Shown here: positions 1 to 64,000 of the stretch, one piece after another
How positions within the stretch are numbered: position 1 is the stretch's first letter
Layout: each line of letters opens with the position of its first letter
Origin: Toxorhynchites rutilus septentrionalis
Taxonomy: Eukaryota > Arthropoda > Insecta > Diptera > Culicidae
Assembly (NCBI RefSeq): GCF_029784135.1
Contig: NC_073745.1
Location: 161,461,335-161,525,334 of the forward strand
Reading direction: 5' to 3'
DNA: 64,000 bases
Program-made: the position numbers and the translations under genes
The notes under the pieces: generated by a model
Database searches by the model: none
Told to the model about the DNA's origin: nothing
Seen by the model: the letters and a program-made list of their open reading frames with translations, nothing else

Positions 1-652
1 GAACAAAATATATGTACGGAAGAATTATCAAACGTTTGATGAACCAGCCTAAGGCTGAAAATCTTTCCAATAAAGACAAAAAAAAAAAAAAAACTGGGAA
101 GTTCATTCGCTTCTAGTGTCTGCACGATTTTCCCAGGTTCCTAAGTTTAGAAGATCATGTTAGGACAGACATATTCCACTCTGCACAAAGGCAAGCGAGG
201 ACAAAAGTACTCGCAGTTTGCATTTATTTGCAGAGCCGATTTCCCCAGAAACCTCGGTTTTGAAGTCTGTGTTAGGGAAACACATTTCAATCGGAACAAA
301 AATACCCCCGATTTGTATGAATTTGCAATGCCGATTTCCCCTAGGCTGCTTGGTTTTGATGGCTGTGTTAGGGAAACCGTAAATCGGGCCAATCAAAACG
401 ATGCAGTTAGGGCGTTTAGATAACGCCTAATATTTTACAGTTATTCAATTGTTTATCTAATGAAAAACAACATTTTGTTAGTTGCGATAGATGCGTAGAA
501 ATATTCCCTATCAAGTGATGCAAACATCTCTCCTATCCAGTACGAAATGTTCGAGCTATAAGCATTCGAAATCTTAAATTTTTTCTTGCATGTTCTGTGT
601 TTAGGTTTTCATTTTACCCTCCATATATTCCGGTTAGACGTAGTCCCACGTC
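1..652 (-). mobile_element. Family II Helitron-like element (II-a), cut by window edge
   Basis: The 5' terminus lies at the right (reverse complement of GACGTGGGACTACGTC, ending at 652), followed inward by the family II leader (GGAATATATGGAGGG on the minus strand). The interior at about 150-400 holds degenerate units of the 95-bp minisatellite (TTAGGGAAAC on the plus strand). The 3' part runs off the window. Its sequence near 1-60 matches the 3' portion of II-c near 9950-10000 in reverse. It abuts family VI across an A run at 653-658. No protein is encoded; short ORFs here read through the minisatellite. Confidence 0.75.
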
Positions 653-925
653 AAAAAACAGGAAGTGGGTTATATCTATGGTATAACCGCAAGGGTGACG
701 TAGGACTCTCGTTGATATAGAGATCATTTGTATGAAGTTGAATCTGAATTCATTCTGAATGAATGAATATTTGGAGAATTTCGAAAACGAGAGCGTTACG
801 TTGGAGGCACAAGGTTTTATGCATCCAATATTGGATACGGAAATATCCTACTGATGGGGAAGAATAATCTTCAGAAGCTATCCTGTTGATTGCGATTGAT
901 TGAAAAACCACAAAACCAAATGTAT

Positions 926-2215
926 TTGGTCAGTGTTACATGGATAGAAAACATTCAATTAAACTCTTTCACATGAATATATTTTGAAAATTCCCAGAGG
1001 AACTGGCAGATTATTTTCAGTAACGATTAGTTATTTCCACATTTTCCTCGATACTGGAAGCCCACCAGTGGTTAATACCAACTCGATAACCACCTGTTAA
1101 TAGCACTTGATTGAAACATATTTGGTCACAGTGTTACATGGATAGAAAACATTCAAATAAATTCTTTCACATGAATATATTTTGAAAATTCCCAAAGTAA
1201 CTGGCAGATTATTTTCAGTAACGATTAGATATTTCCACATTTTCCTCGATACTGGAAGCCCATCAGTGGTTAATGCCAACTCGATAACCACCTGTTAATA
1301 GCACTTGATTGAAACATATTTGGTCACAGTGTTACATGGATAGAAAACATTCAATTAAACTCTTTCACATGAATATATTTTGAAAATTCCCAGAGGAACT
1401 GGCAGATTATTTTCAGTAACGATTAGATCTTTCCGGAACTTTCTCGATGCTGAATGGCATCCTAACGGAAAGAGTTCTGCGCGTGTATGTGTGGATCCTT
1501 CGCCGTCCACCTCCTCCAGCACGTTAGGCAACGATGTTGTCTTGTCGATGTCCTCACGAAAAATGAATGTGTCTCACCACCAGAATATCGCTTAAGTATG
1601 CTTTTTGTGTGTGATTGAATCGAGAGAAGGTGTGGTTTACGATGGCAATTTGGAAGGCAAACTAGAGGGGAATGAACTCTCTGAGCTCGGAACTTTCGGC
1701 GACTGAGCAATAATCGATTGCGGGCGCATACAATATTGGATACGGAAATATCCTACTGATGGGGAAGAATAATCTTCTGAAGCTATCCTGTTAATTGCGA
1801 TTGATTGAAAAACCACAAAACCAAATGTATTTGGTCATAGTGTTACATGGATAGAAAACATTCAATTAAACTCTTTCACATGAATATATTTTGAAAATTC
1901 CCAAAGGAACTGGCAGATTATTTTCAGTAACGATTAGATATTTCCACATTTTCCTCGATACTGGAAGCCCACCAGTGGTTAATGCCAACTCGATAACCAC
2001 CTGTTAATAGCACTTGATTGAAACATATTTGGTCACAGGTGTAACATGGATAGAAAACATTCAATTAAACTCTTTCACATGAATATATTTTGAAAATTCC
2101 CAGAGGAACTGGCAGATTATTCTCAGTAACGATTAGATATTTCCACATTTTCCTCGATACTGGAAACCCACCAGTGGTTAATGCCAACTCGATAACCACC
2201 TGTTAATAGCCGCGC
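926..2215. repeat. Tandem array of ~195-bp units inside family VI
   Basis: The phrase TGTTACATGGATAGAAAAC recurs near 937, 1134, 1332, 1844 and 2043, a spacing of about 195-200 bp. Each time it is followed by CAGATTATT(C/T)TCAGTAACG and CCAGTGGTTAAT. The array is split by an unrelated 1440-1830 segment, which includes a fragment (1490-1570, minus) resembling the head of the SINE found in family I copies 3, 5 and 6. Units are about 90-95% alike by eye. Confidence 0.8.
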
Positions 2216-2401
2216 GTGTATGTGTGTGTAGCGATGTCTTCCCAGGGAACCGTTTGTGGCATCACTCTCCTCCTGATAGATTCCCTTCTGGCCTAGGGTG
2301 CACAAACAGGCTCTTGGTGACACCGTTCATCCGCGCTTTCATGATAAATAAAGAGCTTCACCGCAACAGCGACAACATGCTCCAATCGCTGTTCAATTAG
2401 A

Positions 2402-2444
2402 ACTGAGTGGATTTCCGAGCGCCGCTCGCTTATATACCGATTGG
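2402..2444 (-). promoter_or_regulatory. CCAAT + TATA + Inr promoter-like block in family VI
   Basis: On the minus strand CCAAT (2440-2444) is followed by TATATAAG (2429-2436) and by TCAGT (2402-2406). The A of TCAGT is 32 bases from the first T of the TATA. That spacing and the TCAGT initiator are the classic arthropod core promoter layout. No recognisable coding sequence follows. It may be a captured promoter, possibly from a histone-type gene, but the source is not identified. Confidence 0.5.
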
Positions 2445-2848
2445 TGATTTCAATAGCCTGTTTTGAAAGCAATTTTAAGACTATTGAAACAAGTTTTTGG
2501 ATCAAAAAGTAACAAGTATATAACGCGTAGACATTTTATCTTTCGAATGAAGTGTTTATCATACCAGTTCGTTCAGTTGTTTAGGAGCTATTAACGCTCA
2601 AAATCTCGGTCTCCGGCGTAACGCTTTCGTTTTCGAAACATTGATTTTACACCCCGGTATAGAAATGAAAGACGTAGTCCTACGTCAAAATGAACGAAAC
2701 ATTGGTCGCAGTCTCACACATGAGTAATTCTCGAGCCAGCCAGTCAGCTTAAAAATCCCCGCTCCGCTGCCGTAACGATCATTCTCATTCAAACCGTACA
2801 CCACATCGGTTCGCATCTCAACACATCAACAAACCAACCTAAGCAGCC

Positions 2849-3060
2849 ATGTCTGGACATGGTAAAGGGGGAAAAGTGAAGGGAAAGGTAAAACCCCGCT
2901 CGAACCGTGTTGTTCTGGAGTTCCCCGCAAGGGTAGCTAGGCCGAGCGCGTTAGTACCAGTGCACCAGTCCACCTAGCCGGCGTTATATAGTTTCGGCCG
3001 CCGAAGTGATTGAGTTAGCTGGCAAAGCTGCTCGCGACGATAAGAAAACCCGCATTCGGA
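2849..3060 (+). pseudogene. Histone H2A pseudogene, type A (copy 1)
   Basis: The ATG at 2849 opens a 42-codon frame beginning MSGHGKGGKVKGK, clearly the H2A N-terminal tail with R3 changed to H. After the F-P codons a 25-nt segment present in the type B copies is missing, which shifts the frame to a stop at 2975-2977. H2A similarity then continues in the original phase (RKG..AERV..APV..LAG..., then IELAGKAARDDKKTRI) to about 3060, where it ends. The last ~45 codons of H2A are not recognisable. Upstream sequence with TTAAAAA and a CACATCGGTT..ACACATCAACA leader looks like the original gene's promoter and 5' UTR. Confidence 0.85.
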
Positions 3061-3291
3061 ACAGAACACATTCGGTTCGGTGGACATCAAGACAACAGGC
3101 AGTTGCAGCGAGTGGCGAGCGGCAAACGCAATCGCAAAACGGCAGCAGGTAGCAGAAGAAAAAAGTTTGTTCTTTTTACAATCTGCTTTGGTGGCAAATC
3201 CAGAACAAGGCGGCATCGAGGGCGTTCGAAATGGTTTTTTTCAAAACCACGAGTACAAAGTTTTCTAAATTGGAACCATTCCATAAACCAA

Positions 3292-3307
3292 GGTGCTTTT
3301 CAGGGCC
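3292..3307 (+). terminator. Histone-type 3' stem-loop (copy 1, A)
   Basis: GGTGCTTTTCAGGGCC fits the metazoan histone mRNA stem-loop (six-base stem, TTTC loop) with one mismatch in the stem. It lies about 230 nt after the end of H2A similarity, where replication-dependent histone mRNAs are cleaved. Confidence 0.75.
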
Positions 3308-3526
3308 ATTAAACATTCCAAAAAAGTGTTTAGGAAATACAGTTCTGAAACAATATCCAAAATAATAATAAAACACAAATTGATTTTTTTCATAATTTGT
3401 TTGCCAGGATCTGATGAATATGTGAATTTGGCAGTTGTTCTGAGCTTATTGATAGTTGGGGACTTTCAATGATTATTCAATTTTCACCAATTCTTAAATT
3501 ATTTCCAGATTGAAAGTACAGTAATT

Positions 3527-3740
3527 TACAATTAGTTCGACATTTAGCTAATTGGACGGACATGTAATGCGACTTATTTAGTTGGACATTTTTGTAAACA
3601 TAAAGATCCAAATTATGACCCCACATTGAAAGTCGACACTTTACCACTGTCATCGCAAATGTTCAATTACAGGTTAAAATCGCCTCCAATGCGACACCGA
3701 GTGGCGCTTCGGCACGTCGCATTGAATGTAATTTACTGTA
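3527..3740. repeat. MITE nested in family I (copy 1)
   Basis: The 14-bp perfect terminal inverted repeats are TACAGTAATTTACA and TGTAATTTACTGTA, with TA ends typical of Tc1/mariner/pogo-type MITEs. The same insert is present at the same place in every type A segment of family I, so it predates the amplification. Confidence 0.75.
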
Positions 3741-3967
3741 CAACATGTCACAAAGCTGGATGGGAAGAAATTTTCCAACTGTGAAAGCTGTGGCGAGTGG
3801 CAACAAATCGCTAAACAGGAAGGTTTAGCCAAACAAGATGGGGATATCGAGTGATTACAAAACAATAAACTCTTTAGATTGAAGATAATTTTGTGATCCT
3901 GAAAAGGACCCTTTTTAGCCTGCATGTGAATCCAACGAGCGAAAAAATCGTAATGAATGTATTTTTT

Positions 3968-4027
3968 GTTTGTTTGTTTCTTTGTTTTTAAGAGGCTTTA
4001 AACTTTGCAGTTCATTCGCCTCCAAAA
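3968..4027 (-). mobile_element. 60-bp retroposon with 12-bp target duplication
   Basis: The minus-strand sequence starts at a GGAGGCGAATGAACTGC block and ends in a tail of AAAC units. AATGTATTTTTT is duplicated on both sides (3956-3967 and 4028-4039). Other family I copies have a single uninterrupted GAATGTATTTTTTTGCC here, which is the empty site. The body matches inserts at 9427 and 56842. Confidence 0.75.
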
Positions 4028-4144
4028 AATGTATTTTTTTTGCCATCGCTCCCTTTTAACGCTCATTCGTTCGTCTCATTGGACCCGCCCCTCTGGCTGA
4101 GTCTGCCGATTTGTCTCTATCCTGTGAGTGTGTACCGCTAGAGT

Positions 4145-4151
4145 ATAAAAC
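4145..4151 (+). promoter_or_regulatory. TATA box of H2A-derived promoter (copy 1, second unit)
   Basis: TATAAAA sits about 90 nt before the start of H2A similarity, inside a block conserved in all type B segments (GCTAGAG-TATAAAA-CACGCGGACCCC). The layout is that of a histone gene core promoter. Confidence 0.6.
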
Positions 4152-4236
4152 ACGCGGACCCCAAAAAAATATCTTATTTTCTTTCAAACCGTAAACCCGT
4201 GTGGTTGTACGGCATCCGCATCGTGGACGTAACAAA

Positions 4237-4452
4237 GGAGGACAAGTTGAGGGAAACGCAAAGTCCCACTCGAACCGTGCAGGTGTGCAGTTCCTCGTAG
4301 GTGTATCCGCCAATTTCTCAGCAAGGGTAGATCGGCCGAGCGCGTTAGTACCAGTGCACCAGTCCACCTAACCGGCGTTATATAGTTTCGGCCGCCGAAG
4401 TGATCGAGTTGGCTGGTAAAGCTGCTCGCGACGATAAGAAAACCCGCATTCA
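4237..4452 (+). pseudogene. Chimeric H2A pseudogene (copy 1, second unit)
   Basis: The promoter and first codons are type B (GGACAAGTTGAGGG, start codon lost). The downstream half, from about 4325, is type A (AGCGCGTTAGTACCAGTGC..., IELAGKAARDDKKTRI). Between them is a scrambled stretch. This mosaic points to recombination or gene conversion between the two H2A units of a family I element. It cannot encode H2A. Confidence 0.75.
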
Positions 4453-4618
4453 GAACAGAACACATCCAGACGACAGGCAGTTGCAGCGAGTGGCGAGCGG
4501 CAAACGCAATCGCAAAACGGCAGCAGGGAGAACATGGCGGCATCGAGGGCGTTCGAAATGGTTTTTTTCAAAACTACGAGTACTAAGTTTTCTAAATTGG
4601 AACCATTCCATAAAACAA

Positions 4619-4634
4619 GGCGCTTTTCAGGGCC
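4619..4634 (+). terminator. Histone-type 3' stem-loop (copy 1, second unit)
   Basis: GGCGCTTTTCAGGGCC, with a single stem mismatch from a perfect histone stem-loop, is preceded by an A-rich stretch (TAAAACAA) as in histone mRNAs. Confidence 0.75.
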
Positions 4635-5038
4635 ATTAAACCTTCCAAAAAAGAGTTTAGGAAATACAGTTCAATGCTTTCTAAAACAATATTCAAAATA
4701 ATAATAAAACAAAATTGATTTTTTCATAATTTGTTTGCCAGGATATATTGAGTATGTGAATTTGGCAGTTGTTCTGAGCTTATTGATTTTCTCTCAATTC
4801 TGAAATTGCTTCTAGATTGAAAGTACAGTAATTTACACTTATCTCGACATTTAGCTAATTGGACGGACCTGTAATGCGACATATTTAGTTGGACATGTTT
4901 GTAAACATAGAGTTCGGGGTCCAAATTATGACCCCACATTGAAAGTTACCAGTGTGGTTGTACGGCATCGTTTAACATCGCATCGCATCACATCATAAAA
5001 TGAAAACAAGCAGCAACGTGGACGTGTGGACGTAACAA

Positions 5039-5260
5039 AGGAGGACAAGTTAAGGGAAAGGCAAAGTCTCACTCGAACCGTGCAGGTCTCCAGTTCCCAG
5101 TTGGTCGCATTCACTGATTGCTCCGCAAAGGGTAACTAGGCCGAACGGATTGGTGCCGGAGCACCAGTATACCTAACAGCGATTATAGAGTTTCGGCCGT
5201 CGGAGTGCTCGAGTTGGCTTGCAAAGCTGCTCACGACAATCAGAAAATACGCATCAAGAA
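5039..5260 (+). pseudogene. Histone H2A pseudogene, type B (copy 1, third unit)
   Basis: The reading frame keeps AGLQFP.GRIH, then a stop in place of R, then LLRKG, AERIGAGAPVYL and ELACKAAHDNQK, an excellent match to the histone fold of H2A. The start codon is gone, there are at least two nonsense changes, and a small deletion precedes LELA. Unlike type A, the 25-nt [10 protein letters not shown] segment is retained. It is followed at 5408-5423 by an A-type stem-loop, so this unit also appears recombinant. Confidence 0.85.
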
Positions 5261-5407
5261 CAGAGCAGCTTCGGTTCGGCGCTCATCAAGGCAACAACTA
5301 GTTTCAGCGAGAGGCAAACGCAATCGCAAAACGGCAGCAGGTAGAAGAAAGAAAAAGTTTGTTTATACAGACTGGTTTGGTGGCAAAACCAGCCAACGTA
5401 AAACACG

Positions 5408-5423
5408 GCGCTTTTCAGGGCCA
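5408..5423 (+). terminator. Histone-type 3' stem-loop (copy 1, third unit)
   Basis: GGCGCTTTTCAGGGCC again, one stem mismatch, preceded by AAAACAC. Confidence 0.7.
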
Positions 5424-6195
5424 TTAAACCTTTCAAATAAGAGTTATTTAAAGTTTTTCACAATACCAATACACTATAAGTGACATAATATGACATATGA
5501 TATAAACTGATTTTTTTTGTTTATGCTTGTTCTTGAACTTATTGGTGGTTGGGTTCTTTTAAATTGATCATTCATTTTTCACAAACCCATGTATGGTTTC
5601 CGAATTAAAAGTGGCTTCTAATTACAACACATTGTATGCAGGATGGCATTCTCAAATTTTCTCGGTAGCAAGAACAGCTTTCTTTGGTTGATAACTGATG
5701 TTGAAAATTGACTGACGTTACATATACATTGCATAGAGAAATAACTAAGGAGCAACACGATGAGCTATGTATTTCCTGCTGCTCTGTTCTTATTTTAAAG
5801 AGCTTTAATCCGAAGGTCATCCGTCCCTGTATTTACTATTGGTTTTTCAGAACGCTTATAGCTCGTTTGTTTCTCGACAGATCGTAGAGTTCGTCTCCAA
5901 AACCTCAGTTCTTTTTCATTTTTATTTACTTTGTTTGCGGAGACTACAAATCTTACAATTCATTCGTCTCCGAAACCACAGCTTAAGGTACGGTAATGTG
6001 CTCAATAGTGAAATATATGATAGTGAACGAGCTGATGACCACCTATGCATTCCCTATCACAGCCATCATTTTGATTGTACGATATGTGTATACCCCGAAA
6101 GATGCCCGACGTTGAACATTTAATAAGTACAAAGCCTTCAGAAAAAAATCAAGAATCAAGTTTGTAAAAAAAAAACGCAAAAACTCAACACCAAA

Positions 6196-6211
6196 GGTTC
6201 TTTTCAGAACC
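6196..6211 (+). terminator. Perfect histone 3' stem-loop (copy 1, B end)
   Basis: GGTTCTTTTCAGAACC has a perfect six-base stem and canonical TTTC loop, preceded by CCAAA exactly as in replication-dependent histone mRNAs. Confidence 0.8.
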
Positions 6212-6697
6212 CCCAACATGTTCATAAAGAGTAAACAGTAAACTAATCCATTTTTCAGGTAGATAGGTAGGTATTCACGTAGGAGAAGAAAATAAAACAA
6301 TATATTTAAAATATATATTTAGCAAAAGCTGTCCCCTTTGTATAGTCCTACGTCACTCCGGTTATGTCACCGACATTACCCACCCGTCTTTTTTATATTT
6401 CAAATATGACTTATTTAAAGAAGGAATGTAACCTATCAACGTTAAGGTGAAATATAAGTGGCTGTTACATGAACAGTGGGTAAAAATAGTGATTTTTGAA
6501 GATTGTGCTTGAATTTTTACCAGGAAATGTTTATATCGATATTGCAGCCAAGTTAAGAAAGATAGAAGTTGGGTGTCAAAGAACAAATTGTAGAGCGCCT
6601 AGAGAGCTTCAATTTATTTGATAGAAATAATCTAGGTTAATATTATTTTTTAAGATAAAATTATGATAACGCATCAAAAATTAACTTTTAAGTTTTT

Positions 6698-8588
6698 GAC
6701 GTAGAACTACGTCTTTCAGGAAGGGTGCCAAATCAGAAAACAGGTCACATTATTATGAAATAAAGTTAAAGTTAATAACTATTTTCACTTTTTACAACTT
6801 TATAACATAAAGTTGTCTTCAAAAACAATTTTCTTATGAGATTTTTTCACCTCCTGCAAATAAAGTATTTTGCATTGTAATATTAGTGTTCTATTACATC
6901 TATATACATGTTAATTTTCATTCATAATTTTAATTTTGAAAACGTGTTCATTCTGTCTGAAATTCAATTCTTATTTTTGGCGCACCCTAAACTGGTAAAC
7001 AAAGCACAATGCCGTCAACGCGAATATAACAGTTGAAAATACAAGGAACAAATGTAACTGAACTGATGTCATAACACGAATAGCGAGTGGCGGCAGTTCA
7101 TTTGAATCTTACAGCTCACATACTTCCTGCAATTCTACATTCTGCAAAGTGGGCTGAAGAGCTGTTTGTTTTTGACGTGGGACTACGTCTAACCGGAGTA
7201 TACGGGGGGTAAAATGAATAACTGTAAAATGTTAAGCGTTATCTAAACGCCCTAACTGCCTCGTTTTGATTGGCCCGCTTTACGGTTTCCCTTACACAGA
7301 CTTCAAAACCAAGCAGCGTTGGAAAAATCGACATTGCAAATACATGAAAGTAGGGGGATCTTTTGTTCCCACCGAAATGTATTGCCCTAACACAGACTTT
7401 AAATCTAAGGAGCGTGGGGAAGTTGGCTTTTCGAATACATGCAAGTCGAGGCATTTTTGTTCCAACTGAAATGTGTTTCCTTAACACGGATTTCAAATCC
7501 ATGGAGCTTGGGAAAATTGGCATTACAAATTCATGCAAGTCGGGGGCATTTTTGTTCCGACTAAAATATGTTTCCTCAACACAGGCTTCAGAACCAAGGT
7601 GTCTAGGGAAGTTGGGATTTTACAAATTCATGCAGGTCGGGAGTATTTTTGTTCCGACTAAAATCTGTTTACCTATAAAGACTTCTAAACCGAATACTTT
7701 TGTATTCGCTTGCCTTTGTGCAGACTAGAGTGCGTTTCCGTAACACGGTCTCTTAACGCAAATATATTGAATTCAATTGAATTCGGAAATTGTTTCATTC
7801 AATCAAAAATTTATTCAATACAAACAATACTAAGCTAAGGTAGTCCCATGTCAACCTTGCGGTTATATCATAGATATAACCCACCCATTTTTTTTGCGAG
7901 CTGTTCCGTGTCAACTCACTTCAAAGAGTCGATTCTTCGGAACAGCTCATGAGCGGATGGCACATCTCTACATGCAAGTCGGAGGTATTTTTGTTCCCAC
8001 CGAGCTGTGTTTACTTAACACGGACTTCAAAATCTTTGTGCCTGGGGGTATCCGCTTTGTCAAAACATGCATTTCGAGGGTATTTTTCCCCCACTGAGCT
8101 ATGTTTCCCTAACACGGACTTCAAAATTAATGTGCCTGGGAGGAATCTGCTTTGCAAATCGGGGGTATTTTTTGGTGTTGAGAACTTTTGTACTCGCTTG
8201 TCGTTGTGCAGGCCGGAATATGTTTCCCTAAAACGAACTTTTAAATTAAGAAGCCTGGGAAACCTGTCATTTCAGATACTAGAGGTGAGTGAACTTTCGC
8301 GGTTCGTGAACTACGTAAACATGAGATGTGCAATAATTTCAGAGGGAAATGTGAAACACAATGATCGTTTGGAAATTCGCCCGTTCACATATTTTGGTAG
8401 TCCTAATCATCATATCAAACGTGAAGGGCGTTCGTAAAATTTATTTGTAACGAAGAACATAATCTATTACAAAAATTTCGATGCATTCTAAAATAATATT
8501 TGAAGTGGTAAACAAGTGGATTGCATAATATAATTGCGTAGTTCTACGTCGAAAATATACGGTCGTGTCCTAGATGCAACCCCGTACA
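6698..8588 (+). mobile_element. Family IV Helitron-like element (IV-a)
   Basis: The 5' end TGACGTAGAACTACG is at 6697 and the inverse GTAGTTCTACGTC at 8538-8550. A hairpin follows at 8561-8581 (arms GGTCGTGTC and GATGCAACC). The flanks AAGTTTTT / TTTTTACTTCC fuse to the uninterrupted AAGTTTTTCACTTCC seen at about 36166, so it inserted in a T run without duplication. It contains II-b and, at 7980-8270, degenerate 95-bp minisatellite units. Confidence 0.75.
7174..7888 (+). mobile_element. Family II Helitron-like element (II-b), complete
   Basis: GACGTGGGACTACGTC is at 7174. The inverse GTAGTCCCATGTCAA at 7840-7854 is followed by a perfect hairpin at 7861-7881 (arms GGTTATATC and GATATAACC, loop ATA), then CACCCA and a T run. 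At about 715 bp it is the most compact complete copy here. The interior is almost entirely 95-bp minisatellite units starting near 7288, 7381, 7477, 7570 and 7667. Confidence 0.8.
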
Positions 8589-8997
8589 ATTTTTACTTCC
8601 AAAATGTTATTAAAATCCACTAATTTAGATGTTCCACTACTATATCCTGTACTGAATTTTCTCTTCTTTCAATTGAAAGTAACAGAATCGTCTTCCGTAG
8701 CTTACTTTTTAATGTAGAGCCAGTTGGAGGCAACAGAGTCCAAAATAAAAAAAAAAGTTCTATAACTCTGTCATTGTTGAAATTCGACCATATGCGTAGA
8801 AGGATTTTGACGTAGGACTACGTCTAACCGGAAGATATAGGGGGTGAAATGGAAATCTAGGCACTGAACAAGTAGGAAAAAATGCAAGATTTGGAACGCT
8901 TATAACTCGAGTATTTCTCAATAGATCGCAAAGGTTTTGGCATCAATTGATAAGAAATATATCCACGCATCTATCATAACGAATAACATTTCATTTT

Positions 8998-10246
8998 GAC
9001 GTGGGACTACGTCTAACCGGAATATATGGAGGGTAAAATGAAAACCTGAACACAGAACATGCAGGAAAAAATGAAAGATTTCGAATGCTTATAGCTCGAA
9101 CATTTCGTACTGGATAGGAGAGATGTTTGCATCACTTGATAGGGAATATTTCTACGCATCTATCGCAACTAACAAAATGTTGTTTTTCATTAGATAAACA
9201 ATTGAATAACTGTAAAATATTAGGCGTTATCTAAACGCCCTAACTGCATCGTTTTGATTGGCCCGATTTATGGTTTCCCTAACACAGCCATCAAAACCAA
9301 GCAGCCTTGGGGAAATCGGCATTGCAAATACTTGAAAGTAGGGGGACTTTTGTTCTCATCGAAAAATGTTCCCTAACACAGACTTTAAAACCAAGCAGTG
9401 AAATCGGCATTGCAAACACACGAAAGAGCCTAGAGGCGAGTGAACTGAAAAGTTTAAACCCTCTTGAAGCCAAAAAGAAGAAAAAGAACACACGAAAGTA
9501 GGGGGAGCTTTTGTTCCTACCGAAATGTGTTCCCTAATAGAGATTTCTAAACCAAGGTGCCTGGAGAAATCGGTATTTCAAATTCATGCAAGTCGGGGGT
9601 ATTTTTGTTCCGACTGGAATGTGTTTCCCTAACACAGACTTCAAATCCATGAAGCGTGGGGAAATCGGCATTGCGAATTCATACAAATCGGGGGTATTTT
9701 TGTTCCGATTGAAATGTGTTTCCCAGAGTGGAATATGTCTGTCCTAACATGATCTTCTAAACTTAGGAACTTGGGAAAATCGTGCAGCCACTAGAAGCGA
9801 ATGAACATCCCAGTTTCAAGCAAATTCGAGATTCGAGAAGTATGTACACTTTTGGGATGTAAACTTCAGAGGGAAATGTAAAATAAAATAATCGTTTGAT
9901 AATTTTTTTTGTCTTTATTGACAAAAAACGTAGGCTGAAACTTAGGCTGGTTCATCAAACGTTTGATAATTCTTCCGTACATATATTTTGTTCTAGTCAT
10001 CATACCAAACGTAAAAGGTCCGTCATTAAATTTACTTGTAACGAAGAACAATCAATCACAATAAATGAATTGACTTTACACGGCATTTGTTCATTTTTTC
10101 ACTCACAGAGCAAATATATTGAACTCAATTGAATTTGGAAACTGTTTCATTCAATCAAGAATTTAATCAATACAAACGAATGATTGCTAAGCTAAGGTAG
10201 TTCCACGTGAACCTTGCGGTTATATCATAGATATAACCCACTCATT
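8998..10246 (+). mobile_element. Family II Helitron-like element (II-c)
   Basis: It starts GACGTGGGACTACGTC. Near the 3' end, the degenerate inverse GTAGTTCCACGTGAA is followed by a perfect hairpin at 10218-10238. It holds minisatellite units (9285-9720), one interrupted by a 60-bp retroposon. The 9730-10130 segment corresponds in reverse to the left edge of the window (1-130). Confidence 0.8.
9427..9486 (+). mobile_element. 60-bp retroposon with 12-bp target duplication
   Basis: AACACACGAAAG is duplicated at 9415-9426 and 9487-9498. The 60-bp insert begins AGCCTAGAGGCGAGTGAACT and ends in an A/G-rich tail (AAGAAGAAAAAG). It shares its body with the 3' part of the ~200-bp SINE in family I copies 3, 5 and 6 (GACGAATGAACTGCAAAAGT). 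Confidence 0.8.
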
Positions 10247-10580
10247 TTTTTTCTTGATATAAATAATTGAATAATTGTGAAATATCAAGCATTGTCAAAA
10301 TGCACTATGTGCCCATTTTTGATTGATCCATTTTGTGCTTCTCAAATCGTACCGACCAAAACGGGCAACCAGAGCAGCAGCGAAATACAATGAAGCACGA
10401 TTGGAAAAGAAAAAGAAAAAAATGAACGAAACATTGGTCGCAGTCTCACACATGAGTAACTCTCGAGCCAGCCAGTCAGCTTAAAAATCCCCGCTCCGCT
10501 GCCGTAACCATCATTCTCATTCAAACCGTACACCATATCGGTTCGCATCACAACACATCAACAAACCAACCCAAGCAGCC

Positions 10581-10790
10581 ATGTCTGGACATGGTAAAGG
10601 AGGAAAAGTGAAGGGAAAGGCAAAATCCCGCTCGAACCGTGTTGATCTGGAGTTCCCCGCAAGGGTAGCTAGGCCGAGCGCGTTAGTACCAGCGCACCAG
10701 TCCACCTAGCCGGCGTTATATAGTTTCGGCCGCCGAAGTGATCGAGTTAGCTGGCAAAGCTGCTCGCGACGATAAGAAAACCCGCATTCG
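10581..10790 (+). pseudogene. Histone H2A pseudogene, type A (copy 2)
   Basis: ATG 10581, stop 10707-10709: the same 42-codon truncated frame as in the other copies (MSGHGKGGKVKGK...), ending through the shared 25-nt deletion. Further H2A codons (IELAGKAARDDKKTRI) continue to 10790 in the original phase. Upstream are TTAAAAA at 10491-10497 and a 5' leader. The histone stem-loop follows at 11024. A replication-dependent H2A origin is clear; function as a histone is excluded. Confidence 0.85.
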
Positions 10791-11023
10791 GAACAGAACA
10801 CATTCGGTTCGGTGGACATCAAGACAACGGGCAGTTGCAGCGAGTGGCGAGTGGCAAACGCAATCGCAAAACGGCACCAGGTAGCAGAAGAAAAAAGTTT
10901 GTTCTTTATACAAACTGCTTTGGTGGCAAATCCAGAACAAGGCGGCATAGAGGGCGTTCGAAATGGTTTTTTTCAAAACCACCAGTACTAAGTTTTCTAA
11001 ATTGGAACCATTCCATAAAACAA

Positions 11024-11039
11024 GGCGCTTTTCAGGGCC
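11024..11039 (+). terminator. Histone-type 3' stem-loop (copy 2, A)
   Basis: GGCGCTTTTCAGGGCC; one mismatch in the six-base stem, TTTC loop, A-rich 5' flank. Confidence 0.75.
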
Positions 11040-11228
11040 ATTAAACCTTCCAAAAAAGAGTTTAGGAAATACAGTTCAATGCTTTCTAAAACATTATCCA
11101 AAATAATAATAAAACACAAATTGATTTTTTCATAATTTGTTTGTCAGGATATGATGAGTATGTGAATTTGGCAGTTGTTCTGAGCTTATTGATTTTCATC
11201 AATTCTTAAATTGCTTCTAGATTGAAAG

Positions 11229-11459
11229 TACAGTAATTTACACTTATCTCGACATTTAGCTAATTGGACGGACCTGTAATGTGAAATATTTAGTTGGACA
11301 TTTTTGTAAACATAGAGTTCGGGGTCCAAAATATGACCCCACATTGAAAGTCGACACTGTACCGCTGTCATCGCAAATGTTCAATTACAGGTTAAAGTTA
11401 CCTCCAATCCGATACTGAGTGGTGGTAATGCGACGTGCCATTGAATGTAATTTACTGTA
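11229..11459. repeat. MITE nested in family I (copy 2)
   Basis: TIRs TACAGTAATTTACA / TGTAATTTACTGTA as in the other copies. The interior with GTTGGACATTT and GACCCCACATTG is conserved. Confidence 0.7.
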
Positions 11460-11614
11460 AAATATGTCACAAGCTGGATGGGAAGAAATTTTCCAACTGT
11501 GAAAGCTGTGGCGAGTGGCAAATGCAATCGCTAAACAGAAAGGTTTAGCCGAACAAGATGGGGATATCGAGTGATAACAAAACAATAAACTCTTTAGATT
11601 GAAGATAATTTTGT

Positions 11615-11630
11615 GATCCTGAAAAGGACC
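11615..11630 (-). terminator. Minus-strand histone-like stem-loop (copy 2)
   Basis: On the minus strand this reads GGTCCTTTTCAGGATC, a histone-type hairpin with one G-T pair and the TTTC loop. Equivalent sequences occur at 19614, 23064, 30064 and 53322. No coding sequence is seen upstream on that strand. Confidence 0.45.
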
Positions 11631-11937
11631 CTTTTTAGCCTGCATGTGAATCCAACGAGCGAACAAATCGTAATGAATGTATTTTTTTTTTTTTTTTTAC
11701 AACTTAAATGCATTTTTATTCAGATGTTTTTCTATTTGAATACATATTTTACAGTTCAAGTGACACAGTCTAGGCTTTACATCTTTGGTTCAGCTTTTGG
11801 ATTTAAAATCATACTGTTGAGCAAAAGTTCCTTATTTTTAATTTGACAGTTGTTCACCATTTTAATGGTATTGTTTGAAATTAAATTTGAAAGAGACTAC
11901 TTATAAACTACTAACTAACTAACTAATAACCAACTAA

Positions 11938-14511
11938 CTAATCTACTATATACAAATTTTTTATCAGGTCAAATTCAGAGGATCTAGATTTCTTAACAAA
12001 TTTAGCTTTTGTTTCATACATAATTGCATCTAGTTTTTGGATATTAGCCTCTTGGTGTAGATCCGAGATCCTTGTGTCAAAAGGACGATCAAGAATCATC
12101 CTCAATGCACGATTTTGCGCCACTTGGAGTTTGTTCCTGTGAGTCTGAGCACATGACCCTCACACCACAATTGCATAAAGGATGGCAGGAGCTATGATTT
12201 GATTGTAGACGGCCAGTTTGTTCACCTTTGAGAGACGGGATCGTCGACAGATCAGAGGGTACAGAGATCGAACCAAAGCGGAACACCTATTCAAATTCTT
12301 CTCCACGTGCTGACGGAAGAGGAGTTTCTGATCTATCACTAGCCCCAAATATGTTACTTCAGCGGACCACTCAACCCTTGTGCCATTCATCACCACAACG
12401 CAAGATGGAGGAGGTTTGAGTTTGGGAGACTGCCTGTGCAGGAACATGATTGTTTGGGTTTTGGAGGCATTGATTTTAATTTTCCATATGTTAGCATATT
12501 CAACAAAGGCGTCAAGGCATCGTTGAAGCCTGTTTGTAATTTCACGAGGCATCCTCCCCTTGACGGCAATTGCGGTGTCATCTGCGAACAGAAAGGACGC
12601 GCAGCCATCTCCCAGGGGAGGAGTGTCAGAGGTGTAAAGGCTGTACAGCAAAGGGCCCAGCAGACTTCCCTGCGGGACCCCTGCCTGGATGGAAAATGTG
12701 TTTGACAAACAGCCATTCAACGATACCCTGAACGACCTTTGCTGAAGGTAACACCGGATGATTTTCACGAGATAAATTGGAATGTTAAAGGAACAGAGCT
12801 TATATACAAGCCCGTCATGCCAGACACAGTCGAAAGCCTTTTCGACATCCAACAGTGCCAAGGCTGTGGACTTGGATACAGCCCTGTTCCTTTGGATGGT
12901 GTTCATCACTCTCACTAGTTGGTGGATAGTCGAATGCCCCCGTCTAAACCCAAACTGTTCAGGCAGGAGGATGTTGTTGACCTCAACAAATTTTTGCAAT
13001 CGGAATAAAATGATTTTTTCAAAAAGTTTGCCCAGCGCTGAAAGGAGGCTGATAGGTCTGTAGCTTGAAGGTAGAGTTGGATCCTTCCCGGGTTTGCGGA
13101 TCGGCACGATCTTCGCTTCTTTCCAGATGCTTGGATAATAGTGCAATTCCAAGCATCGATTGAAGATGTTGCTGAGCAGCGAGTAGACTTTGGGAGTGAG
13201 CCTTTTCAGGATAAGGTTGAAGATTCCATCAAACCCGGGAGCCTTCATATTCTTAGTGGCCTTCAGCGCTGAGCCTGCTGTTCGAGCGGACTAGCCATAT
13301 GCGAGCCAAGCAAATGCGACGATGCAATGTGATTGCCTATCGCATTCGCTTTCTCAATAGGCGCAACGAGGAGACTATCGCCGACCTTGAGAGGAGGAAC
13401 TGGTTTCGGATGGTTTTTCAGCACTTTGGCAACCTTCCAAAATGGTCTGGAGCGATCATCCAAGTTTTGTACGGTGCGCCCGAAGCTGTTGTTTCGAAGA
13501 GAGACCATCCTGGAAGCAATCTGCCTGTTCAGATCGGCCATCTCTTCCTTTCTGCCGAGATCCCCGGTCCTCTGAAACTGGCGTCTACGCACATTTCGCA
13601 AGCGGATCAATAGTTGAGTGTGAGAGTCAATAGCAACGAACTTACCCCTCACAGGAACACGCCGCACACACGCCACATCAGCCACGGAGATGGCGTATTG
13701 AAGTCCCTCTAATGCTTGGTCGATGTCCTCCACTGAATGCAGCAGCGTGTTCTCCTCGAGGTGATGGTTCACCATCCTTCCAAACGCCAGCCAGTTGACG
13801 TGATGGTAATCCTTTCGAAGGTAGATGGCTGGAACAATGTTGACCCCTACTTCAGCAACCACCGGAAGGTGATCGGAGCTGAGATCGTTTAGCGCCACCG
13901 GCTTGGTCAGCATGATGTTTGAAAGGAAGATGTCCAAAGTCGATGGATTTCCCGCAGGTGAGGTGAAGGTCGGCTCGTCCGAGAACTGTACCGCATACTG
14001 CCCATGTTGCGCGTGGTCGAAGAGAAGCCGCCCGTTTTGATTTTGTCGGTAGTTCCGCCAATCCTCATGGCGGGCGTTGAGATCACCCCCAACAACAAAG
14101 CGAGAAGAGGTGCGAGTGATGGCAGTCAAGTCATTTTGGAACTGACGCGCCATCCTGTTGCTGTTCGGACACTGATGAGGACAGTACACGGCAATGAAAT
14201 GGATGTTGCCGTTTGTCAATGCGACCTCCACACTAATCGCCTCGATGACCGATGTGCGAACGTGCGGAAGTATGTTGAGCCTCAGGCCTTTCCGTACGAT
14301 GACCGCAACACCGCCCCCCCCTAGAGCTGGTGCGATCAAGCCGGATGATGTTGTGATCCGGTAGCCAGAAACTGTCGCCGGATTTTAGGTGGGTCTCTGA
14401 GAGCAGACCCACGTCGATGCTGTGTCTGCCGACAAAATCGGCAAACTCGATGGCTTTTGCTCTTATCGAGCAAGCGTTCCAAGTGGCAATTTTCAGAGAC
14501 CTAAGAGCCAT
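11938..14511 (-). pseudogene. Jockey-clade ORF2: endonuclease-reverse transcriptase, broken
   Basis: The ATG at 14511 (MALRSLKIATWN) overlaps the ORF1 stop by 11 nt, as is common in jockey-type elements. The APE-type endonuclease motifs are present: ATWNACS, LLSETHL, GGDLNARH, SSDHLPVV. The RT follows with motif A (LLDVEKAFD), motif B (AGVPQGSLLGPLLYSLY) and the catalytic FADD (SFLFADDTAIA). Lesions: a 1-nt indel in a C run at 14314-14321, a frameshift near 13265 between linker and RT, and an in-frame TGA near 12150 where the family has tryptophan (A-I-V-V-stop-G). The C-terminal region runs to 11938. There is no RNase H domain, consistent with jockey clade. Confidence 0.9.
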
Positions 14512-15760
14512 ATTCAATGATAAACTTACCAAGCACATTCATCTGCTCGGGCTTGTTGCGGCACGCGCGGAGGGCGGTCGTCATCTTGTCAAAAATTTCC
14601 AGTAGCTCCGTCGGGGTGAACTTTTCGGAGTTGGTTTCAGTTTGTGGTGGGCGCCAAAATCCAGGGGGGGTGGGAGGCGAGCGCTGTCCGGCGGGCTCGC
14701 CGGTGGTACGTTGAGGAGGGGCAGCTCGATCCCGAGCGCTTGGATGAGTTGTTTGCTGAGTGGGGCGAAGCGGAGGAAAATCTTCTGCTCTAAACGACTT
14801 CTCCTTCTTCCGCCCCGGTTGATTGTTGATAGACGCCTGCTTGCGGATATGTTTGAAATTTTCGCGTTTCGGGCATTGCCGGTCCGAACCCTGATGAGCG
14901 CCGCCACAGTTGATACATTTGTACTCCACTTTACCAGCTTTGTCCACTGGGCAGTCACCAGTGGCGTGGTCCTTAGCACACGCGCTGCAGCGAGGTTTGA
15001 TGTTACAGTTGCGGGTGCCATGTCCAAAATTCAGGCACCGCTGGCACTGGGTGACGTCGCGACGGCCACCACGGTAAGGTTCCCATCGGATTCTCAGGGA
15101 AAAAAGAGAGCGGATCGCTTTGAGGGCATTCAGCGTCACCGTCCCTTTCTGAAAGTGCACCAGAAACAGACAGTCCGGGTACATCTTCTCGTTTTCACCT
15201 CTACGTTTCATCCGGTAAATGGCGGTTACGACTAGCTTCAACCGATCCTTGAGTTCAGCGGTGATCGTCTTCGGGTCGTAGTTAGACAGGCCGCGAATAA
15301 CAGCCTTGAAGGGTTTGTCCCCCGGGATGTCGTGGGTGAAAAACTCAATATTGGCATTCTTCAAAAACGCCACGACCAGATCAAATTCATTCCGCGTACG
15401 GAGGAAAACTTTAGTGCCGATGCCACATAGCTTATATTCTGCTTTAACGCCCATCGATGCAAATTCACTGATGAGTTTGTCGAGAGCGACCGCCTTCACC
15501 ACCAGCGGAGGGAGTATGATTTTGGTTGCTGCCTCAGTAGCAGAGTTTGCATTTTCAACCGTCGCGCCGAAGTCGCCTACTTCGGTGCCGTTCGATGCGG
15601 TGTCACAGTCGCGAAGGCTCGACTCTGTGCGGGCACTTTTCACCGCGCCACCATTGCGTGCATCATTAGATGACGCTTGCCTTGAAAATTTATTGCCCCT
15701 GGCAATGCGATCATTTTTTGCAGGGCTCGAGCCTGCCTTCCTCTTCTTCTTGCTCATCAC
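14501..15760 (-). CDS. Jockey-clade ORF1: gag-like nucleocapsid protein, 419 aa
   Basis: An uninterrupted 419-codon frame. The N-terminal ~90 residues are basic and Ser/Asn-rich (SKKKRKAGSSPAK). A central RRM-like region follows, then three Cys/His zinc knuckles: CQRCLNFGHGTRNC (CX2CX4HX4C), CSACAKDHATGDC and CINCGGAHQ..C. A proline-rich C-terminus follows. Such proteins bind the element's RNA and act as nucleic acid chaperones. It is the only full-length open frame of this element; expression is unknown. Confidence 0.85.
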   Translation of the reverse strand: MMSKKKRKAGSSPAKNDRIARGNKFSRQASSNDARNGGAVKSARTESSLRDCDTASNGTEVGDFGATVENANSATEAATKIILPPLVVKAVALDKLISEFASMGVKAEYKLCGIGTKVFLRTRNEFDLVVAFLKNANIEFFTHDIPGDKPFKAVIRGLSNYDPKTITAELKDRLKLVVTAIYRMKRRGENEKMYPDCLFLVHFQKGTVTLNALKAIRSLFSLRIRWEPYRGGRRDVTQCQRCLNFGHGTRNCNIKPRCSACAKDHATGDCPVDKAGKVEYKCINCGGAHQGSDRQCPKRENFKHIRKQASINNQPGRKKEKSFRAEDFPPLRPTQQTTHPSARDRAAPPQRTTGEPAGQRSPPTPPGFWRPPQTETNSEKFTPTELLEIFDKMTTALRACRNKPEQMNVLGKFIIEYGS

Positions 15761-16055
15761 ACACTACGCGAAGCGTCAAATTTATGACGCGGTAAGAAGA
15801 AAACACACGATACGAATAACGCGAAAAACGAAAAGAAAAAACCACACGACGATATCCAAGTTGGATTACCACTGGTGGGGTCCAATCTTAGATCGAAGCG
15901 CAGCGAAAGCAAAGTGAACTGGACTACTCAACAGTCCGATGCCGAATTTGTTTGTCATCGCTCCCTTTTAACGCCCATTCGTTCGTCTCGTTGGACTCGC
16001 CCCTCTGGCTGAGTCTGCCGATTTGTCTCTATCCTGTGAGTGTGTACCGCTAGAG

Positions 16056-16062
16056 TATAAAA
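16056..16062 (+). promoter_or_regulatory. TATA box of H2A type B promoter (copy 2)
   Basis: TATAAAA in the conserved GCTAGAG-TATAAAA-CACGCGG block, about 90 nt before the H2A segment. Confidence 0.6.
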
Positions 16063-16147
16063 CACGCGGACCCCAAAAAATATCTTATTTTCTTTCAAAC
16101 CGTAAACCCGTGTGGTTGTACGGCATCGGTATCGTGGACGTAACAAA

Positions 16148-16362
16148 GGAGGACAAGTTAAGGGAAAGGCAAAGTCTCACTCGAACCGTGCAGGTCTCCA
16201 GTTCCCTGTTGGTCGCATTCACTGATTGCTCCGCAAAGGTAACTAGGCCGAACGGATTGGTGCCGGAGCACCAGTATACCTAACAGCGATTATAGAGTTT
16301 CGGCCGTCGGAGTGCTCGAGTTGGCTTGCAAAGCTGCTCACGACAATCAGAAAACCCGCATC
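16148..16362 (+). pseudogene. Histone H2A pseudogene, type B (copy 2)
   Basis: Starting at GGAGGACAAG the phase reads [20 protein letters not shown], then a stop, LLRKGN, a stop (TAG in place of Tyr), AERIGAGAPVYL and ELACKAAHDNQKTRI. The initiator ATG has mutated. The sequence after 16362 departs from H2A. The terminal stem-loop of this copy has lost its 5' arm (ACAAC-TTTTCAGAACC near 16592). It is separated from the type A unit by the LINE insertion. Confidence 0.85.
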
Positions 16363-17004
16363 AAGAACAGAGCAGCTTCGGTTCGGCGCTCATCAAGGCA
16401 ACAATTAGTTTCAGTGAGTGGCAAAGTGTTTCTCCGGCACGTCGCATTAAATGTAATTTACTGAACAACATGTCACAAGCTGGATGGGAAGAAATTTTCC
16501 AACTGTGAAAGCTGTGGCGAGTGGCAAACGCAATATCTAAACAGGAAAGTTTAACCGAACAAGATGGGAATATCGAGTGAAAACAAAAACACAACTTTTC
16601 AGAACCCCCAACATGTTCATAAAGAGTAAACAGTAAACTAATCCATTTTTCAGGTAGATAGGTAGGTATTCACGTAGGAGAAGAAAATAAAACAATATAT
16701 TTAAAATATATATTTAGCAAAAGCTGTCCCCTTTGTATAGTCCTACGTCACTCCGGTTATGTCCCCGATATTACCCACCCGTCTTTTTTTTTCATCAAAT
16801 ATGATCGTCCATCACCTCCTGAGAGAATCTGGATAAATTTATTTGTTTCATGTGAGAAAGGTGTTTTCTGACTTTAAGGGGATGAATCAAAAATCATATT
16901 CCGCTTTTATATTCAAAAAACAAAAATATTTTTTTGACTCGATTATATACAGTGAAAAGAAATCGAGTATAACGAGTCCGCCCTGTATAATGAAAAAAAT
17001 CTAA

Positions 17005-17115
17005 GGGGTTATATCTAGGCCACGACCGCATTTTCGACTTAGAACTACGGAATTATGTTATTCATTCCACTTGCTTATACCTTCGGATATTATTCAAGGA
17101 TGTATCGAAAATTTT
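17005..17115 (-). mobile_element. Family IV-like 3' end fragment
   Basis: GGTTATATCTAGGCCACGACC (the terminal hairpin in reverse) is followed by TCGACTTAGAACTAC and then by sequence similar to 41571-41650 (CCACTTGCTTATACC...ATTATTCAAGGATG). It is the reverse-oriented 3' end of a family IV element. No 5' end is recognised. Confidence 0.5.
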
Positions 17116-17734
17116 TAAATAACTTTTTAGTTATTTAGTTATTTTTACTTCTTCAGTGGCAAAAAATATAATTTTAAATTCGAACAACTTAAAACTGCCT
17201 TCGGTTCTGGATGGTTATCTGATAGAGAATAATATGGATATCACTACCAGATGTCAACACTGTAGATCTACATATTAGATATAGATAAATTATTTTTCAT
17301 TCATAATTTTCATCTTCCAGCTGAAAATCCATTAAAGTCATTTATCGCTTCCCAAACTCGTGGTAGAAAGTTCAATGTGGTCAACGCGAATCCAAAAACA
17401 AATATCTCCGCAAAGTCTGTACTACTGCTCCACACCCGCCCTGTCTGACAATATAAATATAACATGTATTTTCAACTCGTGCCGGTACGTGTGTGATAAA
17501 ATCGCGTTTGTTCTCTCTGTACAACTTGCTTCATAACAAACCCTTATCCCATTCAACAACTATCAACTTTTGGGCATAATGGTTGCATTGAGCTGCGCGA
17601 GTACAAATATTTCCTATAGATTGATGCAAACATCTCTGCGAACTATCTAGAAATGGCGAAGCTTAAATCGCAGCAGTCCCTCTCTCCTCTCTTATTGCCG
17701 TACCACGAAAGCTGTATATGATTCGAGTATCATG
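17116..17734. other. Unassigned interval
   Basis: AT-rich sequence with no convincing coding frame. There is a faint resemblance to the family IV interior (GTCAACGCGAAT near 17379 and 7014), so this may be decayed element sequence. Confidence 0.4.
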
Positions 17735-18330
17735 TACTGTTCTGAATCATATTTCGGACGCTTAAGGCATATGATGCAGAAAACAGGTTTAAACTTTATG
17801 CACAGGTATTGTTTGGTTGATGTTTTTAATAAATTAGTTCAATATGCTTCTATGCTTTCTACTTTGGTACCTATTGACGTAGGACTACGTCTAACCGGAA
17901 GATATAGGGGGTGAAATGGAAATCTAGGCACTGAACAAGTAGGAAAAAATGCAAGATTTGGAACGCTTATAACTCGAGCATTTCTCAATAGATCGCAAAG
18001 GTTTTTGCATCAATTGATAGGAAATATATCTACGCATCTATCATAACGAATAACATTTCATTTTTCTTGAGATAAATAATTGAATAATTGTGAAATATCA
18101 AGCATTGTCAAAATGCACTATGTGCCCATTTTTGATTGGTCTATTTTGTGCTCCTCAAATCGTACCGACCAAAACGAGCAACTAGAGCAGCAGCGAAATA
18201 GAATGAAGCACGATTGGAAAGGAAAAAGAAAAAAATGAACGAAACATTGGTCGCAGTTTCACACATGCGTAATTCTCGAGCCAGCCAGCCAGCTTAAAAA
18301 TCCCCGCTCCGCTACCGTAACGATCATTCT

Positions 18331-18538
18331 TTGTGTGGACACCGACTGGACAACGTCGTTGCTGGACGAGCTGGACGACGAGGGATCGAGTGCCTTTCTC
18401 AAGGCAAGAGGGCGGAGGTGGTAGCGCTGGAGTAGAGTAATAGAGTAGAGTAGAGTTTTCAAAGGGCCTTTCTCAAGGCTAGAGACGAATGAACTGCAAA
18501 AGTTTAAAGTCTCTATAATTCAAGACCATCCTTCCTTC
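18331..18538 (+). mobile_element. SINE with (CTTC)n tail, 15-bp target duplication (copy 3)
   Basis: CGTAACGATCATTCT is repeated at 18316-18330 and 18539-18553. The 208-bp insert starts TTGTGTGGACACCGACTGG and ends in CCATCCTTCCTTC. Copies 2, 4 and 7 lack it and have one CGTAACGATCATTCT. Its 3' half contains the GACGAATGAACTGCAAAAGT block also found in the 60-bp retroposons. Promoter boxes are not certain. Confidence 0.8.
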
Positions 18539-18616
18539 CGTAACGATCATTCTCATTCAAACCGTACACCATATCGGTTCGCATCACAACACATCAACAA
18601 ACCAACCCAAGCAGCC

Positions 18617-18827
18617 ATGTCTGGACATGGTAAAGGAGGAAAAGTGAAGGGAAAGGCAAAATCCCGCTCGAACCGTGTTGATCTGGACTTCCCCGCAAGG
18701 GTAGCTAGGCCGAGCGCGTTAGTACCAGTGCACCAGTCCACCTAGCCGGCGTTATATAGTTTCGGCCGCCGAAGTGATCGAGTTAACTGGCAAAGCTGCT
18801 CGCGACGATAAGAAAACCCGCATTCGG
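18617..18827 (+). pseudogene. Histone H2A pseudogene, type A (copy 3)
   Basis: ATG 18617, stop 18743-18745, the same 42-codon frame and the same 25-nt deletion as all type A units. H2A similarity resumes in the original phase to KKTRI at 18827. The SINE lies between its promoter and 5' leader, so the upstream TTAAAAA element is now about 310 nt from the ATG. Confidence 0.85.
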
Positions 18828-19055
18828 AACAGACCACATTCGGTTCGGTGGACATCAAGACAACAACAGGCAGTTGTGGCGAGTGGCAAACGCAATCGCA
18901 AAACGGCAGCTGGTAGCAGAAGAAAAAAGTTTGTTCTTTTTACAATCTGCTTTGGTGGCAAATCCAGAACAAGGCGGCATCGAGGGCGTTCGAAATGGTT
19001 TTTTTCAAAACCACGAGTACTAAGTTTTCTAAATTGGAACCATTCCATAAAACAA

Positions 19056-19070
19056 GGCGCTTTTCAGGGA
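19056..19070 (+). terminator. Damaged histone 3' stem-loop (copy 3, A)
   Basis: GGCGCTTTTCAGGGA: the last two bases of the 3' arm are deleted, so only four stem bases can pair. Confidence 0.5.
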
Positions 19071-19259
19071 TTTAAACCTTCCAAAAAAGAGTTTAGGAAA
19101 TACAGTTCAATGCATTCTAAAACAATATCCAAAATAATAATAAAACACAAATTGATTTTTTCATAATTTGTTTGCCAGGATATGATGAGTATGTGAATTT
19201 GGCAGTTGTTTTGAGCTTATTGATTTTCACCAATTCTTAAATTGCTTCTAGATTGAAAG

Positions 19260-19490
19260 TACAGTAATTTACACTTATCTCGACATTTAGCTAATTGGAC
19301 GGACCTGTAATGCGACATATTTAGTTGGACATTTTTGTAAACATAGAGTTCGGGGTCCAAATTATGACCCCACATTGAAAGTCGACACTGTACCACTGTC
19401 ATCGCAAATGTTCAATTACAGGTTAAAATAACCTCCAATCCGATACTGAGTGGTGGTAATGCGACGTGCCATTGAATGCAATTTACTGTA
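19260..19490. repeat. MITE nested in family I (copy 3)
   Basis: TACAGTAATTTACA at the left, TGCAATTTACTGTA at the right (one change). Same position as in the other copies. Confidence 0.7.
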
Positions 19491-19613
19491 AAATATGTCA
19501 CAAGCTGTGGCGAGTGGCAAATGCAATCGCTAAACAGAATGGTTTAGCCGAACAAGATAAGGATATCGAGTGATAAAAAAACAATAAACTCTTTAGATTG
19601 AAGATAATTTTGT

Positions 19614-19629
19614 GATCCTGAAAAGGACC
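19614..19629 (-). terminator. Minus-strand histone-like stem-loop (copy 3)
   Basis: GGTCCTTTTCAGGATC on the minus strand, about 160 nt upstream of the plus-strand TATA box. Conserved position among copies 2-5 and 7. Confidence 0.45.
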
Positions 19630-19789
19630 CTTTTTAGCCTGCATGTGAATCCAACGAGCGAACAAATCGTAATGAATGTATTTTTTTGCCATCGCTCCCT
19701 TTTAACGCTCATTCGTTCGTCTCGTTGGACTCGCCCCTCTGGCTGAGTCTGCCGATTTGTCTCTATCCTGTGAGTGTGTACCGCTAGAG

Positions 19790-19796
19790 TATAAAA
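19790..19796 (+). promoter_or_regulatory. TATA box of H2A type B promoter (copy 3)
   Basis: TATAAAA within the conserved GCTAGAG-TATAAAA-CACGCGG block. Confidence 0.6.
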
Positions 19797-19882
19797 CACG
19801 CGGACCCCAAAAAAATATCTTATTTTCTTTCAAACCGTAAACCCGTGATGTTGTACGGCATCGGCATCGTGGACGTAACAAA

Positions 19883-20097
19883 GGAGGACAAGTTAAGAGA
19901 AAGGCAAAGTCTCACTCGAACCGTGCAGGTCTCCAGTTCCCTGTTGGTCGCATTCACTGATTGCTCCGCAAGGGTAACTAGGCCGAACGGATTGGTGCCG
20001 GAGCACCAGTATACCTAACAGCGATTATAGAGTTTCGGCCGTCGGAGTGCTCGAGTTGGCTTGCAAAGCTGCTCACGACAATCAGAAAACCCGCATC
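19883..20097 (+). pseudogene. Histone H2A pseudogene, type B (copy 3)
   Basis: The phase reads [36 protein letters not shown], then after a short deletion ELACKAAHDNQKTRI. The ATG is lost. It is followed by MITE-derived right-end sequence (TGTAATTTACTGAA) and the perfect stem-loop at 20337. Confidence 0.85.
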
Positions 20098-20336
20098 AAG
20101 AACAGAGCAGCTTCGGTTCGGCGCTCATCAAGGCAACAAATAGTTTCAGTGAGTGGCAAAGTGTTTCTCCGGCACGTCACATTGAATGTAATTTACTGAA
20201 CAACATGTCACAGGCTGGATGGGAAGACATTTTCCAACTGTGAAAGCTGTGGCGAGTGGCAAACGCAATAGCTAAACAGGAAGGTTTAACCGAACAAGAT
20301 GGGCATATCGAGTGATAACAAAAACACAACACCAAA

Positions 20337-20352
20337 GGTTCTTTTCAGAACC
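20337..20352 (+). terminator. Perfect histone 3' stem-loop (copy 3, B)
   Basis: GGTTCTTTTCAGAACC, perfect stem, preceded by ACCAAA. Confidence 0.8.
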
Positions 20353-21035
20353 ATCAACATATTCATAAAGAGTAAACAGTAAACTAATCCATTTTTCAGG
20401 TAGATAGGTAGGTATTCACGTAGGAGAAGAAAATAAAACAATATATTTAAAATATATATTTAACAAAAGCTGTCCCCTTTGTATAGTCCTACGTCACTCC
20501 GGTTATGTCCCCGACATTACCCACCCGTCTTTTTTTTGATTGAAAACATTAAAAAAATCATCGAATAAAATGCTTTTCAAATGAAGCGAATACAAATCAA
20601 ATTTCGGACAGATTGAATTCAAATTTCGGACACCATTTTTTGTAATTTTCTGGACGAAAATTACATTACACTTAATTATATTTTATAGTCAACTGCGAAA
20701 CACTTACCCAGCAATCACAGTAAACTGTTAACGATGATGAGAAATGATGAAACACGGGAGAAATTTAAATATTTTTCAAAAGGGTAAATTCTACGTGTTC
20801 ACGCTAGGAAACGTCAAACACAAACGATAATTAGTAGTGTTGTAAGATTTCTGCCGATAATGTTGTAATTCAAATGTAGTTCTCATGTGAAATGATAGTG
20901 AAACCAAGGGATTACACTAAAGAAGCAATTGTGATATTAATTTTATAGTTATATCATCAGTGCATTAAGTATTTCAAGATGTTAGAATAAAGTGTCCGAA
21001 ATATGATATTGTCTGATATATGATTCAGAACGGTA

Positions 21036-21499
21036 TATGTCAGCATCTTGGGGTTCTTTTACAACAAATTACTGTTGAAGATAATCGTCGAAAGCTATTA
21101 GCACTTTTCGTTCACAAGCAAAATTTTTGTGCGGGGGATAGGGACCGCACAAATAAACGCATAAAAAATCGTGCAAAACTTCACCAGTAGCTTTAAAAAA
21201 TCGTGTTCGGTACATAATTAAAAAAATTTTTTTTTGTGCGGTAGATAGGGACCGCATAAAAAAAGGTTCTCCCAACAAAATAACTCAAATCCACGCCACG
21301 TTTACCGTTCGATTCCCTTTTATTTCCCTGCTTTGCGTTGCGAAAGTTTGCCTTTTCGGTTACGTGAGGCAGTGTTGTGCTTTTAGTTGCATGTCGAAAC
21401 TTGTTTCTAACAGCAACAAGTCATGTGTAACTTAGAGCATTTGATGGAAGGATGGAAATGATTAGAGAAGTGGACAATTTAGACGCAAGTATGCTTTTT
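21036..21499. repeat. Left part of AT-rich repeat with GTGCGG..GACCGCA motifs
   Basis: TTTGTGCGGGGGATAGGGACC at about 21125-21150 and TTGTGCGGTAGATAGGGACC at about 21233 are twice-repeated motifs typical of terminal regions of a DNA repeat. Matching ATCGCA-CAAAAAA arrays lie at 24055-24120, on the far side of family I copy 4. The ends are not precisely defined. Confidence 0.45.
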
Positions 21500-21917
21500 G
21501 ACGTAGGACTACGTCTAACCGGAAGATATAGGGGGTGAAATGGAAATCTAGGCACTGAACAAGTAGGAAAAAATGCAAGATTTGGAACGCTTATAACTCG
21601 AGCATTTCTCAATAGATCGCAAAGGTTTTTGCATCAATTGATAGGAAATATATCTACGCATCTATCATAACGAATAACATTTCATTTTTCTTGAGATAAA
21701 TAATTGAATAATTGTGAAATATCAAGCATTGTCAAAATGCACTATGTGCCCATTTTTGATTGGTCCATTTTGTGCTCCTCAAATCGTACCGACCAAAACG
21801 GGAAACCAGAGCAGCAGCGAAATAGAATGAAGCACGATTGGAAAGGAAAAAGAAAAAAATGAACGAAACATTGGTCGCAGTCTCACACATGCGTAACTCT
21901 CGAGCCAGCCAGTCAGC

Positions 21918-21924
21918 TTAAAAA
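21918..21924 (+). promoter_or_regulatory. TATA-like element of H2A type A promoter (copy 4)
   Basis: TTAAAAA about 100 nt before the ATG, in AGTCAGC-TTAAAAA-TCCCCGCTCCGC. It is followed by a CATTC start-like motif and a purine-poor leader. This block is nearly identical in all seven copies. Confidence 0.5.
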
Positions 21925-22017
21925 TCCCCGCTCCGCTGCCGTAACGATCATTCTCATTCAAACCGTACACCACATCGGTTCGCATCACAACACATCAACA
22001 AACCAACCCAAGCAGCC

Positions 22018-22228
22018 ATGTCTGGACATGGTAAAGGAGGAAAAGTGAAGGGAAAGGCAAAATCCCGCTCGAACCGTATTGATCTGGAGTTCCCCGCAAG
22101 GGTAGCTAGGCCGAGAGCGTTAGTACCAGTGCACCAGTCCACCTAGCCGGCGTTATATAGTTTCGGTCGCCGAAGTGATCGAGTTAGCTGGCAAAGCTGC
22201 TCGCGACGATAAGAAAACCCGCATTCCG
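22018..22228 (+). pseudogene. Histone H2A pseudogene, type A (copy 4)
   Basis: ATG 22018, stop 22144-22146. It encodes the H2A N-tail (R3 to H) to the FP codons, then frameshifted codons ending HQST. In the ancestral phase the histone-fold segment IELAGKAARDDKKTRI follows to 22228. The C-terminal third is absent. Confidence 0.85.
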
Positions 22229-22460
22229 AACAGAACACATTCGGTTCGGTGGACATCAAGACAACAGGCAGTTGCAGCGAGTGGCGAGTGGCAAACGCAA
22301 TCGCAAAACAGCATCAGGTAGCAGAAGAAAAAAGTTTGTTCTTTATACAAACTGCTTTGGTGGCAAATCCAGAACAAGGCGGCATCGAGGGCGTTCGAAA
22401 TGGTTTTTTTCAAAACCACGAGTACTAAGTTTTCTAAATTGGAACCATTCCATAAAACAA

Positions 22461-22476
22461 GGCGCTTTTCAGGGCC
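22461..22476 (+). terminator. Histone-type 3' stem-loop (copy 4, A)
   Basis: GGCGCTTTTCAGGGCC, one stem mismatch, preceded by TAAAACAA. Confidence 0.75.
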
Positions 22477-22692
22477 ATTAAACCTTCCAAAAAAGAGGTT
22501 GGGAAATACAGTTCAATGCTTTCTAAAACATTATCCAAAATAATAATAAAACACAAATTGATTTTTTCATAATTTGTTTGCCAGGATCTGATGAGTATGT
22601 GAATTTGGCAGTTGTTCTAAGCTTATTGATAGTTGGGGACTTTCCTGATTATTCAATTTTTACCAATTCTAAAATTGTTTCCAGATTGAAAG

Positions 22693-22910
22693 TACAGTAA
22701 TTTACAATTAGTTCGATATTTACCTAATTGGACGGACATGTAATGCGACTTATTTAGTTGGACATTTTTGTAAACATAGAGATCCAAACCCCACATTGAA
22801 AGTCGACACCGTACCACTGTCATCGCAAATGTTCAATTACAGGTTAAAATCGCCTCCAATGCGACACTGAGTGGCGCTTCGGCACGTCGCATTGAATGTA
22901 ATTTACTGTA
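22693..22910. repeat. MITE nested in family I (copy 4)
   Basis: TIRs TACAGTAATTTACA and TGTAATTTACTGTA. Confidence 0.7.
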
Positions 22911-23063
22911 CAACATGTCACAAAGCTGGATGGGAAGAAATTTTCCAACTGTGAAAGCTGTGGCGAGTGGCAACAAATCGCTAAACAGGAAGGATTAGCC
23001 GAACAAGATAGAATATCGAGTGATAACAAAACAATAAACTCTTTAGATTAAATATAATTTTGT

Positions 23064-23079
23064 GATCCTGAAAAGGACC
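23064..23079 (-). terminator. Minus-strand histone-like stem-loop (copy 4)
   Basis: GGTCCTTTTCAGGATC on the minus strand, as in the other copies. Confidence 0.45.
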
Positions 23080-23239
23080 CTTTTAAGCCTGCATGTGAAT
23101 CCAACGAGCGAACAAATCGTAATGAATGTATTTTTTTGCCATCGCTCCCTTTTAACGCTCATTCGTTCGTCTCGTTGGACTCGCCCCTCTGGCTGAGTCT
23201 GCCGATTTGTCTCTATCCTGTGAGTGTGTACCGCTAGAG

Positions 23240-23246
23240 TATAAAA
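23240..23246 (+). promoter_or_regulatory. TATA box of H2A type B promoter (copy 4)
   Basis: TATAAAA in the conserved block; here followed by CAAGCGG instead of CACGCGG. Confidence 0.6.
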
Positions 23247-23332
23247 CAAGCGGACCCCAAAAAAATATCTTATTTTCTTTCAAACCGTAAACCCGTATGG
23301 TTGTACGGCATCGGCATCGTGGACGTAACAAA

Positions 23333-23547
23333 GGAGGACAAGTTAAGGGAAAGGCAAAGTCTCACTCGAACCGTGCAGGTCTCCAGTTCCCTGTTGGTCA
23401 GATTTACTGATTGCTCCGCAAGGGTAACTAGGTCGAACGGATTGGTCCCGGAGCACCAGTATACCTAACAGCGATTATAGAGCTTCGGCCGTCGGAGTGC
23501 TCGAGTTGGCTTGCAAAGCTGCTCACGACAATCAGAAAACCCGCATC
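23333..23547 (+). pseudogene. Histone H2A pseudogene, type B (copy 4)
   Basis: The phase reads [18 protein letters not shown], then (I/D)LL RKGN-stop-, ERIG.GAPVYL and ELACKAAHDNQKTRI. The arginine and tyrosine nonsense changes seen in the other type B units recur, so they predate the amplification. The stem-loop follows at 23787. Confidence 0.85.
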
Positions 23548-23786
23548 AAGAACAGAGCAGCTTCGGTTCGGCGCTCATCAAGGAAACAATTAGTTTCAGT
23601 GAGTGGCAAAGTGTTTCTCCGGCACGTCGCATTAAATGTAATTTACTGAACAACATGTCACAAGCTGGATGGGAAGAAATTTTCCAACTGTGAAAGCTGT
23701 GGCGAGTGGCAAACGCAATAGCTAAACAGGAAGGTTTAGCCGAACAAGATGGGAATATCGAGTGATAACAAAAACACAACACTAAA

Positions 23787-23802
23787 GGTTCTTTTCAGAA
23801 CC
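23787..23802 (+). terminator. Perfect histone 3' stem-loop (copy 4, B)
   Basis: GGTTCTTTTCAGAACC, perfect stem with TTTC loop. Confidence 0.8.
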
Positions 23803-23979
23803 ATCAACATATTCATAAAGAGTAAACAGTAAACTAATTAATTTTTCAGGTAGATAGGTAGGTATTCACGTAGGAGAAGAAAATAAAACAATATATTTAA
23901 AATATATATTTAACAAAAGCTGTCCCCTTTGTATAGTCCTACGTCACTCCGGTTATGTCCCCGACATTACCCACCCGTC

Positions 23980-24875
23980 TTTTTTTGCACTGAAATGCAA
24001 ATGCAAAAAAAAAGTATATGGACGAGAAATTCGTCAAATATGCTTCTTTTCATATAACACACAAAAAAATCGCATAAAAAACCGCACAAAAAAATCGCAC
24101 AAAAAAAAACGCGCAAAAACAGGTTTTACTGTATTTGGTTTCGTCTTCACTCTACGATTGAACTGCGCTGCCAACTCGCACCAGAATTTCTCATTCCCAC
24201 TCAGATGCAAACTATAAACACTTTTGCTCCTATATTCCGCTTAAGGTTGGATCGAACCTTACAACATGCAACAGTATAGTTTTCCTACTGGGATTTGAAA
24301 GCATACTTACATGAAATATACTTTGTATCTAAATAAATGCAGCGTATATCTTTATTTCAAAATTCTGGATACTCTTCCATATCCGCACTAGTACAAAATT
24401 TTCCGGTATGCACATTCTTTGTCGTACCATACTTTGATACAGAGCGCTTCTTTTACTTGCATCGAGTTGTGTGTGTATATGTGAATGAAATCAGCATAAG
24501 GCATGAATGATATACGCTCGTTGTGTAGTGCTTGCTAGCACGCTCGCAACTGTGGTTTCATTCCATTCCATGAAAATGACGTTTCCGAAAAAAAAAATGT
24601 TAATGCCAAATGTCTTAAAATTGCATGAACCATCGAGATCTACTGTCATCTCGAACATTTTTTGGTAGGGTAACGTTTTGAAATTTTAATGTCGTTTTTC
24701 CCGTACATTCATTGACACCCTAATACTTATTCCGAGAAAAACAATCCACTCCCGCTCGACGTCCTTCGGCAACGATGTTGCTTCAATGACAACCATACGA
24801 GAAGTGGTGTGATTTCAAATCGCGGATGGCTTAATTATACGAAATAAGATGAAAATGGACAGAGACCAATGTGTT
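23980..24875. other. Unassigned, repeat-derived interval
   Basis: 24055-24130 holds ATCGCACAAAAAA arrays that pair with 21120-21260. 24600-24720 resembles the foldback at 45410-45680 (AATGTCTT.AAATTGCATGA, ATCTACTGTCATCTCGA). 24755-24785 resembles the SINE head (GGCAACGATGTTG). No coding frame is supported. Confidence 0.45.
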
Positions 24876-27240
24876 AGGGGCCACATACCACGTGGACAGA
24901 AAAAGCATGGTTTTAGATACCCCCCCTCCCCCTCCGTGGACAAGCGTGGACATTCTTGATACCCCTCCCTTTCTTGTCCACGTGGACATTCCTCCATTTT
25001 TTTGAATTTTCTATGTTTTATTCCATATTTTTATTGGAAAAAATATTAGCTATTACTATTAAGTGGTTTGTTGTCATTTTTCTATTGTTTACCGAGCGCG
25101 GCTCTTTAGTTTTTTTTTGCCGCTGAAGTCCATATGAAAATATTACTAATGTATCTAATCTCGTACATTTTTATTAGAAACCGACGCATGTTTGCTGAGT
25201 TTTCAAACTTATAGATGTATTCAAACAGATTCATCATACCTATCAAGATTAGTTTATTAATGTAGAATATTTTCTTTTCTAAGCATCATTTACATTACAA
25301 AAACTTGGTTGGGTAGTGCATGGCGGCTACAATGAACCTAGTCAAGATAAAAATATTGGTTAATGATAAAACATCATTAACCAATATTTTTCTGTACAGC
25401 TTCGTTAATCGTGGGAAATATTTGGTTGCCCGGAGAAATCGTGCCGATTTTATGAAAAAATCAAAAGCATTGTTTTTATAGACATGCATATCTTATACGA
25501 GGGTCACTATTTATATTTCGGTGCCAGTGCCGTGCCTGGACAGCTCTCGAACTCCACTGAAAGCTGAAATTCAGGCACTCCAACAGTTTCTTAAGCCAAC
25601 TAGCAATTGATATGTTGGCATTTTCCGAGCTGGGCCCATAAGATAAGGGATTCCATCTGGGAGAGTAGGAACTCGCAATACAGATTTTTTTTTTCCAATC
25701 AAACCATACACAGTGTATGATTTCTTCGAGGCAAAAAACGATACGTGTTTTAGTTGCGTTGATGAAATGAATCGCCAATGGAGATGCATCCAATCAAATG
25801 TTTTTGATCAAATAATATGTAACCCATCCTCCATTGCAGCGTTTTATGCTATGCTATGCTTTTCACCAGGTGCTTATGAATGGTGTATTGCAAAAATTAC
25901 TTCATTAAAAAAGAGCATCGCTGCCAGGAACACATCTCCAGAGATATGGCCCATGCATCAAAAAATGTGTTGTTTGTCTTCATTTTCGCAAAACCTCAAT
26001 AAAAGGAAGCGAAGGAGCGGAAGCTGAATCGAAACCCGCACATACAAAAATAAAGTCGTGCTTTGAATACATTCGACAAAAAAAAATTAGAGATGCATAG
26101 TTTAAAGTCGAAATTTTAGGTAATTTTTCGAAATAACGTGAAAAATCAACGCATGAATATAGGATATACATAATTTGAAGCTTGAACGCATGAAAACTAA
26201 AGTTAATAATCGTAATCGTAATTTCCAGGGTACGCATGGCATTTTGTGCTTCTGGCACAATTTGCGATGGTGTGCTTCTATAATTTACTCAAAACTTTCT
26301 TGGATTGGCTATATATTCACAGGGGTTTTGAGGATATACATTGGAATACTTGCAATATTTGCAAAACTACAGACGACTTTCTGAAGCACTATAGCAAAAC
26401 TGTTTTTGGCACTTTTTCAAATTGCAAAAAAAAAATATTTAAAATTTCGTTGGTTTTTTCATTGAATCAACGAATTAACTTTGCACACAATTTATTGGAA
26501 TTTTCAAAACTGCAGCGCGTTCATCATTTATTGAATTATTAATCATCGAAGACGATGGAGAACTTTTTCATTCAAACAAAAATAAATTTGTATTGAAAGG
26601 TTCTACAGGCAAGTTCTTGGAATCCAATGAAAACTGGTTGATAAGGTAAATTGGATTTTTTGACTTATTTAGCTAAAAGTTCCGAAAAACCTTGAAATAA
26701 CAGAAAGAGGATGGGTTCTTATTTGTTCCTATATTTTTATTCACTACATTCACATACACCAGCATGACAATGTGTCCTTAATATATTCCAAAACTTGAAG
26801 CTTTGAAATGTTGAAGTTGAAGATTTGGAATGATGTATGTTAGGTTTCCACGAAGTTACAGCATTTCAAAATAACTTAAAATTTTCAACTTAACACTTTG
26901 TTCCTCTAATTTCTTTGTCGAGTATCTCGAGTTCTCTTCTACCAATGGAAATAAATCGATTGCTCTCAGTTCATATGGATGACTTTCAGAAAACACATTT
27001 CAGGGAAGAAATTGAAAAATACGGATGTTTGATGCACTCAAGTAGCTCAACCCTTTTTTAAAAAACACAGAATACAGAGTGGGCGGAAAGTTCAATAATT
27101 CTTGAAAATACAGCTTGAAAATTTATCGTGTCCACGTGGATATTATCTAAACCCACTCCTCCCCCACCGTGGACAACCGTGGACATTTACGCGACCCCTA
27201 CCCCCCCTAAAGTTGTCCACGTGGTATGTGGACAGCCCCT
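24876..27240. mobile_element. DNA transposon remnant with CCACGTGGACA terminal inverted repeats
   Basis: The left end reads AGGGGCCACATACCACGTGG and the right end CCACGTGGTATGTGGACAG then CCCC, i.e. inverted. Subterminal blocks GTCCACGTGG and CCGTGGACAA..GTGGACAT repeat on both sides (24940-24995 and 27128-27190), giving arms of about 110 bp. The 2.1-kb interior has only short frames. A stretch at 25500-25800 (minus) is faintly mariner-like across two frames but too weak to call. The superfamily is not determined. Confidence 0.65.
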
Positions 27241-27249
27241 CAGTTACTC

Positions 27250-27510
27250 GCTGTTGACGGTACGTGGAGATAAGCACACAAACCGGCAAAAAAATGTATG
27301 GGAGAATGCTTCCAGTTTACATTTATTTAAACCGTTTAGAGATTAGGGACATATCATAACATATCAAACAAATCTTAGAGAATTTACGATTCGATTGGTA
27401 CACAAATCATCAGAATTCGTTTGCTGTGAAAATATTTATTAACGTTAACTTTATTTCATAAAAACATGACATGTTTTCTGATTTAGCACCCTTCCTTTTT
27501 TCTGCACTTT
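27250..27510 (-). mobile_element. Family IV-related 5' leader fragment
   Basis: CATATCAAACAAATCTTAGA, AGTTATTAACGTTAACTTT-like sequence and TTAGCACCCTTCC match the 5' region of family IV in reverse (44100-44260 and 58500-58755). The GACGTAG terminus itself is missing. Confidence 0.5.
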
Positions 27511-27832
27511 CGTACTTTTTTTTGTTTTTTATATAAACCCTCCACTAACCCCCACACCTCCACAGAGCCCCCTGGTAGTGGACTCTTGCTAGCATACAAC
27601 AAACAAAAAAGAAATAGCGGAGAATACATCTACAAACGAAGAAAACAAAACATGTGAGATCCCAGTGGATCATTGGAGTTCCTTTGGAGGAATCCACCAT
27701 ATTATAGAACATGCTGGAAAAAGGAATAGTAAAGAAAATATACTAGCCAAAGTCTACATATATATAAAGTGGTCGACACATTTACAGAATATATTGATTT
27801 ATCTTAATGGTCATACACTGTTTCAGCTCACT
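27511..27832. other. Unassigned interval
   Basis: AT-rich with a C-rich patch (27536-27575). Part is probably the 3' UTR of the LINE that begins at 27833 on the minus strand; its end is not defined. Confidence 0.35.
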
Positions 27833-28277
27833 TTAAAAAATATGTTTATTGCTTATTGCTTTCAGGTCATTGGGAAGCATGTTGAACTTCAAAGGACCGT
27901 AACTCTTTATGCGTGTAATCCCCAATTTCGTATAAGCTCTGCTTCTCATTAGGTCATTTGCATTTCTCGTATTCGAAAGGTTTATTCGAGTAGGGAATGT
28001 GATATTATGGTGAAAATTACGGTTATGTAAAGTGTTGTGAACAAACATAATACTTTGGATATCACACAGGCCTGAAATTGGAATAATTCTATTTTGTATG
28101 GTGGTGTAAAGCGCAATTGTCGGATATAAGTGAGGAAGGTTGAAAACTACTTTCACACATCTGTTTTGCAGCGCTTGATTTTTTTTATTTGGCAGCATGA
28201 CCCCAGACTACAATTGACTACAAGTATTGGAGAATGGAATGGATGCATGCGAAATAAAACTTTAACAATGCTTTTTT
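27833..28277 (-). pseudogene. CR1/L2-like LINE: C-terminal part of reverse transcriptase
   Basis: The minus-strand frame reads KALLKFYFACIHSILQYL, a stop, then WGHA, a stretch with LQNRCVKVVFNLPHLYPT, and ends KHIF. This is the thumb/C-terminal pattern (LYxxxIxSIxxYG..VWG..QNRxxK.IFN) of CR1/L2-group RTs. The upstream part of the same gene lies at 30985-31490, beyond family I copy 5, and the frame joins through an AAAAAA run (P-K-K | A-L-L-K). Confidence 0.75.
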
Positions 28278-28732
28278 GACGTAGGACTACGTCTAACCGG
28301 AAGATATAGGGGGTGAAATGGAAATCTAGGTACTGAACAAGTAGGAAAAAATGCAAGATTTGGAACGCTTATAACTCGAGCATTTCTCAATAGATCGCAA
28401 AGGTTTTTGCATCAATTGATAGGAAATATATCTACGCATCTATCATAACGAATAATATTTCATTTTTCTTGAGATAAATAATTGAATAATTGTGAAATAT
28501 CAAGCATTGTCAAAATGCACTATGTGCCCATTTTTGATTGGTCCATTTTGTGCTCCTGAAATCGTACCGACCAAAACGGGCAACCAGAGCAGCAGCGAAA
28601 TAGAATGAAGCACGATTGGAAAGGAAAAAGAAAAAAATGAACGAAACATTGGTCGCAGTCTCACACATGCGTAATTCTCGAGCCAGCCAGTCAGCTTAAA
28701 AATCCCCGCTCCGCTGCCGTAACGATCATTCT

Positions 28733-28931
28733 TTGTGTGGACACCGACTGGACAACATCGTTGCTGGACGAGCTGGACGGCGAGGGATCGAGTGCCTTTC
28801 TCAAGGCAAGGAGGTGGAGGTGGTAGCGCTGGAGTAAATAGAGTAGAGTTTTCAAAGGGCCTTTCTCAAGGCTAGAGACGAATGAACCGCAAAAGTTTAA
28901 AGTCTCTATAATACAAGACCTTCCTTCCTTC
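28733..28931 (+). mobile_element. SINE with (CCTT)n tail, 15-bp target duplication (copy 5)
   Basis: CGTAACGATCATTCT at 28718-28732 and 28932-28946: the same site and same target duplication as in copies 3 and 6. Length 199 bp, tail CCTTCCTTC. Confidence 0.8.
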
Positions 28932-29009
28932 CGTAACGATCATTCTCATTCAAACCGTACACCACATCGGTTCGCATCACAACACATCAACAAACCAACC
29001 CAAGCAGCC

Positions 29010-29218
29010 ATGTCTGGACATGGTAAAGGAGGAAAAGTGAAGGGAAAGGCAAAATCCCGCTCGAACCGTGTTGATCTGGAGTTCCCCGTAAGGGTAGCTA
29101 GGCCGAGCGCGTTAGTACCAGTGCACCAGTCCACCTAACCGGCGCTATATAGTTTCGGCCGCCGAAGTGATCGAGTAAGCTGGCAAAGCTGCTCGCGACG
29201 ATAAGAAAAACCGCATTC
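29010..29218 (+). pseudogene. Histone H2A pseudogene, type A (copy 5)
   Basis: ATG 29010; the 42-codon frame ends in TAA (29136-29138) where the other copies have TAG. A further stop lies in the E-L-A-G segment (GAGTAAGCTGGC). H2A similarity ends at 29218. Confidence 0.85.
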
Positions 29219-29456
29219 AGAACAGAACACATTCAGTTCGGTGGACATCAAGACAACAACAGGCAGTTGCAGCGAGTGGCGAATGGCAAACGCAATCGCA
29301 AAACGGCAGCAGGTAGCAGAAGAACAAAGTTTGTTCTTTATACAAACTGCTTTGGTGGCAAATCCAGAACAAGGCGGCATCGAGGGCGTTCGAAATGGTT
29401 TTTTTTCAAAACCACGAGTACTAAGTTTTCTAAGTTTGAACCATTCCATAAAACAA

Positions 29457-29472
29457 GGCGCTTTTCAGGGCC
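29457..29472 (+). terminator. Histone-type 3' stem-loop (copy 5, A)
   Basis: GGCGCTTTTCAGGGCC, one stem mismatch. Confidence 0.75.
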
Positions 29473-29698
29473 ATTAAACCTTCCAAAAAATAGTTTAGGA
29501 AATACAGTTCAATGCTTTCTAAAACATTATCCAAAATAATAATAAAACAAAAATTGATTTTTTCATAATTTGTTTGCCAGGATCTCATGAGTATGTGAAT
29601 TTGGCAGTTGTTCTGAGCTTATTGATAGTTGGGGACTTTCCTGATTATTCAATTTTCACCAATTCTTAAATTGTTTCCAGATTGAAAGTACAGTAATT

Positions 29699-29912
29699 TA
29701 CAATTAGTTCGACATTTAGCTAATTGGACGGACATGTAATGCGACTTATTTAGTTGGACATTTTCGTAAACATAGAGATCCAAATTATGACCCCACATTG
29801 AAAGTCGACACTGTACCACTGTCATCGCAAATGTTCAATTACAGGTTAAAATCGCCTCCAATGCGACACTGAGTGGCGCTTCGGCACGTCGCATTGAATG
29901 TAATTTACTGTA
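29699..29912. repeat. MITE nested in family I (copy 5)
   Basis: TIRs TACAGTAATTTACA / TGTAATTTACTGTA. Confidence 0.7.
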
Positions 29913-30063
29913 CAACATGTCACAAAGCGGGATGGGAAGAAATTTTCCAACTGTGGAAGCTGTGGCGAGCGGCAAATGCAAATGCAGAAAGGTTTAGCCG
30001 AACAAGGTGGGGATATCGAGTAATAACAAAACAATATACTCTTTAGATTGAAAATAATTTTGT

Positions 30064-30079
30064 GATCCTGAAAAGGACC
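30064..30079 (-). terminator. Minus-strand histone-like stem-loop (copy 5)
   Basis: GGTCCTTTTCAGGATC on the minus strand. Confidence 0.45.
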
Positions 30080-30239
30080 CTTTTTAGCCTGCATGTGAAT
30101 CCAACGAGCGAACAAATCGTAATGAATGTATTTTTTTGCCATCGCTCCCTTTTAACGCTCATTCGTTCGTCTCGTTGGACTCGCCCCTCTGGCTGAGTCT
30201 GCCGATTTGTCTCTATTCTGTGAGTGTGTACCGCTAGAG

Positions 30240-30246
30240 TATAAAA
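30240..30246 (+). promoter_or_regulatory. TATA box of H2A type B promoter (copy 5)
   Basis: TATAAAA in the conserved GCTAGAG-TATAAAA-CACGCGG block. Confidence 0.6.
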
Positions 30247-30332
30247 CACGCGGACCCCAAAAAAATATCTTATTTTCTTTCAAACCGTAAACCCGTGTGG
30301 TTGTACGGCATCGGCATCGTGGACGTAACAAA

Positions 30333-30547
30333 GGAGGACAAGTTAAGGGAAAGGCAAAGTCCCACTCGAACCGTGCAAGTGTGCAGTTCCCTGTTGGTCG
30401 CATTCACTGATTGCTCCGCAAGGGTAACTAGGCCGAACGGATTGGTCCCGGAGCACCAGTATACCTAACAGAGATTATAGAGCTTCGGCCGTCGGAGTGC
30501 TCGAGTTGGCTTGCAAAGCTGCTCATGACAATCAGAAAACCCGCATC
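30333..30547 (+). pseudogene. Histone H2A pseudogene, type B (copy 5)
   Basis: Same architecture as the other type B units: [27 protein letters not shown].GAPVYL, then ELACKAAHDNQKTRI. It has small private changes (for example CCCACTCGAACCGTGCAAG). It is followed by the perfect stem-loop at 30787-30802. Confidence 0.85.
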
Positions 30548-30786
30548 AAGAACAGAGCAGCTTCGGTTCGGCGCTCATCAAGGCAACAATTAGTTTCAGT
30601 GAGTGGCAAAGTGTTTCTCCGGCACGTCGCATTGAATGTAATTTACTGAACAATATGTCACAAGCTGGATGGGAAGAAATTTTCCAACTGTGAAAGCTGT
30701 GGCGAGTGGCAAACGCAATAGCTAAACAGGAAGGTTTAACCGAACAAGATGGGAATATCGAGTGATAACAAAAACACAACACCAAA

Positions 30787-30802
30787 GGTTCTTTTCAGAA
30801 CC
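30787..30802 (+). terminator. Perfect histone 3' stem-loop (copy 5, B)
   Basis: GGTTCTTTTCAGAACC preceded by ACCAAA. Confidence 0.8.
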
Positions 30803-30984
30803 ATCAACATATTCATAAAGAGTAAACAGTAAACTAATCCATTTTACAGGTAGATAGGTAGGTATTCACGTAGGAGAAGAAAATAAAGCAATATATTTAA
30901 AATATATATTTAACAAAAGCTGTCCCCTTTGTATAGTCCTACGTCACTCCGGTTATGTCCCCGACATTACCCACCCGTCTTTTT

Positions 30985-31490
30985 TGGTATGAAACAGTGT
31001 ACTCTTCTCATGAGACCACATAAACTTGCAGCTTCACTCGAGACATGTTTAAAGTGAGTATCCCAGGAAAGGGACAATCCTAAGTATTTGACACAGGAGA
31101 CTTTTTCAATCGACAGAATTCCCACACATGGATCACGGTGGATATACTTTGTTTTAGTAAGATTCATGGTTAAATGATTGCCGCTGAAATATTCTATGAG
31201 TTTCGCTAGATCTGATTCCAGGTCCGCTACAATGGTTTGAATATCAGAACGCGGATAGAATAACGCCGAATCGTCTGCAAAAAGTCTTGCGTTAAATTGC
31301 CAAGATCATTAATAAAAATCAAGAAGAGTAGAGGACCTATGTTGCTTCCTTGAGGAACTCCTATATCAATCAGACGCAGACTACTACGAACACCGTTAAT
31401 TATTACGAATTATTTACGATTGGACAGGTAATTTTTTATCAGATCGTTGGCAACTCCTCTTACCCCATATCGATCAATTTTTGACGTAGG
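30985..31490 (-). pseudogene. CR1/L2-like LINE: central RT part (motifs B, C and thumb)
   Basis: In order on the minus strand: YGVRGVANDLIKNYLSN (31485-31430), a nonsense codon, [20 protein letters not shown] (motif B), FADDSALFY (motif C with the catalytic DD), LAKLIEYFSGNHLTMNLTKT and VSCVKYLGLSLSWDTHF. Small indels disturb the frame around 31290-31310. It continues 5' at 34540, across family III-a. Confidence 0.8.
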
Positions 31491-33005
31491 ATTACGTCTT
31501 TCGGGAACATATTGGGGTACAAATTGAAAATCGAAAATCGAGCGCACCGTTAAAATTGTCCAATTTCAAACGCTTATTGCTCAGTCATTTCATGATGGAT
31601 TGATGAGATTTTTGCGTCAATCAATTTCGACACTCCATAACAATTTTTTACATTGAATGAAATAATATATGTCATGAAATTAACTATCGAACAATTGAAA
31701 AATCTCAACCCCTATCCTAACAGAAATACCCACTTCTGATAGGTCGAAATTGACGACATATGCGGCGGGTCCCAAACAGAGACATCAAATCAAGCTGCCT
31801 AGGGGAAATTGGCATTACAGATACATGAAAGTAGGGGGAGATTTTTTTTCCACCGACATGTATACCCTAACAGAGATTTCAATCCATGGTGTCTGGGAGA
31901 AATCAGCATGTAAATACACTCGATAGTTTAACTAACGACGCGCACAAATGTATAGTGCTCATTGTAACTAGCGTGGGCATTGCTGATTGCATACGTGCTG
32001 GCGAATAAGTTGGGAGCGATGAACAAGTGTTTTTTCGTTCCAATAAGAATCTTTCGATTGAAGAATGATGTTTCAATGAACTGAATAGAACTTATGCTTG
32101 ATATAATTAATAAATAAAATTTAATAAAATTTAAATTTGGAACTTTTATGATGGTTTCTTCGTAAAACTTTTAGCACAACTGTAAGTGTAATGGTAGCTA
32201 TTGTGTTAAAATGACTTGAAATATGAAACGATTTTTTTTCTCCCATGGAAAGTTCATGCGACGAGCAAAATTGGAAAAATGAAGAAATATTCGAAAAATA
32301 TGCTCTACATACGTATTGGGTGCTGTTAGCCCAATTGAAATTCGCATTGAGGCATGTAGCATCGTGTTCCGTTGGGTTTAAAGTGAAAAGAAAATGGGTT
32401 GAATAAATACTCAGAAAATAAAAAGTTATGAATGAAATTACTTTTCCATTCAAATATATTTTCTCTATACTAAGGTAACACTTTTTTTCTGGTGAGAAAA
32501 ATTGGGTTCGATAATGATAATTATCTTATATTGCTTTGATGAGCTTTTTTGACGTAGGACTACGTCTAACCGGAAGATATAGGGGGTGAAATGGAAATCT
32601 AGGCACTGAACAAGAAGGAAAAATGCAAGATTTGGAACGCTTATAACCCGAGCATTTCTCAATAGATCGCAAAGGTTTTTGCATCAATTGATAGGAAATA
32701 TATCTACGCATCTATCATTACGAATAACATTTCATTTTTCTTGAGATAAATAATTGAATAATTGTGAAATATCAAGCATTGTCAAAATGCACTATGTGCC
32801 CATTTTTGATTGGTCCATTTTGTGCTCCTCAAATCGTACCGACCAAAACGGGCAACCAGCGGCAGCAGCGAAATAGAATGAAGCACGATAGGAAAGGAAG
32901 AAGAGAAAAATGAACGAAACATTGGTCGCAGTCTCACACATGCGTAATTCTCGAGCCAGCCAGTCAGCTTAAAAATTCCCGCTCCGCTGCCGTAACGATC
33001 ATTCT

Positions 33006-33225
33006 TTGTGTGGACACCGACTGGACAAAATCGTTGCTGGACGAGCTGGACGGCGAGGGATCGAGTGCCTTTCTCAAGGCAAGAGGGCGGAGGTGGTAGC
33101 GCTGGAGTAGAGTAATAGAGTAGAGTAGAGTTTTCAAAGGGCCTTCCTCAAGGCTAGAGACGAATAAACTGCAAAAGTTTAAAGTCTCTATAATACAAGA
33201 CCTTCCTTCCTTCCTTCCTTCCTTC
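33006..33225 (+). mobile_element. SINE with expanded (CCTT)n tail, 15-bp target duplication (copy 6)
   Basis: CGTAACGATCATTCT at 32991-33005 and 33226-33240. The tail has about five CTTC/CCTT units, longer than in copies 3 and 5, as expected of a microsatellite tail. Confidence 0.8.
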
Positions 33226-33303
33226 CGTAACGATCATTCTCATTCAAACCGTACACCACATCGGTTCGCATCACAACACATCAACAAACCAACACAAGCA
33301 GCC

Positions 33304-33512
33304 ATGTCTGGACATGGTAAAGGAGGAAAAGTGAAGGGAAAGGCAAAATCCCGCTCGAACCGTGTTGATCTGAAGTTCCCCGCAAGGGTAGCTAGGCAGA
33401 GCGCGTTAGTACCAGTGCACCAGTCCACCTAGCCGGCGTTATATAGTTTCGGCCGCCGAAGTGATCGAGTTGGCTGGCAAAGCTGCTCGCGACGATAAGA
33501 AAACCCGCATTC
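33304..33512 (+). pseudogene. Histone H2A pseudogene, type A (copy 6)
   Basis: ATG 33304, stop 33430-33432. The same truncated 42-codon N-tail frame and 25-nt deletion; original phase to KKTRI at 33512. Confidence 0.85.
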
Positions 33513-33748
33513 GGAACAGAACACATTCGGTTCGGTGGACATCAAGACAACAGGCAGTTGCAGCGAGTGGCGAGTGGCAAACGCAATCGCAAAACGGCAT
33601 CAAGTAGCACAAGAAAAAAGTTTGTTCTTTATACAAACTGCTTTGGTGGCAAATCCAGAACAAGGCGGCATCGAGGGCGTTCGAAATGGTTTTTTTTTCA
33701 AAACCACGAGTACTAAGTTTTCTAAATTGGAACCATTCCATAAAACAA

Positions 33749-33764
33749 GGCGCTTTTCAGTGCC
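33749..33764 (+). terminator. Histone-type 3' stem-loop (copy 6, A)
   Basis: GGCGCTTTTCAGTGCC: the usual G-G mismatch is here a G-T pair, so the stem can close fully. Confidence 0.75.
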
Positions 33765-33922
33765 ATTAAACCTTCCAAAAAAGAGTTTACGAAATACAGT
33801 TCAATGCTTTCTAAAACAATATCCAAAATAATAATAAAACACAAATTGATTTTTTGTGAATTTGGCAGTTGTTCTGAGCTTATTGATTTTCACCAATTCT
33901 TAAATTGCTTCTAGATTGAAAG

Positions 33923-34147
33923 TACAGTAATTTACACTTATCTCGACATTTAGCTAATTGGACGGACCTGTAATGCGACATATTTAGTTGGACATTTTTG
34001 TAAACATTGAGTTCGGGGTCCAAATTATGACCCCACATTGAAAGTTGACACTGTACCACTGTCATCACAAATGTTCAATTACAGGTTAAAATTACCTCCA
34101 AACTGAGTGGTGATAATGCGACGTGCCATTGAATGTAATTTACTGTA
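33923..34147. repeat. MITE nested in family I (copy 6)
   Basis: TIRs TACAGTAATTTACA / TGTAATTTACTGTA. Confidence 0.7.
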
Positions 34148-34539
34148 AATTTTTTTAATTAATTTACAAAAGCTGTCCCCTTTGTATAGTCCTACGTCAC
34201 TCCGGTTATGTCCCCGACATTACCCACCCGTCTTTTTCTTTATTTCATCCATACATAATACAGGCGCCATCTCGTCCAGGACCACAGAGGGTGGCTTTGG
34301 TACGTGATACGCACCATCTAATGACTAATCACCATCCTTCTATCATTATCACTCGGTTATGGACACTGGTAGAGTGAACAAACAATACCTAACAACCAGA
34401 CAAAACGGAGCCAAATCATTATCGAAGAGTTTAACAATGTAATTCTTCAAACATGTCCAAAATCAGCGTGCAGCAGATAGCCTAACGGAATCCTACGTCA
34501 ACTATGCGGTCGTGTCTTGGACACAACCCTCCTGTGACT

Positions 34540-35570
34540 TTTTTCAGTAGAATTTCGTGGTTAGGAGTGTCGAAAGCTTTCTTGAGATCGATAAATAAGC
34601 CTCCTACGATCCTTTTTTGATCAATTTCGTAGATCAGTTCATCAACGAGCTCTGTAATAGCGGTCATTATTCCACAACCTTCACGGAAACCATACTGAAG
34701 TTTGTATATAACATTGTTGGCACACAAGAAGTCGGCAAGTCTACAGGTAAACAGTTTTTCCAAGATTTTATTGAGAACAGACAATGTTGAAATTGGTCGA
34801 TTGTTCGAAGGATCACTATTGTCTCCAGATTTGAGCACAGGTGAAACTTTGGCGATTTTCAGAATATTCGGATAAACTCCAGTTAGGATTATTCTATTGA
34901 AGATCTCGGAAATGATTTCAGAGAACCGACCTATGTTAGCTTTCATCAATCCTGCTGGAAAGTTGTCATAACCTTTGCTTTTCTTAACATCAAGCTGACT
35001 TATCAAGATGCGAACTTCGTTCACGCTAGTAGGTTTCAGAAAGATTGAGCTTCAAACACTTTTTACTTGTTTTAGATAGTCGAAATTTTGCACTGTTAAT
35101 TTACTAGCCAAATTGTTACCAATAGTAGAGAAATAAATATTAAATACATCTGCAATTTCATAATTTATATTAATGGTTCTATCATCAACTTTTAATTACT
35201 CACCAGGCTTAGAGCGACCAAAGATTACGTTCAACTTTTTCCATACATTGGAATGATTAGAACCACTGAGAATAGTTTCATAGTACTCCTTTTTTCATTG
35301 TTTCTTCATATGTGTTACTTTTTTGGATACGTGAGTTAACATATCCCTGGCGTGCACATCATTGGGACTTTTTTTTTCACCTTTTCGAGATTATTATTCT
35401 TGATTTGTATCAACTTCCAAAGTCATCCATGGACATTGATCCCTCTTTATTTTTACAAGTTTAGTAAAGGCTCTAGTACAGCTTATTAACAAGTTATTAT
35501 AGGTTGTTGTAAGAGAATCTAAAGTAGCGTGACTTGGTTTCAGTTTCAGAAGTATTGATAACGCAATGTT
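34540..35570 (-). pseudogene. CR1/L2-like LINE: RT fingers and palm (motif A) and upstream linker
   Basis: From the 5' side: KKLNVIFGRSKPGE (about 35255-35205), then after frame breaks the open stretch at 35024 with LDVKKSKGYDNFPAGLMK, FNRIILTGVYPNILK and PISTLSVLNKILEKLF. FREGCGIMTAITELVDEL and FIDLKKAFDTPNHEILLKK (motif A, first catalytic Asp) follow. The gene then breaks at III-a and resumes at 31485. The endonuclease half is not seen upstream. This is one decayed element spread over 7.7 kb by two insertions. Confidence 0.8.
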
Positions 35571-35810
35571 TTATCACCATTAATAAATATTCTGTATGTA
35601 GTTACGATTATTATATGATTTAAAAAAAATGTTCTTCGATTATTGAATACTGATAATTTGTGGACCATGATTCTAATACGGGATAATCATTTCATCAAAT
35701 ATAACTTGTATATTCAATTAGTTTAATATATGTTTTCGCAGCAATGCAACACCATTCTGAATATTTGGAATTCATCCCCGAACGTTAGTAATATATTACT
35801 ATTATATATA
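35571..35810. other. Unassigned AT-rich interval
   Basis: No frame or repeat recognised, apart from possible decayed LINE 5' sequence. Confidence 0.3.
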
Positions 35811-36287
35811 GACTCGATTATATGTGATTCGATTATATATAATTTGGAAAAAAATATTTTTCTATATTTCTAATATGGCTTATTTCATAAAGAAATGTAA
35901 CCTTTCAAAGTTAAGGTGAAGTTTAAGTGGCTATTACATGTACAATGGGGTAAAAATCGTGATTTTTGAAAATTTTGCTTGATTTTTCACCAGGAATTGT
36001 TTATATCGATATTGCAGCCAAATTAAGAAAGATAAAAGTTGGGCGTCAAAGAACAAATTGTGGAGCGGTTAAAGAACTTTAATTTAATTGATGGAAACAA
36101 TCTAGTTTGATATAAATTTTTGGGTTAAAATTAATAATCACACATTAAAAATTACTAACTTTTAAGTTTTTCACTTCCAAAATGTTATTTAAATGCACTG
36201 ATTTAGTTGTTCCACTACTATATCCTGTACTAAATTTTCTTATCTTTCAAATGAAAGCATCAGAATCTTCTTCCGTGGCGTACTTTT

Positions 36288-38018
36288 GACGTAGGATTAC
36301 GTCTTTCGGGAACATATTGGGGTACAAATTGAAAATCGAAAATCAACCACATTTTGAAAATTGTCCAATTTTAAACGCTTATTGCTCAGTCGTTTCATGA
36401 TGGATTGATGAAATTTTTTCATCAATCAATTTCGGCATTCCATAACAATTTTTTCTATTGAATAAAATAATACATGTCATGAAATTAAGTATCGAACAAT
36501 TGAAAATTCTCAACCCCTATACTAACGGACATACCCACTTCTGATTGGTCGAAATTGACGACACATGCGGCGGTTCCCTAACAGGGACATCAAAACTAAG
36601 CTGCATGGGGGAATCCGGCATTGTAAATACATGAAAGTAGGGGGAACTTTTGCTCCCACCAAATGTGTTCCTTAACAGGGACATCAAAACTAAGCTGCCT
36701 GGGGGAAATCGACATTGCAATTACATTAAAGCAGGGGGAGCTTTTGTTCCCACCGGAATGTGTTCCCTAACAGAGATATCAAAACCAAGCTGCCTAGGGG
36801 AAATCGACACTGCAGTCACATGAAAGTAAGGGGAGCTTTAGTTCTCACCGAAATGTGTTCCCTAATAGAGACATCAAAACCAAGCTGCCTGAGGGAAATC
36901 GACATTACAAATACATGAAAGTAGGGGGAGCTTTTGCTCACACCGAAATGTGTTCCCTAACAGAGACATCAAAACTAAGCTGCCTGGGGGAAATCGACAT
37001 TGCAAATACATGAAAGTAGGGGGAGCTTTTGCTCCCACCGAAATGTGTTCCCTAACAGAGGCATCAAAACCAAGCTGCCCGAGGGAAATCGGCATTGCAA
37101 ATATATGCAAGTCGAGAGTATTTTTATATTGCAAGTAAGGTGAGTAATACGATTAATTCTAGCAAATAAAATTTAAATTTGCAACTTTAATGTTGGTTGC
37201 TTCGTGAAATTTCATAAAAAATGACCGATCGTGTATAGTGAAAAATTTAGCACAAGTGTAAGTGTAAAATTATATATGTTAGCTGTTGTATAAAAAATAA
37301 ATTGATATATGAAACGATTTATTTCAATTTTCATAAATAAAAACCAAGGTGTGTTCCCGCTCGAGAACGGGTCGTTCGGTTTTTAGCTGTCTGTTCATTT
37401 TCATCCAAAGAAATTTCATACGGCGAGAAAAATTGGAAAAGTGAAGAAATATTCGAAAAAGTGATTTCCCATGTGCTCTACATATAGTATTAGATGTTGT
37501 TAGTACAAATAAAATTCGCATTGGGTTGAATAAACACTCAAAAAGCAAAAACTTATGAATGAAAATTACTTTTTCCATTTCAAATATGTTCTCTCTATAT
37601 TAAAGAATTATGTTTTTACTGATGTAAAAAAATGATAATAGTTACATATTATATTACATCGGTGAGCTCTTTTTCCTCTATTTCATCCATACATAACACA
37701 GGGGGCATCTCGTCTAGGATCAAAGATGGTGGTTTTCATCATATCTCATTCCACTTCGGCATCTTCTATCTGATATGCACCATCCAATGACTGTTTACCA
37801 TCCTCCTATCATCATTGCTGTCATCATCACTCAATAAACACTAGTGAAGTGAATGAACAATACCCAACAACCAAACAAAACGGTCTTTTCTGAGCCACCA
37901 AATCATTATCAAAGAATTTAATGATGTTATTCTTCAAACATATCCAAAATCAACAGATACCCTAACGGAATCCTACGTCAACTATGCGGTCGTGTCTCGG
38001 ACACAACCCTCCTGTGAC
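36288..38018 (+). mobile_element. Family III Helitron-like element (III-b), complete
   Basis: GACGTAGGATTACGTC starts at 36288; AATCCTACGTCAA at 37969-37981; hairpin at 37988-38008 (GGTCGTGTC / GACACAACC); tail CTCCTGTGAC. The flanks ..GCGTACTTTT and TTTTTATTTTTAATGTAGAGCC match the empty site at 8702-8715. It contains six minisatellite units. About 1.73 kb, non-coding. Confidence 0.85.
36563..37125 (+). repeat. 95-bp minisatellite, six units
   Basis: TTCCCTAACAG-like starts at about 36563, 36667, 36763, 36858, 36953 and 37048, i.e. 95-96 bp apart after the first. The unit contains ACATCAAAACCAAGCTGCC, GGGGGAAATCG.CATTGCA and GTAGGGGGAGCTTTTG. It is the most regular array of the unit that also fills families II and IV. 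Confidence 0.9.
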
Positions 38019-38370
38019 TTTTTATTTTTAATGTAGAGCCAGTTTGAGGCAACAGAGTCCGAAATAAAAAAAGTTCTGTAACTCTGTCATTGTTGAAATT
38101 CGAACATATAGAGGATTTTTTTAATGAAATATGATCGTCTAGCACCTCTTGAGAGAATCTGGATAAATTTATTTTTTTCATGTGAGAAAGATGTTTTCTG
38201 ACTTTAAGGGGATAAATCAAAAATCAAATTCCTCTTTTATTTTCAAAAAACGAAAAAGACATACAAAAAAAACAAATAAAAAAATTTTTTTTTGACTCGA
38301 TTATATACATGATTCGATTATATACAGTGAAGAAAAATCAAAAACTGTATAAAATCGAGTCCGCGCTGTA

Positions 38371-40427
38371 CCTCTATAATACAGAGTGGCGTAACAAAAA
38401 ATTACTACTTGGGGAAATTACTGTTTGCTTTGGAGCACACCATATGTTATACAATGATAATTGTCACATTATCAAAAAATAAATAAATAAATTAAATCTT
38501 CGTCAACATTTTTCCACATAATGCAAGCTAAAACATGCTTGGTAGAATTCGATCTATGATGTTTATCAAGAAACAAAAGTTTCCAAAAGTGGGCTGCATT
38601 CCGTAATGAAAACTATTCTTCTGATATCCATTCGACTTCAGCATACTTGCCGGAAACTGTGCATTACAGTTCAGATGACGGCGTCTTGTTAGCTCAAGCT
38701 CATTGAAATGCTCTCCATTTTGACAGAAGTTTTAAAATATGAATAGCAAAAGTTTTTCGTGAATGGGCACTAATTCTGAGTTAAAATTATTCGTCTTGCT
38801 GACTGCAAATTCGTCTAACGTCTGATATCATTGCGAAAATGCATGTGTTTAGGAATCCTCTTGCTCCACAAAGCTACTGATGCTACCAATTTGATATAAA
38901 CTTGTAACGCTAACCTGTGTCATTACAATGACATTTTTATTTATTTGGTGAAATATCACGGGCTGATTGATTTTTTATTCGTTTCCATTTGAAGCCGTTT
39001 ATTCAGAGCGCATTCTTAACGGTGACCCACTTCCCCGCTCTGGAACTGATTTTATCTGCTATGGTGTCGAGCAAGCCATTGTGAAGGGTTCCGGTTCAAC
39101 CTGCTGCTCGTTTCAGGACGACCGAGAAAAATCTAAGAAATTTATTACATGCTCCTCTGGAAGGTTTCTCACGCTTGACCTCATTCTTTACTTCTTCCTG
39201 TTGTTGGTGAACCGTTTTCCTTCTTCCTCTGAGAAGGAGACATGGAATTGCTAAAACACGAGTTGGAAATGCCACCGTGATGCTTGCTTTGTGTGTTCAC
39301 CCAACTAGAAATCATCGTCGGATAAACGCTAAATAAGAGATGAAATACGATCAATATTTAAAGCTTCCAAATGGACCATCGAACACCTAGCGCGATATTG
39401 TTTGGGAAATTTTGACAAATTCGATCTGCACGGCACGGTATTCAATTCGCTGGAGACTATTCACTAGTACTAGTAGTTTTTCTGTTCATTTTAGCATTGA
39501 GAGAATAGAAAAGCCCCTGCGTATCAGTAATTCTCGAACAAAATGATAATTTTACTTCCGCGAAACGACTCTTGTACCACGCCCCTCATAACAAAACGCA
39601 CAGCTATTTCTGCAATGATCGCCCTCGTTAACAACAAATGGGATATATTCAGACCATCGTCGAATGCGAAGTGCTTTGGCTTTTTTTACTACTTGTGGCA
39701 GTGCGTTATATACAATGTTTGGTTTTATGAGCGAAGGGGGGGGTGAAACGCGTAATGCCTTTTTAATAGAGCAAACACTTGTCCTTTCGTTGCTCCCTTC
39801 ATATTTTCCATTCGACGTGGCACGCTAAGCGAAAGGAATCAAATTGATGCGGGAGAAAACACTGGCAACACGTGCAACATGGTAGAAAATCGATTACGGA
39901 ACAAAGGAGCAAGCGGTACTTTGAACGGCAAAGGTTGCATCCTATCTGCTAGGAAGCATAAAGTGCGCATAGGGCCATCATCTGGCCTCGTCAAGATGCT
40001 GAACCTTTCAGTAGTGCTTTAAACAGAGTCAGACTAAAAAGTATTTCGTTGTTCTGCGAGTAAAACTTTAAGTTCTCAGATCATATCACTGTTCCAATTG
40101 CAATTCGTGTATTTAGTTACGTATATAATTATTTATAAAACAATTTCGAAACATTAGCTGGAACATCGGAGGGTATATATGTCACAACAATACACATCCT
40201 TCCACAAAAGGCAAACATGTTTTCTTTTGCTCTCCTCCAACAACAAACCGATAAACTGTTTTGTGACGACGAACGTCCAAGCATTCTGTTATTTATGTTT
40301 TGCTTGATTGTATCAATAAAACAAAAAAAAAAAAACAGTTGACAACTTTCACTCACATCCTAACGTTTGTGCCCGTTACCGACACTTGTAACTCATCGCC
40401 GCACTGAACGAAACATCCTATACCAAG
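38371..40427. other. Unassigned, apparently low-copy interval
   Basis: No repeat seen elsewhere in the window. Frames at 38967-39254 (95 codons) and 39543-39746 (67 codons) match nothing I recognise and have no supporting start or splice context. It could include unannotated host intergenic or intronic sequence. Confidence 0.35.
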
Positions 40428-40694
40428 TCACGATCTGTCCGTCATGAAATGAGATGTGTTTCTCGAGAGTTTTTCGCATATCTGAATTATTCGTTGGAGT
40501 CGAAATAATTGTATGCTGAATTCTCTGCCCATCCGTGACGTGCAAGGAGAATAATTCTGAAACCACAAAGAACCAAGATTCATTAATGAATAAGGATCGA
40601 TCGGCAAATTAGCTGCTACAGAACAATACATTCCCGTTATCACCAGAACAACGAGAAACACAAAAAGGAAATTTACTAGTTCCGTTCCCACCAT
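40428..40694 (-). CDS. Possible small secreted protein, 88 aa
   Basis: I do not recognise a family. The frame starts MVGTELVNFLFVFLVVLVIT; residues 7-31 are strongly hydrophobic and end in CSVAA, a plausible signal peptide with cleavage after A. The remainder (NLPIDPYSLMNLGSLWFQ..., two more cysteines) has no dibasic cleavage sites. It lies in the least repetitive part of the window. No clear TATA or splice sites; a true exon could end earlier. A chance ORF is quite possible. Confidence 0.25.
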   Translation of the reverse strand: MVGTELVNFLFVFLVVLVITGMYCSVAANLPIDPYSLMNLGSLWFQNYSPCTSRMGREFSIQLFRLQRIIQICEKLSRNTSHFMTDRS

Positions 40695-41008
40695 GAGCTG
40701 TTAAATCTGTATTCCAATTATCGGCTCTACAATGTGGGAATAAAAATTTTGCTCACGCAAGAAGCTATTGCTGGATATATGAGAGTAACTTGGATTGAGT
40801 ATAGACGGATGTTCAAACCCTCACTATATTAGCACAATCAATTCATTGTGGTAGAAATCAAATAATTCAACCCTACAATCATATATCCATATCAGTGCTA
40901 GCAAAGGCCCTTACTCAAACATTCATATATCCATATCAGTGCTAGCAAAGTTCAATATCACAATATCATTGACTTTAGATTGCTTGAAACACGGAATAAA
41001 TTCAAACC
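40695..41008. other. Unassigned; short direct repeat
   Basis: CATATATCCATATCAGTGCTAGCAAA occurs twice (about 40879 and 40923), a local duplication. Nothing else recognised. Confidence 0.4.
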
Positions 41009-41521
41009 ATTGCACAATGGTCCAGGAGATGTATTCATGTGTAAATTAGCATTTAGATCTCGACAGTTATTCTCCAGACAAAAACTGTCTTCAACAAAGT
41101 TGTAACATACGATAGAGCGCTCATGTTTTTTACCCAAAAACTCATAATTTCAATTTTAATTTACTCAAACACAAAAAATAACACAGTGTTGAAAATCACA
41201 CATCATGTAGATTGAAATATGCTCTTTCAAATGCCGTAAATAAACTTTGTTTATGTTTGCCCCAGAAAGAATGACAATCAATTGAAGAGAGCGTATTTTT
41301 TAGGAAGAAATATCAATAATTTTGAGTGAAGTTGAGATATTGACAAGCTCTGCATAGCAAAAAGATTGTATTATTAAGCTCTAAAAGTCTTCCGAAGACA
41401 GTTTGTATGTAGAATTTGAAATATAAAACTTAGAGCAAAAAACTGTGTTTTTCATGGTGACCATAACGTAACGTAGAAAATATGCGCTATATCGATTATT
41501 TCAAGAGATAGAAAAAAATTG

Positions 41522-44274
41522 TAAGGGGTTGTATCTAGGACACGACCGCATATTTTTGACGTAGAACTACACAATTATATTGTACAATCCACTTGTTTAC
41601 CACTTCGAATATTATTCCAGAATGCATCGAAATTTTTGCAATAGATTATGTTGTTCGTTACAAATAAATTTGATGGACGTCCTCTCACGTTTGATATGAT
41701 GTCTAGGACTACCAAAATATTTGAATGGAAAAAAGGTCAAACGATCATTGTATTTTACATTTCCCTCTGAAATTATTGCACATCTCATGTTTACGTAGTT
41801 CTCGAACCGCGAAAGTTCATCACCTCTAGCATCTGAAATGACGATTTTCCCAGGGTTCTCAGTTTGAAAGTACGTTTTAGGGAAACATACACAACGACAA
41901 GCGAGTACAAAAGTACTCAGCACCAAAAATTACTCCCGATTTGCATGTATTTGCAAAGCGGATTCCCCCAGGCACATTAATTTTTAAGTCCGTGTTAGGG
42001 AAACACAGCAAGACACGACCTCATAGTTGACGTAGGATTCCGTTGGGCTATCTGTCGTTTTGGATATGTTTGAAGAATTACATTGTTAAACTCTTCGATA
42101 ATGATTTGGTGGCCCGGAATAGGTCGTTTTGTCTGGTTGTTAGGTATTGTTTGTTCACAACCGTGTGATGATGATAGAAGGATGGTGATTAGTCATTGGA
42201 TGGTGCGTATCAAGATGCCAAAGTGGAATGAGATATGATAAAGCCGCCCTCTGTGGCCTTGAACGAGATGGCTCCTGTGTAATGTATAGATGAAATGAAG
42301 GAAAAAACTCATCAAGGTAATATAAGATAATTATCATTATCGAACACAATTATCAATTTTTCTCACCAGTAAAAAAAAGTGTTACTTTATTATAGAGGAA
42401 ATATATATTTGAAATGGAAAAGGTAATTTCATTTATAATTTTTACTTTCTGAGTGTTTTTTCAACTCATTTCAATTTTTGTTTTAAACCCAACGGAACAC
42501 GGAACTCCTTCATTTTTCCAATTTTTCTCGTTACATGAACTTTCATTGGGAGAAAAAAATCGTTTCATATACAATTTTACACTTACATTTGTGCTAAAAG
42601 TTTTTCACGATGCAACCAACATAAAAGTTCTAAATCTAAATTTTATTTATATTCTATCAAACATAAGTTCTATTCAGTTCATTTGATGTTTCAATTCGTG
42701 AAATTTCATATCAATGATCGATCATGCATTGTAAAACTTTTAGGACAAGTGTAAGTTCATCAATCCATCGAAAGATTCACATTGGAACGGAAATGAAAAA
42801 AATCGTCCAACGCTCCCAACTTATTCGCCAGTACGTATGCAATCAGCAATGCCCACGATAGTCACAATGAGCACTATCCATTTGTGCGCATCGTGTGTTT
42901 ACTATCGACAACGAGGGTATTTATATGCTGATTTCCTCCAGAGACCTTGAATTTGAAATCTCTGTTAGGGAATACATATCGGTGGAAACAAAAGCTCCCC
43001 CTGCTTTCATGTATTTGCAATGCTGATTTCCCCCAGGCAGCTTGGTTTTGATGTATCGGTTAGGGAACACATTTCGATAGGAACAAAAACTCCCCCTACT
43101 TTCATATGTTTGCAATGCCGATTTCCTTCAGGCAGCTTGATTTTAATGTCTCTGTTAGGGAACACACTTCGGTGGGAACAAAAGTTCCCTCTACCTTGAT
43201 GTATTTGTAATGCTGATTTCTCCGTATCTTCAATTTCGACCAATCACAACGTGGTATTTCCGTTTGATGATTTTTCGATTATTTGATAGTGAGTTTCATA
43301 TCATATATTATTTCATTCATCGTGATGAATTGTTATGGAGTGCTCAGATCGATTGATGCAAATATCTCGTAAATCCATCAGGAAATAATTGACCAATAAT
43401 TGTAAGTACATAAGCCGCCGCATCTGTCGTCAATTTCGACCAATCAGGACTGGATATTTCCGCTGGGATAGAGGTTGAGATTTTTCAATTGTTTGATAGT
43501 TAGTTTCATGACATATATTATTTTATTCAATGTAAAAACATGTTATGAAGTGCCGAAATCGATTGACGCAAAAATCATGAAATGACTGAGCGTTTGAAAT
43601 TGGGCAATTTTCACGATGTGCTCGATTATCGATTTTCAATTTGTACCCCCATATGTTCCCGAAAAACGTAATCCTACGTCAAAAATATCCCCGACTTACA
43701 TGTTTTACGAAGCGGATTCCCCCAGGCACATTGATTTTGAAATCCGTATTAGGGAAACACAGCTCGGTGGGAACCAAAATACCCCCAGCTTGCATGTATA
43801 TTTGCAAAGCGAATTTCCAAAGGTTCATCGATTTTGAAGTCTGTGTTGGAGAAACCGTAAATCGGGCCAATCAAAACAGTTAGGGCGTTTAGATAACGCT
43901 CGACATTTAACAGTTATTCAATTGTTCATCTCATGAAAAATAACATTTTATTAATTGTGATAGACGCGTAGAAATATTTCTTATCAATTGATACAAACAT
44001 CTTTCCGATCAGAAATGTTCGAGTTATAAGCATTCGATATATACGGGTGAGGTTGGCACACAAATCGGCAGAACAAATGTATGGGAAAAAAGAAAGTTCT
44101 TCATATCAAAAAGTTAAGTTCAGCATATCAAACAAATCTGAGAGAATTTCCGATTCGATTGGAATGCAAATCATGAGAATTTGTTTACAGTGAAAATAGT
44201 TATTAACTTTATTTCATGAAAACGTGACCTTTTTTCTGATTTGGCACCCTTCCTGAAATACGTAGTTCTACGTC
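41522..44274 (-). mobile_element. Family IV Helitron-like element (IV-c), contains III-c
   Basis: Reverse orientation: the 5' end TGACGTAGAACTACG lies at 44260-44275. The inverse is at 41557-41570 (TGACGTAGAACTAC on the plus strand). The hairpin is at 41527-41547 (GGTTGTATC / GACACGACC on the plus strand). Minisatellite-like units flank the nested III-c at 41850-42000 and 43690-43860. The 43860-44040 stretch is similar to family II sequence near 400-560. Confidence 0.75.
42010..43680 (-). mobile_element. Family III Helitron-like element (III-c)
   Basis: The 5' end GACGTAGGATTACG lies in reverse at 43666-43680 (one extra base class change, AAAACGTAATCCTACGTC). The inverse TTGACGTAGGATT is at 42027-42039. 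The terminal hairpin is cut after its first arm (CAAGACACGACC), so the 3' end is truncated or a neighbouring deletion occurred. It holds minisatellite units at 42930-43200. Confidence 0.7.
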
Positions 44275-44535
44275 AAAAAACTTTGTTCTACAAAGATGTC
44301 TCAAATAATTAGGACTACAATATTGTTTGACAATGTTTACCTCTAATAAGATAAGAAAGTTATATTTTTCATTTCATCGCCAATTTCGGTCACCCTATTT
44401 TTGATAACATGAAAATGAGCGCTCTATCGTATGCAACAACTTGGTTGAAGACAGTTTTTGTCTAGAGAATCACTGTCGAGCTCTAAATGCTAATTTCCAC
44501 TTAAATACATCTCCGGGACCATTGTGCATTGATAT

Positions 44536-45209
44536 TATTTTTATTATTTCCGATTTTCCACTTTCCGGGAAATGACTCCAGGAAATTGGACAACGCCTGC
44601 GACATTATTTTGTTGGCATAATTATGCTGCGAGAAAAACTGCCACTTTTATTTACAAATATACATTAATACTACAGATGATTTTAACTCGATGCATGGAC
44701 TTTTTAAAACACTTGATATGGTGATGCTTGTTGCATGTTTTACAGAGATATTATGGTTTGTCCTAACTTCTACTCTGGCAGCGACCTACTTTGAGTTCGA
44801 GATGGATGCTTCGACTCATTAAAATCGTTGTCCTTGTCCCGATGATCGAGTCCAACTCCTCCGCATTAAAAATTCATCCATCAATTCAGTGCAAACAAAA
44901 ATGTGACTTGTTATCTATATTTACTTTTCTTTAAATAACTAAAAAACCAAAAACGTCCGTCTTTCAGTTATGAAGTTTTATATTATCCAACGTGTGACGC
45001 ATCAGACACGATACGGCTCGGTCTGACTACTACCTGGTAGATTTTTTGATATGTAAGACCTAGCGGGTGTTCAGTACGGACCGGGAGAAAAGGATTGGAA
45101 GATAAATTCTCGTTGACGATATTAAGCTTCGTATTACGAGATTCAAAAGCGACAAAAATGGATTTTAAGGTGGAATGAACACGTTTGCGTTATAGAGGAA
45201 TAATAAATT
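44536..45209. other. Unassigned interval
   Basis: No coding frame or repeat recognised in about 0.67 kb. Confidence 0.3.
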
Positions 45210-45660
45210 CAAAATTCAAGAAGTTACCCCATAAAAAATGTTCACCACCACGAAAAAACACCCTATGCAAAATATCAGCTCAATCGGAGGGGAGAGTGGC
45301 GCAAAACGGTCAAAGTTTGAGTTTTTTGAAAATCAAAAAATCACCCATAAGGAAATACCCATAATACCCATAAACCCATAAAGGAAATCGGAGTTTTCGA
45401 GAATAAATTGATTCCAAATGTCTTGAAATTGCATGAAACGTCGAGATCTACTGTCATCTCGATTTTTTTTTTGTTAAGCTCAATCGGACTTTATTACCAG
45501 TGTCGTAGATTTTTCGATTTTCAAAAAACTAAAACTTTGACCGCTTTGCGCAGTTTTCCCTTAAGTCCGATCGAGCTGAAATTTTGCATAGGCTGTTTTC
45601 TCGAGGTGGTGAACATTTTGTATGGGATAACTTTTTGGAATTTTAGGGTTGATTTTCTCC
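45210..45660. repeat. Foldback repeat
   Basis: The left arm 45210-45335 (AAGTTACCCCATAAAAAATG, TGTTCACCACC, ATGCAAAATATCAGCTC) is the imperfect reverse complement of the right arm 45525-45655 (GAGCTGAAATTTTGCAT, GGTGGTGAACATTTTG). A related fragment lies at 24600-24720. Confidence 0.7.
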
Positions 45661-45784
45661 CATACATTCATTGGCACCGTTCATCATCGTTGATTACACT
45701 TCAAAGCTAGGACACGCTCCGGCAAGTTAGTTGCGACAAAACAATCGACTTGTTGCGACAGGCGCTGCGATCAATGTAGTAGGG

Positions 45785-46755
45785 TAACACGGGGTGAGAT
45801 GAACATACGGGGATATTTGGACCATCCTTTATCTCAAAAAGGTACGACTCAACTTGGATTTTTCATAATGTCATCTCCTTTTATTGTTGAACCGTATGTA
45901 CTTTACGTAAAAAAACTTTGGTAAAATTCGACAGGTGGAAGAAAACGGTAGCATGAACACAGTAAGCACGTTGATGGTCAAAAAATGTGAGTTTTCCAAT
46001 CGTTGTTTTAAGGTTTTCCCGCTAATTAAACAAACTTTTCGAGTGTTGTGCAGTAAAGTTCTGTTCACCTACAGAAGAGGAACAATTCGATGTAGCGAAA
46101 TTGTAAGTTTGATAACAACAAATGGAATTAATTGCATTTCAATGTTTGCATGTTGTGTGTGACATGGACACGTTTCTGTGGGGTGAATTGGTAATTCTAC
46201 CGGTTTGAGGCTTGTCTTTGGTCTAATTGATTCAACATGCCGCTGAATTACAAAAAGAGGATGGGCAGACAACGTTTGAAGAAGGAGGAGCCTAAAAGAG
46301 CAACGCAGGTCATCAAGAACGGATTTTCTTTGACCAAGCAGCGAAAGTGTTTGAAAATGCTCGAACAACATTGAAAAGATCCATGCAGAATTCGAGATGG
46401 TCTCAATCCAATTTTTCAGGTCTGGAATCTTGCCAAGACACCTGGTATCGATCCCAGAACACTGTTACTGATTGTAACATTATCCCAAAATACTTTACAT
46501 GAACATAAGTATGTTTCTTTCGATGAAACACACACTGGACCAAATCACCCCACAGATGGTCCAAATAACCCCGCATCAATTTTTAATGTCCAAAAATCAT
46601 CTCTTTTATTTTATGATATATTTGGTAACCTATCAAGCTTAAACATTATCGATTGACAAGTGTAGCTCAGTGTACAATGTGACATTTTTTATATAGACCG
46701 CATTGGTTTGGACATATTAGGCGATTTGCTTAGGTGGTCAGAATTCTCACCTACA
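45785..46755 (+). mobile_element. pogo-like non-autonomous element A with HTH remnant
   Basis: It starts ACACGGGGTGAGATGAACAT..ATTTGGACCATCC. The 3' side has CACCCCACAGATGGTCC and ends GCTTAGGTGGTCAGAATTC, inverted copies of the TTTGGACCACC motif. The same element recurs at 57061-57922, about 85% alike by eye. Both contain a short HTH-coding remnant. Confidence 0.65.
46237..46374 (+). pseudogene. Pipsqueak/CENP-B-type HTH remnant of a pogo-like transposase, 45 codons
   Basis: It reads MPLNYKKRMGRQRLKKEE, then KRATQVIKNGFSLTKQ, the start of the psq-type HTH seen at the N-terminus of pogo/Tigger/jerky transposases (M-P-R-N-Y-K-R..., W..E.L..A...V..G..S...A). The frame stops after EQH. The catalytic DDE domain is absent. 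Such HTH domains bind the element's own ends. Confidence 0.55.
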
Positions 46756-46887
46756 GCCCGGACTGAATTATGGATAACTTCTACAAGAATGTATTGGCCA
46801 TTGAATTTATAGTTTTTTGGTATTCTCTAAACTATATGCACAATAGTAAGAAGTGAAGTTAAATTTTGGAAAGACAATTTTTCGGTT

Positions 46888-47357
46888 TTTTTTATCCCAT
46901 TTATTTTATTTAAGGCTCATTGCCATTTTAGCAGTAAAGGAGCCGAATTTTAATCGTGTACATGTCACATGGTTATCATATCTATAATTAGCACATTACA
47001 CAGTTGCCATTCGCCAGTATTCCTTCTATACCATTGCATATGGTACATTCACACAGTAGCCATTTAGGCGTAAGAGTATTCTTTCTGTTCTTCCATTATC
47101 CAGTTAGACCGGACAGCGAAGACAGTTGATTGATCATTGTTGAGTTTTTTATAGAACAGCAGCCCGATGTGTCTTGCAGAGAAGATGGATGAATCGATCT
47201 TATTTCGACCGTGGATCGATCTCCATCGCTGATGATTGTTGCGTGGACGTAGCTATTCTGTAACAACACAAAGATGGTCAATGAGGGCCCTGAGTTTTGA
47301 ACTCACGATCGATCGCTTACTAAGTGAACGCGCAACCAATGTGGCTACGGAGACTCC
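46888..47357 (-). mobile_element. tRNA-derived SINE with 13-bp target duplication
   Basis: CAATTTTTCGGTT is duplicated at 46875-46887 and 47358-47370. On the minus strand it begins GGGAGTCTCCG, then an A box TAGCCACATTGG (47336-47347) and a B box GAGTTCAAAACTC (47292-47304), spaced like the internal promoter of a tRNA gene. The body is about 400 bp. The 3' end reads GGCTCC..GCAATGAGCC then an A-rich tail. Pol III transcription would start at the 5' end. It resembles Feilai-type mosquito SINEs in design; family identity is not certain. Confidence 0.8.
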
Positions 47358-47370
47358 CAATTTTTCGGTT

Positions 47371-48428
47371 AACTTGCATTATTTGGACTCAAAACAATAT
47401 TTAGATTTTTGTGAGAAAATCTAATAATCATCGATATTAAATACTAAAAAACTCTAAAATTAGGTCCGTGAGGTGAGAGGTTAGGAGAAACTGTAAAATT
47501 GTAAGTTGAATTACGAAATACTGATTGAATCGAAGCTCGTTCTAAATATACATAGCTGATACAACGGTGACTTTTTTTTTGCCGGTGGCAACACCTACCG
47601 AAAACAAATTGTTCCGATTTTGCTAAAACCTTGTCGCTTGTCGCAGACCATCATTTTTTATTACTTTCGTATGACAATCAAGATACATAAGATCACTGGA
47701 AGCGCACGATAGTTTTGAAACAAAATAGAGGACTTAGTATTTCAAAAAATATAGACTCATTTTATTTCGACACGGTTCGTTTTTGGTAACATGAAATTTG
47801 TTCAACGATAACATTGTTCCGGTAATATTGAGTTTTACCCAAATATGGACTCCGCAAACCATGGGATAACTTCAAATCGCGACGATGAACAGAACAAACG
47901 GCCAAAACGCGATCCCGTGAGCTGCACACGACGATGCTGATGAAGTTCGATTGCGTCGGTGATGAACGAAAGAAACGAAAGACTTCAAACAGCCAGGGAG
48001 GGCATGAATTTTATTCGGTAACCGGAGAGGGAAAGGAGACAGACATTTTCAAACATTGTTCAAGCACGTTAAAATGGTTTTGTGTAACAGAAGGGGTCAA
48101 ACGACCACACCCGAAATTATGAGAATTTAGTGGAAAAATGAGGATTTTCAAACACTGACCGGTGTTTTAGTGTTACATTACATACAGTTTGAGGGATAGG
48201 GTCCTTTGCGTTCGCCGAGAGATCAAAAACGATTATTATCTTCAACACGACGATAATAAGAGTCATCGAAAAGTGTGTCTACCCAACATCAGTACAACAA
48301 AAACAATATTGACTTTTTATACACGTTTGTAACACGTTCGAATTGTTTTCGTGCCGTTCAATTCAAAATCATGGAAAACTCAGTGTCTTTAGAAAAAAAA
48401 AATATAAAAAATAACATAACTATTTAAC
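47371..48428. other. Unassigned interval
   Basis: About 1 kb without a supported gene or repeat. A 62-codon frame at 47934-48122 is unrecognised. Confidence 0.3.
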
Positions 48429-48695
48429 CACTCCATTTTTCTGAGTTTCCAGAAATATGTAAGAAGTCGGTTGAATTGAAGTATATAGCGTAGAATACAA
48501 TAGCTATCTTCATTTATAAGACTGGCTATTTGAACTTTATTGTTGTGTTCAGGCGCGAAACATTCAAAAACTAAACACAACAATAAAGTTCAAATGGCCA
48601 GTATAATAAATGAAGATAATTGTTATATCCTACACTATATATTTCAATTCACCGACTTCTTACATATCTCTGGAAACTCAGAAAAAATGAGCGGT
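48429..48695. repeat. Foldback MITE, ~120-bp arms
   Basis: The left arm 48429-48550 and right arm 48573-48695 are near-perfect reverse complements (for example TTTCTGAGTTTCCAGA against TCTGGAAACTCAGAAA), separated by about 22 nt. A transcript would form a long hairpin. Confidence 0.8.
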
Positions 48696-50609
48696 CATAT
48701 AGCTACGAAACGCAGAGTATAGCGGATTGCTGAAGCAAAAATGTGAGAAAATATGAAACCTTTCGGCAACTGTTTGTAAGGTTGTTTGTATAAAGTGGGT
48801 TCGAGAAAAACCCTAGATTACCTCTAGATTAATTATCACGTGACCAAAATGGCTATAACTCGGTAAATAATGGATTTTTAAAACATCCTCCAGCTTACAT
48901 ATGTGAATGTCTAAACTTCAGTAATATGAATAAATTATCGAAAAAAACAAATAAGGATATATGCATTATTAACTTGCTGCAATTCGCGCGAATTTTTTAT
49001 GAGAGTAATAAATTAACATTAATGTTTCGCGCTTGAGCAAAACTTAAAAACTAATGGATAACGTTACTATATCCCACCTCATGAATATAATATGCACATT
49101 TTCACAATTTGAAGTTACAAATCTCCTATAAAACTTTGAATGGTTCTATGAGACTTATTTTACTATGTACCACACAAATCAGGTTTCTACGGATGTTCAT
49201 ATTCGACATGGTCTGAGCTTCTGCATAAAATCAACATCACCGTCTAACAATATGATCTAAAAGGCTTCTCTCTGATCCAGTTACTGGCACATCGAACGAG
49301 CCACGTCATAACAACCCATTCCGTGGGTGGCAAATTCCCGACGATTTAAAGCAACAAAATTTTGGAGATTTCTGATACTATTTCCATTAAATGCGATGGT
49401 TTATAGCTGATGTTTACAGTGGTTGAAGAAGAGATAATGGGATCAAATAATATTTGAAACACACAAAAAAAACCAACTAGTTAATCTGCTGTCTCCTAAA
49501 CTAGATCTTCTGTTACCACTTGATAATCTTTCCGAAGTTATGTGTTTTTTCACCCTCCCCTTCAGCCTTCTGTATCAGTTTTTTCTCATTTTTTTCCAAT
49601 CGCAAACCAACAACAAGATGACCCATTTGCTCGCTCGTATCCGATAGGATCTAGCGTACCGTACGAATGAAGCAACTCTCCCTCACCTGATTCCATTTGC
49701 TCCCCGATTGGTTATAGCTTGAATTTTGAGGATTTGCCTTGTTTTATTCCACCTTTCTCCGACAACAAAAAAAAAAAAGAATATGTTTCCCGGTACTGTC
49801 GTACAGCTGTCCTGCCGCCACGATAAACTAATAAAATATAGTGGAAACCATAAAATGAGATGTGGACTACAGCTTTATACTGGAAATTTCCTCGATTCGC
49901 GTTTTTCGAGGTTTCTCTTAATGGGTGTAAATATGTTTTGTGTAAGATTCGTAGCTAGTAGAGAAAGAACGAAGCCAGTTCATGCCAGTTTTCATTGGAT
50001 GCGATGATCAAATATGTTGTGATATCATTTTATCCTATGCTCTCTTTCGAATTCAAATCGATCGTCGGTTTTTTGCTTCCAAATGAAACTGATTTAATTC
50101 ACCGGACGTTTTCGTGGGATAAGAACACCCACGCGCGCTGCGATGAAATCTTTCTCGATGTATAACGGATAATAAGATACAATCAGCAGACTCGTTCGTT
50201 GAAATAAAAAGCGTTCCTAATTAGTAATAATTAGTTTCTCGCAGAATTATGAGTGGATTTTCCAGGACGGAGAGAAAATTTTAATAATATTTTAAAACTT
50301 TATCTCACTACATCAAGTTGAAAACGAACTCCTCGTTTCAGCCCTATTGAAGATAGATGGTGAATTCCGAAATAATAATTCTAGTAGCGACACTTGTTGT
50401 GTGGGAAGTAGTATTTTTTGTTACGTGAGAGTTTTGTCTAAATTACAAAGATAATTCCCGAATTTCTCATCAAACAATATATTTCCGTCTATATGAACAG
50501 AAGTTTTATACAAATGCTACATTGAATCTCTGACCGTTCTGAAATGTACTTTAACACATTCAATTTTTAATATTGTGTTTCTCCTAGACTAGTCTTCCAG
50601 TTTCGATGT
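48696..50609. other. Unassigned interval
   Basis: About 1.9 kb, AT-rich. A 93-codon frame at 49726-50007 is unrecognised and has no supporting context. No repeats shared with the rest of the window. Confidence 0.3.
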
Positions 50610-51072
50610 ACCGTTCTGATTCATATTTCGGACGCTTAAGGCATATGATGCAGAATACAGGTCTAAACTTTATGCACAGCTATTATTTGGTTGATATTTT
50701 TAACAAATTAGTTCAATATGCTTCTAAGCTTTCTACTTTGGTACCCATTCGATTAAAAACATAAAAAATTATCGAACAAAATGCTTTTCAAATAAAGCGA
50801 ATAACAATCAAACTTCGGACACTAAATCAAATTTCGGACAGATTGAATTCATGTTCCGGACACTTTATTCTGTAATTTTTTGAACGAAAATTACATTACG
50901 CTCGATTATATGTTATAGTCAACTGCGAAACACTTACCAAGCAATCACAGTAAACTGTTAACGATGATGATAACTGATGAAACACGGGAGAAATTTAAAT
51001 ATTGATAAACGGGTAAATTCTATGTGCTCACGCTAAGCAAACGTCAAACACAAACGATAGGGAATAGTGTTG
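50610..51072. mobile_element. TIR repeat VII copy b (uninterrupted, right end lost)
   Basis: It begins TACCGTTCTGATTCATA..TTTCGGAC and matches 17735-17874 joined directly to 20533-20840. It supplies the empty site for family I copy 3 near 50748. Similarity fades after about 51072. Confidence 0.7.
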
Positions 51073-51724
51073 ATAGATTATGTACAGAGTACTAAGAATT
51101 CTCGTGAAGCTCCAACAGAAAGGAATCGTGTTTAACTCTGCTCAAGCAATTTAGCACAGTGTTCACCGACAAAACCACAAAATATTTTCATTTGTTCTAA
51201 AAAACCGCGTAGGTATGAAACGTTTTATAAACTTCCACAGCGAAACTTTCATTCTCGATTGTCAAACACTCGATTGCATGTTGAAGATATTCATTCGCAA
51301 GCAATTCATTGAAAAGAAATGAACTTATTTTTTTATACACTTAAAATATTTTACATATATTTTACATATTTTACAAATCGACGGGACAATAAAAAATGGG
51401 GCACATTAACGAGGAAGATCTATAACAGTACCTGACGTCTCCATCGAAATAACAAGTTTTCAAATATAAGGTGACAGGCGTCTCCACCCGATTTGAAGAT
51501 TTTGAATTAAGAGTGTTAGAGAAAACCCCAGTTGCTCCAGTAGTTACACGTACTACGATTAGATGAAAGTGGCAATCCTGATGATGGAAGAGAATAGTTA
51601 ATAGAATTAACGAACTTCTAGTACAAAACAAAACTAGCAAAGCTTGAGTTGTGATACCAAAACATGAAGAAAATATATTGAAACCCAACAGATTAGGACA
51701 TGATCAAACTTACTGACCAGTGAA
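51073..51724. other. Unassigned interval
   Basis: No supported feature. A 105-codon minus-strand frame (51371-51688) is unrecognised. Confidence 0.3.
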
Positions 51725-52279
51725 ACAGAATTTCGACCATGACAGAGTTATTGAACTTTTTGACGTAGGACTACGTCTAACCGGAAGATATAGGGGGTGA
51801 AATGGAAATCTAGGCACTGAACAAGTAGGAAAAAATGCAAGATTTGGAACGCTTATAACTCGAGAATTTCTCAATAGATCGCAAAAGTTTTTGCATCAAT
51901 TGATAGGAAATATATCTACGCATCTATCATAACGAATAACATTTCATTTTTCTTGAGATAAATAATTGAATAATTGTGAAATATCAAGCATTGTCAAAAT
52001 GCACTATGTGCCCATTTTTGATTGGTCCATTTTGTGCTCCTCAAATCGTACCGACCAAAACGGGCAACCAGAGCAGCAGCGAAATAGAATGAAGCACGAT
52101 TGGAAAGGAAAAAGAAAAAAATGAACGAAACATTGGTCGCAGTCTCACACATGCGTAATTCTCGAGCCAGCCAGTCAGCTTAAAAATCCCCGCTCCGCTG
52201 CCGTAAGGATCATTCTCATCCAAACCGTACACCACATCGGTTCGCATCACAACACATCAACAAATCAACCCAAGCAGCC

Positions 52280-52490
52280 ATGTCTGGACATGGTAAAGGA
52301 GGAAAAGTGAAGGGAAAGGCAAAATCCCGCTCGAACCGTGTTGATCTGGAGTTCCCCGCAAGGGTAGCTAGGCCGAGCGCGTTAGTACCAGTGCACCAGT
52401 CCACCTAGCCGGCGTTATATAGTTTCGGCCGCCGAAGTGATTGATTTAGCTGGCAAAGCTGCTCGCGACGATAAGAAAACCCGCATTCGG
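52280..52490 (+). pseudogene. Histone H2A pseudogene, type A (copy 7)
   Basis: ATG 52280, stop 52406-52408. Same truncated N-tail frame; original phase resumes to 52490 with DLAGKAARDDKKTRI. Confidence 0.85.
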
Positions 52491-52723
52491 AACAGAACAC
52501 ATTCGGTTCGGTGGACATCAAGACAACAGGCAGTTGCAGCGAGTGGCGAGTGGCAAACGCAATCGCAAAACGGCATCAGGTAGCAGAAGAAAAAAGTTTG
52601 TTCTTTATACAAACTGCTTTGGTGGCAAATCCAGAACAAGGTGGCATCGAGGGCGTTCGAATAGGTTTGTTTTCAAAACCACGAGTACAAAGTTTTCTAA
52701 ATTGGAACCATTCCATAAAACAA

Positions 52724-52739
52724 GGCGCTTTTCAGGGCC
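52724..52739 (+). terminator. Histone-type 3' stem-loop (copy 7, A)
   Basis: GGCGCTTTTCAGGGCC, one stem mismatch. Confidence 0.75.
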
Positions 52740-52956
52740 ATTAAACCTTCCAAAAAAGAATTTAGGAAATACAGTTCAATGCTTTCTAAAACATTATCCA
52801 AAATAATAATAAAACACAAATTGATTTTTTCATAATTTGTTTGCCAGGATCTGATGAGTATGTGAATTTGGCAGTTGTTCTGAGCTTATTGATAGTTGGG
52901 AACTTTCCAGATTATTCAATTTTCACCAATTCTTAAATTGTTTCCAGATTGAAAGT

Positions 52957-53167
52957 ACAGTAATTTACAATTAGTTCGACATTTAGCTAATTGGACGGAC
53001 ATGTTTAGTTGGACATTTTTGTAAACATAGAGATCCAAATTATGACCTCACATTGAAAGTCGACACTGTACCACTGTCATCGCAAATGTTCAATTACAGG
53101 TTAAAATCGCCTCCAATGCGACACTGAGTGGCGCTTCGGCACGTCGCATTGAATGTAATTTACTGTA
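52957..53167. repeat. MITE nested in family I (copy 7)
   Basis: TIRs TACAGTAATTTACA / TGTAATTTACTGTA. Confidence 0.7.
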
Positions 53168-53321
53168 CAACATGTCACAAAGCTGGATGGGAAGAAATTT
53201 TCCAACTGAGAAAGCTGTGGCGAGTGGCAACAAATCGCTAAACAGGAAGGTTTAGCCGAACAAAATGGGGATATCGAGTGATAACAAAACAATAAACTCT
53301 TTAGATTGAAGATAATTTTGT

Positions 53322-53337
53322 GATCCTGAAAAGGACC
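53322..53337 (-). terminator. Minus-strand histone-like stem-loop (copy 7)
   Basis: GGTCCTTTTCAGGATC on the minus strand. Confidence 0.45.
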
Positions 53338-53497
53338 CTTTTTAGCCTGCATGTGAATCCAACGAGCGAACAAATCATAATGAATGTATTTTTTTGCCAT
53401 CGCTCCCTTTTAACGCTCATTCGTTCGTCTCGTTGGACTCGCCTCTTTGGCTGAGTCTGCCGATTTGTCTCTATCCTGTGAGTGTGTACCGCTAGAG

Positions 53498-53504
53498 TAT
53501 AAAA
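53498..53504 (+). promoter_or_regulatory. TATA box of H2A type B promoter (copy 7)
   Basis: TATAAAA in the conserved block. Confidence 0.6.
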
Positions 53505-53589
53505 CACGCGGACCCCAAAAAATATCTTATTTTCTTTCAAACCGTAAACCCGTGTGGTTGTACGGCATCGGCATCGTGGACGTAACAAA

Positions 53590-53807
53590 GGCGGACAAGT
53601 TAAGGGAAAGGTAAAGTCTCACTCGAACCGTGCAGGTCTCCAGTTCCCTGTTGGTCGCATTCACTGATTGCTCCGCAAGGGTAACTAGGCCGAACGGATT
53701 GGTGCCGGAGCACCAGTATACCTAACAGCGATTATAGAGTTTCGGCCGTCGGAGTGCTCGAGTTGGCTTGCAAAGCTGCTCACGACAATAAGAAAACCCG
53801 CATCAAG
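53590..53807 (+). pseudogene. Histone H2A pseudogene, type B (copy 7)
   Basis: [34 protein letters not shown], then ELACKAAHDNKKTRI. The last segment keeps the ancestral NKK where other type B units have NQK. Stem-loop at 54044-54059. Confidence 0.85.
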
Positions 53808-54043
53808 AACAGAGCAGCTTCGGTTCGGCGCTCATCAAGGCAACATTTAGTTTCAAGGAGTGGCAAAGTGTTTCTCCGGTACGTCGCATTAAATGTAATT
53901 TACTGAACAACATGTCACAAGCTGGATGGGAAGAAATTTTCCAACTGTGAAAGCTGTGGCGAGTGGCAAACGCAATAGCTAAACAGGAAGGTTTAACCGA
54001 ACAAGATAGGAATATCGAGTGATAACAAAAACACAACACCAAA

Positions 54044-54059
54044 GGTTCTTTTCAGAGCC
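54044..54059 (+). terminator. Histone 3' stem-loop (copy 7, B)
   Basis: GGTTCTTTTCAGAGCC: the stem still closes with one T-G pair. Confidence 0.75.
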
Positions 54060-54680
54060 ATCAACATATTCATAAAGAGTAAACTAATCCATTTTTCAAG
54101 TAGATAGGTAGGAGAAGAAAATAAAACAATATATTTAAAATATATATTTAACAAAAGCTGTCCCCTTTGTATAGTTCTACGTCACTCCGGTTATGTCACC
54201 GACATTACCCACCCGTATTTTTTTGTTGAGAGCTCTATTTGCCTCAAACTGGCTCTACTTATAAAAGTACACTCAGTAGAACGATTCTGTTGCATCCATT
54301 CGAAACATGAGAAAATTTATAATTTAAAAATTTATATAGTTGTAAAACATCTAAATTAGTGGATTTAAGTAACATTCTGGAAGTAACAAACAATTAAAGC
54401 TAGTGGTTTTTAAGGTGTAATTATTACTTTTATACCAAAATGCATGATAAACTTGATTCTTTTCAGCTAAATTACAGCACTCTAACCGCTCTTCAATTCG
54501 TTCTTCCACGCCAACCTCATATTTTTGTTAATTTCACTTCAATATCACTTTCAACAATTCATCAAAAATCACGATTTTTACTCCACTGTATTTATAATAG
54601 CCAATGAATTTTCACATTTACGCTGAAATATTATACTTTTTCTGGAGAAAAATAATATAAAAAATATAAAAAAAATCGAA

Positions 54681-55600
54681 CTGTAAATAATCGACTCGAC
54701 CTGTAACAATCGAATGCCACAGAATACCACAGCTCACCCTACCAACAAAATACCGTCGGTTTGATGAGTTGGAATGTGTAGCACTACCCTCACTCCAGAA
54801 CAAACGCAGCAGGATGATGATACTGTTCAGGACGCTGTACTCTAAAAAAACGTTGTACTGTGACCTTTTTCCTGCTTCCTTCTTTCAAGCGTTTGGCGCC
54901 GATTGATGTTTTCAATGCACAACAAAGGAAAAGATAGATATTTGATCTATACGAAAAATATTTAACTCATTTAGATGTCGAAAAATTACCAAACTAGAGA
55001 ATTTCGATTGTTTGTGGTCTGCTATACTATATACCGAAACAAGCTATATAAATTGAATTTGCATTGAACGTCGAGCGTTGAACCTGTACGTTGATTTTTT
55101 CGTTTTAGTTTCCGTTTCCGTTTCCGTTTCCGTTTCGGTTTCTCTTTGTACATGTGCTCTTTTACTGCCGCCTTTCCGTTCTAACACTTACTTCGTCTAA
55201 CTTTAACACATTCTTTGTTTTAATCTACTCCTCTAACTCCATTTCCGGTCTTTTAGTGCTGTTTTAAATGACCGGAAGTCATCATCTTCCTTTCCAAAAT
55301 AGCAATGGAATGCGATATTCGACTTTCGCTGTGAAAATCCTTTGACTCAATTCCCATATCGTAGGGTTTTCCTTCGTTGCTGGTCATTTAGAGCCAGAAT
55401 CAGCCGACCCGGCTTTCTGTACGTGGTCTATATTCGTGGTATATAATTTATTTTTGACATTCAAGCCTGACGCAGACTAAGACGTATCAAACCTGTTACT
55501 GACTGTTCAAATCCGTTACTCCGTTTTCGAGTTGAATCGTAAGGAACGGACACCAAATGATTGTATTTATAACAGTTCGGATGAAAAGTTTATAATGTAA
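54681..55600. other. Unassigned; short hexanucleotide array
   Basis: TTTCCG is repeated about five times at 55108-55140. Nothing else recognised. Confidence 0.5.
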
Positions 55601-55636
55601 CACATTAAAATTTTTTTTTTTTGCAAAATTCAATTA

Positions 55637-55930
55637 TTATTCAACATAATTGCCTGAGGCAATTATAGCGATTATAGAGGTTTTGAATTTTTCGATACCA
55701 TTTTTATAGTACTCTTTCGGGTTTTTCTCAAAATAGGTCTCAGTTTCGGTAATCACTTCATCATCGGTCTTAAATTTCTTGCCAGTGAGCATTCTCTTCA
55801 GGTCTGCGAACAGAAAATAGTCGCTGGGGGCCAGATCTGGAGAATACGGTGGATGCGGAAGCGATTCGAAGTCCATTTCATGCAATTTTGCCATTAATAC
55901 ACGAAATTCGGATTTTTCCATTTTTTTCAC
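55637..55930 (-). pseudogene. mariner transposase, C-terminal fragment
   Basis: The 97-codon frame holds HPPYSPDLAPSDYFLF, the mariner signature surrounding the third catalytic Asp (D34D), followed by LKRMLTGKKF, DDEVITETETYFE and the usual C-terminal GNYVE. The upstream two thirds (HTH domains and first two Asp) are absent, so this is a truncated non-functional copy. TIRs were not located. Confidence 0.85.
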
Positions 55931-56261
55931 AATAACAAAATTTGAGACACAACAAAAGATATTGCGAATAAAAGTTACCGCAAGTATCAGTATTAGGGAG
56001 GCTTAGGGAGTGAATTATATAAGATAGGATTTCCAAACAATTTTTACTAAACACAGTGAAGTTGTGAAAGCTAAAAAGATAGAGAACACTAAATGCCCAG
56101 AGAACGAATTGAAAACACCGTCTGAGAACCCCATTCCACCACAACAACAACTAAAATCTCATGAATATTCTCAACGTCCATCAACTAGCACTATGTGCAC
56201 TGATTTAGTACCCGATGATAAAAATCTAAGAAGTCGAATGGAATGTCAAGTTGAAAAAATT
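55931..56261. other. Unassigned interval
   Basis: No supported feature between the mariner fragment and family IV-d. Confidence 0.3.
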
Positions 56262-56841
56262 ATAGGAGGTTGTGTTCAAGACACGACCGCATTGTTGACG
56301 TAGAACTGCGCTGTAGTTTAATTCAAGTCGCTTGTTTATAACTGCGGATATCATTTTATAATCCTACGAAAATTTTGAAATAACCATTCTACCAGTTTGA
56401 TCACCCTTTTTTATTGTAGAATGTGCTCGCAGAACAATACATGCTCGAGATAAGCGCAGCTGTCATCCTTAGTGGAGAAAGTTTTGCTACTGGCAAGCGA
56501 AACCAAATCACATATAACATTTCAGAACGACATTTACTTTCTTGGTGACTAAATAAACGAAAAAAAACTCTGGTTGTTAATCTCAACAACCTCGAAAAGA
56601 GTAAAACTGTTTCATTATGATCAAGATTAGCGCAAATGCAATCCTAGTTGAAAGCAGTTTTGCGACTGGCACGCAAGCCCAAATAATTTAACAACTTAAT
56701 ATAACGTATTGAATAACTTTGTATTCCCCAAAGCAGAGATTCATTACCAATACCCTAGTTTAAATATTTCCCTCCCGCTATCTCCCCTTCTTGTTTATAT
56801 TTATCATTACGACTGCATAATTTGTAACACCAAACAATCAT

Positions 56842-56901
56842 TTAGAGGCGAATGAACTGAAAAGTTTAAACCCTCTTAAAGCCAAAAAGAAGAAGAAGAA
56901 G
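56842..56901 (+). mobile_element. 60-bp retroposon with 10-bp target duplication
   Basis: AAACAATCAT at 56832-56841 and 56902-56911. The insert begins TTAGAGGCGAATGAACTG and ends (AAG)n. Exactly the same length as the copies at 3968 and 9427. Confidence 0.8.
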
Positions 56902-57060
56902 AAACAATCATCAATCATAGCATAAAAATAGGTGATTGTTGCATCGTTACAGGGCCAATGCACACGGGAGCAGATACAAATGGGTTTTCAGCGCAGCGAA
57001 GATGCACTATTTTTACGTACGGGTTATGAAGCACGCACGTACGCATACAAATATCCATAT

Positions 57061-57922
57061 AGGTTAACACGGGGTGAGATGGACATACGGGGAGATTTGG
57101 ACCACCCTTCATCTCAAAAAGTACGGCTCAACTTGAATTTTTTATAATGTCATTTTCTTTTATTATTCAACCGTTTGTAACTAACGTAAAAAAAACTTTG
57201 GTAAAATTCGACAGGTGGAAGGAAACGGTAGCATGAACACAACAAGCACTTTGATTGTCAAAAAATGTGAGTTTTCCGATCGTGGTTTTAAGGTTTTTCC
57301 CGCTGATTAAACTAACTTTTCGTGTAATGTGCAGTAAAGTTCTGTTCGCCTACAGGTTTGAGGCTTTTCTTTGATCTAATTTATTCCAGAAGTCACGGAA
57401 TTACAAAAAGAGAATGCGCAGACAACGTTGGAAGAAGGAGGAGCTTGAAAGAGCAATACAGGCCATCAAGAACGGATTTTCTTTGGCCAACAACGAAAGT
57501 GTTTGGAAATGCTCGAGCATGCAGAATTCGAGATGGTGTCAATCCAATTTCTCTGGTCCTTAATCTGGCCAAGACACCTGGTATCGAGCCCAAAACACTG
57601 TTACTGATTGTAACATGTAACATTATCCCAAAATATTTTACATAAACATAAGTATGTTTATTTCGATGAAACACACACTGGACCACATCATCCCACAGAC
57701 GGTCCAAATCACCCTGCATCAAATTTTAATGTCCAAAAATCATCTCTTTTATTTTATGATATATTTGGTAGTTTGAAGCTTGATAGAATGATTAAACATT
57801 ATTGATTGAGAGAAAACGAGTGTAGCTCAGAATACAATGTGACATTTTTTATTAAGACCTTATTGGTTTGGAAATATCAGGTGATTTGCTTAGGTGGTCC
57901 AAATTCCCTCCTTTTCCCCTAC
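57061..57922 (+). mobile_element. pogo-like non-autonomous element B with HTH remnant
   Basis: It begins AACACGGGGTGAGATGGACA and ends GGTGGTCCAAATTCCCTCC, inverted versions of TTTGGACCACC. The HTH remnant at 57399-57480 reads NYKKRMRRQRWKKEELERAI, then QAIKNGFSLA, a better match to the psq HTH (tryptophan retained) than copy A. There is no start codon in phase. Confidence 0.65.
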
Positions 57923-58179
57923 GATGGCTTGAAGCAACTAAATATACACACTCTTATATCCGTTTTGATTACCCGTTTTGATTACCCACACAATTGTGTA
58001 GCTCAGAACTTCAATGCAATGGCGTCAGTTTGATGCAATGATTGCAATGCCAGAGACATTAGCGAGTGAGTAATTTGGTTGCGTCTACAGCTCAATCCGA
58101 AACGAAGACATGTGACAAGGAAGAACAAGCAATATTTATTGCTTTGAATAAAGAACGATACTGAAAGTTTTCCCTCCTT

Positions 58180-58380
58180 CCTTGCTTGATACTTTAAACT
58201 TAAACAGTTCATTCGTTTGTAACCTTTAAGAAGGCCCTTGGATGACTTTACTTTATCCATAATATTACTCCTCCACCCCCATTGCCTTGAGAAAGGCATT
58301 CGATCCCTCGCCGTCTAGCTCGCCCAGCAACGATGTTGTTGTTCGGTCGATTTCCTCACGAAGAATGAAAGCTTGCCTCA
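58180..58380 (-). mobile_element. SINE copy related to that in family I
   Basis: In reverse, ACAGTTCATTCGTTTGTAAC, then AGAAGGCCCTTGG, CCTTGAGAAAGGCATTCGATC and CAGCAACGATGTTGTTG match the 199-220 bp SINE of family I copies 3, 5 and 6. The tail side does not show a clear tetranucleotide run and I see no target duplication. Confidence 0.55.
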
Positions 58381-59152
58381 GCGAGATCAACTGTTTATAC
58401 TCTTGGCAAATATTCCCCTTCGTTCTTCTTTTGATCCTTTGTTCACGGAGACTTTACATCTTACGATTTTCCCTTCGTTGCTCGTCGATAAGTTGCTCGT
58501 TATTGAAAGCTCTGTTCGGGGAAGCACACAAATGGACAGAAGAAATGTATGGGCAAATGGGAATGCTTCCAATTTTCATTAATTTAAACCATATACAAAC
58601 TATGGGATTATAATGTATAGCATATCAAACAAACCTAAGGGAATTTCCGATTCGTTTAGTATGTGAATTGCCAAAATCCTTTCACGGCAAAAATAGTTAT
58701 TAACGTTAACTTTATTTCATAAAAACGTGACCTATTTTCAGATTTGTCACCCTTTTTTTTTTTATTAATCCGTTTATTTTTACAGGCTCAGTTACATAAG
58801 TTTAATGGAGCCAAACTCTTAACTATATTTCAACTAGCATATATCAACATGTTGTTTCCTTAATTCTATGGTTAATGAAATAGGAAACCGAATACTCGCG
58901 GTCGACTCGAGTTTAGAAGGGTGACACATTTTCATTAGGAAAAGGATGGGATGTAAGGAGATGTGTGTTTACACTCGCACTCACATTCAGATTCACATTC
59001 ACATTCTCATTCACACTGACACTTCACACTCAATTCTTAAAACTATCCTTACATTTAATATGTGTTTACAATTTAACTTATTCTAATGTTAGTAGGAAGG
59101 GAACCGATAGCTCGCGAAGGACGAAAAGGAGGGGAAAAGGATGTATGAACAA

Positions 59153-61980
59153 TCACACTCGAAGATCGATAGCTTTAAGGAAAACATATATTTGGGACAT
59201 GTAATCAAGGTCTAACCGAGCCAACACATCTCTCACCGGCACATTGGACTGCTTTCCTCCAGCCCGAAGGGAGTTTTCTAAATTCGATCTGGCGACAAGA
59301 TACAACTCGCACGACCAAACAACGTGTTCGATGTCATGGTAACCATGGCCACAACCGCAGAGATTGCTGTCGGCAAGATTAAAACGGAAAAGCAGCGCGT
59401 CTAACGAACAGTGATTGGACATGAGTCGGGAGAAGGTGCGAATAAAGTCCCGACTCAAGTCCAGACTTTTGAACCACGGATTGAGGCTAACCTTAGGGAT
59501 AATTGAGTGGAGTCACCGGCCCAATTCATCTTCGTTCCATTTGCGTTGCCAGTTAACGATGGTATTTTTACGAACTAAAGAATAAAATTCATTGAAGCCG
59601 ATTTGACGCTGATAAATTTCGCCTTCAATTGCACCTACCTTTGCTAATGAGTCAGCCCTCTCATTACCCGGAATGGAGCAATGTGAAGGGACCCAGATAA
59701 AGGTAATGACATAACAGCGTCTGGATAAAGCACTCAAAATTTCTCGTATTCTCTCAAGGAAGTACGGCGAGTGCTTTTCCGGCCTCACTGAACGGATAGC
59801 TTCGACAGAGCTCAGACTATCCGTTACAATGTAATAGTGTTCAACAGGTCGTGAGGCGACGCTGTGCAGCGCCCAGTGTATTGCTGCCAATTCAGCAATA
59901 TACACTGAACAAGGATACTGAAGACTGTGTGAGGTGCTAAAAAAATTGTTGAACACTCCAAATCCTGTGGACTCATTCATAGAGGACCCATCAGTAAAGT
60001 ACATATTATCACAATTGACACGCCCATACTTTGCATTGAAGATCGTAGGAACGATCCCCGATCGATGATAATCTGGAATTCCATGGATTTTCTCCTTCAT
60101 GGACAGATCAAAATGCACATAGGAATTGATGTAGTCAGGAAAACAAACACGGTTGGGAATATACGAAGAAGGATCAACCTGCATGGAGACGAATTCATGA
60201 TATGAGCTCATGAATCCAGAATGAAAATTTAGCTCGATCAGCTGCTCAAAATTTCCGATCACCAATGGGTTCATAACCTTACACCGGATGAGGAACCGAA
60301 AAGATAATAAATTGAAGCGATCTTTTAGTGGGAGTAGGCCTGTCAAAACCTCGAGGCTCATGGTATGCGTTGAGGGCATACATCTCAACGCAATACGGAG
60401 ACAAAGATACTGAATTCGCTCGAGTTTAATGAGGTGTGTTTTGGCAGCTGATTGAAAACAGAAACTGCCATACTCCATCACTGAGAGAATAGTTGTTCGA
60501 TACAACATTATAAGATCTTCGGGGTGGGCTCCCCACCAGGTGCCGGTAATTGTACGGAGAAAGTTTATTCTTTGTTGACATTTTTTACTCAGATACCTAA
60601 TATGGGCCCCCCAAGTACATTTGGAGTCGAACCAGACCCCAAGATATTTGAATGACATAGCATGAGTGATCGGTTTACCCAAAAGTTGAAGCTTTGGTTT
60701 TGCTGGTCTATGCTTCCTAGAAAAAACCACCATCTCTGTTTTCTCCGTGGAGAATTCGATCCCTAGGCCAATGGCCCAGGTTGAAAAATTGTTCAAAGTA
60801 TCTTGTAAGGGTCCTTGCAGGTCGGATTCGTTTGATCCTACGACAGACACCACTCCATCATCTGCAAGTTGTCTTAGGCTGCAATTTTGTGTAAGGCAAT
60901 TGTCGATGTCGCTTACATAGAAGTTGTACAAAAGGGGGCTTAAACATGAGCCCTGGGGGAGTCCCATGTAGGAGACCCGATTTACTGGAAAAAATTTTCA
61001 GGAGTTCCACGTTTCCGAAAAGCTTTAAATGCATTCGATTTTTCTATATAAAGCTTGGAACATTGGCTATCCCACCATAGATTGGGAGGCCTTCGGGAAA
61101 TGGTGGAACCTGGAATGGGTTTCGTTTGAGCGCGAACTGCGCTGTCATAGATCAAACGAGAAAGGAAGTTATACTCCTCCAATGGGGGTAAACCATCTCT
61201 GGAATTGATGGCTAGAGCAATCGCGTCCGCATATTTTTTCCAGTCAATGTGTCTTGTGAGGTCATATGCCATGTTTATAGATTCAGAAGAATTCGACCCA
61301 ATGGTGATGGAAATTTTGATTGACAAGTGTTCACTACCGTTGGGGTCCTGGATTACATTCCACTTGCAATCTAACGATAGTGAATTCGAGCAAAGCGAGA
61401 GGTCAAGAGCACTTGGGTTAGCAGGAGGTTTAGGAACACGTGTTGTTTCCCCAGTATTCAAAACAGTCATATTGAAGCTGTTACAAAGGTCATATATCAA
61501 CGATGAACGATAGTCGTCGTACTGTTCCCCCCAGGCAGTTCCTTGAGAGTTGAAGTCTCCCAAGATCAATCGTGGCTCAGGAAGGAGTGAGCACATGTCA
61601 ACAAGTTGCTTGCGGCTAACCGCAGCTCTCGGAGGCCAATACAAGCTGACAATACAGAGGTCTTTTCCTCTGATGTTTGCATGACAAGCAACAGCTTCAA
61701 TCCCTCCAATAGGTGGAAGGTCAATTCGAAAAAATGAGTGGCACTTATTGATCCCCAATAGCACCCCTCCGTATCTGTCATCACGGTCCAAGCGTATAAT
61801 ATTGAAATCATGGAAAGAGAGATCATCTCGCGAAGAAAGCCAAGTTTCGGACAGAGCAAAAACATCACAATTGAATTTATGAATTAAAAATTTGAATGTA
61901 TCCAATTTAGGGATGAGACTACGACAATTCCACTGTAAAACAGTGATATCTCCGACCTCTCTATTTAAATTAGACATCAA
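59153..61980 (-). pseudogene. I-clade ORF2: endonuclease, RT (internally deleted), RNase H
   Basis: The start at 61980 overlaps the ORF1 end by about 11 nt. Endonuclease motifs: LQWNCRS, ALSETWLS, LGDFNSQG, SEHLSI. At about 60975 the sequence jumps from KAFRKRGTPENF to VSYMGLPQGSCLSPLLYN. RT motifs 0 to A, including the first catalytic Asp, are therefore missing (roughly 250 residues by family length) and the frame changes. Motif C remains as LADDGVV. RNase H residues are present: YFTDGSS, ELAAIHWAL, VTDSLSS, NERADSLAK. A TGA at 59513-59515 replaces Trp in GR-W-LHSIIPKV. The C-terminal CGCGHGYHDIEHVVWSC motif follows to 59153. Confidence 0.9.
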
Positions 61981-63609
61981 GAGAGATAATCATTGCAAGG
62001 AGGGGCCATGTTTGCATCAATTGTTGCAAAATTGTCTTTAATACTGGAAGCATTGAGATGACAATGGTTCTGATGGAGTCGGAAACATTAAAACACTTGA
62101 AGATTTGGTCCAAAAGGTCAGACAACTTTATAAATCCCGATTGGGAAGTTGAACTGGACGAAAAAATAGGGACAGTTGGGGTTTTTGATGTCCCCTCGAG
62201 TGCTGGGTCGTTCGAAGGTGAACTATTCCCACGGAAGCCAGGAGGAACCTGATTTTGCTTGTCCGCGGCACTTGATTTTTTAGGCAAGCTAACAGGGGGT
62301 ATCACCGGGGGAACTTGTTCTTGAACTTTGGGAGTGGTCACATTCTTGCGCCGGGGATTCCCTTTGGAAATAAACGGTGTGTCCCCGCTAGCTGTGTCCG
62401 CTTCCATTTCATCAACTGGCAACGAGGAAAAAGTATTGTGTGTTGAGATTGGTCGTTGTTGTTGTTGAGTCAGTGGAGAAGCGCCCTTAAAATTTCCGCA
62501 AATGTGCGCTTCGAGCGTTCCTTTAAAGAGCGCTTCTGTTTCTCCCAGCGACTCTTATAAGTTTCACAAGCTGAGAGCGCGTGTGGAGTTCCCCCGCAAT
62601 ATGGACATTTATGCTCAGTCGCACTGCAGGATTCCCCCACATGTTGCTCTCCGCAAGTTGCACAGCGCTCCTTGTTGGCACAATAATCTGAACCAACTGA
62701 CTTGCATTTGTTGCAAGTCATGGGCTTTGGCACAAAGAGTCGCACCGGCAGTCTCAATTTGTCCACCATAACGTAGTCAGGGAGAGCGGAACCAGCAAAA
62801 GTTACTCGAAACGAGTCGGACGGCGTGAATTTAGTTTCTCCTCCTTCCTGGGAGACTTTGCCTAATTGGCGACAGTCCAAGATCTCGACTTCCATCGAGG
62901 GGAGCTTCTTGAACTTTCCATTTCCTTTTTTAATAAATTCACACGTCAGACCCGTTTCTGTAATCACTCCCGCAATTTCTACGTTATGGCAGGGCACGTA
63001 TGCGCGATATTCTAAAATGAACCGCTTGTCGACAACAATCTCGTTAGCTTGCTTCCGATCAGCCACGACAACACGCAGTTTGTTCGGGCGAACCTTGGAA
63101 ATTTCGACCACGGAGGAATAATTTTTTGTCAAATCTTTCATGATCTGAATGACATTCAGAGATTTTCCTTTAGGTTTAGGTCGGAAGAAAACAACCCATG
63201 GGCCAGTTCCAGTTGCATTTTCTGGATAAACCTTGACACGGGGTGGAGACACAACAGGAGAGGAAAGTGGGGTCGATTGTTGAGCGGAAGCGGAAACAGC
63301 AGGGTTGGGTGGCGTGATCGGGAGTTCAGCGGGAGCGGGAGCGTGAGGGGGAGCGAGAACGGGAGTGGGAGCGAGAGGGAGAGCGAGAACGGGAGCGAGA
63401 GGAGGAACGGGAGCAGGAGATTGAGGGGGTGAAGAGGAGAGGTTTGCAAATTTTCTTGAGGGGGGCTTGTTTAGGTGGGTTAATTCCTCCCCCGAAAAGA
63501 TTTCTTCTGAAGGGGGAACGCGTTTAAGCGACTTCCCACCTCCCGTAGATGTGGAGGGATAGACAGTGGATTCAAACTCCATGTCAACGGGTTCTCCGCA
63601 TTCTGCCAT
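61970..63609 (-). pseudogene. I-clade ORF1: gag-like RNA-binding protein, frameshifted
   Basis: The start at 63609 (MAECGEPVDMEFE). Residues 60-125 are Pro/Ala-rich, an internal low-complexity run. The middle part is RRM/gag-like. Cys/His knuckles follow: CNKCKSVGSDYC, CATCGEQHVGESC and CPYCGGTPHALSAC. A 1-nt shift near 62475 ends the frame after ILRALLH; the C-terminal ~150 codons (PVDEMEADTASG onward) continue in another phase to 61970. It would have packaged the element's RNA. Confidence 0.85.
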
Positions 63610-64000
63610 ATAAAGTGGCAGATGTACAGTTTTTCAGTGATTTCTCAATCTTTTTTCCTGATTATTTCTTAAACTAAAAACCTTAATCTAATAAAAAATA
63701 TACTTATATCGCACACCCGTGCGGTTGAATTAGAACAGTTCCCAGCGAACCGCGTGTCGATCGTACAGCACAGCTGCAACGGTGTATGGCTCCACAGTGC
63801 GATGATGATTTCGATGACGATGATATGGCAATAAACACGCCAGCACACAGCGCCCGCGATGCAGGTCTTCTTCCTTCCGCTTTGTTTGCTTCACACTATT
63901 GCTGTCCAAAAATCCCGTTTGGGTGAAACAATTATTTCACCAGCAGCGAAAGTAACGGTATCACAACAGTATCACAAGATAACGGTATCACCAGACGGGA

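Follow-up and report, generated by a model that had tools for sequence, protein, structure and literature searches.

A stretch of 64,000 nucleotides from the mosquito Toxorhynchites rutilus septentrionalis (assembly GCF_029784135.1, contig NC_073745.1, positions 161,461,335 to 161,525,334 of the forward strand; hereafter the window) contains a repeat, present in seven copies, that appears to carry parts of a replication-dependent histone gene. This raises the questions of whether the resemblance to histone H2A is genuine, which class of mobile element transports it, and by which route the histone DNA entered that element.

The element, its copies and its abundance

The reference copy (copy 4) is a non-coding, H2A-carrying HINE of 2.49 kb located at 21496-23986, slightly wider than the extent of 21500-23979 that an earlier note on this DNA had placed correctly but drawn too narrowly. 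The left boundary (at about 21495/6) recurred in all genomic copies fetched by similarity, and the right boundary (at about 23985/6) in all except L024, L025 and L026, which stop or break earlier within the stretch read. The left end has the sequence TTTTGACGTAGGACTACGTCTAACCGG and the right end GTCCTACGTCACTCCGGTTATGTCCCCGACATTACCCACCCGTCTTTTTTT; the inverted partner of the 5' repeat is separated from the 3' end by approximately 33 bases and a run of 3 to 7 Ts. The terminal hairpins are not strong when compared with shuffled sequences (z -1.8, -1.4, and -1.0 in a longer stretch), and the fold of the 3' palindrome was equalled by 16 of 200 shuffles of a 52-base stretch and by 33 of 200 shuffles of a 62-base stretch.

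All seven copies in the window have the same orientation (Table 1). They had been reported to share the same termini, which is correct for the right end in all seven and for the left end in six, the 5'-truncated copy at 2687 being the exception. At least two forms of the HINE can be distinguished, because a segment of approximately 195 bp is present in copies 3, 5 and 6 and absent from copies 1, 2, 4 and 7, with a 19-bp overlap at the junction. Copy 2 is broken by a related element at 8994 and by a non-LTR retrotransposon, and picks up again at 15946. This retrotransposon (12160-15757, minus strand) encodes a reverse transcriptase (PF00078, 1.2e-37), and its upstream frame shows CCHC-like motifs by eye, with no Pfam match. 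A second non-LTR retrotransposon is located at 59513-63609 (minus strand), with reverse transcriptase and RNase H domains in the frame 59513-60967. Related left ends belonging to sister families (TTGACGTGGGACTACGTC) were found at 656 (minus strand), 7170 and 8994, and are approximately 79-88% similar to the HINE where aligned.

Table 1. Position of the HINE copies and of the features of the reference copy (coordinates of the window).
Feature	Position	Strand	Remarks
Copy 1, 5'-truncated	2687..6394	+	H2A units at 2849, 4225 and 5028; stem-loop at 6191
Copy 2, interrupted	8805..16790	+	H2A at 10581 and 16136
Copy 3, longer form	17874..20536	+	H2A at 18617 and 19871; stem-loop at 20332
Copy 4, reference copy of the H2A-carrying HINE	21496..23986	+	Left boundary in 20/20 and right boundary in 17/20 genomic copies
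5' terminus TT and palindromic subterminal repeat GACGTAGGACTACGTC	21498..21515	+	Hairpin fold -4.4 kcal/mol, equalled by 13/200 shuffles
Frameshifted pseudogene of H2A, unit A (approximately codons 1-100)	22018..22320	+	tblastn 2.3e-15
Histone-type 3' stem-loop of unit A, GGCGCTTTTCAGGGCC	22461..22476	+	5 of 6 pairs; AAAGAG downstream; under the Rfam gathering score
TATA-like box TATAAAA of unit B	23240..23246	+	Sequence
H2A unit B pseudogene	23321..23630	+	tblastn 1.3e-23
Histone 3' stem-loop of unit B and downstream AAAGAG	23782..23826	+	Rfam RF00032 39.6 bits (gathering 34)
Inverted counterpart of the 5' repeat, sharing 13 bp (TGACGTAGGACTA)	23934..23946	-	Sequence
3' palindrome GGTTATGTC-CCC-GACATTACC	23951..23971	+	Predicted fold -4.0 kcal/mol
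Copy 5, longer form, 2712 bp	28274..30985	+	H2A at 29010 and 30321; stem-loop at 30782
Copy 6, longer form, B deleted	32547..34237	+	Unit A only (33304)
Copy 7	51758..54224	+	H2A at 52280 and 53578; stem-loop at 54039

A genome-wide count of copies had been proposed in the earlier note. A search of the source genome (902.6 Mb) for the exact 36-bp left end returned 3,517 + 3,585 = 7,102 dispersed occurrences, and none for a reversed control pattern. The H2A-A fragment was found in 18 of 20 places sampled by this exact left end (20 of the first 100 places listed, approximately every fifth, all on contig C1 between 1.4 and 18.4 Mb, 900 bases each); of the other two, L068 matches the long form in its first 135 bases only, and L056 has no match over 60 bases. 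On each of the three large contigs (C1, C2 and C3), scored copies were found whose flanks are unrelated and whose common ends are sharp. Based on density, about half of one exact left end would be expected per 64 kb, and the window, with six, therefore represents a local cluster. Divergence was calculated from 14 complete or almost complete copies, 4 of the 7 in the window and 10 from the 20 loci fetched, the remainder being omitted as incomplete or nested. These copies differ by 0.84-2.76% from their majority sequence and by 0.08-4.05% from one another (mean 2.67%), and this low divergence suggests that the HINE spread fairly recently.

H2A pseudogenes and histone 3' ends

The H2A identity, originally read by eye, was borne out by formal alignment: tblastn with an H2A protein gave E values of 1e-12 to 1e-26 in the window and located 14 units, distributed over copies 1 to 7 as 3, 2, 2, 2, 2, 1 and 2, with at least two units in six of the seven, as had been claimed, copy 6 being without B. 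The majority sequence of the 14 copies aligned with H2A at E 3.7e-29; the best of 50 shuffles in two-base blocks, compared with any of five histones, reached E 0.004. Weak matches to H1 (E 0.015 and 0.022) and of H4 to the H2A N-terminus (E 0.02-0.03) were discounted.

The units span approximately codons 1-100 of the 124 of H2A, the last fifth or so being unrecognisable. In a frameshift-tolerant alignment of the majority sequence, unit A showed 58 identical codons among 96 aligned with five frameshifts, and unit B 66 among 106 with one frameshift and two stops. Frameshifts and stops are common to the H2A units of the window copies, and the same stops recur in several of these copies, one of them also in the autonomous element described below, which argues that coding capacity had been lost from the cargo by the time the present copies spread. 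Judged from these lesions, the H2A cargo is already dead prior to the amplification seen here, and the units most likely travel as passengers that make no protein.

Histone-type stem-loops follow both units. Rfam model RF00032 scored above its gathering threshold after the B unit in five of the seven window copies, and no A-unit stem-loop in the window exceeded that score. In a pattern survey of the window and 20 loci, pairing of the B stem-loop was kept in 26 of 27 instances, and at least five of the six pairs of the A stem-loop in 30 of 32. The motif AAAGAG, which we take to resemble the histone downstream element, occurs at a near-fixed distance 3' of the stem-loops (28 of 32 for A, 26 of 27 for B). 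The histone downstream element lies beyond the point at which the histone mRNA is cleaved, and the presence of AAAGAG there thus favours capture at the DNA level. Promoter-like DNA is found 5' of the H2A coding region, including the TATA-like box TATAAAA of unit B. Between units A and B, an antisense histone-type stem-loop is present (23064-23079, minus strand; about 1576, minus strand, of the majority sequence), as would result from capture of another histone 3' end in the opposite orientation.

Helentron affinity and the autonomous partner

The element had been described as Helitron-like. This remains appropriate for a dispersed, rolling-circle-type family with H2A cargo, but its ends and insertion are those of the Helentron/HINE group and not of a canonical Helitron. 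According to the available part of the published description (Thomas, Vadnagara and Pritham 2014, PMC4067079), Helentrons and HINEs possess palindromic subterminal inverted repeats of 12-15 bp, spaced from the 5' and 3' ends by about 2-4 nt and 38-60 bp, respectively, and a 3' palindrome of 5-10 bp at about 8-35 bp from the 3' end, and they insert into TT or T-rich sites, with strings of T at their borders. The subterminal repeats found here have 13 bp in common, lie 2-4 nt from the 5' end, and have a 3' spacing close to the minimum of the published range. A 3' palindrome was recognised by sequence and predicted fold, the latter unremarkable compared with shuffles. All three nested insertions examined (L013, L024 and L027) start in T-runs, and at the two that are readable on both sides (L013 and L027), the only addition consists of 3-4 Ts. 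The partner encodes Rep, a PIF1-like helicase and a fused endonuclease, as is expected of the autonomous element behind a HINE. A canonical Helitron, to which the rolling-circle-type enzyme and the 3' hairpin might point, as might Rep loci of another lineage in the same genome, was rejected and is extremely improbable: there is no 5' TC and no 3' CTRR, insertion occurs in T-runs instead of between A and T, and the partner bears an endonuclease. From its membership of the Helentron/HINE group, we infer that the H2A HINE would transpose by a rolling-circle mechanism.

Of 1,313 genomic candidates for the Helitron Rep domain, 150 were scored, of which 132 matched, and some of the loci form identical pairs. 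An autonomous Helentron at C2:6592958-6607842 has left and right ends matching those of the HINE, and its 1674-aa frame, domain-scanned as two overlapping pieces, contains Helitron_like_N (1.3e-22), PIF1 (1.6e-33) and Exo_endo_phos (7.1e-8). Between the left end and the enzyme gene, this element contains tandem repeats of approximately 1.32 kb that include four H2A units. The HINE is approximately 91% identical to it over 2.1 kb comprising the left end and H2A repeats, and 96.8% over 218 bp at the right end. Since identity exceeds 95% between HINEs and their partners in Culex, as given in the available part of the same description (PMC4067079), the lower 5' value suggests that the direct partner may be another, closer Helentron. 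The first 5.68 kb of C2:6592958-6607842 recurs at a second site with 99.5% identity, where a 1674-aa frame is also listed. Protein relatives were found in numerous mosquitoes and also, at 50%, in a mite, Galendromus occidentalis. A separate lineage of Helitron Rep loci (L029-L033) includes a pair (L029 and L030, on C1 and C3) that is 100% identical over 3.35 kb and has an open frame of 1169 aa; this identity suggests that the lineage was likely active recently.

Sister families and origin of the histone cargo

Two further families possess Rep parts that are approximately 70-74% identical to those of the H2A element in the aligned DNA stretches, and are here called putative Helentrons, an assignment made from the Rep parts alone. 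The L038 family, which starts with the same 18-bp repeat as the H2A HINE in the one copy read, contains two H3 pseudogenes placed head to head (E 4e-41 and 1e-20), with a stem-loop after each in L041 that was seen by pattern only. Two H3 units in the same orientation are present in L053, so that the H3 pair was found in both copies reached. At the Rfam gathering score, L041, L043 and L046 gave no histone stem-loop, the one match in four sources being in L045. A tandem array of variable length also occurs within the H3-carrying family (L041:2912-3616, L050-L052). In the L035-L037 family, codons 80-98 of H4 were found in all three copies examined (E 1.4e-6, 1.5e-6 and 4.6e-5), approximately 3.3 kb upstream of the match to the Rep domain; judging from flanks common to the copies, they would lie inside the element. 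The 5' end of this family was not found, and a non-systematic inspection recognised no histone promoter in it. Among the predicted proteins of Aedes albopictus, P0142 (LOC115257832) consists of two tandem H2A tails and is numbered next to the Helentron enzyme P0005 (LOC115257831); as a lead only, the adjoining LOC numbers suggest a similar histone load, and thus possibly an H2A-loaded Helentron, in Aedes albopictus.

Very probably, the HINE originated from a histone-capturing Helentron through DNA capture, tandem duplication, decay, deletion and amplification in trans. An ancestral Helentron would have picked up genomic histone DNA comprising the promoter, 5' UTR, part of the coding region, 3' stem-loop and downstream element, either by running past its own end or by composite transposition. 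The captured piece would then have duplicated in tandem and decayed, after which a deletion derivative retaining both ends and two H2A units would have given rise to the HINE. This derivative would be copied in trans by a Helentron enzyme, via a single-stranded rolling-circle intermediate, into T-rich sites, while other Helentron families in the same genome would have taken H3 and H4 pieces separately. The plainest guess for such repeated capture is the abundance of multi-copy histone clusters as a target.

Other routes were weighed against this scenario. The earlier note had preferred DNA-level capture to retroposition of a histone mRNA, and this is the most likely reading of the promoter-like DNA 5' of the coding region and of AAAGAG past the mRNA cleavage point. 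Intronless histone pieces filling a mobile element, and the non-LTR retrotransposons present in the window, would suit retroposition; together with these two features, the fact that no poly(A) tract was seen where the stem-loops end makes it very unlikely. A decayed tandem histone locus, or a histone-derived satellite that only looks dispersed, might be imagined from the 1.32-kb tandem repeats inside the autonomous element and from seven copies in one window. Such a satellite is ruled out for practical purposes by the 7,102 exact ends genome-wide and by copies with common, sharp termini and unrelated flanks on three large contigs. Neither of the outcomes named in the earlier note as refuting it, a single tandem satellite lacking common termini or an H2A similarity that fails formal alignment, was observed.

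As for a role of the cargo, the captured promoters and 3' ends might confer S-phase transcription on the Helentron or HINE, when its replication-dependent copying can be finished, and might for this reason have been kept in several families. Upstream of the Rep gene, histone pieces are present in three families of the same genome and differ between them, TATA-like boxes are present, stem-loops have retained their pairing (26 of 27 instances for B, 30 of 32 for A), and the tandem array is kept at two autonomous loci; moreover, in the Helitron model outlined in the accessible part of a review (PMC5371812), transposition is completed by passive DNA replication. These observations are weakened by the distance of about 3.5 kb between the end of the H2A array and the Rep frame in the autonomous element, by the H4 family, which retains only codons 80-98 at about 3.3 kb from its Rep match with no recognised histone promoter, and by the expectation that stem-loops are conserved anyway between copies 1-3% apart. 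We therefore consider a functional cargo unlikely. The same low probability applies to the broader proposal that replication-dependent histone genes have been taken up again and again by mosquito Helentrons (pieces of H2A, H3 and H4 in Toxorhynchites, others in Culex and perhaps H2A in Aedes albopictus) as a working part that ties Helentron expression to S phase and not as chance freight. If this were true, thousands of dispersed histone stem-loops and promoters would be a side effect.

Histone cargo had been regarded as undescribed. This does not hold in general, since histone gene fragments are published for the Culex quinquefasciatus element Helentron-Cq-32A, present in eight copies, where they are given as H4 superfamily (CDD smart00428) and H15 in the part of the paper available (Thomas, Vadnagara and Pritham 2014, PMC4067079). 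It does hold for the H2A cargo, its architecture and its scale. We take smart00428 to be an H3 domain. Among the papers listed in the literature searches, titles and abstract openings revealed no further report of Helentrons with histone cargo.

Helentron-Cq-32A, as described in the available text (PMC4067079), resembles the present element in being a mosquito Helentron whose histone fragments contain stops, frameshifts and indels. It differs from the situation in Toxorhynchites, where H2A units with stem-loops form a tandem array, the exact left end occurs 7,102 times (H2A being present in 18 of 20 places sampled), and H3 and H4 pieces are carried by separate families. With the HINE/DINE-1 (INE-1) elements of mite, Drosophila and Culex, as portrayed in that text (PMC4067079), the element has in common asymmetric palindromic subterminal repeats, a 3' palindrome, T-rich insertion, internal tandem repeats and copying by a Helentron, but here the internal repeats are pieces of histone genes. 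New, accordingly, are the H2A cargo, its tandem arrangement in an autonomous Helentron, the scale, and the coexistence in one genome of three families with different loads. The one published case found (Culex, eight copies) is now extended to a second mosquito, to other histone genes and to thousands of copies, and the question is raised whether histone loci are favoured as capture targets or whether histone regulatory DNA is helpful to the element. Caenorhabditis Helitrons with heat shock elements likewise disperse host regulatory DNA; for these a regulatory function is shown in the portion of the report available (PMC6927752), whereas the Toxorhynchites element is known here from its sequence alone. 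For annotation of this genome, it should be borne in mind that H2A-like fragments with histone stem-loops number in the thousands and are transposon-borne.
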